The position numbers and the translations under genes were made by a program. Of a stretch of DNA of 46,434 nucleotides, positions 1 through 46,434 are shown piece after piece. The stretch lies in NCBI RefSeq assembly GCF_013004605.1, contig NZ_JABEMA010000002.1, positions 1 through 46,434 of the forward strand, written 5' to 3'. Position 1 is the first letter of the stretch; every line of letters begins with the position of its first letter. Source of the DNA: Pseudokineococcus marinus. GTDB taxonomy: Bacteria; Actinomycetota; Actinomycetes; Actinomycetales; Quadrisphaeraceae. Below the pieces are notes generated by a model. That model was given only the letters and a program-made list of their open reading frames with translations. It was not told the origin of the DNA and made no database searches.

Positions 1-2
1 GC

Positions 3-323
3 GCGGACGACGCCCTCGGCCGCGTCCCCACCGCCCTGAGCCGCGGCGTCGTCGGCACCGCCGGTGCCGCGGGCTCCGCCGACGACCGCCTCGACGCCGG
101 CGTCCGCGCCCTCGCCCGTCGCACCGACGGGGCCGCCGGCCTCACCGCCCGTGCCGACGACGGCGTCGACCGCGCCGTCCACGGCGTCGCCGCCGGCACC
201 AAGCGCCTCGGGGGGCTAGTGCGCAGCGCGCAGACGGGGCAGCTGCACGACTACTACGCCCAGCTCGTCGTGGTGCTCGGCGCCGCGGCGGTCGGTCTCG
301 TCCTCTACGTCTCCCTGAGGTGA
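3..323 (+). CDS. nuoL: NADH-quinone oxidoreductase subunit L, C-terminal part (5' end outside window)
   Basis: The last 106 residues of the largest antiporter-like membrane subunit of complex I, which couples NADH:quinone electron transfer to proton pumping. The open frame runs in from the left edge. It shows a long Ala/Asp/Arg-rich helical stretch matching the lateral connecting helix, then RSAQTGQLHDYYAQL, a pattern typical of NuoL just before its last membrane span, then a hydrophobic terminal helix ending LVLYVSLR. Its TGA overlaps the GTG of nuoM by 4 nt (GTGA), so the two are translationally coupled. Family and context make this call firm; only the start is missing. Confidence 0.92.
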   Translation, partial: ADDALGRVPTALSRGVVGTAGAAGSADDRLDAGVRALARRTDGAAGLTARADDGVDRAVHGVAAGTKRLGGLVRSAQTGQLHDYYAQLVVVLGAAAVGLVLYVSLR

Positions 324-1810
324 GCGTGCTCTCTCTCGTCGTCTTCCTGCCCCTCGTGGCCGCGGTGGTGCTCGCCGTGGCGCGGGGCCTGCCCGACGCC
401 GCGGCCCGTTGGGCGTGGGTCGGTGTCGCGCTCGTCGAGGTGCTGCTCGTCGGCGCCCTGTGGGCGCGGTACGAGACCCCCGAGCCCGGCTCGCTGGCCT
501 TCGACGAGCAGGTGCAGTGGATCCCCGGCCTCGGGGCGAGCTACCACGTGGGCCTCGACGGGCTGTCGCTGCCGCTCATGGCGCTGACGGCCGTGGTGTT
601 CGCGGCGTGCGCCGTCTACGCGCTGCGGGAGAGCACCCGCCCGCGCACCCAGGCGGCGCTCTTCTGCTTCCTGCAGACGACATGCCTGGGCCTGTTCGCG
701 GCGGCCGACCTCATCGTCTTCTTCCTCTTCTTCGACCTGTCGATCGTCGGCATGTACTTCGCCATCGCCGGCTGGGGGCACGGCAAGGCGCAGAAGTCCG
801 CGCTGCACTTCTTCCTCTACACGTTCCTCGGGTCGCTGGCGCTGCTGCTGGGCTTCATCGGCCTGTACGTCGCGTCGGGCTCCTTCGACATGGTCGAGCT
901 CGCGGCCGACCCGCCGCTCGTGGGCACCGGCGTCACCGGCGGGCTCGTGCTCGCGGCGGTGCTCGTGGGCCTGGCGGTGAAGACGCCGACCGTCCCGTTC
1001 CACACCTGGCTGCCGCCCGCGCACACCGACGCGCCCGCCGTCGGGTCGGCGGTGCTCGCCGGGGTGCTGCTGAAGATGGGCACGTACGGGTTCGTGCGGG
1101 TCGCGATGCCGATGCTCCCCGACGCGTGGCGGTCCTTCGCGTGGGTGGTGATCGCCGTCGGCGTCGTGTCGGTGGTGTGGGGCGCGCTCGTCGCGCTGGC
1201 GCAGACCGACCTCAAGCGGATGGTCGCCTACACGTCGGTGAACCACATGGGCTACGTCGTCGTGGCGGTCGGCGCCGCGGGCGTCGTCGGGGGCAGCGCC
1301 GAGGAGGCGCGGGCGCTCGCGGTGACGGGCGCCGTGACGCAGATGGTCAGCCACGGCCTCATCACCGGCGCGTTGTTCCTCCTCGCCGGGGTGCTGCAGC
1401 GCCGCGCCGGCACCTACGAGATGAGTCGCTTCGGCGGGCTCGCCGGCCGGGCGCCGCGGTACTCGGCGATGTTCGCCGTCGCGGCGTTCGCCTCGCTGGG
1501 GCTGCCGGGCTTCTCGGGGTTCGTCGCGGAGGTGCAGGTCTTCGCGGGGTCCATCGCGACGGTGCCGTGGACGGCGGTCGCGCTCGTCGGGATTCTGCTG
1601 ACGGCGGCCCTCTTCCTGCGGGCGCTGCAGCGGCTGCTGACCGGCGAGCCCGGCGAGCTGACGGCGTCGGTCGGCGACGTGCGCGCGTCCGAGCTCGTCG
1701 CCGTCGCGCCGCTGCTCGTGCTCGCGACGCTGATCGGGGTGCTGCCGCGGCCGCTGCTGGAGGTCATCGAGCCGGCGGCGCAGACGGTCGTCGCGCTGGT
1801 GGGGCGCTGA
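320..1810 (+). CDS. nuoM: NADH-quinone oxidoreductase subunit M
   Basis: 496-residue antiporter-like proton-pumping subunit of complex I in the cytoplasmic membrane, normal length for NuoM. Many hydrophobic helices are visible. Family hallmarks include the KTPTVPFHTWLPPAHTDAP segment and LAQTDLKRMVAYTSVNHMGY, typical of Nqo12/13/14-type subunits. In the helix that usually carries the essential pumping glutamate (E144 in E. coli NuoM, followed by MYFLI..WGH) this protein reads FFDLSIVGMYFAIAGWGH, with Asp at that place. GTG start chosen because it overlaps the nuoL stop. It lies 6 nt before nuoN and is surely co-transcribed with it. Confidence 0.97.
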   Translation: MSVLSLVVFLPLVAAVVLAVARGLPDAAARWAWVGVALVEVLLVGALWARYETPEPGSLAFDEQVQWIPGLGASYHVGLDGLSLPLMALTAVVFAACAVYALRESTRPRTQAALFCFLQTTCLGLFAAADLIVFFLFFDLSIVGMYFAIAGWGHGKAQKSALHFFLYTFLGSLALLLGFIGLYVASGSFDMVELAADPPLVGTGVTGGLVLAAVLVGLAVKTPTVPFHTWLPPAHTDAPAVGSAVLAGVLLKMGTYGFVRVAMPMLPDAWRSFAWVVIAVGVVSVVWGALVALAQTDLKRMVAYTSVNHMGYVVVAVGAAGVVGGSAEEARALAVTGAVTQMVSHGLITGALFLLAGVLQRRAGTYEMSRFGGLAGRAPRYSAMFAVAAFASLGLPGFSGFVAEVQVFAGSIATVPWTAVALVGILLTAALFLRALQRLLTGEPGELTASVGDVRASELVAVAPLLVLATLIGVLPRPLLEVIEPAAQTVVALVGR

Positions 1811-1816
1811 CCGGCC

Positions 1817-3238
1817 GTGGACATGAGCGGCTCGATGAGCATGGGCGCGGACGTCGTCGCCGTCCTGCCCGAGGTGCTGCTGCTCGTGGGGGCGCTGGTG
1901 GCGCTGGTCGGCGGGTCGTTCACCCCGCGCGAGCAGCAGTGGCGGGTGCGGCTGGTGGCCGTGGCGGCGCTGGTGGCCTCGGCGGTCGCGGCGGGTGTCG
2001 GCCTGGTGTCGCCGGCGGGGCCGGTGTTCTCGGGGACGTACGACGTCGACACGGCGACGGGCGTGGTGCGCCTGGTCGTGGCGGCCTCGACGCTGCTGGT
2101 GATCGGGCTGGGCGTCGAGGAGGTGGCGGGGCACCGGCAGGAGAGCGAGACGTACGCGCTGCTGCTGCTGTCGGCGACGGGCGCCGTGGTGCTCGGCGGG
2201 GCGGCGGACCTGCTGGTGCTGGTGGTGGCGTTCCTGCTGGGGAGCATCCCGCTGTACGCGCTGGTGGGGCAGGCGCGGACGGGCCCGGCCGCCGAGGGCG
2301 CGATGAAGACGTACCTGCTGGGGGCGCTGCTCGGCATCGTGCTCATGGCGGGGGTGACGGTGCTGCTCGGCGTCGGCGGGGGCGAGGCCGGGTACACGGG
2401 CCTGACCGTCGCGCTGGCAGGGGCGCCGGCCGGGGCGGTCGCGGCGGGCGCGGTGGCGGTACTGGTCGGGCTGATGTTCAAGGCCGGGGGCGTGCCCGGG
2501 CACTTCTGGGTGCCGGACGCCGCGCAGGGCGCGTCGGTGACGGCGGCGGCGCTCCTGACGACGGTGCCGAAGGTCGGCGCGCTGGTGGCGGTCTTCCGGC
2601 TGGTGGAGGCGATGCCGGCGGCAGTGGACGTGCAGCTCGTCGTGGCGGTTCTGGCGGTGGCGAGCATGACGCTGGGGAACCTGGCGGCGCTGGGGCAGAC
2701 GGCGGTGCGGCGGCTGCTGGGGTGGTCGACGGTCAGCCAGGTCGGGTACTTGCTGCTGCCGGTGGCCGTGGTGGGGCGCACGGACCTGGCTGAGCCGGCG
2801 CTGTTGTTCTACCTGGCGGCGTACGCGGTGACGAACCTGACGGCGTTCGCGGTGGTGGCGGCGTTGCCGGGGCGGGAGTCGCTGGAGGACTACCGCGGGC
2901 TGGCGCGGGCGCACCCGTGGTTGGCGGGGGCCCTGCTGGTGAGTCTGCTCGGGCTGCTGGGGACGCCGCCGACGTCGGTGTTCGTGGGCAAGCTGCTCGT
3001 CGCGACCGCGGCGTGGGACGGCGGGGCCGGGTGGTTGGCGGTGGTACTAGTGGTCAACACCGTGGCGAGTCTCTTCTACTACGTCGGGTGGCTCGCGACG
3101 GTGCTGCGGGGTGGGCAGGCGGACGGCGAGTACCCCGAGCCGCGGGCCTGGGCGGCGGGAGCTGCGGTGTGGGGGGCAGTGCCGATCGTGGTGCTCGCAG
3201 CCGTCGCCGAACCAGCGGTGAGGCTCGTCGTCCGTTGA
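1817..3238 (+). CDS. nuoN: NADH-quinone oxidoreductase subunit N
   Basis: 473-residue third antiporter-like subunit of complex I. It is rich in membrane helices and carries the conserved blocks AMKTYLLGALLG and GLMFKAGGVPGHFWVPDAAQGA, which supply the buried lysines of the proton channel, and the later TAVRRLLGWSTVSQVGYLL block. It starts with GTG six bases after the nuoM stop; an internal ATG (MSGSM) two codons later is an alternative. It is the last gene of the nuo operon here: downstream there is more than 500 bp without a convincing gene and composition changes. The N-terminal third is less conserved, as usual in this subunit. Confidence 0.96.
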   Translation: MDMSGSMSMGADVVAVLPEVLLLVGALVALVGGSFTPREQQWRVRLVAVAALVASAVAAGVGLVSPAGPVFSGTYDVDTATGVVRLVVAASTLLVIGLGVEEVAGHRQESETYALLLLSATGAVVLGGAADLLVLVVAFLLGSIPLYALVGQARTGPAAEGAMKTYLLGALLGIVLMAGVTVLLGVGGGEAGYTGLTVALAGAPAGAVAAGAVAVLVGLMFKAGGVPGHFWVPDAAQGASVTAAALLTTVPKVGALVAVFRLVEAMPAAVDVQLVVAVLAVASMTLGNLAALGQTAVRRLLGWSTVSQVGYLLLPVAVVGRTDLAEPALLFYLAAYAVTNLTAFAVVAALPGRESLEDYRGLARAHPWLAGALLVSLLGLLGTPPTSVFVGKLLVATAAWDGGAGWLAVVLVVNTVASLFYYVGWLATVLRGGQADGEYPEPRAWAAGAAVWGAVPIVVLAAVAEPAVRLVVR

Positions 3239-3819
3239 GGCCCGTGACGGCCGCACAAGCCCCAATCCTCACTGAACCCAGTGCGAGACGCTGCGCCGAC
3301 TGTGACACCCACCGGACGGTGCAGGCGGAGTCTGACCGTGACGAAGCGACTCCTCCGGTCTAGACGCCGCCGACGACGCCTGCGAGCTTCTGCCTAGGGG
3401 ATGACGCGCCCGGCCACGCCCCCGCGGGCAGCAAGTGCAGCGATGACGCTTACGCTCGAAGCTCAGGCGGCGACGCGAGAAACATGCTCTCCGGTGGCGT
3501 CGACCCCGGCGCCGGTGGAACGGCCGGAGACGTCTCGGGCCTGCTCTGATGCCGTGTCCGCCGCCGCAGTCGCCGACGCCATCATGCTGCCCTGCCGGAA
3601 CGCCGCCTGATGCCCGTACCCAGGCGAGGCGCCCCACCTCCACGGCTTCCCACCGGGCAGGTGGGGGCCTGTCGCGGAGGGGTGCGGACCGCTTGGCGGC
3701 CACTTCGTTGGCGCATAACCGTCGCCCCGACCTCCAAGCTGCAGTCGCACCGTCACCCGCCTGTCGGTGGTCTCTGGCATGGTTCGCTCCCGAAGTGTCC
3801 GACTTTAGAGGAGACGTTG
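3239..3819. other. Gene-poor stretch after the nuo operon
   Basis: 581 bases with no convincing intact gene. Open frames exist on both strands but their translations look like GC-driven shadows. On the minus strand around 3463-3600 a frame reads ADTASEQARDVSGRSTGAG and similar, faintly like the signalling region of a methyl-accepting chemotaxis protein, with a stop inside; this is too short to call. No clear U-tract terminator for nuoN was seen. A GAGGAG ribosome site near the right end belongs to the next gene. Confidence 0.5.
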
Positions 3820-4236
3820 ATGGACCCGCTTCTGCAGGTGAGGCACCTTATGGCAGTGGGCCTGCCACCGATGCCAGAGCCCCCGGGCATTTTGCCGAGC
3901 GGAGGAAGCCTCGTTGCTCTCTGCTTTCTGGGCATCTTTATGGTCAGCCTCGTCACTCCTTGGGTGGCCGTGATGGCGCGGCGCCTAACCCGTCAACGAT
4001 TGGCGGCGCGCAGGTACGTCGACGAGCGTGAGAAGTGGGTGGGCTTGCTGCCCGTGCTCGCCCCGTGCGGAGTGTTGGCGATCGGCGTCGTCTCGATCTT
4101 GGGCTTAGGGGCGGTCATAGTGCCGCCCGAGCCGCCCTTGCTTGTCGTCGCCGCGCAGGTTGGTGTCGCCGTCGGAACGCTGCTGGGCTTGGTCCCTTCC
4201 TTGCTCTTGTACCGGTACTCGCACCGAAGGTTCTAA
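3820..4236 (+). CDS. Small hypothetical membrane protein
   Basis: 138 residues, family not recognised. I chose the ATG at 3820 because AGAGGAG (3807-3813) sits 6 nt upstream; an in-frame start at 3610 would add an unlikely Arg/Pro-rich leader. Three hydrophobic segments are visible: about residues 26-50 (LVALCFLGIFMVSLVTPWVA), 70-92 (LLPVLAPCGVLAIGVVSILG) and 100-128 (LLVVAAQVGVAVGTLLGLVP), with a basic stretch (ARRLTRQRLAARRY) between the first two. The end is Tyr/Arg-rich (YRYSHRRF). GC is lower than in nuo. It stands alone before the low-GC island carrying the defence genes; any link to them is only positional. Confidence 0.6.
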   Translation: MDPLLQVRHLMAVGLPPMPEPPGILPSGGSLVALCFLGIFMVSLVTPWVAVMARRLTRQRLAARRYVDEREKWVGLLPVLAPCGVLAIGVVSILGLGAVIVPPEPPLLVVAAQVGVAVGTLLGLVPSLLLYRYSHRRF

Positions 4237-4628
4237 GGGCGCGAGTATGCCGATGGGGCGGCATAGGGCCATCAGTTCTAGCGTCCCGGCCGCCCATGTC
4301 GAGCTAAGTACCCTGGACCGGAGGCTGGCCGAGAGGGCCGCCGACGCTTCGGTTTACCTTGACCGACCCGGCACGTTCGAGGGTCGATCGAGGCCTGCAA
4401 GGGCGCCTGGAACATCTGCGCGGCGTTGTCTTGGGCGCCCGAACGTGACCTAGCGAATCGCCCGATCGTCGCTTAGGGCCGGAGGCAACTAGCCCCCGGC
4501 CACAGCGTGATTGTTCGTGAACCCCGGAGGGGGCGCCACGGCCAAAACGGTTTCTGCATGTCCATGCCGACGTGCCACCCGCCTGCGCATCCGTGAGCGA
4601 TACGAGTTGCGCCGGGTCAGCTTAAGTA
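4237..4628. other. Low-GC gene-poor stretch between convergent genes
   Basis: 392 bases between the small membrane gene (plus) and the end of the helicase gene (minus). No open frame here has a recognisable product. The only clear structure is the hairpin at 4477-4501, listed separately. Base composition is visibly less GC-rich than the flanking backbone, consistent with acquired DNA. Confidence 0.5.
4477..4501. terminator. Hairpin between convergent genes, possible terminator
   Basis: GGCCGGAGG (4477-4485) pairs with CCCCCGGCC (4493-4501), 9 bp with one mismatch, around a 7-nt loop. It lies downstream of both the small membrane gene and, on the other strand, the helicase gene, so it could end either transcript. 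No U-run follows on either strand. Confidence 0.4.
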
Positions 4629-6757
4629 TTAGTTCGGCCTGGACACAACACCGAGGCCTGCTAGCACATCATCGACAATCCAAAGCTCCACCTCCGACAG
4701 GGCCGAACGGGTCCGCGGCTGCTGGGCCAGTGCTATGAAACTCTCGAGCACTTGCGATATGTCCCCTTCTTCGACCATGCCTAGTTGGGAAAAGCGTAGG
4801 GCCAGGGGCAACGGCAGACCGTACTCGTCGAGTTCTAGGAGGTTTGGGGCGAGGAATAGATTCTCCACTCGCGACAAGTAGAACTCGTAGTTGCCCCGTG
4901 CTTCGCCCAGCGAGGTAGCCACCTCGTTGTAGATGCGTTGAGATGCGCGCAGCAGTGACGGAATTGTGAAACCCATCCAATTGCGCTGGAACGCAAGAAC
5001 GGAAGCGACCACGTCACTGAGGTCCTCGCTCGGAAACCGATACATGTTCTGACGGGCGACCAATTCTCTGAAGTCACCTTGCGCGTCACGGACTGCACCG
5101 AGGGTGCCCAATAGACGATTGACATTCATGCCGCGGCGCTGTCGCGGGCTCATCAACTGCACGAAGGCGAACTCGAGTACCGCCCGACCCTCGTTAGCGG
5201 TGGGGTAACCAGACCAGGCGAAGTTTCTCCTCAGTGCTCGCTGTGACTTCAATTGCCGGGCAGCCTCAATTTGCAACTCTGGGTCGAATCCTCGATTCGC
5301 CCTTATGGTCTCTATGGATAAGTCAGGTTGCCCCATCACGGCTTGAAGGCGTTCCCTGGAGACACTATTGAGGTCACGCTCAGCAAGCTGGACGATTGAC
5401 GAAAGGGGGGCCGCCTCCGATTGCGAGTCGATGGGTATGTCGACCTCAGTCTCTACGGCCGCGGGCGGCGCCATGTACGTGATGACGTTGCCCACAAAGT
5501 GGCTCGCCATCCGACCGGCTCGCCCCCTGACGTTACTGAAGGTGAAATAGTCGATCGGTTGACGATCAATAGCCTATCATATATGACGACATTTTTGGCT
5601 GAGGTGTTGACACCTTCGATCAACGTGGTGGTACACACCAAGTCTTGAATTTGCCCAGTTCCAAAGAGTCGAATCATGATTCGTTGCAGGCTTCGAGGCA
5701 TAGGCCCGGTATGGGTGCCTACGCCTCTCTGGAGGGCCGCCACAACCCGCCAAGAGGGGTGGTAGTTGAGGGCCAACCAAGCTGCAACGTCGGTGGTGAA
5801 GGCACCCGGGGGTGGGACAGCGTCGAAGCGGGAAACATCGACAGCCACCCGCTCGGCTCGAGAAGGCGCAGAGACGAAGACCAGCGTGGAACCCGTCAGA
5901 CCAGACCAGTAGTCGGCCATATCTTCGAGGCGGTCATTGTCCGACACGTATGAACGGTCTTCCACGTCCACCGCCACGGTCTGGTAGTTCGACACCATCA
6001 GACTGCCACGCAGGTCGGAATCTAAGGAGGCCGCTAGGCTGCTCACGTTCGGCCCAGTTAGATAATACTGTGCCCCGGTAGCCCGCAGGCGACTCCACGC
6101 GATGTTGAGAAGACTCATTCGTTGGTCGTTGGAGTCACGAGCGTTGAGTTTGTAGAACTCGTCAATCATGAAGAGGTCGACTTCAGGCATGGTCGGTAAT
6201 TCTAGAAAGCGTTCCTGAGTGAGAACGTAGATATTCCGATCCTCCGCCGCCTGACTGGGATGCGTTATGACGTTATAGCGTTCCGAGAACCTGACAAGAC
6301 GACGCCGCACCTCATCAATGAGTGCGATGGTCGGCACGATGACAACAATGTTTCGCCACTTCTCGGAAGCCACGAGGGCGTCCAAGATGACAGACTTGCC
6401 GAAGGATGTCGGCGCAGACAGGATGACGCTTCTGCCGTCCATGAGTCGATAGAAGACAGATGATTGCTCCGAGTGGAAAAGGAAATCTCTGTCCTGGAGA
6501 TTGACGTCCGGGCGGTGAAACTCCACGGCCAGGGCCTCGGCCGCTGACAGCCCCGGTCGCTGCAGACTCAAATACGGATAAAGCCCGAAGTGAATGCAGA
6601 GCGAGTCGACCACTGAATCGATCGCCGACATGCCTGCGTACAAATCTAGGAAGCGGATGAGCCGCTGTCGTCCTTCCTCGTGACGACTCGGCTCTCGCGT
6701 ATAACGAGCGAGCGTCCTTATCTCTCGGAGACCTGAAGCATCCACCGGCTGAGTCAT
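4629..6757 (-). pseudogene. hamB: Hachiman helicase HamB-like, frame broken once
   Basis: SF2 DEAD/DEAH-type helicase, the likely motor partner of the DUF1837 nuclease upstream. The first frame (from ATG 6757) shows a Walker A segment SAPTSFGKSV (about 113-122), a DExx box MIDEFYK (198-203), LTGPN (233-237) and CTTTLIEGVN (375-384). After about residue 401 this frame turns to nonsense and stops at 5453. The expected continuation, IDYFTFSNVRGRAGRMASHF with the motif VI arginines, is in another frame and runs on to a TAA at 4629. The break is at about 5551-5561, in TCGATCGG: loss of one base, or of one TCGA unit, would explain it. Joined length is about 710 residues. The start is fixed by GGAGA just upstream and a 9-nt gap after hamA. 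Sequencing error, real inactivation or recoding are all possible. Confidence 0.78.
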
Positions 6758-6766
6758 GTTTCTCCG

Positions 6767-7615
6767 CTACAGTGTCTGGTAGGTCATCAGCGTGTTGTGG
6801 GCGAGGTCCCGCACCGCCTTCGTCTCCTTCAGCGGAAGCACAATGAAGGCGATGACCACGGGGAAGTCAGCAGGCAAGCCATCCTTGAAGATCTCCCAAG
6901 CTTCCTGCGCCTCCTGTAGCAGATCTTCGATGTAGGCGTCAGAGACCTTGTTATGTCGTGCAATTACATCAGACTGGAAGGTAAGCAGGACCGGCATAAC
7001 TATTCGGTCCAGGATCACATCGAGTGACGTGTTCTCGTCCAGCAGTTCAGTCAGTGCAGCACTGTGCGGCCATCCATCGTCGAACTTATTGGAGACCGCG
7101 ATGAATTCTCGGCGCAGGAACTCGTTGCTGATGTGGTCTTGGATGCTGCGCACTACCGCGTTGATCGCCGACTTCATGTCGGTATAGAGCTTCGCTTCCC
7201 CCAGCCAAACGTCGAGTTCGCCTGTGTCATCGACTACGACATGGACGGCGTCGAACCCTTTCGCTGTCTCGTTAGGGGAGTCGAGGAAGAAGATTTTGCT
7301 TACGGCAGGTTCGGCCCCGTAGAAGTCTCGAAGTATGCCGTGGAGGATAAGTTCCCCAAATTCGCCTCGTCGCTCGTACTTGTCAGTGTCATAGACCATC
7401 TTGGCCGATCGAGCGAGCGCTGCAGCGGCACTGTCGCCGTCAACCTTTTGCCACTCTGAGTAGCTTAGCGCGAAGGAGGTGAGATGGCGACGGAAGGCGT
7501 CTCTTACTAATTCTTGCGCACGCCATCGGCCTTGCTCATAGCCGACACAGAATACCTTGAGTTTCGGCTTGATCTCGTCGTCGCTCTTGCGGCACACGAG
7601 CAGCGGTTTGCTCAT
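6767..7615 (-). CDS. hamA: Hachiman nuclease HamA-like (DUF1837)
   Basis: 282-residue protein of the DUF1837/HamA C-terminal family, known as the effector nuclease in Hachiman and in the related AbpAB phage-resistance system. It has the family layout: RRGEFGELILHGILRDFYGA (about 82-101), then FDAVHVV with Asp122, then WLGEAKLYTDMKSAI with the E140-x-K142 pair of a PD-(D/E)xK fold. I prefer the ATG at 7615, preceded by a G-rich run, over the in-frame ATGs at 7630 and 7672, which lack a ribosome site. Its TAG lies 9 nt before the helicase start, so the two form one operon. GC is much lower than in the flanking genes, consistent with horizontal acquisition. AbpA is the main alternative name. Confidence 0.82.
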   Translation of the reverse strand: MSKPLLVCRKSDDEIKPKLKVFCVGYEQGRWRAQELVRDAFRRHLTSFALSYSEWQKVDGDSAAAALARSAKMVYDTDKYERRGEFGELILHGILRDFYGAEPAVSKIFFLDSPNETAKGFDAVHVVVDDTGELDVWLGEAKLYTDMKSAINAVVRSIQDHISNEFLRREFIAVSNKFDDGWPHSAALTELLDENTSLDVILDRIVMPVLLTFQSDVIARHNKVSDAYIEDLLQEAQEAWEIFKDGLPADFPVVIAFIVLPLKETKAVRDLAHNTLMTYQTL

Positions 7616-8205
7616 GAAGCCCCCCGTCATCTTGGTCGCATCACCGTCGTGGTGCGCGTGGAGTGTCGACATAGGCGTCCACGCCCCAGCGGTGAACTAG
7701 CAGTGCCCGTTGCGACTAGCGCCCAATGCTCCTTGATGGCAGACAGTAGACACACGTCGGCACTGGGTCACGACGACGCGCTGTCGTCGCAGCGGCTGAC
7801 GGTCATATCGCGGCCTGCGGTCGTACTGCGTCTACTTCACGGTCAGTGCCCCATGCGACGGGTTCGCGTAGTGGTCGTCAGGCAGGCGAGCCCGCGGGCG
7901 GCCTGGGGGGCGAGCGCGGGGGTCTAGTTGCTCAGAGCCTTCGTGCGGGGCTCGCGCTCCCCCAGTTGCGGCGGTGAGTCGTCGCTTGCCGCCGCCGCCG
8001 CCGGCGGTGGCTTGCGCGCGAAGACGCCTCCGCAACGCCCGGGGGAGTGCTCTCCAGGGCCAGACGTCCCTCCAGCATGCGAGCCGCTGTAGCGGCCGGG
8101 ACGAGGTGTACTTGCGCCTCCTCGGGCCGGGCGGCTCGTCGCCGCGGTCGTGGGTGGTGTCGAGGGTCATGCGCCATGAGGGCTCCTACTGAGGGGGAGT
8201 GGGGG
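7616..8205. other. Non-coding junction upstream of hamA
   Basis: 590 bases with no supportable gene. The left third keeps the lower GC of the defence island; beyond about 7840 the composition returns to the GC-rich backbone, so the island edge is likely near 7.7-7.9 kb. The hamA promoter should lie here on the minus strand, but I see no convincing -35/-10 pair. An inverted repeat at 7771-7789 is listed separately. No integrase, tRNA gene or obvious flanking direct repeat was found. Confidence 0.5.
7771..7789. promoter_or_regulatory. Inverted repeat upstream of hamA
   Basis: CGACGAC (7771-7777) and GTCGTCG (7783-7789) form perfect 7-bp arms around GCGCT, about 155 bp before the preferred hamA start. 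It could be an operator, but GTCGTC/GACGAC words are common in this genome, so chance is a real alternative. Confidence 0.25.
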
Positions 8206-9391
8206 TCAGCGGGCGAGGCAGTCGAGGGCCTGGGCGAGGTCGGCGATCTGGGCGTCGGCGCCCTCGAGCCCGACCGACAGGCGGACCATGCCGGGGGAGA
8301 AGACCTGGGCGGCCATCGCGGCCTTGCCGCCGGGCTTGCTCGGGGAGGTGACGAGGCTCTCGTAGCCGCCCCAACTGGGGCCGATGCGGAACAGGCGCAG
8401 GGCGTCGACGAACCGCGCGACGGCCTGCGGGGTGGCCTCGGCGAGGTCGAGGCCGATCAGGCCGGTGACGCCGGTGAGCTGCTCGCGGCGCAGGCGGTGG
8501 TCGGCGGGCAGGTCGGCGTGGGGGTGGTGGACGGCCGCGACCTCGGGGCAGGTCTGGAGGTACTCGACGACGCGGATCGCGTTGCGCTGGTGCTCGGCCA
8601 TCCGCACCGGCAGGGTCCGCAGGCCGCGGAGGACGAGGGAGGCCTCCAGGGCCGACATCACCGAGCCCTGCAGCTGGAAGCCGGCGTAGAAGAGGTCGCG
8701 GACGAACGCCGCCGAGCCGATGACGGCGCCGCCGAGGACGTCGCTGTGGCCGCCGACGTACTTGGTGAGGGAGTGCACGACGACGTCGATGCCGTGCTCG
8801 AGCGGCTTCTGGAACAGCGGCGTCGCCCACGTGCCGTCGATGACCGTGGTGATGCCGCGGGCGCGGGCGACGTCGGCGATCGCCCGCAGGTCGAGGACCT
8901 TCATCCGATAGGTGCCCGGGCTCTCGAGGTGGATGAGCCGCGTGCTCGGGCGCAGGTGCTGCTCCCAGTCCTCGCCCGGCGAGCGGACGACGGTGTGCTC
9001 GACGCTGAGGCGCTCGAGGTGCCGGGCCAGCTGCAGCGTGGGGCCGTAGACGTCGTTGAGCAGGAGCACGTGGTCGCCGGCGCGCAGCAGCGTCGACCAC
9101 ACCGCGCTGATGGCGCCCATGCCGGAGCCGAAGCACTGGGCGGCCTCGCCGCGCTCGAGCTCGGCCAGGGCGCCGGCGAGGACGGCGACGGTGGGGTTGG
9201 CGCCGCGGCTGTCAACGAAGGTGCTCGTGCTCGGAGGCCTGATGCTCGGCGAAGACCGCCATCGACGGCTGCGCGAACAGGCTCGTCTGGTAGATCGGCG
9301 GGGCGACGGCGCCGTGGTGGGTGCTCGGGTCCATGCCGGCGGTCGTGCAGATCTCGGCGTCGGACCTCGTGACGGCGTCGGCGCCCGTCAT
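8206..9391 (-). pseudogene. metC: MetC-like PLP-dependent transsulfuration enzyme, frameshifted
   Basis: Cys/Met-metabolism PLP enzyme, most like cystathionine beta-lyase (cystathionine to homocysteine, pyruvate and ammonia). The N-terminal frame from ATG 9391 (AGGAGG site upstream) reads AVAPPIYQTSLFAQPSMAVF and then hits a stop after EHQASEHEHLR. The rest (VDSRGANPTVAVL, then CFGSGMGAISAVWSTLL, the PLP lysine in HSLTKYVGGHSD, and SWGGYESLV, a MetC-type signature) continues one frame over to 8206. The total of 1186 nt is one base more than a whole number of codons. The shift lies at about 9222-9234, in a doubled gagcac; one extra base explains it, and correction gives about 394 residues, normal for the family. 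Error or true pseudogene cannot be decided here. Confidence 0.82.
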
Positions 9392-9507
9392 GGCAGTGCT
9401 CCTCCTGGGTCGTGACCTCGTCGTCGTCCCCGGGGGAAGGGGGTGAGGGCGTCGAGTACGCGGCGGGCCTGTCAACGTTGGCAGACGGCTGGCGCGGGGG
9501 CGCGAGC

Positions 9508-9554
9508 GCGGACTTCGTGGGGCGACGCGCCGCCGTATGGCCCCCGAAGTCCGC
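9508..9554. terminator. Long hairpin between vapC and metC-like gene
   Basis: GCGGACTTCG plus GGGG (9508-9522, one T bulged) pairs with CCCC plus CGAAGTCCGC (9541-9554), a 14-bp stem around an 18-nt loop. It sits after the vapC stop and before the metC-like start, both on the minus strand. It could terminate the vapBC transcript or act as a leader structure for the metC-like gene. There is no U-run. Confidence 0.5.
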
Positions 9555-9613
9555 CGTCATCGCCGTCGCTGCGCCGCGACTTCCGAGCGCCTCGGGCGAG
9601 CGCCGCGGACCTC

Positions 9614-9991
9614 TCAGGGAGTGACGACCTCGACCAGGTGCTCCAGCCCGAGGAAGTCGGCGGGGTTGCGGGTCAGCAGGCGGAGGTCGTGGGCCAGGGC
9701 GGTGGCGGCGATGAGGAGGTCCGTGCGGCGCGGCCGCGGGTCGCGGCCGACGGAGCGGACGGCCTGGTCGACCTGGAGGTACGCCAAGAGGACGGGGCGG
9801 TCGACGGGGATCGGCGCGAACATCGACTCGATCGCCGTCCAGCGCGCGCGGCGCACCCGCGTCTCGGCAGGGCTGAGGCCGGGGCGGTTGATGCCCGAGG
9901 CCAGCTCGACGAGGCTGATGACCGAGACGGCGGAAGCGTTGCGGACGGGGTCGTCGCCGATGAGGACGCTGGTGTCGAGCAGGTCCGTCAC
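9614..9991 (-). CDS. vapC: PIN-domain toxin, VapC family
   Basis: 125-residue PIN-domain ribonuclease, the toxin of a type II pair. Visible family features are the first acidic residue in LLDTSVLIG (Asp6), the VISLVELASGI helix with Glu, the RRTDLLIAATALAHDLRLLT block with its Asp, and the closing RNPADFLGL. Length is typical. Its ATG overlaps the end of the upstream antitoxin by 4 nt, as usual in these operons. Target RNA cannot be inferred. A strong hairpin lies just downstream. Confidence 0.9.
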   Translation of the reverse strand: MTDLLDTSVLIGDDPVRNASAVSVISLVELASGINRPGLSPAETRVRRARWTAIESMFAPIPVDRPVLLAYLQVDQAVRSVGRDPRPRRTDLLIAATALAHDLRLLTRNPADFLGLEHLVEVVTP

Positions 9992-10263
9992 GCCGGCGTC
10001 CAGGGGTCGCAGCCCTCGTCGTCCGTCCGGGAGTCCTCGAGCCAGGCCCGCTGCTGGTCCGGCGTCAACGTCGGGACGTCGCCCATGACGGCGGCGTACT
10101 GCTCCGGGCTGACGACGCGCCGGCGCTCCGTGGGGGGTGGGTCCATGCGCAGGACGCCGATCGGCTCGCCGTTGCTCGTGACCATGAGCTCCTCGCCCGC
10201 CGCCAGGTCGCGCAGCACCTGACCGCTGGAGTTGCGCAGCTCACGCTGGCTGATGGAGCGCAT
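9988..10263 (-). CDS. Phd/YefM-type antitoxin
   Basis: 91-residue antitoxin partner of the downstream VapC. The N-terminal half (SISQRELRNSSGQVLRDLAA, then GEELMVTSNGEPIGVL) is the Phd/YefM DNA-binding fold; the C-terminal tail, rich in Asp and Glu (DQQRAWLEDSRTDDEG), should wrap the toxin. ATG start at 10263. A TACAGT box sits 7 nt upstream, implying a leaderless or near-leaderless transcript. An inverted repeat overlaps this box (10273-10290), fitting autorepression by the toxin-antitoxin complex. Confidence 0.9.
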   Translation of the reverse strand: MRSISQRELRNSSGQVLRDLAAGEELMVTSNGEPIGVLRMDPPPTERRRVVSPEQYAAVMGDVPTLTPDQQRAWLEDSRTDDEGCDPWTPA

Positions 10264-10269
10264 GCCACG

Positions 10270-10290
10270 ACTGTAGCGCGCGCGTGCTAC
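10270..10290 (-). promoter_or_regulatory. Promoter box and operator of the phd-vapC operon
   Basis: On the minus strand TACAGT (10270-10275) lies 7 nt before the antitoxin ATG, a good -10 for a leaderless mRNA. Overlapping it, GTAGCGCG (10273-10280) and CGTGCTAC (10283-10290) form 8-bp arms with one mismatch, a likely autoregulatory site. Confidence 0.55.
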
Positions 10291-10340
10291 GGCGGTGCTG
10301 ACGTGGTCGCTGGCTCCGATGGTCCTGGGGGCCGGTGAGT

Positions 10341-10354
10341 CTGATGCGTATCAG
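10341..10354. promoter_or_regulatory. LacI-type operator, copy 1
   Basis: CTGATGCGTATCAG, a near-perfect 14-bp palindrome centred on the CG typical of LacI-family operators. It lies between the phd gene and the LacI regulator and is the exact reverse complement of copy 2. Confidence 0.7.
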
Positions 10355-10387
10355 CAACGCTGAGTGATGGTCCGGTTAGGAGCGCCA

Positions 10388-10401
10388 CTGATACGCATCA
10401 G
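10388..10401. promoter_or_regulatory. LacI-type operator, copy 2
   Basis: CTGATACGCATCAG, exact reverse complement of copy 1, with centres 47 bp apart. Paired sites of this kind favour looping or cooperative repression of the promoter between or beside them. Confidence 0.7.
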
Positions 10402-10442
10402 ACCGTTGACCCGGCGCCATGCCGCTGGACATGGTCACCACC

Positions 10443-10456
10443 TCGATGCGCATCAG
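10443..10456. promoter_or_regulatory. LacI-type operator, copy 3
   Basis: TCGATGCGCATCAG carries a perfect 10-bp core palindrome GATGCGCATC and matches copies 1 and 2 in 12 of 14 positions. It lies about 50 bp upstream of the regulator start, 55 bp from copy 2. Confidence 0.6.
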
Positions 10457-10504
10457 CCGCCCCGGCCGGTGCCGACGCCGCGGCCGACGGAGGAGGTGGT
10501 GACC

Positions 10505-11539
10505 GTGACGGACGTCATCCGTCGTCGTCCCCGCCAGGCCGACGTCGCGGCGCTCGCGGGCGTCTCGCAGGCCACGGTCTCGACGGCGCTCGGCACGAGC
10601 CCGGCGCGGGCCTCGCTCTCGGCCTCGACGCTCGAGCGGGTGGCGCTGGCCGCCCGGACCCTGGGCTACGTGCCCGACCCGGTGGCCCGGCGGCTCGCGG
10701 CGCAGAGCACCGACCTGCTCGGCGTCTACACGTTCACGGACGCTTTCCCCGTCGAGGTCCGTGACTCCTACTACCCCTTCCTCGTCGGCATCGAGCGGTC
10801 GGCGGCGCGGCTGGGCTACGACCTGCTCCTCTTCACCGGGACGTCGTCCTCCCGCGGCGGCGAGGCCGTGCAGAAGGTGCGGCTCGCCGACGGCTGCCTG
10901 TTCCTCGGCCGCCACGTGCCCGAGGAGCAGCTGCAGCAGCTGCTCGACGCGGGGTACCCCGTCGTCTACGTCGGCCGGCGGACCGAGCTCGGCGGGCGCC
11001 TGTCCTACGTCGGCGCCGACTACGTGGCCGGCGCCGCGCAGGTCGTCGACCACCTCGCCGGGCTGGGCCACACGGCGCTGCTCTACGTGCGCGGCACCGA
11101 CGACGCCGTCGCCTCGGCGGACCGCGAGGAGGGCTTCTGGCGGGCCGTCGCCGCGGCCGGCCTCCGCGGGCAGGTGCAGCGCGCCTACGCCTCGAGCATC
11201 GACGCCCGCGCCCTGCAGTCCTGGCGCGCGTCGGGCGTCACCGCCGTGGTCACCGAGGAGAACGACGCCAACGACCTGCTGGCCGCGCTCCTCGCCGCCG
11301 CTGACGATGCCGACGTCGCCGTCCCGCAGGAGATGTCTCTCGCCGTGCTCGGCGAGTCCGGCGGCGTCGAGACGGCGCCGCGCGTGACGGGCTTCGCGCT
11401 GCCCCGGCAGCAGATGGGCGAGGACGCCGCGGCGCTCCTCGTCGACCTCGTCACCGGGCGGCGCACCGGCCCCGTCCAGGAGCTGCTCGTCCCGAGCCTG
11501 CTCGTCGGCGAGACCACCGGTCCGCCGCCCCCCGCCTGA
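10505..11539 (+). CDS. LacI-family transcriptional regulator of the following catabolic operon
   Basis: 344-residue repressor. The helix-turn-helix is at residues 11-31 (QADVAALAGVSQATVSTALG), followed by the hinge region (LGYVPDPVARRLA) and a periplasmic-binding-protein-like effector domain. I chose GTG 10505 because AGGAGG (10491-10496) lies 8 nt upstream; GTG 10499 is too close to it, and the open frame back to 10364 runs through operators. Three copies of GATGCGNATC-type sites lie directly upstream, so it very probably represses itself and the downstream FAD oxidoreductase, hydantoinase-like and transporter genes. The effector is unknown. Confidence 0.92.
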   Translation: MTDVIRRRPRQADVAALAGVSQATVSTALGTSPARASLSASTLERVALAARTLGYVPDPVARRLAAQSTDLLGVYTFTDAFPVEVRDSYYPFLVGIERSAARLGYDLLLFTGTSSSRGGEAVQKVRLADGCLFLGRHVPEEQLQQLLDAGYPVVYVGRRTELGGRLSYVGADYVAGAAQVVDHLAGLGHTALLYVRGTDDAVASADREEGFWRAVAAAGLRGQVQRAYASSIDARALQSWRASGVTAVVTEENDANDLLAALLAAADDADVAVPQEMSLAVLGESGGVETAPRVTGFALPRQQMGEDAAALLVDLVTGRRTGPVQELLVPSLLVGETTGPPPPA

Positions 11540-11613
11540 CCACCGACCCACCCGCAGCACGACCCGGCGCGGCCCCACCCGGCCCCGCCTCCCCACCCAC
11601 GTCGAGGAGACCC

Positions 11614-13233
11614 ATGCCGTCCCCGCACCAGACCCTCACCACCGACGTCGCCGTCATCGGCGGCGGCCTCGGAGGGGTGGCCGCCGCCCTGGCCGTCTGC
11701 CGCTCCGGGCGCTCCGTGGTGCTCACCGAGGAGACCGACTGGCTCGGGGGGCAGCTCACGTCCCAGGCGGTGCCCCCGGACGAGCATCCCTGGATCGAGC
11801 ACTTCGGCGCGACGGCGAGCTACCGCGCGCTGCGCGAGGGCATCCGCGACCACTACCGGCGCACCTACCCGCTGCGCCCCGAGGCGGCGGCGCTCGCGGA
11901 CCTCAACCCGGGCGCCGGGCGGGTCAGCAAGCTGTGCCACGAGCCGCGCGTCGCCGTCGCGGTCATCGAGGAGATGCTCGCGCCGTTCCGCAGCGCCGGG
12001 CGCCTGGTGGTGCTCACCGAGCACCGCCCCACGGCCGTGGCCGTGGACGGCGACGCGGTGCGCTCGGTCACGGTGCGCGGGCGCGAGGGCCGCGAGGTCG
12101 AGGTCACCGCTCCCTACGTGCTGGACGCGACCGAGACCGGCGAGCTCCTCGCCCTCGGCGGCGTCGAGCACGTCACCGGCGCCGAGGCGCGCTCCGAGCA
12201 CGACGAGCCGCACGCCCCGGAGGAGGCGCAGCCGCGCAACCAGCAGGGCATCACCTTCTGCTTCGCCGTCTCCCACCACGAGGGCGAGGACCACACCGTC
12301 CCCCGCCCGGAGATGTACGACTTCTGGCGCTCCTACCGCCCCGACTTCTGGCCCGGTCCGCTGCTCGGCTTCTCGGCGCCCGACCCGCGCACGCTCGAGG
12401 CCCACGGCCGCACGCTGGAGCCGAACCCCGACACGGACCCCCTCGCGGTGACGGCCGACCAGAGCGCCGACGCCGGCGACAAGGAGCTGTGGGGCTTCCG
12501 CCGCATCCTCGCCCGGCGCCTCTTCGTCGACGGCGCGTTCGACTCCGACATCTGCCTCGTGAACTGGCCGCTCAACGACTACTGGCTCAAGCCCCTCGTC
12601 AGCGACGACCCGCTGGAGGCCGAGCAGGCGCTCCACGAGGCGCGGCAGCTGTCCCTGTCGCTGCTGCACTGGCTGCAGACGGAGGCGCCGCGCCCCGACG
12701 GCGGCACCGGCTTCCCGGGCCTGCGCCTGCGCGGCGACGTCACGGGCTCCGACGACGGCCTGGCCAAGGCGGCGTACGTCCGCGAGTCCCGGCGCATCCG
12801 CGCGCTCACCACGGTGACCGAGCACGACGTCTCCGCCGAGCTCGCCGGCAGCAGCCCGACCCGGCGGGAGGACTCGGTCGGCGTGGGCAGCTACCGCCTC
12901 GACCTCCACCCCTCCACCGGCGGCGACAACTACGTCGACATCCCGAGCGTCCCCTTCGAGATCCCCGTCGGGGCGCTGCTGCCGGTGCGCGTCACCAACC
13001 TGCTGCCGGCGGGCAAGACGCTCGGCACGACGCACATCAGCAACGGCTGCTTCCGGCTCCACCCCGTGGAGTGGAACGTCGGCGAGGTCGCCGGCGCGAT
13101 GGCCGTGCACGCCCTCGCCACCGGGCGGGCGCCGCGCGACCTGCACGCCGACCCGGAGCACTTCGCGGACCTGGCGCGCGAGCTCGACCGCCAGGGCGTG
13201 CAGCGCCACTGGCCGGTCGTCGCCTCCTACTGA
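11614..13233 (+). CDS. FAD-dependent oxidoreductase
   Basis: 539-residue flavoprotein of the FAD_oxidored type. The dinucleotide-binding motif VAVIGGGLGGVAAALA lies at about residues 12-28, followed by EETDWLGGQL, which binds the FAD ribose and pyrophosphate. Near the C-terminus LPAGKTLGTTHISNGCFRLH resembles the second FAD-contacting region. It has no signal peptide, so it is probably cytoplasmic. ATG start with a GAGGAG site 5-10 nt upstream. It is the first enzyme gene after the LacI regulator, and probably oxidises the substrate imported by the transporter at 16149. The substrate cannot be named from sequence. Confidence 0.85.
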   Translation: MPSPHQTLTTDVAVIGGGLGGVAAALAVCRSGRSVVLTEETDWLGGQLTSQAVPPDEHPWIEHFGATASYRALREGIRDHYRRTYPLRPEAAALADLNPGAGRVSKLCHEPRVAVAVIEEMLAPFRSAGRLVVLTEHRPTAVAVDGDAVRSVTVRGREGREVEVTAPYVLDATETGELLALGGVEHVTGAEARSEHDEPHAPEEAQPRNQQGITFCFAVSHHEGEDHTVPRPEMYDFWRSYRPDFWPGPLLGFSAPDPRTLEAHGRTLEPNPDTDPLAVTADQSADAGDKELWGFRRILARRLFVDGAFDSDICLVNWPLNDYWLKPLVSDDPLEAEQALHEARQLSLSLLHWLQTEAPRPDGGTGFPGLRLRGDVTGSDDGLAKAAYVRESRRIRALTTVTEHDVSAELAGSSPTRREDSVGVGSYRLDLHPSTGGDNYVDIPSVPFEIPVGALLPVRVTNLLPAGKTLGTTHISNGCFRLHPVEWNVGEVAGAMAVHALATGRAPRDLHADPEHFADLARELDRQGVQRHWPVVASY

Positions 13234-13312
13234 CGACGCCCTCCGACGGCCGCCCGACGGCGGCCCTGCTGACGACAGTCCCGTGCACACCCAGGAGAGA
13301 GGTCACGACGAC

Positions 13313-15481
13313 GTGGCACCACAGGAGCAGGACCACCCCGCCCGGTCACCGATCAGGGTCGGCATCGACGTCGGCGGCACCTTCACCGACGCCGTCGCCG
13401 TCGACGCCACGACCTTGCAGCTGGTCGGTGAGACGAAGACCCCGACGAGCCACGACCACCCCGACGGCGTCGCCCACGGCATCGTCACCGGGCTCCACGA
13501 GCTGCTGCGGCACACCGGTCACCGGCCCGAGGACGTCGTCTTCCTCGCCCACGGCACGACGCAGGCCACCAACGCGCTGCTCGAGGGGGACGTCGCCCCG
13601 GTCGGGCTCATCGGGATCGGCTCCGGGCCGTCGTCCTTCTTCGTCAAGCGCCTGGCGAGCCTCGCCAAGCTCGAGCTGACCGAGGGGTCGCGGCTGCCGC
13701 TGGAGTTCCGGCACCTGCGCCGCGCGGACGACACGGCCGCCGTCGACGCGGTGCTCGACGACCTCGAGAGCCGCGGCATCGCCTCGCTCGTCGTCACCGA
13801 GCCCTTCAGCGTCGACGACAGCGCGGGGGAGAGCGCCGTCGCCGGACGGGCCCGCAGCCGCGGCTTCCTCGTGACGGCGACGCACGACATCTCCTCGCTG
13901 TACGGCCTGAGCAAGCGCACCCGCACGGCCGTCCTCAACGCGGTGATCCTCCCGCGGATGTTCGCGACGGCCGAGCTCGTGCAGGCCAGCATCGACGCGG
14001 CCGGCATCACCGCCCCGCTCATGGTCATGCGCTGCGACGGCGGGGTCATGTCGCTGGACGAGATGCGCCGCCGGCCCCTGCTGACCGTCCTGTCCGGCCC
14101 GGCTGCGGGTGTCGCGGGGGCGCTCATGCAGGAGCGGCTCAGCGACGGCGTCTTCCTCGAGACCGGGGGCACGTCGACCGACGTCTCGGTGGTCCGGCGG
14201 GGCAAGGTCGCCGTCCAGTACACGCGCTTCGGCGGCTCGTCCACCTTCCTCACGGCCCTCGACGTGCGCACCGTCGGTGTCGGCGGCGGGTCGATGGTGC
14301 GGGCGCGCCTCGGGCAGGGCGGTGACGTCGTCGCCGTCGGCCCGCGCAGCGCCCACATCGCCGGCCTGCCCTACGCGTGCTTCGCGGCCCCCGAGGCCCT
14401 CGAGGGCGCCCGCGTCGCCGCGGTCGCGCCCAAGCCCGGTGACCCGGCGGACCACGTGGTGCTCGAGGCGGTCGACGGCGCGCGCTACGCCGTGACCCTC
14501 ACGTGCGCGGCCAACGCGCTGGGGCTCGTCCCCGAGGACGCCTACGCCGCCTCGGACCCGCGGGCGGCGAGGCTCGCCCTCGAGCCGCTCGCCGCCGCGC
14601 TCGGCCTCCAGGTCGGGGAGGCCGCCACCCGGGTGCTCCGGGCCGCGGCCGCCCCCGTCCGCGAGGTCGTCGACGCGCTCGTGCGCGACTACGGCCTCGA
14701 GGACGAGCACGTCCGCCTGGTCGGCGGGGGCGGCGGCGCCGCCGCCGTCACGCCGTTCGTCGGCCGCGAGAGCGGTCGTGAGTGGGGCATCGCCGCGCAC
14801 AGCGAGGTCATCAGCCCCATCGGGGTCGCCCTCGCGCTCATCCGCGAGCAGGTCGAGCGCGTCATCCCCGGCGCCACCGACCAGCAGGTGCTCGGCGTCC
14901 GCCACGAGGCCGAGCAGGCCGTCATCGCCCAGGGGGCCGCCCCCGAGGGCGTCGAGGTCGACGTCACCGTCGACCCGCAGTCGAGCACCGTGCGGGCCGT
15001 CGCGACGGGCGCCACGGAGCTGCGGACGCAGGACCGCTCCGCCCGCCTCGACCGCTCCGAGCTCGACGGGCTGGCGGCGCGAAGCCTCGACGTCGCGGCG
15101 GGGGAGGTCAGCGTCCTCGCGGAGACGCCGCACCACGTGGTCTACGGCGGCCCGTCCACCCGTCGCCTGCTCGGGCGGCCGCGCCGGCCGGTGCGCGTGC
15201 TCGACCGCGACGGCGTCGTCCGCCTCGCCTCGCGCGACGCCCACGTCGAGCAGTCCACCGTCGGCGCCGCCGGCGAGCTGCTGCCGCGCGTCATCAGCGC
15301 CCGGACGAGCTACGGCGACGGCGGCTCCCGGGCCCCGGCGGTGCAGCTGCTCGTCGGGGCCCGCATCTCCGACCTCTCCGGCGTCCTCGACGAGAGCTCG
15401 CTCGTCTCCCTGGCCCGCACCGAGCTCGAGGGCCGAGCGGGCGACGAGGACCTCGTCGCCGTCCTCGAGGTGCGCTCGTGA
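13313..15481 (+). CDS. Hydantoinase/oxoprolinase family protein (HyuA-like)
   Basis: 722-residue ATP-dependent ring-opening amidohydrolase family protein. The N-terminal ASKHA-type phosphate motif VGIDVGGTFTDAVAV is at about residues 16-30; FLAHGTTQATNALLEG, VLSGPAAGVAGAL and LETGGTSTDVSVV are family blocks. GTG 13313 is preferred (GAGGT 9 nt upstream); GTG 13283 in the same frame is possible. No HyuB partner gene is present, unlike classical hydantoinase or oxoprolinase operons, so the substrate may be another lactam or cyclic amide, or an acetone-carboxylase-like substrate. Its stop overlaps the next start by 4 nt. Confidence 0.87.
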   Translation: MAPQEQDHPARSPIRVGIDVGGTFTDAVAVDATTLQLVGETKTPTSHDHPDGVAHGIVTGLHELLRHTGHRPEDVVFLAHGTTQATNALLEGDVAPVGLIGIGSGPSSFFVKRLASLAKLELTEGSRLPLEFRHLRRADDTAAVDAVLDDLESRGIASLVVTEPFSVDDSAGESAVAGRARSRGFLVTATHDISSLYGLSKRTRTAVLNAVILPRMFATAELVQASIDAAGITAPLMVMRCDGGVMSLDEMRRRPLLTVLSGPAAGVAGALMQERLSDGVFLETGGTSTDVSVVRRGKVAVQYTRFGGSSTFLTALDVRTVGVGGGSMVRARLGQGGDVVAVGPRSAHIAGLPYACFAAPEALEGARVAAVAPKPGDPADHVVLEAVDGARYAVTLTCAANALGLVPEDAYAASDPRAARLALEPLAAALGLQVGEAATRVLRAAAAPVREVVDALVRDYGLEDEHVRLVGGGGGAAAVTPFVGRESGREWGIAAHSEVISPIGVALALIREQVERVIPGATDQQVLGVRHEAEQAVIAQGAAPEGVEVDVTVDPQSSTVRAVATGATELRTQDRSARLDRSELDGLAARSLDVAAGEVSVLAETPHHVVYGGPSTRRLLGRPRRPVRVLDRDGVVRLASRDAHVEQSTVGAAGELLPRVISARTSYGDGGSRAPAVQLLVGARISDLSGVLDESSLVSLARTELEGRAGDEDLVAVLEVRS

Positions 15482-16146
15482 GCGCGCCGGCCGCCGTCCT
15501 CGACCGGGCCCGCCGCCCGGGTGCGGGAGCGCTCGCCCGCGCGCGAGCGCTCGGCGGGCGCAGCGACGTCGCCCTCGGCGCGGACCTCCTGCGCGGTGTC
15601 CCGACGAACGACGGCCGCAGCGAGGACCTCCTGCGGCAGGTCAGCGAGCGCGCCCAGGCCTTCGGGCGGCGGATGGCCGCCGCCCCGCAGGGCGCGGGCG
15701 CACCCGGCCGCGTCGTCGAGCGCGACGACGGCCTGGACCGTCCGGACCCGGTGGTGGCCCGCTACCTCCACCGCGAGGGCGTCGTCGAGGTCTTCACCGA
15801 CGCGGTCGCCCTGTGCGAGGACCTCGTCGAGCTGCTCGGGTGGCGCGCCTGGTTCCCCACCGGGTCGGTGCGCGCGGCCGCCGTCGCGCACGAGCGGGCG
15901 CACCACCTCGTGGCCGAGCGCCACGCGGCCGAGCTGCGGGGCGCCGTCGGCGTCCCCGCGCTGCGCCTGGGCCGGTGGGTCCGCTGGGCCCACGTCGCCG
16001 GCGCCGAGGAGCTCGCCGCCCACGCCTTCGCCCAGCAGGCGCTCGGCCTCGGTCGCTCGCCGCTCCTCGTGACCGCGGCGGCCACGACCTGCCTCGAGGC
16101 GGCGCTCGCGCCGCCCTCCCGCACCGACGTCGTCAAGGAGTTCTGA
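15478..16146 (+). CDS. Hypothetical protein with HERAHH motif
   Basis: 222 residues, family not recognised. GTG start overlaps the end of the hydantoinase-like gene by 4 nt (GTGA), and a transporter gene starts 3 nt after its stop, so it is locked into this operon. The N-terminal half is Arg/Ala-rich. The middle contains VEVFTDAVALCEDLVELLG and then AVAHERAHHLVAERHAAELR, a His/Glu-rich helix that could bind a metal, followed by amphipathic Ala-rich helices. No signal peptide or membrane span. It may be an accessory or second subunit of the upstream enzyme; this is inference from position only. Confidence 0.75.
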   Translation: MSAPAAVLDRARRPGAGALARARALGGRSDVALGADLLRGVPTNDGRSEDLLRQVSERAQAFGRRMAAAPQGAGAPGRVVERDDGLDRPDPVVARYLHREGVVEVFTDAVALCEDLVELLGWRAWFPTGSVRAAAVAHERAHHLVAERHAAELRGAVGVPALRLGRWVRWAHVAGAEELAAHAFAQQALGLGRSPLLVTAAATTCLEAALAPPSRTDVVKEF

Positions 16147-16148
16147 CC

Positions 16149-17438
16149 GTGGCCGTCGCCATCCTCGTCATCATGGCCCTCGGGGTCGCCCTCATCCTCA
16201 GCGGCAAGGTGCCGACCGCCTTCGCCCTCGTCCTGCTCTCCGTGGGCATCGCGCTCGTCGCCGGCGCCCCCCTCGTGGGCGAGGAGGGCAGCGTCCTGCA
16301 GACCGTCCTGCAGGACGGCTCGACCCGGCTCGCCTCCACGATGATCGCCATCCTCATCGGCTCGTGGCTCGGCTCGCTCATGCGGGACACGGCCATCGCC
16401 AGCACCCTCGTGCGCAAGACGGTGGAGTTCGCCGGTGACCGGCCGGTGGTCGTGGCCCTCGGCGTCCTCGTCGTCTCCGCGCTCGTCGGCACCGTCACCG
16501 GCTCCGCCCCCGCGGCGCTGCTGGCCGGGGTCATCGGCATCCCGGCGATGGTGGCCGTCGGTGTCCCCAAGGTCACCGCAGCCGGGACGATCCTCGTCGG
16601 CATCGGCGTGGGCGTGCCGTTCGAGCTGCCCGTCTGGCAGTTCTTCTCCTCGGCGCTGGACCTGTCGATCGCCGAGGTGCGCTCCTACATGGTCTTCCTC
16701 TTCCCCTTCGCCCTCGTGGGCGCCCTCGGCTTCGTCCTCGTCGAGGTGCGCCGGCGCGGGACCGTGCACGCCTGGTCGCTCACCTCCTCGACCGGCCGCG
16801 GTAGCGCCCCGAGCCGGCGCGAGCGGCTCGGCGACGCGCCCTGGTACTCGCTCCTGACGCCGCTCGTGCCCATCGTCCTGGCGCTGGGACTGACCGTGCC
16901 GATCATCCCGTCGCTGCTCGCGGGCGTCCTCTACGCCGCTCTGACGACGACGCGCCCCCGCGACCTCGCGACGCGGCTGCTGCGGACCCTCTACGACGGC
17001 TTCACCGTCGCCGCCCCGCCGATCACGCTCTTCGTGGCCATCGGGATGCTGCTGGCCGCGGTCAACCTCCCGGCCGCGGTTGACGCCCTCACGCCGGTGG
17101 TCGAGGCCGTCGCGCCCACGAACCCGTGGCTCTACGTGCTCGTCTTCTCGCTGCTCGTGCCGCTGTGCCTCTTCCGCGGGCCCCTCAACATCTTCGGGCT
17201 CGGCGCCGGCGTCGCCGGGGCGCTGACGGCGGTCGGCACGTTCTCCCCGCTCGCGGTGCTCGGGCTCATGGCCTCCTACAACCAGGTGCTCGGCGTCTCG
17301 GACCCGACGAGCACGCAGACCGTGTGGGCCTCGCAGTACGCGGGCACCAAGCCGCAGCAGGTCATGGTGCGCACGCTGCCGTACATGTGGGTCGTCGCCG
17401 TCGGCGGCATCGCGACGTCCGCGGTGCTCTACCTGTAG
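16149..17438 (+). CDS. Multi-span membrane transporter, ion-transporter-superfamily-like
   Basis: 429-residue integral membrane protein with about 10-12 hydrophobic segments. The symmetric pattern of helices, the Gly/Pro-rich loop GTVTGSAPAALLAGVIGIPA and the second-half GPLNIFGLGAGVAG suggest an ion-transporter-type fold as in DctM, GntP or citrate carriers. I cannot assign a family with certainty. GTG start 3 nt after the upstream stop. As last gene of the LacI-controlled operon it probably imports the compound that the oxidoreductase and hydantoinase-like enzyme degrade. Two hairpins follow. Confidence 0.8.
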   Translation: MAVAILVIMALGVALILSGKVPTAFALVLLSVGIALVAGAPLVGEEGSVLQTVLQDGSTRLASTMIAILIGSWLGSLMRDTAIASTLVRKTVEFAGDRPVVVALGVLVVSALVGTVTGSAPAALLAGVIGIPAMVAVGVPKVTAAGTILVGIGVGVPFELPVWQFFSSALDLSIAEVRSYMVFLFPFALVGALGFVLVEVRRRGTVHAWSLTSSTGRGSAPSRRERLGDAPWYSLLTPLVPIVLALGLTVPIIPSLLAGVLYAALTTTRPRDLATRLLRTLYDGFTVAAPPITLFVAIGMLLAAVNLPAAVDALTPVVEAVAPTNPWLYVLVFSLLVPLCLFRGPLNIFGLGAGVAGALTAVGTFSPLAVLGLMASYNQVLGVSDPTSTQTVWASQYAGTKPQQVMVRTLPYMWVVAVGGIATSAVLYL

Positions 17439-17457
17439 CTCTGCGCTGCTCGGACGC

Positions 17458-17488
17458 GGCGCCGCAGGGTTCTCGCCCTTGCGGCGCC
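17458..17488 (+). terminator. Hairpin terminator of the catabolic operon, first
   Basis: GGCGCCGCAGGG (17458-17469) pairs with CCCTTGCGGCGCC (17476-17488) with one bulged base around a 6-nt loop, 20 nt after the transporter stop. The stem is very stable; no U-run. Confidence 0.6.
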
Positions 17489-17502
17489 ACGCCGTCGGCC
17501 GA

Positions 17503-17526
17503 ACGCGGCGCGTGCGAGCGCCGCGT
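17503..17526 (+). terminator. Hairpin terminator of the catabolic operon, second
   Basis: ACGCGGCGC (17503-17511) and GCGCCGCGT (17518-17526) form a perfect 9-bp stem with a GTGCGA loop, 14 nt after the first hairpin. Tandem stems without U-runs are common terminators in GC-rich actinobacteria. Confidence 0.5.
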
Positions 17527-17584
17527 GCACGTCCACGTCCGGTGGAGGGGGCCGCGGGCACACTGGCCTTGAGGCTGGACGATC

Positions 17585-17607
17585 CCTACACTGCTGGAAG
17601 GTGTAGG
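17585..17607. promoter_or_regulatory. Inverted repeat over the -10 of the MbcA/RES operon
   Basis: CCTACAC (17585-17591) and GTGTAGG (17601-17607) are perfect 7-bp arms spaced by 9 nt. The left arm covers TACACT (17587-17592), a likely -10 box. Position 22 bp before the antitoxin start fits autoregulation by the toxin-antitoxin complex. Confidence 0.55.
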
Positions 17608-17629
17608 TCTCGTCGAGGTGGGGGTCGGC

Positions 17630-18298
17630 ATGATGCACGTACTGCCGGACGGTGCGTCACCGCTGGAGCGCCTGGCTGCGGAGCTGGCCGGGCTGCCCGC
17701 CGACGACCTGCTCTCCGTCGTAGAGGAGGCGGTGGTGCGCCAGCAACCGGCCGGTGGTTCGGCGGCGCTCGTCACGCTCGTGCAGGCGACGCTGCGCGTC
17801 GACGCCCAGCTCGAGGGCCTCGTCGGCGGGCCGCGCGCCGTCCACGACTCCGTCCGTGACGCCTTCGCCGACCTCGCGATCCGGGCGGAGGCTCAGCGCG
17901 CGGTCCTGGACGTCGACATGCTGACGTCGAGCGCCGTGGCAGAGGCCTTAGGCATCCGCGGGCGCAACCCCCGCGAGGCGGCCAGCCGGCTCCGTCGCAG
18001 CGGGCGGCTGCTGGGTGTGCTGGACCGCTCGACCCGCTCCTACGTCTTCCCCGCCTTCCAGGTCGACCCCGTGCGGGGCCGCGTCCACCCGGTCGTCGAG
18101 GTCGTCAACCAGGCGCTCGGAGCGGCCGAGGACCCGTGGGGCGTCGCGTCGTGGTGGGTCAGCGCCCATCCGCGGCTGGGGGACCGGGCGCCGCGGGACC
18201 TCATCGATGGTGCGGACGAGGACGACCTGCTCGTGCTCGTCGGTGAGAGACCGGCGGCTGAGGCGTCCGACGCGCGCGAGGGCGCCGCGCGGCGGTGA
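17630..18298 (+). CDS. MbcA/ParS/Xre-type antitoxin of a RES toxin
   Basis: 222 residues. The central part (LTSSAVAEALGIRGRNPREA, then SRLRRSGRLLGVLDRSTRSY) reads as the DNA-binding or adaptor region. The C-terminal part (YVFPAFQVD, VVNQALGAAEDPWGVASWWV, then PRDLIDGADEDDLLVLV) is the toxin-binding fold seen in antitoxins paired with RES toxins: a hydrophobic core, a W-W segment and P-x-x-L. It is longer than the usual 110-150 residues because of an Asp/Glu-rich N-terminal extension. The ATG at 17630 is preferred (GAGGTG 9 nt upstream). Its stop overlaps the toxin start by 4 nt. It shares layout and motifs with the broken gene at 28165. Confidence 0.82.
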   Translation: MMHVLPDGASPLERLAAELAGLPADDLLSVVEEAVVRQQPAGGSAALVTLVQATLRVDAQLEGLVGGPRAVHDSVRDAFADLAIRAEAQRAVLDVDMLTSSAVAEALGIRGRNPREAASRLRRSGRLLGVLDRSTRSYVFPAFQVDPVRGRVHPVVEVVNQALGAAEDPWGVASWWVSAHPRLGDRAPRDLIDGADEDDLLVLVGERPAAEASDAREGAARR

Positions 18299-18948
18299 AC
18301 CTCGCGCTGCCCCCCGACCGGCAGCCCGCCGGGACGCCGGTCGTCGAGACCCTCGAGGCCGGGACGCGGCTGGTGCGCGTCCACGGCGACCACCCGGCCG
18401 ACGCCTTCAACCCGACGCCGCAGCCGTCACGGCTGCGCGGCGGGCGTTTCGACAGCCTCGACGGCGACTGGGCGTCCACCTACCTCGGCGAGGACGGGCG
18501 GGCGGCGGTGGCCGAGACGCTCTGCCGCGACCTGCCCGTCGGGGGTGCGGCGCGCCTCGTCCCACGGTCACGGCTCGTCGGTCGTCGCATCAGCACGGTC
18601 GAGGTGGTGCGGGACCTGCCTGTCCTCGTGCTGCACGGCGCCGCGCTGACCCAGGTCGGCGCGCCGTTGGAGCTGACGAAGAGCAGTGCGGGGGAGTACC
18701 TGACGACCCGGGCGTGGGCGAGGGCCCTGCGCCTCTGGCTGCCCGACGTCGCTGGGTTCCGCTACCGGTGCCGGCACGACGAGGACCTGCTCGCGCACGT
18801 GCTCTTCGACGACGGCCCGGACGCCGCCACGCCTCGTGCTCGTGGCGCTCTGCAGGTGGTGCCGGAGAGCACGCTGTCGCTGGAGACGGTCGCCGGGCTC
18901 GCCCTCGTCATGGAGGTGCTGAGGGCGCACAACGCGACGCTGGCGTGA
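18295..18948 (+). CDS. RES-domain toxin (MbcT-like)
   Basis: 217-residue RES-domain protein. Known members (MbcT, Res) degrade NAD+ and stop growth until the antitoxin binds. Family residues are visible: Arg in GTRLVRVHGD (about 28), the RGGRFD segment (49-53, Arg51), Tyr63 in STYLGED, Glu74 in AAVAETL, and a late Ser in LTKSSAGEYLTTRAWARAL. GTG start overlaps the antitoxin stop. Length is normal. The order antitoxin then toxin, and the overlap, are typical of MbcTA/ResXre operons. Confidence 0.85.
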   Translation: MNLALPPDRQPAGTPVVETLEAGTRLVRVHGDHPADAFNPTPQPSRLRGGRFDSLDGDWASTYLGEDGRAAVAETLCRDLPVGGAARLVPRSRLVGRRISTVEVVRDLPVLVLHGAALTQVGAPLELTKSSAGEYLTTRAWARALRLWLPDVAGFRYRCRHDEDLLAHVLFDDGPDAATPRARGALQVVPESTLSLETVAGLALVMEVLRAHNATLA

Positions 18949-18975
18949 GGGGCGAGCTGGCGCGGAACGGGGTTC

Positions 18976-19428
18976 TCAGCGGGTCGTCGTCGTGGAGAGG
19001 GCCTGCACCGCGCACACGCCCGCGGCGGCCGCGGCGAGCCGGGCGTCCCCGGTGACGAGGCGGCAACCCAGCACCTCGGCCAGTGCGACGTAGCACCCGT
19101 CGTACGCGGTGACGTTCCGTCGCAGGGCGAGGGCCCGCCGGAGCAGGCGCAAGGTGGGGACGCGCTCCAGGTCCAGCCGCTCGAGGTGGCCGATCGCGGT
19201 CTCGATGCGGTCGTCGTCGAGGTCGCCGCGCAGCCAGCGCTTCCGGAGCACCGACGAGGTCTCCACGTCGACGAGGTCAGGCGCCGTCAGCCCGCCCGAA
19301 GATCGCAGGGCGGCCCGGGCGAGAGCGCCGTCCTCGCCGTCGTCAGCGAGGGCGTTGGCCAGGACGGACGCGTCGACGACGATCACCGCGCGGTGATCGT
19401 CGAGGTCATCGCCCGGTGCGGTCGTCAT
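18976..19428 (-). CDS. vapC: PIN-domain toxin, VapC family
   Basis: 150-residue PIN-domain ribonuclease. Acidic catalytic positions appear in VIVVDASVLANAL, DLVDVETSSVLRKRW, TAYDGCYVALAEVLG and VTGDARLAAAA, in the usual order. ATG 19428 overlaps the antitoxin gene by 23 nt; a GTG at 19386 just before the first Asp is an alternative and would give the more typical length. It lies convergent to the RES toxin gene, whose stop is 28 nt away, so two different toxin modules meet tail to tail here. Confidence 0.87.
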   Translation of the reverse strand: MTTAPGDDLDDHRAVIVVDASVLANALADDGEDGALARAALRSSGGLTAPDLVDVETSSVLRKRWLRGDLDDDRIETAIGHLERLDLERVPTLRLLRRALALRRNVTAYDGCYVALAEVLGCRLVTGDARLAAAAAGVCAVQALSTTTTR

Positions 19429-19636
19429 CGAGGTCGGCGACGGCGGCCGCCAGGCCGACGCGACCGCCCCGCTGCTGCTCGACCTCGTCCAGCAGCTCGG
19501 CGACGGACCGCCGCCGTACGACCTCGCGCAGCTCCTCGACGAGGAGCTGCTGCATCGATTGGTGGCGCCGCGCGGCGGTGCGCTGCAGGGCCGCGTGGAC
19601 GTCGTCCGGCACGTCGCGGACGAGGATGTTCACCAT
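19406..19636 (-). CDS. vapB: VapB/FitA-type ribbon-helix-helix antitoxin
   Basis: 76-residue antitoxin. The N-terminus MVNILVRDVPDDVHAALQRTAAR is the ribbon-helix-helix DNA-binding fold of FitA-like antitoxins, followed by SMQQLLVEELREVV and a C-terminal acidic and hydrophobic tail that should hold the toxin. I chose ATG 19636 because the domain begins there; the longer open frame to 19768 adds unrelated residues. Overlaps the start of the VapC gene. Confidence 0.85.
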   Translation of the reverse strand: MVNILVRDVPDDVHAALQRTAARRHQSMQQLLVEELREVVRRRSVAELLDEVEQQRGGRVGLAAAVADLDDDRTGR

Positions 19637-19790
19637 GCTTGCAGTGTGCTTTCGTGAGATGGCATCCGACAAGCCTTCGACGGAGACCTTCACCGCAGCG
19701 GTGGAGGACGACTCGCGGTGTCCCTCCCAGCGGCGCGCTCGCACGGTGCGGACGCAGGTGGACGTCACGCCCGACCGGCTCGTCGTCCTC

Positions 19791-20108
19791 TCAGATCAGC
19801 GTGCCCGTCAGCCGGAGGACCGCGACGACGGCGTCGGCGCACTGGTCGAGGAAGGCGGGGTTGCGGGGCTGGGCGGAGGCGTTGCCGTTGGGGACGGCCT
19901 GCGCGAGGGTCACCTCCTGCGTCTCCGTGAGGACGGCGTGGACGCGCGCCTCCAGGTACTTGATGTCGTCGCTGCTGAACGGGGTCGCGCCGGATCGGAC
20001 CAGCAGCGCTCGGCGCCACTCCTCCTTGGACTGCCGATGGCTGCTCATGCGGTCGAAGAACTTCTCGCTCAGGCCGACGTAGGCCCACGGGCGGACGATC
20101 GACGTCAT
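19791..20108 (-). CDS. GIY-YIG nuclease-like protein, possibly truncated
   Basis: 105 residues. The segment RPWAYVGLSEKFFDRMSSHR, then EEWRRALLV and SSDDIKYLEARVHAVL, follows the GIY-YIG order: YVG, an Arg in the next helix, a His, and a Glu in the KYLE helix. Usually a GIY or VYV strand and an N-terminal domain precede this. Here the same frame continues upstream for about 24 more codons without a usual start codon and meets a TGA near 20180. The N-terminus is therefore either lost or starts at a rare codon. It may be a decayed member of this toxin and nuclease cluster. Substrate unknown. Confidence 0.55.
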   Translation of the reverse strand: MTSIVRPWAYVGLSEKFFDRMSSHRQSKEEWRRALLVRSGATPFSSDDIKYLEARVHAVLTETQEVTLAQAVPNGNASAQPRNPAFLDQCADAVVAVLRLTGTLI

Positions 20109-20268
20109 CGTCAGGGTCCGCTCGGGCCCGGTCCGCGTCGTCGTCTGGTGCAGCTCGGTGCCGGTCAGGACGGACCTGCTGAGTCCCCGACGTCAGTCGC
20201 CGATCCCATGACTGACACAACGGTCGTCAAGGCCAATGATGACTGATCCGTCAGGCATGAGGAGCGTC

Positions 20269-20592
20269 ATGACCGTCAAGACGACACCCGCCCGCGTCCG
20301 CCGCGCCGGCCAGGACATCGGTGCCCAGCTCGCCGCGTGGCGCAAGCTGCAGGACCTCACCGCGCAGCAGGTCGCCGAGCGCGCGGGCATCTCCCGCGAC
20401 ACCGTGCGACGCCTCGAGCACGGAGAGGTCGGCGTCAGCCTGGAGACCGTCCTCGGCGTCGCCCGGGCGCTCGGGGCGCTGGACCGGCTCGTCGAGGCCC
20501 TCGACCCGTGGCAGACCGACCTCGGCCGTGCCCGCGCGGGTCAGTCGCTGCCGCAACGGGTGCGGCGGGGGAGGCCGACGGCATCCGGGTGA
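20269..20592 (+). CDS. XRE-family helix-turn-helix regulator (HipB-like)
   Basis: 107-residue DNA-binding protein. The helix-turn-helix is clear: LAAWRKLQDLTAQQVAERAG, then ISRDTVRRLEHGEVGVSLET, then VARALGALDRL. I chose ATG 20269 because GAGGAG lies 4 nt upstream; ATGs at 20236, 20239 and 20257 are in frame. HipB-like antitoxins are normally followed by hipA. Here a NERD protein gene follows 33 nt downstream instead, so the pair may form its own module. The Arg-rich tail (PQRVRRGRPTASG) could add DNA contacts. Confidence 0.82.
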   Translation: MTVKTTPARVRRAGQDIGAQLAAWRKLQDLTAQQVAERAGISRDTVRRLEHGEVGVSLETVLGVARALGALDRLVEALDPWQTDLGRARAGQSLPQRVRRGRPTASG

Positions 20593-20625
20593 TCCACCCT
20601 CGAGGCTCACTCCGGTCGTCACGGG

Positions 20626-21597
20626 GTGATCGAGCCTTCGACGATGAGCGACCTCGAAGTCCAGCGCTGGCAGCGGTACGGCCACGACCGCCTGTACGTG
20701 CGGAGACCGGACGGCGAGCAGCTCGGCTACTGGGACTGCAGGACCGGAACCGCTGTCCTCGCCGACGGCGGCGACGACGCGGGGCGCGCCGCCTTCGACG
20801 CCGCGCTGGCTGCTCATCCCGACGTGGTGCGCCCGCGGGCCTCGCCCGAGCAGGCCGACGGCGCACTCGAGGAGGTGGCGCCCGTCCCGGCGCCCCGCGC
20901 GCCTGCCGCGCCGGAGGCCGCGGCTGAGCCCATGTCTGCCGCGGGCGAGACCGCTGCCGTCGAGCTGCCGTGGACCGACCTCACCTCGCGCCGGCCCGGC
21001 GCGGCTGCGCGGGCGAAGGCCGTCGAGCTGCGCCGCGCGGCGCCCGTCCGGACTCTCCTCGCCCGGCTGCTCGGCGTCCACACCGAGGAGCGGGCGTGGC
21101 GGATCGGCGCGGACGGCGAGGAGGCCGTCGCGGCTGAGCTGGCCCGCCTCGGTGGCCGGTGGCGGGTCCTGCACGCCGTGCCCGTCGGCGAGCGGGGCAG
21201 CGACATCGACCACGTCGTCGTCGGCCCGGGCGGGGTCTTCACCATCAACACCAAGCACCACCCCCGCGCCCGCGTGTGGGTCGGCGGCAGCACCGTCATG
21301 GTCGACGGCCAGCGGGTGCCGTACGTCCGCAACAGCCGGCACGAGGCGCGACGCGCGGGCCGGCTCCTGGCCGCGGCGGGCGCGGGACCCGTGGACGTGA
21401 CCGGGGTCGTCGCCGTCGTCGGCGCCCGCGGCGGCCTGATCATCCGCTCGCAGCCGGGCGACGTCGTCGTCACCGGTCGGCGGCGGCTGGCCCGGTGGCT
21501 CGGCGCCCAGCCGCCGCGGCTGACCGACGACGAGGTCGCGCGCGTCCACGACGTCGCTCGCCGCTCGTCCACCTGGGTGCGTCACCGGCCGGACTGA
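20626..21597 (+). CDS. NERD-domain (nuclease-related) protein
   Basis: 323 residues. The C-terminal half is a NERD domain: IGADGEEAVAAELARLG (about 160-176), GSDIDHVVVGPGGVFTINTK (191-210) and VVAVVGARGGLIIRS. These supply the Glu, Asp and x-T-K positions of the nuclease-like fold. It ends WLGAQPPRLTDDEVARVHDV, a tail also found as a remnant near 28.8 kb. The first 120 residues form a separate region (YGHDRLYVRRPDGEQLGYWD) followed by an Ala/Pro-rich linker. GTG 20626 is used; ATG 20644 is possible. NERD proteins often occur near defence or DNA-processing genes, but their function is poorly known. Confidence 0.82.
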   Translation: MIEPSTMSDLEVQRWQRYGHDRLYVRRPDGEQLGYWDCRTGTAVLADGGDDAGRAAFDAALAAHPDVVRPRASPEQADGALEEVAPVPAPRAPAAPEAAAEPMSAAGETAAVELPWTDLTSRRPGAAARAKAVELRRAAPVRTLLARLLGVHTEERAWRIGADGEEAVAAELARLGGRWRVLHAVPVGERGSDIDHVVVGPGGVFTINTKHHPRARVWVGGSTVMVDGQRVPYVRNSRHEARRAGRLLAAAGAGPVDVTGVVAVVGARGGLIIRSQPGDVVVTGRRRLARWLGAQPPRLTDDEVARVHDVARRSSTWVRHRPD

Positions 21598-21604
21598 CGC
21601 CGCA

Positions 21605-21623
21605 CTCCGCGCGCGACGCGGAG
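21605..21623 (+). terminator. Hairpin after the NERD gene
   Basis: CTCCGCG (21605-21611) and CGCGGAG (21617-21623) form a perfect 7-bp stem with loop CGCGA, 7 nt after the NERD stop codon. A plausible terminator; no U-run. Confidence 0.4.
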
Positions 21624-21783
21624 CGGGAGCCGCCGGTCGACGACGAGCTCTCGACCGTGCCACGGGGTGCCTTGCAGGGCGCCGGCCGCACCTCCGGCCC
21701 GTCGTCCACCGCCCGAGCCCGGCGCCGCAGCCCGCACGTGCGACCAGCCGGACCGTCCGTCAAGGCAACCTTGTGCCGTCACG

Positions 21784-21820
21784 GTCTACTCGTGTAGAAC
21801 CACCGTCTACACGAGTAGAC
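21784..21820. promoter_or_regulatory. Twin operator of the nucleoside operon
   Basis: GTCTACTCGTGTAGA (21784-21798) and its exact reverse complement TCTACACGAGTAGAC (21806-21820) are separated by 7 nt. Each copy is itself a near-palindrome CTACNCGNGTAG with a central CG, the usual shape of a LacI-family operator. The pair lies about 50 bp upstream of the hydrolase start. The regulator encoded at 26961 is the natural candidate to bind it. Confidence 0.72.
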
Positions 21821-21870
21821 CACTCGTCGCCCTCGCTGACACCGACGTCGCACCGCTGAGGAGACCGCCC

Positions 21871-22827
21871 GTGGAACGCCTGATCCTGGACACCGACCTG
21901 GCCATGGGAGCGCCGGGCAGCGACATCGACGACGGCTTCGCCCTCGCGCTGTGCCTGGCCGACCCGCAGCTCGACCTCGAGCTCGTGACGACGGTCGGCG
22001 GCAACACCGACGTCGACACGGCGACGACCCTGACGCTCGAGCTGCTCGACCGGCTGGGGCGCCCGGAGGTGCCCGTGCACCGAGGGGCGCGCGACCCGCT
22101 GGTGCGCCCGCGCGCCCGCCAGGGGAGCCTCCCCGCCGGGATGGCGCCGCGGGAGCCGCGCCCCGAGCCGGCGGCGACGGCCCTCGTCGAGGCCGTCAGG
22201 GCCCACCCGGGGGAGCTCACGCTCGTCGCGATCGGACCGCTCACCAACGTGGCGCTCGCGATGCGCCTCGACCCGGGCTTCGCCGGCGGCCTCAAGCGCC
22301 TGGTGATCATGGGTGGGGTCTTCCTCCAGCACACCAACGAGGCCGGCATGCCCGGCGAGTTCAACATCTGGTGCGACCCGGAGGCCGCCCACGCGGTGCT
22401 CACCAGCGGCGTCCGCGCGGACTTCGTCGGCCTCGACGTGACGCTGCGCGTCCGCGTCGACCGGGCGCAGGCGGAGGCCATGGCGGCGAGCGACCAGCCC
22501 TTCACCGCCTTCGCCGGGCAGTACACGCAGGCGTGGATCGACCACCTCGCCGAGCGCGGCGGGGACGAGGCCGTCGACTCGTGCGCCATGCACGACCCGC
22601 TGGCCGTCGCGGCCCTCAGCCGCCCCGACCTGCTCACCTGGCGCGACGCGTACGTGGCCGTCGAGCTCGGGGACCGGCTCCGCGGCGCGATGCTCGCCGA
22701 CTTCCACCCCGAGCGCGGGAAGCACGGCCAGGAGATGGACCTCGAGGTCAACGCCCGCGTCGCCGTCGACGTGGACGCCGCCGCCTTCAACGACTACTTC
22801 ACGACGACGATGGGTGAGATCCGATGA
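21871..22827 (+). CDS. Inosine-uridine-type nucleoside hydrolase
   Basis: 318-residue enzyme that cleaves the N-glycosidic bond of ribonucleosides to give base and ribose. The calcium-binding Asp cluster is in LILDTDLAMGAPGSDIDDGF (residues 4-23), longer than the classical DTDxGxDDA by an inserted Gly/Ala/Pro segment. VGGNTDVDTATTLTLELLDR, VAIGPLTNVALAM, GEFNIWCDPEAA and the late MHDPLAVAA (His-Asp) complete the family pattern. GTG start with GAGGAG 7 nt upstream. First gene of an operon with an ABC importer and ribokinase, whose order suggests import of a nucleoside, hydrolysis and ribose phosphorylation. Confidence 0.92.
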   Translation: MERLILDTDLAMGAPGSDIDDGFALALCLADPQLDLELVTTVGGNTDVDTATTLTLELLDRLGRPEVPVHRGARDPLVRPRARQGSLPAGMAPREPRPEPAATALVEAVRAHPGELTLVAIGPLTNVALAMRLDPGFAGGLKRLVIMGGVFLQHTNEAGMPGEFNIWCDPEAAHAVLTSGVRADFVGLDVTLRVRVDRAQAEAMAASDQPFTAFAGQYTQAWIDHLAERGGDEAVDSCAMHDPLAVAALSRPDLLTWRDAYVAVELGDRLRGAMLADFHPERGKHGQEMDLEVNARVAVDVDAAAFNDYFTTTMGEIR

Positions 22828-24149
22828 GCGCGAGGACGATGCGGACGATCGGTGCGCTGGCGGCCGGTGCGCTGCTGCTGAGCGGCTGCGGCGGCGGGGA
22901 CGGCGGTGACGCCGCAGGGTCCGGCGGCGACTGGACGATCCCCTCGAGCGACCCCGAGGCGTCGATCACCGTGGTCGGCCACCTCGACCCGGTGGCAGAG
23001 GACATGGACGACGTCGTGGCGGCCTTCGAGGAGGAGCACCCGAGCGTCGACGTCACCTACCAGCAGGTCCCCTTCGACGACCTCAACAGCGTGCTCGACT
23101 CGCGCATCACGTCGAAGAGCGGTGACCCGGACGTCTTCTGGGTCGACCAGCCGCGCGTGTCGGCGCTGGCCACCCGCGGCTACCTCGAGGACCTGACGGA
23201 CCAGTTCGGCGACCTGACGGACGGCCTCCAGGAGGCCACCGTGGAGAACAGCTCCTACGACGGGAAGCTCTGGAGCCTGCCCATCGCCAACTCCACGCAG
23301 GTCCTCTACTACAACAAGACGCTGCTCGAGCAGGCCGGCCTGACCCCGCCGTCGACGGACCCCGACGAGCGCATCACCTGGCAGCAGCTCAAGGAGGACG
23401 CCGCGGCGGCCAAGGCGGCGGGCGCCACGTACGGGCTCCTCTTCGGCCAGCCGAACCGCTACTACCAGCTCGAGCCGCTGCCGGTCTCGGCCGGCGGGGG
23501 CATCGGTGCCGAGGGGGAGGGCAACCTCACCCCGGCCGTGGTCGACGAGGGCTGGGTCGACGCCATGACCTACTACGGCTCCCTCTACGCGGACGGCGTC
23601 TCGCCGCGCGGCATCACCGCCGAGCAGACGGACGCGACCTTCCTCGAGGGCGGTACCGCGTACATGGTCCAGGGCAACTGGCTCGTGCCCCAGCTCGCCG
23701 ACTCCGACGTCGACTGGGGGGCCGCCCTCAACCCCGTGTGGGAGGGCGGCGAGCCGGTCACGCCCAACGGCTCCTGGTCGGTGGGGATGAACCCCTTCTC
23801 GCAGAACAAGGAGGCCGCCGCGATCTTCATGAAGTGGCTGGCCGTCGACGGCGAGAGCGGCTACGCCACCAACCGGTCCTTCTCCGAGCTGCCCGCCAAC
23901 ACGGCCGGGCTCGAGTCCTACCTCACGAGCGACGCCTTCACCGGCAGCGAGGCGGGCCAGCAGGCCGCCGAGGTCGTCGAGCTCGAGTCCACCACCACCG
24001 GCGTGGGCCGCGTCGCCACGGTGGGCTACGTGGAGTTCGAGGACATCATGGGACGGGCCTTCTCCGACATCGCCAACGGCAGCGACCCGGCCGCCGCCCT
24101 GGAGAGCGCGCAGAGCCAGCTCGAGACGGCCTGGGCGCAGTACCAGTGA
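22824..24149 (+). CDS. ABC transporter extracellular substrate-binding lipoprotein
   Basis: 441-residue secreted lipoprotein of the CUT1-type sugar-binding family. The N-terminal signal ends in a lipobox LLLSGC (Cys about residue 22), followed by a Gly/Asp-rich linker. Further on are DVFWVDQPRVSALATRGYL, NSTQVLYYNKTLLEQAGL and KEAAAIFMKWL, all typical of this family. ATG overlaps the nucleoside hydrolase stop by 4 nt. With the two permeases it forms an importer; the genomic neighbours suggest a nucleoside or ribose-containing ligand, although CUT1 systems usually take oligosaccharides. Confidence 0.92.
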   Translation: MSARTMRTIGALAAGALLLSGCGGGDGGDAAGSGGDWTIPSSDPEASITVVGHLDPVAEDMDDVVAAFEEEHPSVDVTYQQVPFDDLNSVLDSRITSKSGDPDVFWVDQPRVSALATRGYLEDLTDQFGDLTDGLQEATVENSSYDGKLWSLPIANSTQVLYYNKTLLEQAGLTPPSTDPDERITWQQLKEDAAAAKAAGATYGLLFGQPNRYYQLEPLPVSAGGGIGAEGEGNLTPAVVDEGWVDAMTYYGSLYADGVSPRGITAEQTDATFLEGGTAYMVQGNWLVPQLADSDVDWGAALNPVWEGGEPVTPNGSWSVGMNPFSQNKEAAAIFMKWLAVDGESGYATNRSFSELPANTAGLESYLTSDAFTGSEAGQQAAEVVELESTTTGVGRVATVGYVEFEDIMGRAFSDIANGSDPAAALESAQSQLETAWAQYQ

Positions 24150-24174
24150 GGACGGCGACGACGGGGCGGCTCCC

Positions 24175-25143
24175 GTGAGCGCGGAGGCCCAGGAGGGGAC
24201 GCGGCGCGCCGCGGCGCAGGGACGGTCGGGCGCCAGCCCGGCCGCTGCCCCGTCGTCGCGCCCCGGCCGGCGGCCCGGACGGGGCCGGGACCTCCGCACG
24301 GCCGTCCTCTTCCTCGGCCCCGCGCTCGCGGCCATCGTGCTGCTGCGGCTCGTGCCCTTCGCCGGGGCCGCGTGGTCGACGCTCTTCGAGCGCGTCGGCG
24401 TCGGCCTGCTCGCCGAGCAGCGCTTCGCCGGGTTCGCCAACTACCAGCAGCTGCTGAGCGACCCGCTCTTCCTGGGCACCCTGTGGCGCACCATCGCCTT
24501 CAACCTCGTCATCAACCCCGTGCAGATCGCGCTGGCCATGGCGATCTCGGTGCTGCTCGTGCAGCGGCTGCCCGGGCGCGGGCTGTGGCGGGTCTTCGTC
24601 TTCGTCCCCTGCACCGTCCCGCTCGTCGGGTCGTCCGTCGCCTGGGGGGTGGCGCTGCGCCAGGACGGCCCGGTCAACGGCGTCCTCACGGCGCTCGGGC
24701 TGGCGCCGCAGCCCTTCTTCACGTCACCCCAGCAGGCCCTGGCGAGCATCGCCCTGGTCGCCTCCTGGATCGGCATCGGCTACTGGATGCTCTTCCTCAT
24801 CGGCGGTCTCAACGACGTCAACCGCGAGCTCTACGAGGCCGCGAGCCTCGACGGGGCGGGTCGGTGGCGCACGTTCACGTCGGTGACCGTCCCGATGATG
24901 AAGCGGCCGCTGCTCTTCGTGCTCGTGGCGGACACGGTGGCCAACTTCGTGCTCTTCGTGCCCGTGCAGCTGCTCACCAACGGCGGGCCGGACCAGTCGA
25001 CGACGATGCTCATGTTCGACGCCTACCGCCGGACCTACACCTACTCGCAGCCCAACCTCGGCGCGACGGCGATCCTCATCCTGACGCTCATCATGCTGGC
25101 GATCGTCGCCGTCCAGTTCCGCCTGCTCAAGGAGGAGGACTGA
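24175..25143 (+). CDS. ABC transporter permease, MalF/UgpA type
   Basis: 322-residue inner membrane permease with six hydrophobic segments after a basic, Ala/Pro-rich cytoplasmic N-terminus of about 35 residues. The ATPase-docking loop is visible as EAASLDGAGRWRTFTSVTVP (EAA motif). It begins with GTG 25 nt after the binding protein. It partners with the permease encoded immediately downstream. No ATPase gene is present in this operon, so a shared MsmK/UgpC-type ATPase elsewhere probably drives transport, as is common in actinobacteria. Confidence 0.93.
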   Translation: MSAEAQEGTRRAAAQGRSGASPAAAPSSRPGRRPGRGRDLRTAVLFLGPALAAIVLLRLVPFAGAAWSTLFERVGVGLLAEQRFAGFANYQQLLSDPLFLGTLWRTIAFNLVINPVQIALAMAISVLLVQRLPGRGLWRVFVFVPCTVPLVGSSVAWGVALRQDGPVNGVLTALGLAPQPFFTSPQQALASIALVASWIGIGYWMLFLIGGLNDVNRELYEAASLDGAGRWRTFTSVTVPMMKRPLLFVLVADTVANFVLFVPVQLLTNGGPDQSTTMLMFDAYRRTYTYSQPNLGATAILILTLIMLAIVAVQFRLLKEED

Positions 25144-25144
25144 C

Positions 25145-26038
25145 GTGGCGGTCCACCCGTCGACGCGACCCACCGCCGCACGGGGCGACCGCCGCCCCGC
25201 GCCCCGACGCTGGGTCGGCACGGCGCTGCTCACCCTGCTGGCGGCCGTCATCGGCGTCGCCTTCCTGCTGCCCGCCGTCTGGATGCTGCTCGGCTCCCTG
25301 CGCCCGGGCAGCGAGGTCATCGGCAGCGTCAGCCCGCTGGGCTGGCGGACGCTCGTCCCCGACACCTGGACGCTCGACAACTACAGCGCCCTGTTCGGCC
25401 AGCTCGGCTTCGGGCGCAGCCTGGCCAACTCGCTGCTCGTGGCCCTGGTGTCCGTCCTGCTGGGCCTGGCGCTCTCGGTGCCGGCCGCGTACGCCCTGAC
25501 GGTGCTGCGCTTCCCCGGGCGCGAGGGCGTCTTCGCCCTCCTCGTCGTCGGGTTCATGGTGCCGTTCGAGGCCATCGCCATCCCCATGGCCCAGCTCTTC
25601 ACGCAGTGGCACCTCGACAACACCTACGTGGGCCTCATCCTCCCGGGCATCGGCAACGGGCTGGCCATCTTCAACCTGCGGCAGTTCTTCCGCGGGGTGC
25701 CGTCGTCGCTGCGCGAGGCGGCCATCGTCGACGGCGCGGGCGAGTTCCGGATCATGACGCGGCTCTACGTGCCGCTCAGCACGACGGCGCTCATCAACTC
25801 GGCGCTGCTCATCTTCCTCGGGCAGTGGTCGGCGTACCTGTGGCCGCTCCTGCTCGTCTCCGACCAGGAGAAGCAGGTGGCCGCCATCGCCATCGCCCGG
25901 ACGTTCTCGGACACCGAGTTCAACTTCGGGCAGATGTTCGGCGGAGCCCTGCTCATCTCGGTCGTGCCCGCCGTCCTCCTGCTGCTCCTGCAGCGCTACT
26001 TCGCCACCTCCATCGCCAGCAGCGGGGAGAAGGGGTGA
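25145..26038 (+). CDS. ABC transporter permease, MalG/UgpE type
   Basis: 297-residue second permease with six membrane segments and the EAA loop REAAIVDGAGEFRIMTRLYV. It starts with GTG directly after the stop of the first permease and ends overlapping the ribokinase start by 4 nt, so the stoichiometric importer genes and the kinase are translationally linked. Length and topology are typical of CUT1 importers. Confidence 0.93.
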   Translation: MAVHPSTRPTAARGDRRPAPRRWVGTALLTLLAAVIGVAFLLPAVWMLLGSLRPGSEVIGSVSPLGWRTLVPDTWTLDNYSALFGQLGFGRSLANSLLVALVSVLLGLALSVPAAYALTVLRFPGREGVFALLVVGFMVPFEAIAIPMAQLFTQWHLDNTYVGLILPGIGNGLAIFNLRQFFRGVPSSLREAAIVDGAGEFRIMTRLYVPLSTTALINSALLIFLGQWSAYLWPLLLVSDQEKQVAAIAIARTFSDTEFNFGQMFGGALLISVVPAVLLLLLQRYFATSIASSGEKG

Positions 26039-26961
26039 GCGCCGGCGCCACGGGTCCGGCCGCGGTCACGGTCGCCGTCGTGGGGTCGGTGCACCAGGAC
26101 CTGCACCTCCACGTGGGAGAGCTGCCCCGGCCGGGGGAGACCCTCATGGCCCGCGAGTGGGGCCGGGCCCCGGGCGGGAAGGGGGCCAACCAGGCCGTCG
26201 CCTGCGCGACGGCGGGTGCGGGCACGGCGATGGTCGGCGCCGTCGGGGACGACGCGGCCGCGGACGCGGTCGTGGCGGCGCTGCGGACGGCGGGCGTCGA
26301 GGTCGCCCTCGTGCAGCGCCTGGCGTCCCGGGCGACGAGCACCGCGGTCGTCACCGTCGCCGCGGACGGCACCAACAGCATCGTCGTCGCGGCCGACGCG
26401 AGCAGCGCCCTCGCCCCCCGGTCGGTGGAGGCCGCCCTGGCCGAGCTGCCGGCCGTGGCCGTGGTCCTCAGCCAGGCGGAGGTGCCGGAAGCGGTCGTGC
26501 GCGCCGCCGCTGCCGGCGCTGCCGCGGCGGGAGCCCGGACGGTGCACAACCTCGCGCCGTACCGCCCCGTCGGCGCGGCGCTGCTCGCCTGCTGCGACCC
26601 GCTCGTCGTCAACGAGGTCGAGGCCGCGTCCCTGGCGCACGACCTCGGGCTCGACGCGGACGCACCCGAGACGCTGGCCGGCCGGCTCGCGGACGCCTGC
26701 GCGTCGGTCGTCGTGACACTGGGAGCCCAGGGCGCGGTGTGGGCCCGGGGCGCCGAGGGCGGCCACGTGCCGTCGCCCGAGGTGCCGGTCGTGGACACGA
26801 GCGGGGCGGGTGACGCCTTCGTCGGCGCCCTGTGCGCATCCCTGGCTCGTGGTGACGCGCTGCCGGAGGCGTGCTCCGCCGGCGTCGCGGCGGGCGCCCG
26901 TGCCGTGCAGCACCGCGGCGCGCAGACGGCGGCCCCACCAGCCGGGGCGACACTGATCTGA
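26035..26961 (+). CDS. rbsK: Ribokinase, PfkB family
   Basis: 308-residue sugar kinase that would convert D-ribose to ribose-5-phosphate. The first PfkB signature is APGGKGANQAVACATAG; the second is VDTSGAGDAFVGALCASLAR with catalytic Asp in GAGDAF. NLAPYRPV and VVNEVEA match ribokinases, which use NxAP and xxNExE segments. GTG start overlaps the upstream permease. Following a nucleoside hydrolase, it completes a route from nucleoside through ribose to the pentose phosphate pool. The sugar specificity is inferred from context and overall similarity. Confidence 0.88.
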   Translation: MSAGATGPAAVTVAVVGSVHQDLHLHVGELPRPGETLMAREWGRAPGGKGANQAVACATAGAGTAMVGAVGDDAAADAVVAALRTAGVEVALVQRLASRATSTAVVTVAADGTNSIVVAADASSALAPRSVEAALAELPAVAVVLSQAEVPEAVVRAAAAGAAAAGARTVHNLAPYRPVGAALLACCDPLVVNEVEAASLAHDLGLDADAPETLAGRLADACASVVVTLGAQGAVWARGAEGGHVPSPEVPVVDTSGAGDAFVGALCASLARGDALPEACSAGVAAGARAVQHRGAQTAAPPAGATLI

Positions 26962-27977
26962 TGGCGATCACCCGGGCGGACGTGGCGCGGACGGCGGGCG
27001 TCTCGCCGGCCGTCGTCAGCTACGTGCTCAACAACGGCCCGCGGCCCGTCTCCGCGAGCGCCCGCGAGCGCGTCGAGGAGGCCGTGCAGCAGCTGGGCTA
27101 CCGGCCCAACCGCCTCGCGAGGGCGCTGCGCGCCAACCGGAGCCGGTCGATCGGCATGCTCATGCCCGACCACGTCAACCCGCACTTCGCCGAGCTGGCC
27201 CAGGCCGTCGAGGACGAGGCCTTCGCCCGGGACCAGGTGCTCCTCTTCGGGACGACGAGCAACGCCGCCGAGCACGAGGGCACGCACCTGAGGGCCCTCC
27301 TCGACCACCAGGTCGACGGGCTGCTGCTCATCTCCTCCCTGCAGCACCCCGACACCTCCGGCCTCGAGGGCGCGGGCATGCCGACGGTGCTCCTGGACCG
27401 TGCACCGGCGGGCTCGCGCGACAGCACCGTGGCCATCGACAACCGCGGCGCCGCCCTCACGGCCGCACGACACCTGCTCTCGCACGGGCGTGTCCGCCCG
27501 GCGGCCGTCCTCGGGCCGCGGGGCATCAGCGCCGTCGTCGAGCGGCAGGCGGGGTGGGCCGAGGCGCTGGGGGAGGCCGGGCTCGAGGAGGTCGTGCCGC
27601 CCGAGCACGAGCCCTTCTCGCGCGAGGGCGGGCACGCGGCGGCGCAGCGGCTGCTGCAGCGGCCACCTGAGCAGCGGCCCGACGCCCTCTTCGTCGCGAG
27701 CGACGCGCAGGCCATCGGGGCCGTGCGCGCCTGCCACGACCTCGGTCTGCGGGTCCCGGAGGACGTGGCGCTCGTCAGCATCGACGGGTCCTCGGCGGGC
27801 CGCTTCATGACGCCGTCCATCACCTCCGTCGTCCAGGACGTCGCCGAGATCGCCCGCGTCGCCGTCGCCACGCTGCTCGAGCGGATCGAGCACCCCGACG
27901 CCCCCGCCGTCCACGAGGTGCTCGGGGCGGAGCTGCGCCTCGGTGAGTCCTGCGGCTGCGGGCGCGACGGCGCCTGA
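26961..27977 (+). CDS. LacI-family regulator of the nucleoside/ribose operon
   Basis: 338-residue repressor with an N-terminal helix-turn-helix (TRADVARTAGVSPAVVSYVL), hinge (LGYRPNRLARALRANRS) and a PurR/RbsR-like effector domain (SIGMLMPDHVNPHFAELAQ, then VALVSIDGSSAGRFMTPSIT). Its ATG shares one base with the ribokinase stop, so it is produced as the last gene of the operon it probably controls. The double operator at 21784-21820 is the likely target. Ribose, a nucleoside or a ribose phosphate is the expected inducer, by inference. Confidence 0.93.
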   Translation: MAITRADVARTAGVSPAVVSYVLNNGPRPVSASARERVEEAVQQLGYRPNRLARALRANRSRSIGMLMPDHVNPHFAELAQAVEDEAFARDQVLLFGTTSNAAEHEGTHLRALLDHQVDGLLLISSLQHPDTSGLEGAGMPTVLLDRAPAGSRDSTVAIDNRGAALTAARHLLSHGRVRPAAVLGPRGISAVVERQAGWAEALGEAGLEEVVPPEHEPFSREGGHAAAQRLLQRPPEQRPDALFVASDAQAIGAVRACHDLGLRVPEDVALVSIDGSSAGRFMTPSITSVVQDVAEIARVAVATLLERIEHPDAPAVHEVLGAELRLGESCGCGRDGA

Positions 27978-28164
27978 GCAGGCGCGCGGGGATGGTGGGC
28001 CGGCACCCGCCCGTCGACCCACGAGGTCCCGGTCGCTCGCGCCCTTCGAAGCCGAGCAGGCACCACGCGCGACGCACGGTCGACCCGCGCCCCTCCGCAG
28101 GGTCGACGGCGTTGACGGAGAGGTGCACTTTGGGTTGACGGGGTGGACGAGGACAGGGGTGCTC

Positions 28165-28726
28165 ATGACGGACGCAGCCACGGTCCCGGACGCCCTCCCG
28201 TCCTCGACCCCGGCGCCGACCACGGGCGCCCAGCGGTCCTTCGTCGAGCAGGTGCTCCGCGAGCTCGTGCTCCGCGACCCCGACGGCGCCGCGCTCGCCC
28301 GGGTGGACGCCGCCTCGGCCGCACGGGCCGCGGTCGACCACGTGCTCGACGCGGCCGAGCGGTGGACCGACCACCTCGGGGGGTTCTACGACGTCGACGG
28401 GGTGCGGCGACTGCTGTCGCGCTCCGGTCGGCTCGTCTCCAAGCAGGCCGTGAGCAAGCGCCGGGGCCTGCTCGCGCTCACCACGGGGTCGGGGCGGGTC
28501 GTCTACCCGACCTTCCAGTTCTCCGGTGGCTCGCCGCTGCCCGGGCTGGACGCCGTGCTGCGCGAGGTCCCCGAGCCCCTGGTGTCGAGGTGGACCCAGG
28601 CGTCCTGGCTCGTGTCCCCGCAGCCGGACCTGGGCGGCACGACGCCGGTGCAGCTGCTGCGCGAGGGGGGGGGCGGACGTGGTCGTCGCCGCGGCCCGCG
28701 ACTGGGCGAGGGCGCTGGCCGCCTGA
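28165..28726 (+). pseudogene. MbcA/Xre-type antitoxin-like protein, broken at a G9 tract
   Basis: A second antitoxin-like gene of the same layout as 17630-18298: DNA-binding-like middle (VDGVRRLLSRSGRLVSKQAV, then SKRRGLLAL), FPxFQ-like strand (VVYPTFQFSG) and a toxin-binding end (WTQASWLVSPQPDLGGTTPV). After LLRE the frame runs through a G9 tract (28665-28673) into a long Arg-rich nonsense tail. With one G fewer it would end ADVVVAAARDWARALAA at a TGA at 28726, just as homologous proteins do (186 residues). No RES toxin follows. Start ATG 28165; two TTGACG boxes (28112 and 28135) lie upstream. Homopolymer sequencing error is at least as likely as real decay. Confidence 0.7.
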
Positions 28727-29139
28727 TGCCGGCGACCGCACCGCCGGCGTCGCTCGTGGGACTGCCTCGGCATGAGGCCCGGGCGCGCGGGCCCTCGGCG
28801 CGACCCTCGATGTCGTGGCGAGCGACGTCGTCGATGCGGGCGATCTCCTCGTCGGTCAGGCGCTGCGGCTGCGCTGCGAGCCGCTCCACCCATGCGCGGA
28901 CTGGCACCTCAGTGACACGGCCGGGGTGCGACCGGGTGGACGAGCGTCACGGCCGGGTGGACTCGACGTGACCGTTCGTGGGCGACCGCGACGACCGTCT
29001 AGCGTGCCCGGCTGCACGGAGGTGCACCCGCCTCTCGTGCGCCGGGTCGGACCTCCCGCCCCGCCGGCTCCCGGAGGTGCGGTCGTGCGTGTGCTGCCTC
29101 ACCTGCCCGCGGGGGAGTTCGCCGAGCTCGGACACGGCC
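28727..29139. other. Stretch without an intact gene, holding a NERD remnant
   Basis: 413 bases between the broken antitoxin-like gene and the PH-like membrane protein. The minus strand carries the C-terminal piece of a NERD protein (listed separately). A TCTAGCGT box near 28998 could be a promoter for the next gene. Short open frames on the plus strand, including one ending at 29150, show no recognisable features. Confidence 0.5.
28809..28925 (-). pseudogene. C-terminal remnant of a NERD-domain gene
   Basis: The minus strand reads VTEVPVRAWVERLAAQPQRL followed by TDEEIARIDDVARHD. This closely follows the tail of the intact NERD protein at 20626-21597 (VVVTGRRRLARWLGAQPPRL, TDDEVARVHDVARRS). 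The nuclease core is absent upstream and no stop occurs where the intact protein ends, so this is a fragment left by deletion. It lies next to the broken antitoxin-like gene. Confidence 0.6.
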
Positions 29140-29898
29140 ATGTCGTCTGACGCAGGCGGCGACCACTCCGGGCGCGGGCGGGTGACCACCGCGTGGGGCA
29201 GCGTCGGGGAGAAGGCGGGCACGCACCCGCTGCCGCTCGTGCTGGCGGGAGCGGTGCTCTTCCTGGGGATGGGTGGCGCCCTCGTCTCGATCATGACCAC
29301 CCACCCGCTCCCCGGCGTCATCGGGCTGGCCATGCTCGCCCTCGGCGTCGGCGTGCCGGTCACCCTGGTGCTGGAACGGCGCTGGAACCGCACGAGGCCC
29401 GGTCCCCAGCTGTCCACGGACCCGGAGACGGGAGCGCCGTCGACGCTCGTCGCCTGCGCCCCGTGGACCGGGGCTCAGCGCTGGATCGGCGCTCTGGTGC
29501 TGCTCGTCCCGCTCGGTGCCGCCGCGGTCGCCGCGCTCGCCTCGGGACGCGCCGCCACCGCCGTGGTGGTCGGTGCCCTCGCGGTCTTCGTCGCGCACCT
29601 GCTGGCGCCCTGGGTCGCGGCCGAGGGCGTGCACCTCAGCGCGAGCGGCATCACCGTCCGCCACTACGGGCGCCCCCGCCACGTCGCCTGGGACGACGTC
29701 CGGGACGTGGACATGACCATGTGGTTCGAGATCGAGCGGGTCCGAGGACGACGCGTGCGCTTCACCCCCCGGCAGCTGGCCGTCCGCTGGGTCCACCTCT
29801 GGGTCCACATCCGTCTCTGCCTCGTGGAACCCGACCGGAGGCTGCTCCTCGGGACGTCGGCCTCGCTGGACCCCGGCCTGTGGGGTGCCCGGTCCTGA
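29140..29898 (+). CDS. Membrane protein with a PH-like C-terminal domain, hypothetical
   Basis: 252 residues. After a short polar N-terminus come two hydrophobic pairs, about 26-70 (LPLVLAGAVLFLGMGGALVS, IGLAMLALGVGVPVTLVLE) and 115-155 (WIGALVLLVPLGAAAVAALA). The C-terminal third (LSASGITVRHYGRPRHVAWD, DVRDVDMTMWFEIERVRGRR, VRFTPRQLAVRW) looks like a bacterial PH-type domain facing the cytoplasm. ATG 29140 is chosen; the frame is open further upstream but Pro/Arg-rich. No specific function can be given. Confidence 0.7.
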   Translation: MSSDAGGDHSGRGRVTTAWGSVGEKAGTHPLPLVLAGAVLFLGMGGALVSIMTTHPLPGVIGLAMLALGVGVPVTLVLERRWNRTRPGPQLSTDPETGAPSTLVACAPWTGAQRWIGALVLLVPLGAAAVAALASGRAATAVVVGALAVFVAHLLAPWVAAEGVHLSASGITVRHYGRPRHVAWDDVRDVDMTMWFEIERVRGRRVRFTPRQLAVRWVHLWVHIRLCLVEPDRRLLLGTSASLDPGLWGARS

Positions 29899-30134
29899 CC
29901 GGGCGACGTCCGTCGTCGAGCGGGGCGCGCCCGGCCGAGGAGCTCGTCGTGCCGCGAGGACGGCGTCGACCGGGACGCGGCGACGAGCTCGACGCAGACC
30001 AGCGGTCGACCGACCGCCTCGCGCCGTCCAGGGCTCTCGACCGCAGGACCGTCGGGGCGATGCGAGCGGCTGCCGCACTCCACCCGTCCGCGTGAGCGGA
30101 CGTGGCGCCGGCCCTGTGCGGACGCGTGCTCGCC

Positions 30135-30140
30135 TACGGT
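30135..30140 (+). promoter_or_regulatory. -10 box of the lipoprotein gene
   Basis: TACGGT ends 6 nt before the GTG start at 30147, implying a leaderless mRNA; no ribosome-binding site is present. Confidence 0.45.
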
Positions 30141-30146
30141 CCTGAC

Positions 30147-30785
30147 GTGCGCACACGCCACCTCGCGACCGTGGCCGCCCTCGCCCTGGTGCTGCCGGTG
30201 GTGGCCGGGTGCAGCGACGACCCGCCGGCACCTGAGCCTGTCCGCAGCGTCGACGGCACGCCCGTGGAGCTCGACGACGCGGCGCTGGCCGGGTACGCCG
30301 CGACGGAGTACGAGGACGCGTGGCTCTGCGGGACCCTGCCCCCGGAGATCGCGGACCCGGTGCTCGCCGGAGCCGGACGGGTCGAGGCGGTCGGCTTCTT
30401 CTTCGAGGGCGACTGCCGTGTGACCCGGGCCGAGGACGACGGCACGGAGGTCGAGGTGCTCGACGTCCGCACGAGCGGGTCCACCGAGCTCGTCCCCGAC
30501 GCCGCCCGCGGGGTGCTCGACCAGCGCGTGAGGATCGACCTGTCGGGCGGCGTCGACGGGTGGGTGGTCGAGGTGCCCCCCTTCTTCGGCTCTGCTCGAG
30601 GCGTCGTGGCCCGCGCCGTCGGCCGCACCAGCGAGGGTGAGCCACGGGCGGTCGCCGTCCACCTCACGCCAGGCACGGACGGTCGTGACCTCGCGGCCGA
30701 CGCCGAGGTGCTCCTGCGCTACTACGTGCTGCGCGGGGACGTCACGGCGCCGCTCGTCGGTCAGGCGACTCCCTCTCCACGCTGA
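30147..30785 (+). CDS. Hypothetical lipoprotein
   Basis: 212-residue exported lipoprotein. The N-terminus RTRHLATVAALALVLPVVAG is a signal peptide ending in the lipobox VVAGC. The mature part starts Ser/Asp/Pro-rich and contains two further cysteines (WLCGTLP and GDCRVTR) that could form a disulfide outside the cell. No known domain recognised. GTG 30147 fits both the signal peptide and a -10 box just upstream, and there is no ribosome site, suggesting leaderless translation. It converges with the MFS gene, whose stop is 62 nt away. Confidence 0.75.
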   Translation: MRTRHLATVAALALVLPVVAGCSDDPPAPEPVRSVDGTPVELDDAALAGYAATEYEDAWLCGTLPPEIADPVLAGAGRVEAVGFFFEGDCRVTRAEDDGTEVEVLDVRTSGSTELVPDAARGVLDQRVRIDLSGGVDGWVVEVPPFFGSARGVVARAVGRTSEGEPRAVAVHLTPGTDGRDLAADAEVLLRYYVLRGDVTAPLVGQATPSPR

Positions 30786-30847
30786 CCGACTGGGCGAGCG
30801 GCGTGCTCGTCGTCGGGCAGCACCGCAGGCCGGACCGACGGACCGGC

Positions 30848-32092
30848 TCAGGACGCCGGGTGGTCGCCGGGTCCGCCGCGGCCCGCCGCTCGCCGCCCAC
30901 CCGCCGGGCTGCCGGCCAGGAGCAGCAGCACCGCGACGAGCAGCGTGAAGGGCACCACGGCGACGTCCAGGGGGACGACGAGGAGCAGCGCCCCGAGCCC
31001 GAGCACCGGCAGCGCGAGGCCGCAGTAGGCGGCGGTGAGCACCGCGCGGGCGCCCGTGACGCCCGCCCGTTCCGTCGCCTCGGCGAGCACTCGGGCGATC
31101 AGCACCCCGCTGCCGGCCCCGGCGACCGGCCCGGACAGCAGCAGCAGCCACGGCAGACCCGCGAGCAGCGCCGCGCCGGCGGCGGCGAGGCCGGCGAGGA
31201 GGGCCACGTGCGCGCCGGCGCCGGCACGGGTGCTCCGGGCGCCCAGGACGAGGGGAGCCGCGGCGCCCGCGAGGAAGACCGCCGCGATCCCCGCGCCCGT
31301 CACCGCCACGCCTCCCGGCGCACCGACGAGGGCGAACGTCTCGGCCGCCAGCGCCCCGAAGAAGCCCGTCACCGCGAAGGCGCAGAAGGCCCGGAGGCGA
31401 GCGGGCGCGGGCGCACCGGAGGAAGCAGTCGGGCGTCCGCGCGGGTCGGCTCCGTCGAGTACGGGCGCCGAGGTCTCCGGCGTCCGGGCCAGCGGCACGA
31501 GCAGCACGAGCACGACAGCGCCGACCACCGCGTAGGGGAGGTGCAGCGGCAGTGGGGCCAGGGCCGCCAGGACGCCGGCGAGGAGCGGGCCGAGCCCCAG
31601 GCCGGCCATGGCCATGGCGCCGGTGACGGACGCCCACCGCTGCCGCACCCGTGCGGGTGCGCCCTCGGTGAGCGAGCGGACGACGACCGGCGCCGTGGCC
31701 ACCAGCGCCCCGACACCCACACCGCAGACGACCCGGCCCACGGCGAGGCCGACGACCCCGGGCGCCAGGGCCAGGACGGCAGCGGCGACCACCTCGACGG
31801 CCGCGGCTGCCAGCAGGACGCGCCGCTGGCCGAGGCGGCCGACCAGCGCGGGCGCCGCCCCGAGGCCAGCGAGCACGCCGCCGGCGAAGACGGCGAAGAC
31901 GGCCGCCGTCGCGCCCGCCGCCAGGCCGTCGCGGGCGGCGTACAGCGGGAAGAGGGGTGTCGGCGCCGTCGACAGCCCCGTCGCTGCCACGACGAGGGTG
32001 ACGACGACGGCGGGCCGCCCCCGGCGCGCGGGGGGCGCGTCGGGGGCGGCGTCCGCGGCGGGGCCGGTGGCGAGCGTCGGGCCGCTCGTCAT
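30848..32092 (-). CDS. MFS transporter, drug-efflux-like
   Basis: 414-residue major facilitator with about 12 hydrophobic helices. The first helix ends TAPTPLFPLYAARDGL, followed by the loop-2/3 region LVGRLGQRRVLLAAAAVEVV and GRVVCGVGVGALVATAPVVV, consistent with the DHA1-like branch. ATG overlaps the end of the upstream permease-hydrolase gene by 4 nt (ATGA), so it is co-expressed with it. It might export a product of that hydrolase or an unrelated compound; the substrate is unknown. Length is slightly above 400, as expected. Confidence 0.86.
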   Translation of the reverse strand: MTSGPTLATGPAADAAPDAPPARRGRPAVVVTLVVAATGLSTAPTPLFPLYAARDGLAAGATAAVFAVFAGGVLAGLGAAPALVGRLGQRRVLLAAAAVEVVAAAVLALAPGVVGLAVGRVVCGVGVGALVATAPVVVRSLTEGAPARVRQRWASVTGAMAMAGLGLGPLLAGVLAALAPLPLHLPYAVVGAVVLVLLVPLARTPETSAPVLDGADPRGRPTASSGAPAPARLRAFCAFAVTGFFGALAAETFALVGAPGGVAVTGAGIAAVFLAGAAAPLVLGARSTRAGAGAHVALLAGLAAAGAALLAGLPWLLLLSGPVAGAGSGVLIARVLAEATERAGVTGARAVLTAAYCGLALPVLGLGALLLVVPLDVAVVPFTLLVAVLLLLAGSPAGGRRAAGRGGPGDHPAS

Positions 32093-34266
32093 CGCGCCGT
32101 GGCGACGGGGCGCCGACGGGCCGCCACCGACTCCCACGCGCCCAGCAGGTCCGACGAGCTCGTGACGAGCCCGAGATGCAACGACACCATCGCCAGCGCG
32201 GCGGCCTCGAGGCGCTCGTCCGTCCCGCGGACCAGGTCCTCGAGGACGACGACCCGGTAGCTGAGGTTGTTGGCGTCGAACGCGGTGCTGAGGATGCAGC
32301 AGTCCGCCATGATCCCGTCGAGCACCACGGTGCGGGCGCCCATCTGGCGCAGGAGGAAGTCGAGGTCGGTGGGGGAGAAGGCCGACAGGCGCTTCTTGCC
32401 CGTCACGACCTCGTCCTCGGGCTCCACCTCGGTGGTGAAGCGCGTCCACCGGCTGCCGGCCAGCGCGTGGTCGGCGACGCCGGGGATGGGGCCCACCCAC
32501 TGCGGGAAGGTCGTGCGCCAGGCGCTCGGGATGCCGCGCACGTCGTCGACCCCGGAGGCGCGCACCTCCGAGCGCACGTGGACGACGGGCACCCCGGCCG
32601 CCCGAGCGGCGCGGTGGAAGGCGTCGACGGGGCCCACGACCTCGCGGCCCCGGGGGGCGGGGCACGGGCAGTCGGGGTCCTCGGACAGGTGGCCGTCGTG
32701 CATGTCGACGGACACGACGACGGTCGTGGCCGGGTCGAGCCAGTCGGCGTAGGCGCCGTCGACCGCCAGTGGCCGGGCCTCGTCGTAGACGCGGTGGTGG
32801 AGAGGGGTGGCCACGGGCCAGCCCTCCGTCGTCGCAGGTGCGGGGGAGACGCGCCCGGCACGGCGCTCGCGCGAGCGCTCGAGGCGGGGGCGCGCGAGGA
32901 CGTTGAGCAGCACGTGCAGGACGAGGAGGAGGACGACCCCGACCATCATCGGGCTGCTGACGAGGCCGGAGACGGTCTCGGGGGCGGTCGCCATGACGTC
33001 GGCGGGCAGGAACTGCGCCCCGAGGGCCACGACGACGGACGGGCCGACCACCGCGAGGTTGATGTCGTCCCACTCCACGCCGGAGAGCATCTGGATCCCG
33101 CCGACGACGATGCTGCCGAAGAGGATGGTGGAGGCGGCGGCGAGCACCGGGCCCGGGAGACCGGCGACGAAGAGCCCGACGGCCGGCACGAAGGCGAGGG
33201 CGACGGCGAAGACGCCGGCCGCCATCGTCACGTAGCGGCTGCCGACACCCGTGACCCGGACGATGCCCGCGTTCTCGGGGTACGACGTCGTCCCGATGCC
33301 CCCGAAGAGGGCGCCGACCGCCGTCCCGGCGAACTCGGTGAAGAGGCCCCGGTTGACGCGCTGGCGGTCGACGCGCTGACCCGCCCACCCGCCCACGAGG
33401 GAGTACATGCCCATCGACTCGGTGCCGGCCTGGAGGAAGGCCAGCAGCATGAGGAGCACGGCCGGCCAGGCGACGCCGAAGCCGAAGGGCAGCAGCTCCG
33501 GGAGGCCCACGAGCTCGGTCGGCAGCGACGCGCTCCAGACGCCCAGGAGGCCGGCCGTCGCCGTCCCGGCCGCGATGCCCCAGACGACGGCGCCGCGCTT
33601 GGCGAGGCCCTGGCGTCCGAGCACGAGGCAGGCGACGACGACGAGCGCCGTCACGGCGGCGACGGCGAAGCTCGGCGCCCCGAAGGAGGGCGTGCCCGCG
33701 GTGCCGAACCAGCCGGGCAGGCCGATGGCCGCGAGCTGCGCGCCGATGATGACGAAGAGCGAGCCGAAGACCACGGGGTGGGAGGCCACCGCCGACACGT
33801 GCCCCATGAGCCCGAGGCGGCCCACCGGGATGCTCAGCGCCATGAAGACGAGTCCCGCGACGACCATCGAGCCGAACGCCGTCCCGAGCCCGTAGGCCGT
33901 CCCCGCGCTGACGATCGCGAGGAAGAAGGCGGCCGTCGGACCCTGGACGATCGGCAGGCGCAGCAGGCGGCTCGACTGCAGGACGGTCACCACGCCCGTG
34001 AGCAGGAAGCAGGCCTGGACGATCTGCCCGACCTGCGCCACCTCGAGCTCCAGAGCGCTGCCGATGAGCACCGGGAAGATGAAGATGCCCGTGAGGGCGA
34101 GCAGGTGCTGGGCGCCGAAAAAGGCGGTGCGGCCGAGAGGGAGGCGGTCCTCGGGCAGCACGGCGAGCACCCGCGACGGGGCGGTGGGCGCGACGGGAGG
34201 TGCGGCAGGGGCGGGGGCGGAGATCGGGGGTGCGCTCATCGGGAGGCCTGTCTCTGGGAGGGGCAC
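32089..34266 (-). CDS. NCS2 purine/pyrimidine permease fused to isochorismatase-type hydrolase
   Basis: 725 residues in one uninterrupted frame. Residues about 45-460 are an NCS2 (UraA/UapA/xanthine) permease: FFGAQHLLALTGIFIFPVLI, IVQGPTAAFFLAIVSAGTAY, AFLQAGTESMGMYSLVG and IGTTSYPENAGIVRVTGVGS. Residues about 485-725 are a cysteine hydrolase of the isochorismatase superfamily with Asp521 (VVSVDMHDGHL), Lys624/625 (TGKKRLSAF) and Cys657 (GIMADCCILSTAFDANN) as the likely triad. The two are usually separate proteins. GTG 34266 or ATG 34239 may be the start. An in-frame GTG at 32814 has GGAGGG 7 nt upstream, so a free hydrolase could also be made. It probably imports and deaminates or opens a nucleobase-derived amide; the substrate is unknown. 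Confidence 0.85.
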   Translation of the reverse strand: MPLPETGLPMSAPPISAPAPAAPPVAPTAPSRVLAVLPEDRLPLGRTAFFGAQHLLALTGIFIFPVLIGSALELEVAQVGQIVQACFLLTGVVTVLQSSRLLRLPIVQGPTAAFFLAIVSAGTAYGLGTAFGSMVVAGLVFMALSIPVGRLGLMGHVSAVASHPVVFGSLFVIIGAQLAAIGLPGWFGTAGTPSFGAPSFAVAAVTALVVVACLVLGRQGLAKRGAVVWGIAAGTATAGLLGVWSASLPTELVGLPELLPFGFGVAWPAVLLMLLAFLQAGTESMGMYSLVGGWAGQRVDRQRVNRGLFTEFAGTAVGALFGGIGTTSYPENAGIVRVTGVGSRYVTMAAGVFAVALAFVPAVGLFVAGLPGPVLAAASTILFGSIVVGGIQMLSGVEWDDINLAVVGPSVVVALGAQFLPADVMATAPETVSGLVSSPMMVGVVLLLVLHVLLNVLARPRLERSRERRAGRVSPAPATTEGWPVATPLHHRVYDEARPLAVDGAYADWLDPATTVVVSVDMHDGHLSEDPDCPCPAPRGREVVGPVDAFHRAARAAGVPVVHVRSEVRASGVDDVRGIPSAWRTTFPQWVGPIPGVADHALAGSRWTRFTTEVEPEDEVVTGKKRLSAFSPTDLDFLLRQMGARTVVLDGIMADCCILSTAFDANNLSYRVVVLEDLVRGTDERLEAAALAMVSLHLGLVTSSSDLLGAWESVAARRRPVATAR
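32812..32827 (-). promoter_or_regulatory. Possible internal ribosome site and start for the hydrolase domain
   Basis: On the minus strand GGAGGG (32827-32822) is followed after 7 nt by GTG (32814-32812), in frame with the fusion gene and exactly at the permease/hydrolase boundary (residue 485). It would give a 241-residue free hydrolase. Confidence 0.4.
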
Positions 34267-34281
34267 GGGGCCGTCTACAAC

Positions 34282-34304
34282 CGGAGTGGATTTTCTGCAG
34301 TCCG
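34282..34304. promoter_or_regulatory. Inverted repeat upstream of the permease-hydrolase gene
   Basis: CGGAGTG (34282-34288) and CAGTCCG (34298-34304) form 7-bp arms with one mismatch and a 9-nt AT-rich spacer, in the gap between the XRE-cupin regulator and the permease-hydrolase gene. A candidate operator for that regulator. Confidence 0.4.
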
Positions 34305-34386
34305 ATTGTTGCTACGGCGTTGCGCGCTCCCAGGCCCGCGTAACGGGCGTGTGTCCCGCTCCCCCTCCCGACCCGCCGCCTCGACC

Positions 34387-34995
34387 TCAGAGACGTCGGA
34401 CGTTCACCCAGACCGCACGGGTGACGCCGGGGGAGGCGTTGCGGAGGAGGTGCGCCTGCTTCGCCTCGTAGCTGATCGAGTCGCCCGCCTCGACGACGTG
34501 CACGGCGTCCGGCAGCTCGACCTCCAGGACGCCCTCCAGGACCACGCCGTGCTCCTGCCCGGGGTGCTGCGAGGGGCGCGTCGCGTGGCTGGTGGCCGGG
34601 GGGTACTCGTCGACGTAGACCTCGACGTCCTGCTCGGGCCGGAAGACGGCGAGGCGGCGGACGACGCCGCCCGGCGTCTGGTCGACGATCTGGTCGGCGA
34701 GGCGCACCACGGGGGAGCCCTCCTCGGCCGGTGCGGCGAGCAGCGTCGTCACGCGGACGCCCAGGCCCTCGGCCAGGCGGTGGAGGGTCGCCAGCGAGGG
34801 CGCCGTGCGGCCGCGCTCGACGGTCGAGAGCATCGAGGCGCTGAGCCCCGTGGTCTCGGCGAGCTCGGCGAGGGTGAGCCCGCGCTTGGCGCGCAGCGCG
34901 CGCACCTGCTGACCGAGGCCCGCGACGAGCGCGCCGAGCCCGTCGTGCCGGCCAGCGCCCTCGTCGGCGCTGGGCTCGGGCGCGGTACCGCTCAT
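34387..34995 (-). CDS. XRE-cupin transcriptional regulator
   Basis: 202 residues. The N-terminal helix-turn-helix is in QVRALRAKRGLTLAELAETT and GLSASMLSTVERGRTAPSLA (about 30-68). The C-terminal cupin_2 domain is in PSQHPGQEHGVVLEGVLEVE and VVEAGDSISYEAKQAHLLRN, with His residues at the usual barrel sites. XRE-cupin proteins sense small molecules and often control adjacent transport and catabolic genes. Same strand as, and upstream of, the permease-hydrolase gene, with an inverted repeat in the gap (34282-34304). The ATG start is well placed before the first helix. Confidence 0.9.
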   Translation of the reverse strand: MSGTAPEPSADEGAGRHDGLGALVAGLGQQVRALRAKRGLTLAELAETTGLSASMLSTVERGRTAPSLATLHRLAEGLGVRVTTLLAAPAEEGSPVVRLADQIVDQTPGGVVRRLAVFRPEQDVEVYVDEYPPATSHATRPSQHPGQEHGVVLEGVLEVELPDAVHVVEAGDSISYEAKQAHLLRNASPGVTRAVWVNVRRL

Positions 34996-35044
34996 GGACG
35001 TCCAACCTAGGCGTCACCGGGCCGTCGTCTGAGGGCGGCGCGGG

Positions 35045-35752
35045 TCAACCGCCGCCGGTCACGTCGACCAGCCCGGCCCGCAGCCCCCACAGCACGACCT
35101 GCAGCCGGTCGCGCGCGTGGGTCTTCTGCATCAGCCCGGTGAGGTGGTACTTCACCGTCGTCGGCTCGACGAAGAGCCGCGCGGCGATCTCGGTGTTCGA
35201 CAGGCCCTCCGCGAGCAGGCGCAGCACGTCGAGCTCGCGGGCGGTGAGGTCGACGCCCGGGGCGGCCGCCGAGGGGCGCGCCGGCGCCGCCCGTCGGTCG
35301 GTGAACTCGCGCAGGATGCGGCGGGTCAGCCGCTGGTCGAGCGTGCCCTGCCCGGCGGCGACGGAGCGGACGGCGCCGAGGAGCGTGGCCTCGTCGGCGC
35401 CCTTGAGGAGGAAGCCGGCGGCGCCCGCCTCGAGCGCGGCGAAGACGTCGTCGTCGACGTCGAAGGTCGTGAGGACCAGGACGCCGACGTCGAGGCTCGG
35501 GTCCGCGGTGATGGCGCGGGTCGCGGCGATGCCGTCGGTGCCGGGCATGCGGATGTCCATGCACACGACGTCGGGGCGCAGCTCGCGGGTGAGGCGGACG
35601 GCCTCGGCCCCGTCGGCGGCCTGGCCGACGACCTCGACGTCGTCCTCGGCGCCGAGGATGACCGCGAGGCCGGCGCGGACGACGGCCTGGTCGTCGGCGA
35701 CGAGCAGCCGGATCACGCCCTGGTCCGCACCGGGGCCCTCGCCGGGGCTCAT
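35045..35752 (-). CDS. Response regulator, NarL/LuxR type
   Basis: 235-residue two-component response regulator. The receiver domain has the acidic pair in LLVADDQAVVRAGL, the phospho-acceptor Asp in DVVCMDIRMPGTDGI, Thr in VLVLTTFD and Lys in GFLLKGAD. A linker is followed by the LuxR helix-turn-helix (LTARELDVLRLLAEGLSNTE, then TTVKYHLTGLMQKTHARDRL). ATG overlaps the histidine kinase stop by 4 nt. It would control genes in response to the partner kinase, probably including the ABC transporter of the same gene set. Confidence 0.93.
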   Translation of the reverse strand: MSPGEGPGADQGVIRLLVADDQAVVRAGLAVILGAEDDVEVVGQAADGAEAVRLTRELRPDVVCMDIRMPGTDGIAATRAITADPSLDVGVLVLTTFDVDDDVFAALEAGAAGFLLKGADEATLLGAVRSVAAGQGTLDQRLTRRILREFTDRRAAPARPSAAAPGVDLTARELDVLRLLAEGLSNTEIAARLFVEPTTVKYHLTGLMQKTHARDRLQVVLWGLRAGLVDVTGGG

Positions 35753-36999
35753 GTCGGGGTGCTCCTCTCGGTGACGGGGACGACCAGCTCGTTGCGCCAG
35801 CCGCCGTCCGGCTGCGGGCCGGTGACGAGGCGGGCGCCCACGAGCGCCGCGCGCTCGGCCATGCCCGCCAAGCCGTAGCCCTGGCCGCCCCCGTGGTCGA
35901 CGGGGGCGACCGCGGCGGGCCCGTTGGTCACGGTGACGCGGACGGCGTCGGGGGCGTGCTCCACCCCCACCGCGCAGGCGGCGCCGGGCGCGTGGCGCGC
36001 GCTGTTGGCCAACGACTCCTGCACCATCCGGTAGGCGGCGGTCTCCGCGAGCGGGCTCAGCGGCCGCGCCCCGCCCGTCTCGGCGTGCTCGACCCGCTGC
36101 CCCCGCGCCCGCGCCTCCTCGACGAGCGCGGCGACCGCCGCCAGCGACGGCGTCCGCCCCGGCGCTCCGGGGCCGCCGTCCGGGCCGTCGTCGTCGCTGC
36201 GCAGCAGCCCGACCGTCCGGCGCAGGTCGGCCAGCGCGGTGCGGGCGTCGTCCTGCAGGCCGGCGAGCACCTCGCGGGCGCGCTCGGGGTCGCTGCGCAT
36301 CAGCGCGGAGGCGGCCTGGGCGCTGACGACGATGCCCGACAGGTGGTGCCCGGCGATGTCGTGCAGCTCGCGGGCGAGCGCCGTCCGCCCCGCCTGCAGC
36401 TCGCGCTGGGCGCGGTCGCGGCGCTCGCGCTCCGCCGCCTCGGCGCGCTCGCGCTCCAGCTGCACCAGGCGCTCGCGGGCGCGCTGCCGCTCGGCGACGA
36501 CGACGGGGAGGCCGTACTGCAGCGCCGCCCGCCCGGGCACGAGCAGCGCGACCTCGAGCAGCGGACCGCCGACGGCGAGGTAGGCGACGCCGCCGACGAC
36601 CGACGTCACCACGACGGCCGCGCCGAGCACCCACCGGGCGGTGCCGACGCCTGCGCCGCGAGCCCGCCGCGCCACGACGTAGGTGGCGACGACGACGGCG
36701 AGCGACCCGAGGCCGAGCTGCCCGCCCGAGGTCCCGAGCAGCACGGCGTCCAGCACGACCACCGCCACGAGCGCCGCGACCGGGTGCGTGCGTCGGGGGA
36801 GGAGCGCCACCGCCTGCAGCGCGACGAGCACCGCGTGGCCGAGCGGCGGCAGGGGACCGGGCGGCGGCGGCTCGACGTCGAGCGCGTCCACGAGCGGGTA
36901 GGCGACCGCCGTCACCAGCACGAGCAGCGGCGGGGTCAGCCACCACAGCGTCGACGCGGCCGCCCGGCGCCGGGCGGGTGCTGCGGGCGGCGCGGTCAC
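35749..36999 (-). CDS. Sensor histidine kinase, NarL-partner (HisKA_3) type
   Basis: 416-residue membrane kinase. Five to six hydrophobic segments occupy the first 170 residues; a charged coiled-coil-like stretch (RERLVQLERERAEAAERERR) leads to the H-box ELHDIAGHHLSGIVVSAQAA with the phosphorylated His. The HATPase region shows AYRMVQESLANSARHAPGAA (N-box) and GYGLAGMAERAALVGARLV (G-box). GTG 36999 is used; its frame is open further upstream but that part overlaps the beta-lactamase-like gene. The signal is unknown; a downstream overlap ties it to its regulator. Confidence 0.92.
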   Translation of the reverse strand: MTAPPAAPARRRAAASTLWWLTPPLLVLVTAVAYPLVDALDVEPPPPGPLPPLGHAVLVALQAVALLPRRTHPVAALVAVVVLDAVLLGTSGGQLGLGSLAVVVATYVVARRARGAGVGTARWVLGAAVVVTSVVGGVAYLAVGGPLLEVALLVPGRAALQYGLPVVVAERQRARERLVQLERERAEAAERERRDRAQRELQAGRTALARELHDIAGHHLSGIVVSAQAASALMRSDPERAREVLAGLQDDARTALADLRRTVGLLRSDDDGPDGGPGAPGRTPSLAAVAALVEEARARGQRVEHAETGGARPLSPLAETAAYRMVQESLANSARHAPGAACAVGVEHAPDAVRVTVTNGPAAVAPVDHGGGQGYGLAGMAERAALVGARLVTGPQPDGGWRNELVVPVTERSTPT

Positions 37000-37067
37000 G
37001 GGGGCATCCGACCACGGCCGGCGCCGCCCCCGGTCGGGGACGGCGCCGGGGGCGTCCGCGCGGTGGG

Positions 37068-38288
37068 TCAGGCCTCGCACAGCGCGGCGTCGAGGGCGTC
37101 GATCGCCAGCCGGTAGCTGTCGAGCAGCGCCTCGTCGTCCTCCGCGTCCACCACCGCGAACGGCAGCGCCGTCACGGCGATCGTCACGGCCGTCCCGTCC
37201 GGGCCGACGGCGTTGCGGGTGTGCGTGCCGGGGATGTCGCCGCCGTGGCCCCACGCGACGCCCCCGCAGCTCAGGGGCAGCGCCTGCCACCCCAGGCCGT
37301 AGGCCGCCTCGGGGTACAGCTCGTCCGGCGCCGGGACGGTGCGCTGCATCTCGGCCGTGCTCGCCTCGGACAGCAGCGTCCCGTCGAGGACCGCCCGCAT
37401 GATCGCGTTCATCTCGCTCGGGGTGGAGACGAGCGCGCCCGCCGCCCACGCCCACGACGTGTCCATCGCCGTGATGTCCTCCAGCTCGCCGGCCTCCTGG
37501 GCGTGGTACCCGAGGGGGTGCTCGCCGCGGACGTCCCGCTCGCCGGGCGCCGGCAGGTAGGTGTGCTCCAGGCCGAGCGGTGCGACGACGCGCTCGTCCA
37601 CCTGCTCGTGCAGCGGGCGCTGCGTCACGCGCTCCACCAGCAGGCCGAGCGTGAGGTAGTTCGTGTTGGTGTACGCGAACGCCTCCCCGGGAGCGGCGGT
37701 CGCGGGCTCCTCGAGGGCGACGTCGAGCATGTCGCGCGGGGAGATCCAGCGGTCGCGCACGGTGAAGGGGTCGGCGGCGACGGCGGCGGTGTACTCCGGC
37801 AGGCCGCTGGTGTGCTTCAGCAGGTCCCGCACCGTGATGGCGGTCCCGTCGACGCCGTCGCCGCGCAGCAGGCCCGGAAGGTAGGTCTCGACCGGCTCGT
37901 CGAGCGCGACGAGGCCCTCCTCGACGAGCTGGAGGACGACGACGGCGACGACCGGCTTGGTGTTGCTGCCGACGCGGACCTCGCCGTCGACAGGCACGGG
38001 GGCTCCCGTCGCCAGGTCCCCGGTGCCGACGGCCGCGTCGACGCGGGTGCCGTCGGGGCTCGTCACCGAGGCCAGGGCTGCGGGGTAGCCGGCGTCGACG
38101 ATCGGCTGCAGCCGCTCCTCGAGGCGCTGCTGGGCAGGGTCCTGCGGCTCGGTGACGCCGGTGGCGTCCGCGCTGGTCCCGGCGAGCTCGGGCAGGGGGT
38201 CCGTCGTGCACGCGCCGAGCCCCAGGGCGAGGGCCAGTGCGCCGCTCGCGGCGAGGGTGGTGCGGCGACGGGTCGTGGGCGTGGTCAT
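37068..38288 (-). CDS. Beta-lactamase-family serine hydrolase lipoprotein
   Basis: 406-residue exported serine hydrolase of the class C/DD-peptidase-like family. A signal peptide and lipobox LGLGAC (Cys27) anchor it outside the cell. The SxxK motif is S108-N-T-K111 (VGSNTKPV), the Tyr motif is YTNTNYLTLG, and HGGDIPG is the KTG-equivalent. ATG 38288 with GAGAGG about 8 nt upstream. It lies 44 nt after the ABC permease gene and 68 nt before the kinase, so it is probably part of that operon. Real substrate, such as a D-amino-acid peptide or an antibiotic, is unknown. Confidence 0.9.
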   Translation of the reverse strand: MTTPTTRRRTTLAASGALALALGLGACTTDPLPELAGTSADATGVTEPQDPAQQRLEERLQPIVDAGYPAALASVTSPDGTRVDAAVGTGDLATGAPVPVDGEVRVGSNTKPVVAVVVLQLVEEGLVALDEPVETYLPGLLRGDGVDGTAITVRDLLKHTSGLPEYTAAVAADPFTVRDRWISPRDMLDVALEEPATAAPGEAFAYTNTNYLTLGLLVERVTQRPLHEQVDERVVAPLGLEHTYLPAPGERDVRGEHPLGYHAQEAGELEDITAMDTSWAWAAGALVSTPSEMNAIMRAVLDGTLLSEASTAEMQRTVPAPDELYPEAAYGLGWQALPLSCGGVAWGHGGDIPGTHTRNAVGPDGTAVTIAVTALPFAVVDAEDDEALLDSYRLAIDALDAALCEA

Positions 38289-38332
38289 TTCGGTGCCTCT
38301 CGGGTCGGCGTGCGGGGAGGGCGATCGACGGG

Positions 38333-39154
38333 TCACAGGTCGCGGCGGCGCAGCACGCCGGCCGCGGCGGCGAGGGCGAGCGCCGCGAGGGCGACGAGCG
38401 CGGCAGCCGCGGTCGTCGGGGCCCAGGCGGAGGGGCCTGCGCCCACGGCGGCGTGGGTGAGCGCGACCGGCATCACCTGCGCCCACGCCGGCGCGCTGCC
38501 GGTGAGCAGCTGCGCGGTCCCCGCGACGAGCGGCTCGCCGAGGAGGACCGCGAGCATCACGAGGACGCCGGCCAGCTGGCCGCGGACGAGCGTGCCGACC
38601 GCCAGGCCGAGCAGCAGCACGCAGCAGACGGCGAGGACGCCGCGGGTGAGCAGCGCCGCCACCTCGACCGGGGCGACGGCGAGCGGCACGTCCGCGACGG
38701 CGAGCGCGACGAGCAGGGTCCCGGCGCTGAGGGCGGCGAGGACGGCGCCGAGCGCCAGCCCGAGCACGGTGAGCGCGACGGCTTTCGCGCCGACGACGTC
38801 CCACCGGCGGGGTGCGGCGAGGACGGCGCCGACGATGCCGCCGTGGCGGTGGTCGCCGGTGCCGGCGAGGACCCCGAGCAGCGCGAGCGCGAGCACGGGC
38901 AGGCCCAGGGAGCCGCTGCCCGTCGTGGCCCCGAGGGGGTCGAGCGCCCCCCGCTGCACGAGCGCGGAGGCGAGGTCGGCCGCGGGGAGGTCGTCACCGA
39001 GGAGCTCTGGCCCGGGGCCGACGTCGCCGCGCGCCAGGGCGGGCAGGAGGAGGACGACGGCGAGCTGGGTGAGGAGCAGCCCGACGACGGAGACGGCGGC
39101 GGCGACCCTCGTCGCCGTCGTGGTGGTGAGGGCCAGGAGCTCGGCGCGGATCAT
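38333..39154 (-). CDS. ABC transporter permease
   Basis: 273-residue membrane protein of the ABC-2 type with about six hydrophobic segments: near residues 15-40, 90-115 (GSLGLPVLALALLGVLAGTG), 125-150, 170-205, 215-235 and 245-268. A Gly/His-rich loop (GTGDHRHGGIVGAVLAAPRR) follows the second helix, a pattern common in ABC-2 permeases of this type. ATG overlaps the ATPase stop by 4 nt. It forms an exporter with the ATPase encoded just upstream; the substrate, possibly a peptide or lipid-targeting compound, is unknown. Confidence 0.87.
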   Translation of the reverse strand: MIRAELLALTTTTATRVAAAVSVVGLLLTQLAVVLLLPALARGDVGPGPELLGDDLPAADLASALVQRGALDPLGATTGSGSLGLPVLALALLGVLAGTGDHRHGGIVGAVLAAPRRWDVVGAKAVALTVLGLALGAVLAALSAGTLLVALAVADVPLAVAPVEVAALLTRGVLAVCCVLLLGLAVGTLVRGQLAGVLVMLAVLLGEPLVAGTAQLLTGSAPAWAQVMPVALTHAAVGAGPSAWAPTTAAAALVALAALALAAAAGVLRRRDL

Positions 39155-39921
39155 CGGCGGACTCCCGTCCGGTCGGAGGAGGTGCCGGCGAGCCCGAGGT
39201 AGAAGTCCTCGAGCCGGCCGCCGGAGGCGGCGAGGGCGTCGGCCGTCGGCAGGGCGGCGGTGACGCGCCCGCGGTCGAGGACGACGACGTCGTCGGCGAC
39301 GCGGGCGACGTCGGCGAGCAGGTGCGAGGACAGGAGCACCGCCCCGCCGGCGTCGGCGAAGGCCCGCAGGCGTCCGAGCAGCCAGTGGGTGCCGGCGGGG
39401 TCGAGGCCGTTGGCGGGCTCGTCGAGGACGAGGACGCGCGGCTCGGCGAGCAGCGCGGCGGCGACGGCGACGCGCTGCGCCATGCCGAGGGAGTAGGAGC
39501 CGGCGCGGCGGTCGGCGTCGGCGCTCATGCCGACCTCGGCGAGGACCTCCTCGACCCGGGCGGCGGGGACGTGGGCCCGGGCGGCGGCGATCCGCAGGTG
39601 CTGACGGCCGGTGCGCGACGGGTGCAGGCCCCCGGCGTCGAGGACGGCGCCGACGCGGCGGGCGGGGGAGGGCAGGTCGCGGTAGCGGCGGCCGAGGACG
39701 AGCGCCTCGCCGGCGTCGGGGGCGACGAGCCCGAGGAGGGCGCGCAGCGACGTCGTCTTGCCGGCGCCGTTGGGGCCGAGGAGCCCGACGACGCGTCCGG
39801 CGCCGACCGTGAAGGAGACGTCGTCGACACGGACGCGGCCGTGGGTGGTGACGCGCAGGCCGCGGGCCTCGAGGGCCGCTCCGGGTGCGGGTCGGGCGGG
39901 GGGTGGCTGGGTGATCTCCAT
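39151..39921 (-). CDS. ABC transporter ATP-binding protein
   Basis: 256-residue ATPase. Walker A is GLLGPNGAGKTTSLRALLGL, the signature is YSLGMAQRVAVAAALL (LSGGQ-equivalent), Walker B is RVLVLDEPANGLDPAGTHWL and the H-loop is LLSSHLLADVARVADD. This layout is typical of ABC-2 export ATPases involved in antimicrobial resistance or lipid export. ATG 39921 follows a GC-rich gap with no obvious ribosome site. First gene of a likely five-gene minus-strand operon running through permease, hydrolase, kinase and regulator. Confidence 0.94.
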   Translation of the reverse strand: MEITQPPPARPAPGAALEARGLRVTTHGRVRVDDVSFTVGAGRVVGLLGPNGAGKTTSLRALLGLVAPDAGEALVLGRRYRDLPSPARRVGAVLDAGGLHPSRTGRQHLRIAAARAHVPAARVEEVLAEVGMSADADRRAGSYSLGMAQRVAVAAALLAEPRVLVLDEPANGLDPAGTHWLLGRLRAFADAGGAVLLSSHLLADVARVADDVVVLDRGRVTAALPTADALAASGGRLEDFYLGLAGTSSDRTGVRR

Positions 39922-40353
39922 GCCGACGAGCCTGCTCAGCGGCGGGCGCCGGCACCCCCGCCGCGAGGACGGTCCGCCCTGGTCGGAAGGACAGTCCGTC
40001 CGGGCGATCAGCGAGCAGGCCGCCAACGGAGAAGGTGTGCGGACGACGTCGCGACGCTCGTGGACGGCCGCATCGGCGCGGTGGCCGCCGCGTCCGCCGT
40101 CGTCGCAGTGCTGCTCCTCACCGCCTCCGCCGCGCTCTCGGTGCGGTGGTACGCGCGCCGCGCCCTCTGAGGGAGCGGCTCCGGCAGCGGGCAGGGGAGG
40201 TGGCAGCACGTGGACGCCGTAGAGCACGACGAGGCGCTGCCACCCGGCGACGTCACGGCGTCCCGCGACCTCCACGCTCTCCGCGCGGATCTGCCGGTGC
40301 CGTCCCACCACCGGCCTCCCGGTCGCGAGAGCGCTCGGGCCTACGTTGGACCG
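39922..40353. other. Divergent intergenic region
   Basis: 432 bases between the ABC ATPase (minus) and the AGE-family gene (plus). It holds an imperfect inverted repeat GGACGG (39967-39972) / CCGTCC (39996-40001), which could be a regulator site for the ABC operon. It also holds a possible tiny open frame from GTG 40060 to 40170 with one hydrophobic segment (VAAASAVVAVLLLTASAAL), which lacks a ribosome site. Finally it holds the TACGTT box used by the next gene. The upstream in-frame extension of the AGE gene (from 40210) looks non-coding. Confidence 0.45.
40342..40347 (+). promoter_or_regulatory. -10 box of the AGE-family gene
   Basis: TACGTT ends 6 nt before the GTG at 40354, indicating a leaderless transcript and supporting this start over the longer open frame. 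Confidence 0.45.
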
Positions 40354-41610
40354 GTGATCTCCCCGGGCAGCGCCGACCACCTCGCCGACCAGCGAGCGGA
40401 GCTCCTGCGCTTCGCGGCGGGCTCGCGGCACGACCTCGGCTTCGGCAATCTCGACGACCTCGGGGGCGTCGACCCCGCGTCCCCGGTCGAGCTGTACGTC
40501 ACCTGCCGGATGACGCACGTCTTCGCCCTCGGGGCCCTCGCCGACGAGCCCCCCGCGCCCGGCGGCCCCGGCCGCGCGGAGATGCTCGACCTCGTGGCGC
40601 ACGGGGTGCGCTCGCTGCTCGGCCCGCTGCGGGACGCCGAGCACGGCGGGTGGTTCGGCGTCGTCGATCCGGACGGGCCTGTCGACGACTCCAAGCAGGC
40701 GTACGCGCACTCCTTCGTCGTGCTCGCCGCGTCCTCCGCCCTCGCGGCCGGGGTGGAGGGGGCCGAGGGCCTGCTCGCCGAGGCGCTCGAGGTGCAGGAC
40801 CGCCGCTTCTGGGACGAGGCGGCCGGCCTCGTCGTCGAGCGGTGGGACCGAGCCTGGACGCGAGCCGACCCCTACCGCGGGGTCAACGCCGTGATGCACA
40901 CCGTGGAGGCGTACCTGGCCGCGGCGGACGTCACCGGTGACGAGCGCTGGGCTCTCCGCGCCGGGCGGATGGCGGCGCGCGTCGTCGGGTGGGCGAGCGC
41001 CAACGGCTGGCGCATCCCCGAGCACTTCGACGCCGACTGGTCGCCCCTCCTCGAGCACAACCGCGACCGCCCGGCCGACAAGTTCCGCCCGTACGGCGCG
41101 ACGGTCGGGCACGGGCTGGAGTGGGCGCGGCTGCTCGTGGCGGTGGACGCCACGCTCGGCGAGCGCGCCCCGGCCGGGCTCCTGGAGGCCGCCGTGGCGC
41201 TCCACGACCGCGCCGTCGCCGACGGCTGGGCTGTCGACGGCGCGGACGGCTTCGTCTACACGACGGACTGGTCGGGGCGGCCCGTCGTCCGCAACCGCCT
41301 GCACTGGGTGCTGGCCGAGGCCGTGGCCGCGGCGGCCGTGCTGGGGCGCGCGACCGGCGACGACCAATACGCCACCGAGGCGGCCGAGTGGTGGTCGTAC
41401 GCCGACCGCTGCCTCGTGGACCACGAACGGGGCTCGTGGCACCACGAGCTGGACCCGGACAACGTGCCGACGTCGCAGACGTGGTCGGGCAAGTCCGACG
41501 CCTACCACGCCTACCAGGCGGCGCTCGTGCCCGAGGTGCCGACGACGCCGTCGTTCGCGACCGCGCTGCGGCGAGGGCTGAGGGCGGGAGATCCTCAGCG
41601 GCAGGTGTAG
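40354..41610 (+). CDS. AGE-family sugar epimerase/isomerase
   Basis: 418-residue (alpha/alpha)6-barrel protein of the N-acylglucosamine 2-epimerase family, which includes mannose isomerase and YihS-like enzymes. Family landmarks are TCRMTHVFALGALA with the catalytic-site Arg and His, DDSKQAYAHSFVVLAASSAL, NAVMHTVEAYLAA with His-x-x-Glu, FRPYGATVGHGLEWARLLV and GSWHHELDPDNVPTSQTWSG. Length is right for the family. GTG 40354 follows a TACGTT box. It probably interconverts mannose or sulfoquinovose-type sugars with their ketose; the exact substrate is not readable here. Confidence 0.9.
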   Translation: MISPGSADHLADQRAELLRFAAGSRHDLGFGNLDDLGGVDPASPVELYVTCRMTHVFALGALADEPPAPGGPGRAEMLDLVAHGVRSLLGPLRDAEHGGWFGVVDPDGPVDDSKQAYAHSFVVLAASSALAAGVEGAEGLLAEALEVQDRRFWDEAAGLVVERWDRAWTRADPYRGVNAVMHTVEAYLAAADVTGDERWALRAGRMAARVVGWASANGWRIPEHFDADWSPLLEHNRDRPADKFRPYGATVGHGLEWARLLVAVDATLGERAPAGLLEAAVALHDRAVADGWAVDGADGFVYTTDWSGRPVVRNRLHWVLAEAVAAAAVLGRATGDDQYATEAAEWWSYADRCLVDHERGSWHHELDPDNVPTSQTWSGKSDAYHAYQAALVPEVPTTPSFATALRRGLRAGDPQRQV

Positions 41611-41709
41611 TCGAGAGCGGACTCCGAGGGACGGCACGCCGCTCCCGAGCCCTCGAGGTCGGCCCTCGTCGACGTCGTGCGGGGCCCTCGGGGAGCGCGG
41701 CCGGTCAGG

Positions 41710-42345
41710 TCAGTCGCAGGTGTCGCACTGCCCGCTGCGCGGCAGCTGCGTGAAGCAGCTGGGGCACACCGCGGGCAGCGGCTCGGGTGCCGGAGCCGGC
41801 TTGGCGGGCTTCGGCGCGGCCGCCGCGCGCCGTCGAGGCTGCGCCGACGCCCGCGCCGCGAGGAGGGGCTGCCCGCCGTCGGGCGGCAGGTCGCGGGCGA
41901 GGGCGCGGTAGCAGGCCAGGCGGGCCTCGGCGGCGTGCAGCTCGACGTCCCGCGGGCGGGTGCCGGTGCTCCGCTCCACCGCGTCGGCGTACCCGCTGAA
42001 GACGGCGCCGTCCTCGCCGCGGACGACGAGGGCCTCCAGCGGCGGGCGCTCGCCGGCGGGGTCCGCGCAGGTGTCGGCGACCCGGGCCAGGACGTCGCCG
42101 ACCCAGCTGTGCATCAGCGAGCGGGTCGCGACGCCCGAGCGGGCGAAGATCGAGCGGACCAGGTCGCCGTAGGTGACGGTCGCGCCGTAGGTGCGGGCGC
42201 GGGCGGTGAGGACCGCCAGCGCGGCGCTGGTCCAGGCGTCGAGGGCGTCGCCGAAGGGGACGGCGGACCCGTCTCCGGTCCGGTACGCGCTCGGCGGGGT
42301 GGTCGCAGCGGTGGTGGGTGCGGCGGGGGCGGGGCTGTCGACCAT
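41710..42345 (-). CDS. Hypothetical protein with C-terminal zinc ribbon
   Basis: 211 residues. A folded region of about 115 residues (YGATVTYGDLVRSIFARSGV, SLMHSWVGDVLARVADTC, LEALVVRGEDGAVFSGYADA) is followed by an Ala/Pro/Lys-rich linker and a terminal CPSC...CDTC knuckle, probably a zinc ribbon. I have no firm family name. The minus strand has TATCGT (42358-42353) about 7 nt before the ATG, so a leaderless mRNA is likely. Nucleic-acid binding is a guess from the ribbon. Confidence 0.75.
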   Translation of the reverse strand: MVDSPAPAAPTTAATTPPSAYRTGDGSAVPFGDALDAWTSAALAVLTARARTYGATVTYGDLVRSIFARSGVATRSLMHSWVGDVLARVADTCADPAGERPPLEALVVRGEDGAVFSGYADAVERSTGTRPRDVELHAAEARLACYRALARDLPPDGGQPLLAARASAQPRRRAAAAPKPAKPAPAPEPLPAVCPSCFTQLPRSGQCDTCD

Positions 42346-42394
42346 GGTGACGACGATAGGCGCGGCGCGGGAGGGGAGTCGGGCCGGCCGCGCC

Positions 42395-42904
42395 TCACGG
42401 CATCAGCGGCAGCCGCCCCACGACCTTGTCGACGCGGTTGCGCGGCCCGACGACGCTGACGGCCAGGTAGTCGAGCGCCTCGCCCTCCGCGGCGCCCACC
42501 GCCGCCAGGTACTCGTCGTACACCCGCGTCGACTGCGCCGACGCGGGCATGTCGCTCACGTGGACGCCCTCGGACCGCGCCGCCCTCGCGCGCACGGCGG
42601 CGAGGTGCTCGCGAGGGGCCACGAGCACGCTGCACCCCGCCCACGGCAGGCCGGGGTGGGCCGAGCCCGACGCGTCGACGGCGTCCGGCCCCAGCAGTCC
42701 CGTGACGGCCCGGGCGGTGGCGCTCGCGACGCACACCGCCGCGTTGACGGCTCGCCCGGGCTCGAGCCCCTCCGCCACGACCACCACCCACTTCAGCCGG
42801 GCGGAGCGCGTCGGCTCCCCGGTGCGGACCTCGTCGGGCGCGAAGCCGACGGTCGGGACGACGGACGCCTCGGACGCCGCGACGGCGTCGTTCGTGCTGC
42901 TCAT
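42395..42904 (-). CDS. DUF2000-domain protein
   Basis: 169 residues. The core (RLKWVVVVAEGLEPGRAVNA, AVCVASATARAVTGLLGPDA, WAGCSVLVAPREHLAAVRAR and VHVSDMPASAQSTRVYDEYL) matches the DUF2000 fold, which resembles peptidyl-tRNA hydrolase 2. Function in these proteins is not established. It is transcribed divergently from an AsnC-type regulator with a 70-bp shared control region, so regulation by that protein is likely. Start ATG 42904, with a TAGCGT box a few nt upstream. Confidence 0.85.
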   Translation of the reverse strand: MSSTNDAVAASEASVVPTVGFAPDEVRTGEPTRSARLKWVVVVAEGLEPGRAVNAAVCVASATARAVTGLLGPDAVDASGSAHPGLPWAGCSVLVAPREHLAAVRARAARSEGVHVSDMPASAQSTRVYDEYLAAVGAAEGEALDYLAVSVVGPRNRVDKVVGRLPLMP

Positions 42905-42911
42905 AGCCGAG

Positions 42912-42968
42912 ACGCTAGGCCGGTGCAGCCGTCTCGCGCGGCCGATCCGTACGTCGTCCGCCTAACCT
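42912..42968. promoter_or_regulatory. Divergent leaderless promoters of DUF2000 and asnC-type genes
   Basis: On the minus strand TAGCGT (42917-42912) lies 7 nt before the DUF2000 ATG; on the plus strand TAACCT (42963-42968) lies 6 nt before the regulator ATG at 42975. Both fit leaderless mRNAs. Confidence 0.5.
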
Positions 42969-42974
42969 GCCGCC

Positions 42975-43472
42975 ATGGTGGACATGGACGACGTCGATGC
43001 GGCGATCCTGCGGGTCCTGCAGTCGGACGCACGGCGGACGAACCGCGACGTGGCCGCGGCCGTGGGCGTCTCGCCGACGACGGCGCTCGAGCGGACCCGG
43101 TCGCTGCGCGAGCGCGGTGTCATCCGCGGCGCGAGCCTCGACGTCGACCTGGCGCGCATCGGGCGCCCGGTCCAGGCGCTCATCGCCGTCCGCGTCCGGC
43201 CGCCGTCGCGGGTGCGCATCGAGGGCTTCCGCACCTGGGTGGCCGCCCTGCCGGAGGTCGTGGCCGTCTTCGTCACCAGCGGCACCGAGGACTTCCTCGT
43301 CCACGTCGCGGTGCCCGACAACGACCACCTGTACGCCTTCGTCATCGACCGCCTGACCGAGCGGCCCGAGATCGTCGACGTGCGCACGTCCGTCGTCTAC
43401 GAGCACGTCCGCGTCGCCGAGGTGGCGCCGGTGCGCGAGACCGCCGCGCCCCGGCGGCGCGCCCGGCGCTGA
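42975..43472 (+). CDS. Lrp/AsnC-family transcriptional regulator
   Basis: 165 residues. N-terminal winged helix-turn-helix (LDVAILxVL-like VDAAILRVLQSDARRTNRDV, then AAAVGVSPTTALERTRSLRE, RGVIRGASLDVD) and C-terminal RAM domain (PVQALIAVRVRPPSRVRIEG, PEVVAVFVTSGTEDFLVHVA, ERPEIVDVRTSVVYEHVRV). Such proteins form octamers and sense amino acids. ATG start with a TAACCT box just before it. It faces the DUF2000 gene and probably controls it. An Arg-rich tail ends the protein; a palindromic hairpin overlaps the stop. Confidence 0.93.
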   Translation: MVDMDDVDAAILRVLQSDARRTNRDVAAAVGVSPTTALERTRSLRERGVIRGASLDVDLARIGRPVQALIAVRVRPPSRVRIEGFRTWVAALPEVVAVFVTSGTEDFLVHVAVPDNDHLYAFVIDRLTERPEIVDVRTSVVYEHVRVAEVAPVRETAAPRRRARR

Positions 43473-43478
43473 GCGCCG
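43464..43478. terminator. Hairpin between convergent regulator genes
   Basis: CGGCGCT (43464-43470) and AGCGCCG (43472-43478) form a perfect 7-bp palindrome around a single G at the AsnC stop codon, between two convergent genes. The one-base loop would open to a shorter stem; a plausible two-way terminator. Confidence 0.35.
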
Positions 43479-43506
43479 CGGGTGCGGGCGGTCGTCAGGG
43501 CCGCGC

Positions 43507-44367
43507 TCAGCCCGCGGGAGGGCCGTCGAGGTGCACGACCGGCGGTCCTTCCGCGGCGGCGACCACCTCGGCCAGCCGGGCCTCGTCCCGCGACCCGGGC
43601 GCGGCGGTGAGCACCAGCGCCCCGAGGTCGTCGCCCGGGATCGCGAGCAGGTCGCCGACGAGCGTCACGGGCTCGCCGTCGGAGCGCAGGAAGGTCGCGC
43701 TGCTGCCGTACGCCGTCACCGGTCGGGACTCGCGCCAGAGCCCGTCGAAGAGCGCGCTGCGGGAGCGGATGTCGTCGACGAGCGCGGCGAGCCCGGCGTC
43801 GCGCGGGTAGCGCAGCGCCGCGTCCTTGAGGCGCGCGGCGAGGATCGCCTCGTGGTCGGTCGCGTCGGCGGCCGACTGCCGGAAGGTGGCGAAGGGGCTG
43901 CAGAACTGCCGCCAGGCGATGTTCCACTCCCAGCGGTCCCCGGTGGGCTGCCAGTGCTCGAGCGCGAGGAAGGGGCTCGTGACGGCGAGGAGGTTCATCG
44001 CCGCGTCGGCCACGAACATCGGGGTGTCGGCGAAGCGCTCCAGCAGGCGGGTCGCGCCAGGACCGAGGTCGGCGGGCACCTGCCCGTCCGCGGCGGCGTA
44101 CCCCGCGAGGACGCACAGGCGCTCGTAGTCCGCGCGGCCCGCCCCCAGCGCGCGCGCGAGGGCGTCGACGACGGCGGCGGAGGGGTGGCTGCGGCCCTGC
44201 TCGAGCCGGCGCACGTAGTCGGCCGACATCCCGGCGAGCTCGCCGAGCTCCTCGCGGCGCAGGCCGCGGACCCGCCGGCCGCCGAGGCCGGGAGGCACCC
44301 CTGCGGCGGACGGGTCGGCGGCCTCACGCAGCTGGCGCACCGCGGTGCCAAAGTCGCGTCCCGTCAC
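43507..44367 (-). CDS. XRE-family regulator with MmyB-like ligand-binding domain
   Basis: 286 residues. The helix-turn-helix is RRVRGLRREELGELAGMSAD then YVRRLEQGRSHPSAAVVDAL; the family signature P.GLGGRRVRGLRREE is typical of MmyB-type actinobacterial regulators. The C-terminal PAS-like domain (FVADAAMNLLAVTSPFLALE, WNIAWRQFCSPFATFRQSAA, VTAYGSSATFLRSDGEPVTL) binds a fatty-acid-like ligand in the crystallised member. GTG 44367 is preferred; the open frame continues to 44448. It is divergent from the MDR oxidoreductase, which MmyB-type regulators often control. Confidence 0.9.
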   Translation of the reverse strand: MTGRDFGTAVRQLREAADPSAAGVPPGLGGRRVRGLRREELGELAGMSADYVRRLEQGRSHPSAAVVDALARALGAGRADYERLCVLAGYAAADGQVPADLGPGATRLLERFADTPMFVADAAMNLLAVTSPFLALEHWQPTGDRWEWNIAWRQFCSPFATFRQSAADATDHEAILAARLKDAALRYPRDAGLAALVDDIRSRSALFDGLWRESRPVTAYGSSATFLRSDGEPVTLVGDLLAIPGDDLGALVLTAAPGSRDEARLAEVVAAAEGPPVVHLDGPPAG

Positions 44368-44486
44368 GGCGGGAGTGTGCCCCCGCGCGCGGGCTCGGCG
44401 GGAGGGCCTCGTGCCCCCTGTCCCCGAGGTGGCGTCCCTCCCCGGCACGTCGTCGTCACATCACCGTCTCGGCCGGGCGCCCGGGA

Positions 44487-44588
44487 GCACGTCGTCGACG
44501 AAGTTCCCCCGGAGGAGTTGCGGGCGGCGACGTGTCGACGACGTGCGGAGCAGGCGGCTCCACGGGCGGCGATGTGTCGACGACGTGC
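44487..44588. repeat. Repeat array with GTCGACGACGTGC words
   Basis: GTGTCGACGACGTGC occurs at 44532-44546 and again 42 bp later at 44574-44588, inside a 25-bp direct repeat (44522-44546 and 44564-44588) with one mismatch. An inverted copy GCACGTCGTCGACGA is at 44487-44501, and weaker relatives occur near 44453 and 44630. It lies in the gap between the MmyB-type regulator and the oxidoreductase, so operator copies are plausible. Confidence 0.5.
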
Positions 44589-44717
44589 CCGAGGAGGGGC
44601 GTCGTCAGGGTGGGCCGACCTGGCCCAGGTACGTCGTCGCGGGGGGCGCCACGGTGGGCGCACGCCGACGCGGTCGGCACCCCACCAGGACAGAACGACG
44701 AGAGAGCAGGCGACGAG

Positions 44718-45662
44718 ATGAAGGCGATGCGCTTCCACGAGACGGGCGGCCCCGAGGTCCTGCGGGCCGAGGAGATCGAGACCCCCGAGCCCGGCCCGGG
44801 CCAGGTCCGCGTGCGGGTCGCGGCCTCGGCGTACAACGCCGCGGACGGCGGGATGCGCGGGGGCTTCCTCCCCATCCCCGTCGAGCTGCCGCACGTCCCC
44901 GGCTACGACGTCTCCGGCGCGGTCGACGCCGTCGGCCCGTCCGACGGCGGCGGCGACAGCGGCTGGCAGGTCGGCGACGCCGTCGTCGGCTTCCTGCCCA
45001 TGGAGCGCGACGGCGGCGCCGCCGAGTTCGTCCTCGCCCCCGTCGACGCCCTCGTCGCGGCGCCGACGACCGTCCCGCTGGCCGACGCGGCAGCGCTGCC
45101 CTCCGTGGCGCTGACGGCGTGGCAGGCGCTCTTCGACGACGGCGAGCTCACGGCCGGGCAGCGCGTGCTCGTCAACGGCGCGGGCGGCGTCGTCGGCACC
45201 TACGCCGTGGCGCTGGCGAAGCGCGCCGGCGTGCACGTCGTCGCGACCGTCAGCCCGCGGAGCCGGGACGCCGTGCTCGCCGCCGGGGCCGACGAGGTGG
45301 TCGACCGCACGACGACCGACCTGCTCGACGCGGTGACCGAGCCCGTCGACGTCCTGCTCAACCTCGCCCCGGTCGAGCCCGAGCGCTTCGCCGCGCTCGT
45401 GGCGCTCGTCCGCGACGGCGGGAAGGTCGTCAGCACGACCGCCTTCATGGCGACCCCGTCCGACGAGGCGCGCGGCGTCACGGCCGCCACCGTGTTCGTG
45501 CTGCCCGACCGCGACCGCCTGGCCGAGCTCGTGCGCCTGGTCGACGCCGGCGAGCTGCGCGTCCAGGTCGACCGGCGCATCCCCCTCGACGAGCTGCCCG
45601 CGCTCCACGCCGAGGGCGCCGCGGGGCGGGTCGCGGGCAAGGTCGTCGTGCTGGTCGGCTGA
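44718..45662 (+). CDS. Zinc-independent MDR oxidoreductase (quinone-reductase-like)
   Basis: 314-residue NADP-dependent oxidoreductase of the medium-chain dehydrogenase family. The N-terminal GroES-like domain (MKAMRFHETGGPEVLRAEEI, VPGYDVSGAVDAVG) precedes the Rossmann motif VLVNGAGGVVGTYAVALAK (about 155-172). The structural-zinc cysteines are absent, as in quinone reductases. ATG 44718 is preferred. It is divergent from the MmyB-type regulator and behind the repeat array, a layout in which the regulator usually represses the oxidoreductase. Natural substrate unknown. Confidence 0.92.
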   Translation: MKAMRFHETGGPEVLRAEEIETPEPGPGQVRVRVAASAYNAADGGMRGGFLPIPVELPHVPGYDVSGAVDAVGPSDGGGDSGWQVGDAVVGFLPMERDGGAAEFVLAPVDALVAAPTTVPLADAAALPSVALTAWQALFDDGELTAGQRVLVNGAGGVVGTYAVALAKRAGVHVVATVSPRSRDAVLAAGADEVVDRTTTDLLDAVTEPVDVLLNLAPVEPERFAALVALVRDGGKVVSTTAFMATPSDEARGVTAATVFVLPDRDRLAELVRLVDAGELRVQVDRRIPLDELPALHAEGAAGRVAGKVVVLVG

Positions 45663-45721
45663 CGGCGCCACCCGGTCGGGTCGCGTCCCGGCCGAGGACC
45701 GGCGGCGGCCCCTCCCGTCAC

Positions 45722-45727
45722 TACAGT
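45722..45727 (+). promoter_or_regulatory. -10 box upstream of the WXG100-like gene
   Basis: TACAGT lies 22 nt before the preferred GTG at 45750, with GAGGGG (45735-45740) between them as ribosome site. Confidence 0.4.
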
Positions 45728-45749
45728 CCCGCGCGAGGGGGTGGTGGCC

Positions 45750-46055
45750 GTGGGCGAGGACGTCCTGCACGCCGAGCACGACGTGCTGGCGCGCGTCGAC
45801 GACCAGTTCGACGACCTGGCCGCGGCCTTCCGCGGCACGCGCACCCCGCTCCGGGGGCACGTCGAGGCGATCCGCGACGGCGCCGGGGAGCTCGCCGGCG
45901 CGCTGGACGCGGGCGCCACGGCCTTCGGGCTCTCCTGGGACGCCGTCCTCGGCGTGCTCGAGCAGACGGCGGGCCTCGTCGCCGGCAACGTCGGGCGGCT
46001 GTCGGTCGACCTCGAGGCGGTCGACGTCGACGCCAGCACGAGCATCACGCTGTGA
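45750..46055 (+). CDS. Small WXG100-like protein, type VII secretion target type
   Basis: 101-residue protein of the size of ESX/WXG100 substrates. It is predicted all-helical: EHDVLARVDDQFDDLAAAFR, a turn, then GELAGALDAGATAFGLSWDA with Ser-Trp-Asp in the turn-like position, and EQTAGLVAGNVGRLSVDLEA. GTG 45750 is preferred because GAGGGG lies 9 nt upstream; GTGs at 45741 and 45744 are in frame but too close to that site. It is followed after 34 nt by another WXG-type N-terminus, the usual arrangement at the head of a type VII toxin or secretion locus. Confidence 0.7.
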   Translation: MGEDVLHAEHDVLARVDDQFDDLAAAFRGTRTPLRGHVEAIRDGAGELAGALDAGATAFGLSWDAVLGVLEQTAGLVAGNVGRLSVDLEAVDVDASTSITL

Positions 46056-46089
46056 CCCTCCGAGGCGCGCCCGTGCTGCGGGGCCGGGG

Positions 46090-46434
46090 GTGACGCTCTT
46101 CGAGCTCGACGCCGACCCCGACGCCTTCCTCACGGCGGCCGCGGGCCTGCGCGTGCTGTCCGAGCACCTCGAGGACCAGCGCGCGCGGGTGGCGGCCGCT
46201 CCGGCCTCCTACCGGGACAGCTGGACCGGCGCGGCCGCCACGGCGGTGACCTCCGAGATCGAGGCCCTCGCCGGGCACGTCGGCGCGGCGTCACCCTGCT
46301 TCGCGGCGGCGGGCGACGCCGTGCGCGGCTTCGGCGAGGCGCTCGCGCAGGCCCAGGACGTCGGGCTGCCCGCGCTGCGCCGTCGCTGGGAGGAGGCGGA
46401 CGCCGACCACGCCGCCGCCGTCGCGGCCGCGCTC
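46090..46434 (+). CDS. WXG-type N-terminus of a type VII secreted protein (3' end outside window)
   Basis: At least 115 residues, open to the right edge. It starts with GTG (GGGGG just before) and reads FELDADPDAFLTAAAGLRVL, a helix, then ASYRDSWTGAAATAVTSEIE, with the S-W-x-G turn of WXG100 domains at about residue 43, and a second helix that continues with Ala/Glu repeats (EEADADHAAAVAAAL). This looks like the N-terminal export domain of a longer protein, perhaps a polymorphic toxin. The C-terminal domain is outside the window. Confidence 0.72.
   Translation, partial: MTLFELDADPDAFLTAAAGLRVLSEHLEDQRARVAAAPASYRDSWTGAAATAVTSEIEALAGHVGAASPCFAAAGDAVRGFGEALAQAQDVGLPALRRRWEEADADHAAAVAAAL

Follow-up and report, generated by a model that had tools for sequence, protein, structure and literature searches.

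The NCS2 family of carriers includes UraA, which has 14 transmembrane segments and performs proton-coupled nucleobase uptake; in NCS2 carriers of solved structure the C-terminus is cytoplasmic. The commonest borders between prokaryotic genes are overlaps of -4 and -1 nt, and the part of the same source that we draw on also states that reinitiation falls steeply with distance and that overlapping genes arise most often when a stop codon mutates to a sense codon (PMC10666635). The portion of PMC3711429 used here gives as the signature of coupling a stop and a start co-located within 10 nt. Another kind of described system is the fusion of functionally linked neighbours, whose commonest partners are, according to the accessible part of PMC4921024, transporters, regulators and metabolic enzymes. 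Among the papers listed in searches of the open-licence literature, none concerned, by title and abstract opening, a fusion or a pair of NCS2 and isochorismatase-type genes.

The DNA analysed here, 46,434 nt of contig NZ_JABEMA010000002.1 of Pseudokineococcus marinus (the window), carries two adjacent genes in one frame, like the partners of the fusions treated in that part of PMC4921024; it differs from these in that the case concerns a single genome and one codon, with no conserved fusion lineage found. The likeness to coupled unidirectional pairs (ATGA or TGATG, as presented in the portions of PMC10666635 and PMC3711429 available to us) is seen in relatives of the locus, where permease and hydrolase genes overlap by 4 nt in 8 of 16 cases and the stop and start lie no more than 4 nt apart in 10 of 16, inside the distance of about 10 nt that marks coupled pairs. 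The window itself differs from such pairs: the hydrolase GTG is kept, the permease stop reads TGG, and without that stop termination-reinitiation is impossible at the junction. We consider it probable that a stop codon was lost here, in an operon whose permease ended in TGA, and that this codon is now TGG in the lineage of the window.

Two domains in one frame

Positions 34266..32089 of the reverse strand form a single open frame of 725 codons, as translated from the window. Pfam finds PF00860 (Xan_ur_permease) at residues 47-421 of this frame (194.3 bits against a cut-off of 27) and PF00857 (Isochorismatase) at residues 515-704 (97.4 bits, cut-off 27), and with both matches above cut-off the preliminary description was right that one frame joins an NCS2 permease and an isochorismatase-type hydrolase. 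The closest relatives are the loci L020 (genome G010) and L013 (labelled Streptomyces sp. NP160), with 76-85% protein identity to the window. Because their permeases begin with MPAPA and MSAPA, respectively, sequence comparison makes ATG 34239 (716 aa) the likelier start of the fused gene over GTG 34266. The features of the locus are collected in Table 1.

Table 1. Coordinates of the fused gene, its parts and the flanking genes in the window
Feature	Position	Strand	Remarks
Fused gene, start ATG 34239 (probable), stop TGA 32091-32089	32089..34239	-	716 aa; 725 codons from GTG 34266
NCS2 permease part	32902..34239	-	PF00860; residues 10-455 of the 725-codon frame
Arg/Pro/Ala-rich tail, 28 codons, ending in TGG	32818..32901	-	free permease C-terminus in relatives
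TGG codon, W483	32818..32820	-	aligns with the TGA that ends the permease in L020 and L013
GGAGGG, Shine-Dalgarno-like site of the internal GTG	32822..32827	-	-10.0 kcal/mol with the 16S tail
Isochorismatase-type cysteine hydrolase, own GTG start 32814	32092..32814	-	Pfam; D521, K624, C657 of the frame
MFS transporter gene, downstream	30848..32092	-	its ATG and the hydrolase stop overlap as ATGA (32092-32089)
HTH-cupin (XRE-like) regulator gene, upstream	34387..34995	-	profile matches and tblastn

The permease is 79% identical to those of L013 and L020 (tblastn). Its best NCBIfam match is the PbuX/xanthine subfamily of NCS2 (TIGR03173; 240.3 bits, residues 51-455), but it differs from that subfamily in scoring below the curated cut-off of 414.15.

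The preliminary description had also proposed a complete D-K-C triad in the hydrolase, and this was borne out: by phmmer, D521, K624 and C657 align with the D, the K and the residue mutated (C169S) in the biuret hydrolase structure 6xjm, and the three positions are invariant in 16/16 aligned hydrolases, window included. The alignment (A2) holds 16 sequences; L072 was omitted, its hydrolase being cut by the end of the locus, and the hydrolase of L014 was taken to end at 6033. Among solved structures the nearest by sequence is BiuH (6xjm; 9.4e-15), with RutB at 3e-10. The hydrolase as predicted by AlphaFold (mean pLDDT 80.7; below 65 at residues 81-120) gives TM-scores of about 0.6-0.87 against BiuH, RutB, maleamate amidase and further proteins of this fold, at 21-26% identity to BiuH and RutB in the fold comparison. 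The predicted model thus gives a clear fold assignment, one that leaves the substrate unspecified. While BiuH and RutB are among the closest proteins by sequence and by fold, with D, K and C aligned, the window hydrolase differs from both by this low identity and by scores under the family cut-offs, 58 of 370 bits for the BiuH equivalog NF050097 and 53 of 377.95 bits for the RutB equivalog TIGR03614; at these cut-offs both assignments were rejected.

The part of the frame that links the two domains is less regular than had been described. Normal coding character was claimed throughout, but the 28 linker codons have a second-position GC of 0.75, compared with 0.51 on either side. Nor does coding character speak against a missed stop, since it would be the same for two adjacent genes with an altered stop codon between them.

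The preliminary description had also noted, at the junction, an internal GTG preceded by a good ribosome site, and this holds up: GTG 32814, behind GGAGGG, has the strongest anti-Shine-Dalgarno pairing (-10.0 kcal/mol) of the 52 in-frame ATG, GTG and TTG codons counted from the 11th codon on, the pairing energy being computed without a spacing term. The hydrolase starts of L020 and L013 pair more weakly, at -3.2 and -3.8 kcal/mol. The strong site of the window is not special to the fusion, because L004 and L010, with their stops intact, have equally strong ones (-10.3 and -10.7), which speaks against taking it as a compensation for the lost stop. Two products are expected in the window since the stop is lost while GTG 32814 keeps its strong GGAGGG, and on this sequence evidence the cell probably continues to make free hydrolase in addition to the 716-aa fused product.

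The junction in the window and in relatives

Relatives were sought in several collections. Scanning an 84,980-species collection for peptide patterns yielded 12 loci. With a threshold of E <= 1e-60, whole-genome searches found the window's own genome and 2 others in the order (396 genomes), the same two being found among 13 family genomes; and its own genome and 1 more in the class (394 genomes). In the genus of G714 there were hits in 6 of 297 genomes, and for the genus of G1024 in 3 of 66. Because the scan used exact peptide patterns, and because the order, class and G714-genus samples represent parts of larger groups, a rare fusion may escape these searches. With duplicates removed, 16 distinct relatives have permease and hydrolase in tandem.

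Duplicates were recognised by coordinates or a shared handle (L041/L042 = L014; L073/L076 = L005; L021/L028 = L013; L091/L092 = L009; L081-L089 = L003, L004, L006, L010 and L011). The 16 leave out L011, whose permease ends in TGA with a hydrolase homologue about 7 kb off on the other strand; L075, with only an upstream hydrolase, 42% identical; L068 (Sodalis), with a hydrolase of another subfamily; and L070 (Novosphingobium), where only the permease was found. L072 was counted for the junction, and the 4-nt gap of L013 was measured from the GTG at 5457. Flanking genes are reported only if backed by Pfam, NCBIfam or tblastn, since mechanical gene calls on the flanks include doubtful frames.

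The permease stop is TGA in all 16 relatives and none of them is fused. The hydrolase directly adjoins the permease in 13, with gaps of 3, 4, 11, 11 and 16 nt besides the eight 4-nt overlaps mentioned above; the other three (L005, L008 and L072) have an intervening gene. The preliminary description had suggested a search for the same fusion in relatives and held that a conserved stop, or a short gap between the two parts, would speak against it. This is what the relatives have: a kept stop in every case and, in 13, genes that overlap or lie no more than 16 nt apart. They lend no support to the notion of an established transporter-enzyme fusion. Among these 16 loci and the window a fused frame occurs in the window genome alone, so they contain no conserved fusion family. 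The idea that the fusion is common among relatives found no support either, since the pattern scan, the genome searches and the tandem-pair loci gave no fused relative; plasmids added no fused copy, 8 records having matched with none covering 80% of the query.

At the junction itself L020 reads GCC TGA CCC GTG, L013 reads GCC TGA CCCC GTG and the window reads GGC TGG CCC GTG. L020 is the only in-frame pair among the 13 directly adjacent ones, and since both its genes share a frame, a single stop substitution could fuse such a junction. The permease tail near the stop has diverged (28 codons in the window against 42 in L020), so that TGG and TGA are taken as homologous on the strength of the local match GGNCTGNCCC; in the alignment the TGG of the window and the TGA of L020 and L013 share columns, while the GTG of L020 is one column off. 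An indel near 32820 had been suspected earlier, but the site differs instead by a substitution, TGG against TGA. An indel is also a poor fit as the cause of the fusion because the other two frames of the window have no nearby stop, being open beyond the last helix for 166 and 685 codons. Judged from these alignments, the fusion is a one-genome, one-codon event at 32820-32818, or a base error.

The second of these alternatives is that the genome really has TGA at the junction, with permease and hydrolase being two ordinary translationally coupled genes and the TGG arising in base calling or in the consensus. We regard this as less likely than the loss of the stop, but as a serious rival. It would explain why the window genome alone is fused while all relatives have TGA, and the source assembly, at 95% completeness, is a draft in 578 contigs. 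The contig also has other suspect bases. A Cys/Met PLP-enzyme gene (PF01053) is split over two window frames at 9218-9219 by comparison with G003, the extra base having mismatches next to it, and this frame-broken gene keeps an error possible, contrary to the earlier opinion that a sequencing error was less likely. Of the 14 mechanically filtered open frames of G003 that closely match the window, 10 do so over their full length in one frame and 3 only partly, one of the latter having 1-nt differences at 28090 and 28665 (28665 lying in a long G run). Other stretches shared with G003 have many small gaps, with 30 gap openings in 40311-45817 and 13 in 8114-9591. From the sequences, the frame break near 9220 and the differences at 28665 may be a fault in either genome, the window or G003. 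Against an error at the junction, a substitution would have to fall exactly in the stop codon, and in an assembled consensus substitution errors are less frequent than indels. Moreover, G003 is 96.4% identical to the window over the longest common stretch, and six adjacent genes at 21667-27977 have no frame-breaking indel against it, 132 of 184 mismatches lying at third codon positions. Finally, the tail that adjoins the TGG has already diverged from L020 and L013.

A probable stop loss and its expected products

If the stop codon was lost, which we take to be the better account, the ancestral operon would have had an NCS2 permease ending in TGA and a hydrolase start at or beside that stop, and ribosomes would have finished the permease and then restarted on the hydrolase. 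In the lineage of the window the stop of a TGA-CCC-GTG junction would have become TGG and, with the hydrolase already in phase, ribosomes would continue into a permease-linker-hydrolase protein. The retained GTG and strong GGAGGG would probably give free hydrolase by direct initiation. This account supposes a TGG that is truly present in the organism, production of both proteins and a nearly neutral effect of the fusion; the joined C-terminus would be cytoplasmic, as in NCS2 carriers of solved structure. That the locus represents a very young stop-loss fusion in which the hydrolase is made from one mRNA both tethered to the membrane, through read-on, and free, from its retained start, where relatives couple the two genes by termination-reinitiation, is in our view highly unlikely.

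Even less probable is a selected bifunctional carrier-enzyme, in which the tether hands the imported substrate to the hydrolase. The tandem pair recurs across several actinobacterial genera, and Sodalis has an NCS2 gene with a 1-nt overlap onto another member of the isochorismatase family, whose product shares 23% identity with the window hydrolase over 141 residues. Both halves are constrained: in comparisons with L020 and L013 the permease has dN 0.13-0.14, dS 0.55-0.59 and dN/dS 0.23-0.24, the hydrolase has dN 0.10-0.15, dS 0.57-0.58 and dN/dS 0.17-0.26, and codon differences fall mainly at third positions. Such constraint fits two working domains, but it is equally expected for separate proteins and is uninformative on the fusion itself. 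Selection for the joined protein also sits poorly with the lack of any fused copy among the 16 relatives, with a linker that is short, diverged and atypical in composition, and with the fact that the hydrolase still has a strong start site of its own.

The operon, however it is read at the junction, is accessory: of the 9 family genomes compared, the same 3 carry both the regulator and the gene pair. The operon is absent from G003 at the syntenic place: the stretch 28776-40310 of the window has no match there, and G003 has about 10.6 kb of other DNA.

The conserved pair and its meaning

A firmer finding than the fusion, on the sequences compared, is a conserved and tightly linked pair of NCS2 carrier and hydrolase genes in several actinobacterial genera. 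The linkage suggests that the pair serves one pathway, and from the conserved pairing it is plausible that the hydrolase acts on the cargo of the permease. By tblastn on flanks that differ in length, the regulator is present in at least 8 of 16 loci and a relative of the MFS gene in at least 7; the mycobacterial loci have neither in the flanks available.

In three mycobacterial loci a nitrilase-type gene separates permease and hydrolase. The intervening gene of L005 is a carbon-nitrogen hydrolase by Pfam, and those of L008 and L072 resemble it at the start. This gene between the pair gives the idea that the pathway substrate could be a nitrile- or amide-bearing nucleobase analogue. Separately, the permease of L011 has as neighbours a cupin protein, a carbon-nitrogen hydrolase and xanthine-dehydrogenase-like subunits, a setting that hints at use of N-heterocycles.

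The stop-loss fusion, a small change in one genome or a base error, is no novel type of machine and is of small consequence in itself. More useful is the conserved pair, made up of an unassigned NCS2 carrier group and an unassigned cysteine hydrolase group, often joined by an overlapping stop and start and accompanied in about half of the loci by the HTH-cupin regulator. If the stop loss is real, the window and L020 would make a clean test of the role of the stop between coupled genes. If it is true and the tether speeds uptake by consuming the substrate, the two would be a natural before-and-after pair for why coupled genes fuse.

A variable region around the operon

The window was compared with the related genome G003, with which it shares stretches (96.4% identity over the longest). 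A cluster of nucleoside hydrolase, transport, kinase and regulator genes (Table), which is probably an operon for the uptake of nucleosides or sugars, is retained in G003, whereas the permease-hydrolase operon is absent from it. Window 28776-40310 (∼11.5 kb) shows no similarity to the syntenic place in G003, which holds ∼10.6 kb of other DNA. Judged by this comparison, the segment is a variable region, and the permease-hydrolase operon lies inside it.

Features located in the window and at a mycobacterial locus
Feature	Location	Strand	Basis
Cys/Met metabolism PLP-enzyme gene (PF01053)	window 8206-9560	minus	comparison with G003
Nucleoside hydrolase, ABC solute-binding protein, two ABC permeases, PfkB kinase, LacI regulator	window 21667-27977	plus	
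Nitrilase-type gene between permease and hydrolase	L005:5349-6281		Pfam

Frame differences from G003

The PLP-enzyme gene is whole in G003. In the window it is broken at 9218-9219 into parts that lie in two different frames, and there is an extra base with adjoining mismatches at this point relative to G003. The split gene could be either a pseudogene or the result of a sequence error. A nine-G run inside an open frame (window 28660-28675) differs from G003 in its length and adjacent bases, and a further single-nucleotide difference is found at 28090; both are possibly sequence errors.

Related arrangements in other genomes

Three mycobacterial loci (L005, L008 and L072) carry a nitrilase-type gene between permease and hydrolase; the Pfam assignment of this gene comes from L005 alone of the three. 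On a Pantoea plasmid (L067) a nitrilase-type gene lies near a hydrolase 57% identical to that of the window. At the Intrasporangium locus (L011:3992-9251), a permease of the same group adjoins a cupin protein, a carbon-nitrogen hydrolase and xanthine-dehydrogenase-like subunits, and the hydrolase homologue is ∼7 kb from the permease on the opposite strand.

In Sodalis praecaptivus pHS1 (L068:5806-7952) the gene for an NCS2 permease overlaps by 1 nt with one of the isochorismatase family. Because the hydrolase of this pair belongs to another subfamily (23% identity to the window's), the pairing of NCS2 permeases with isochorismatase-family proteins may have arisen more than once.
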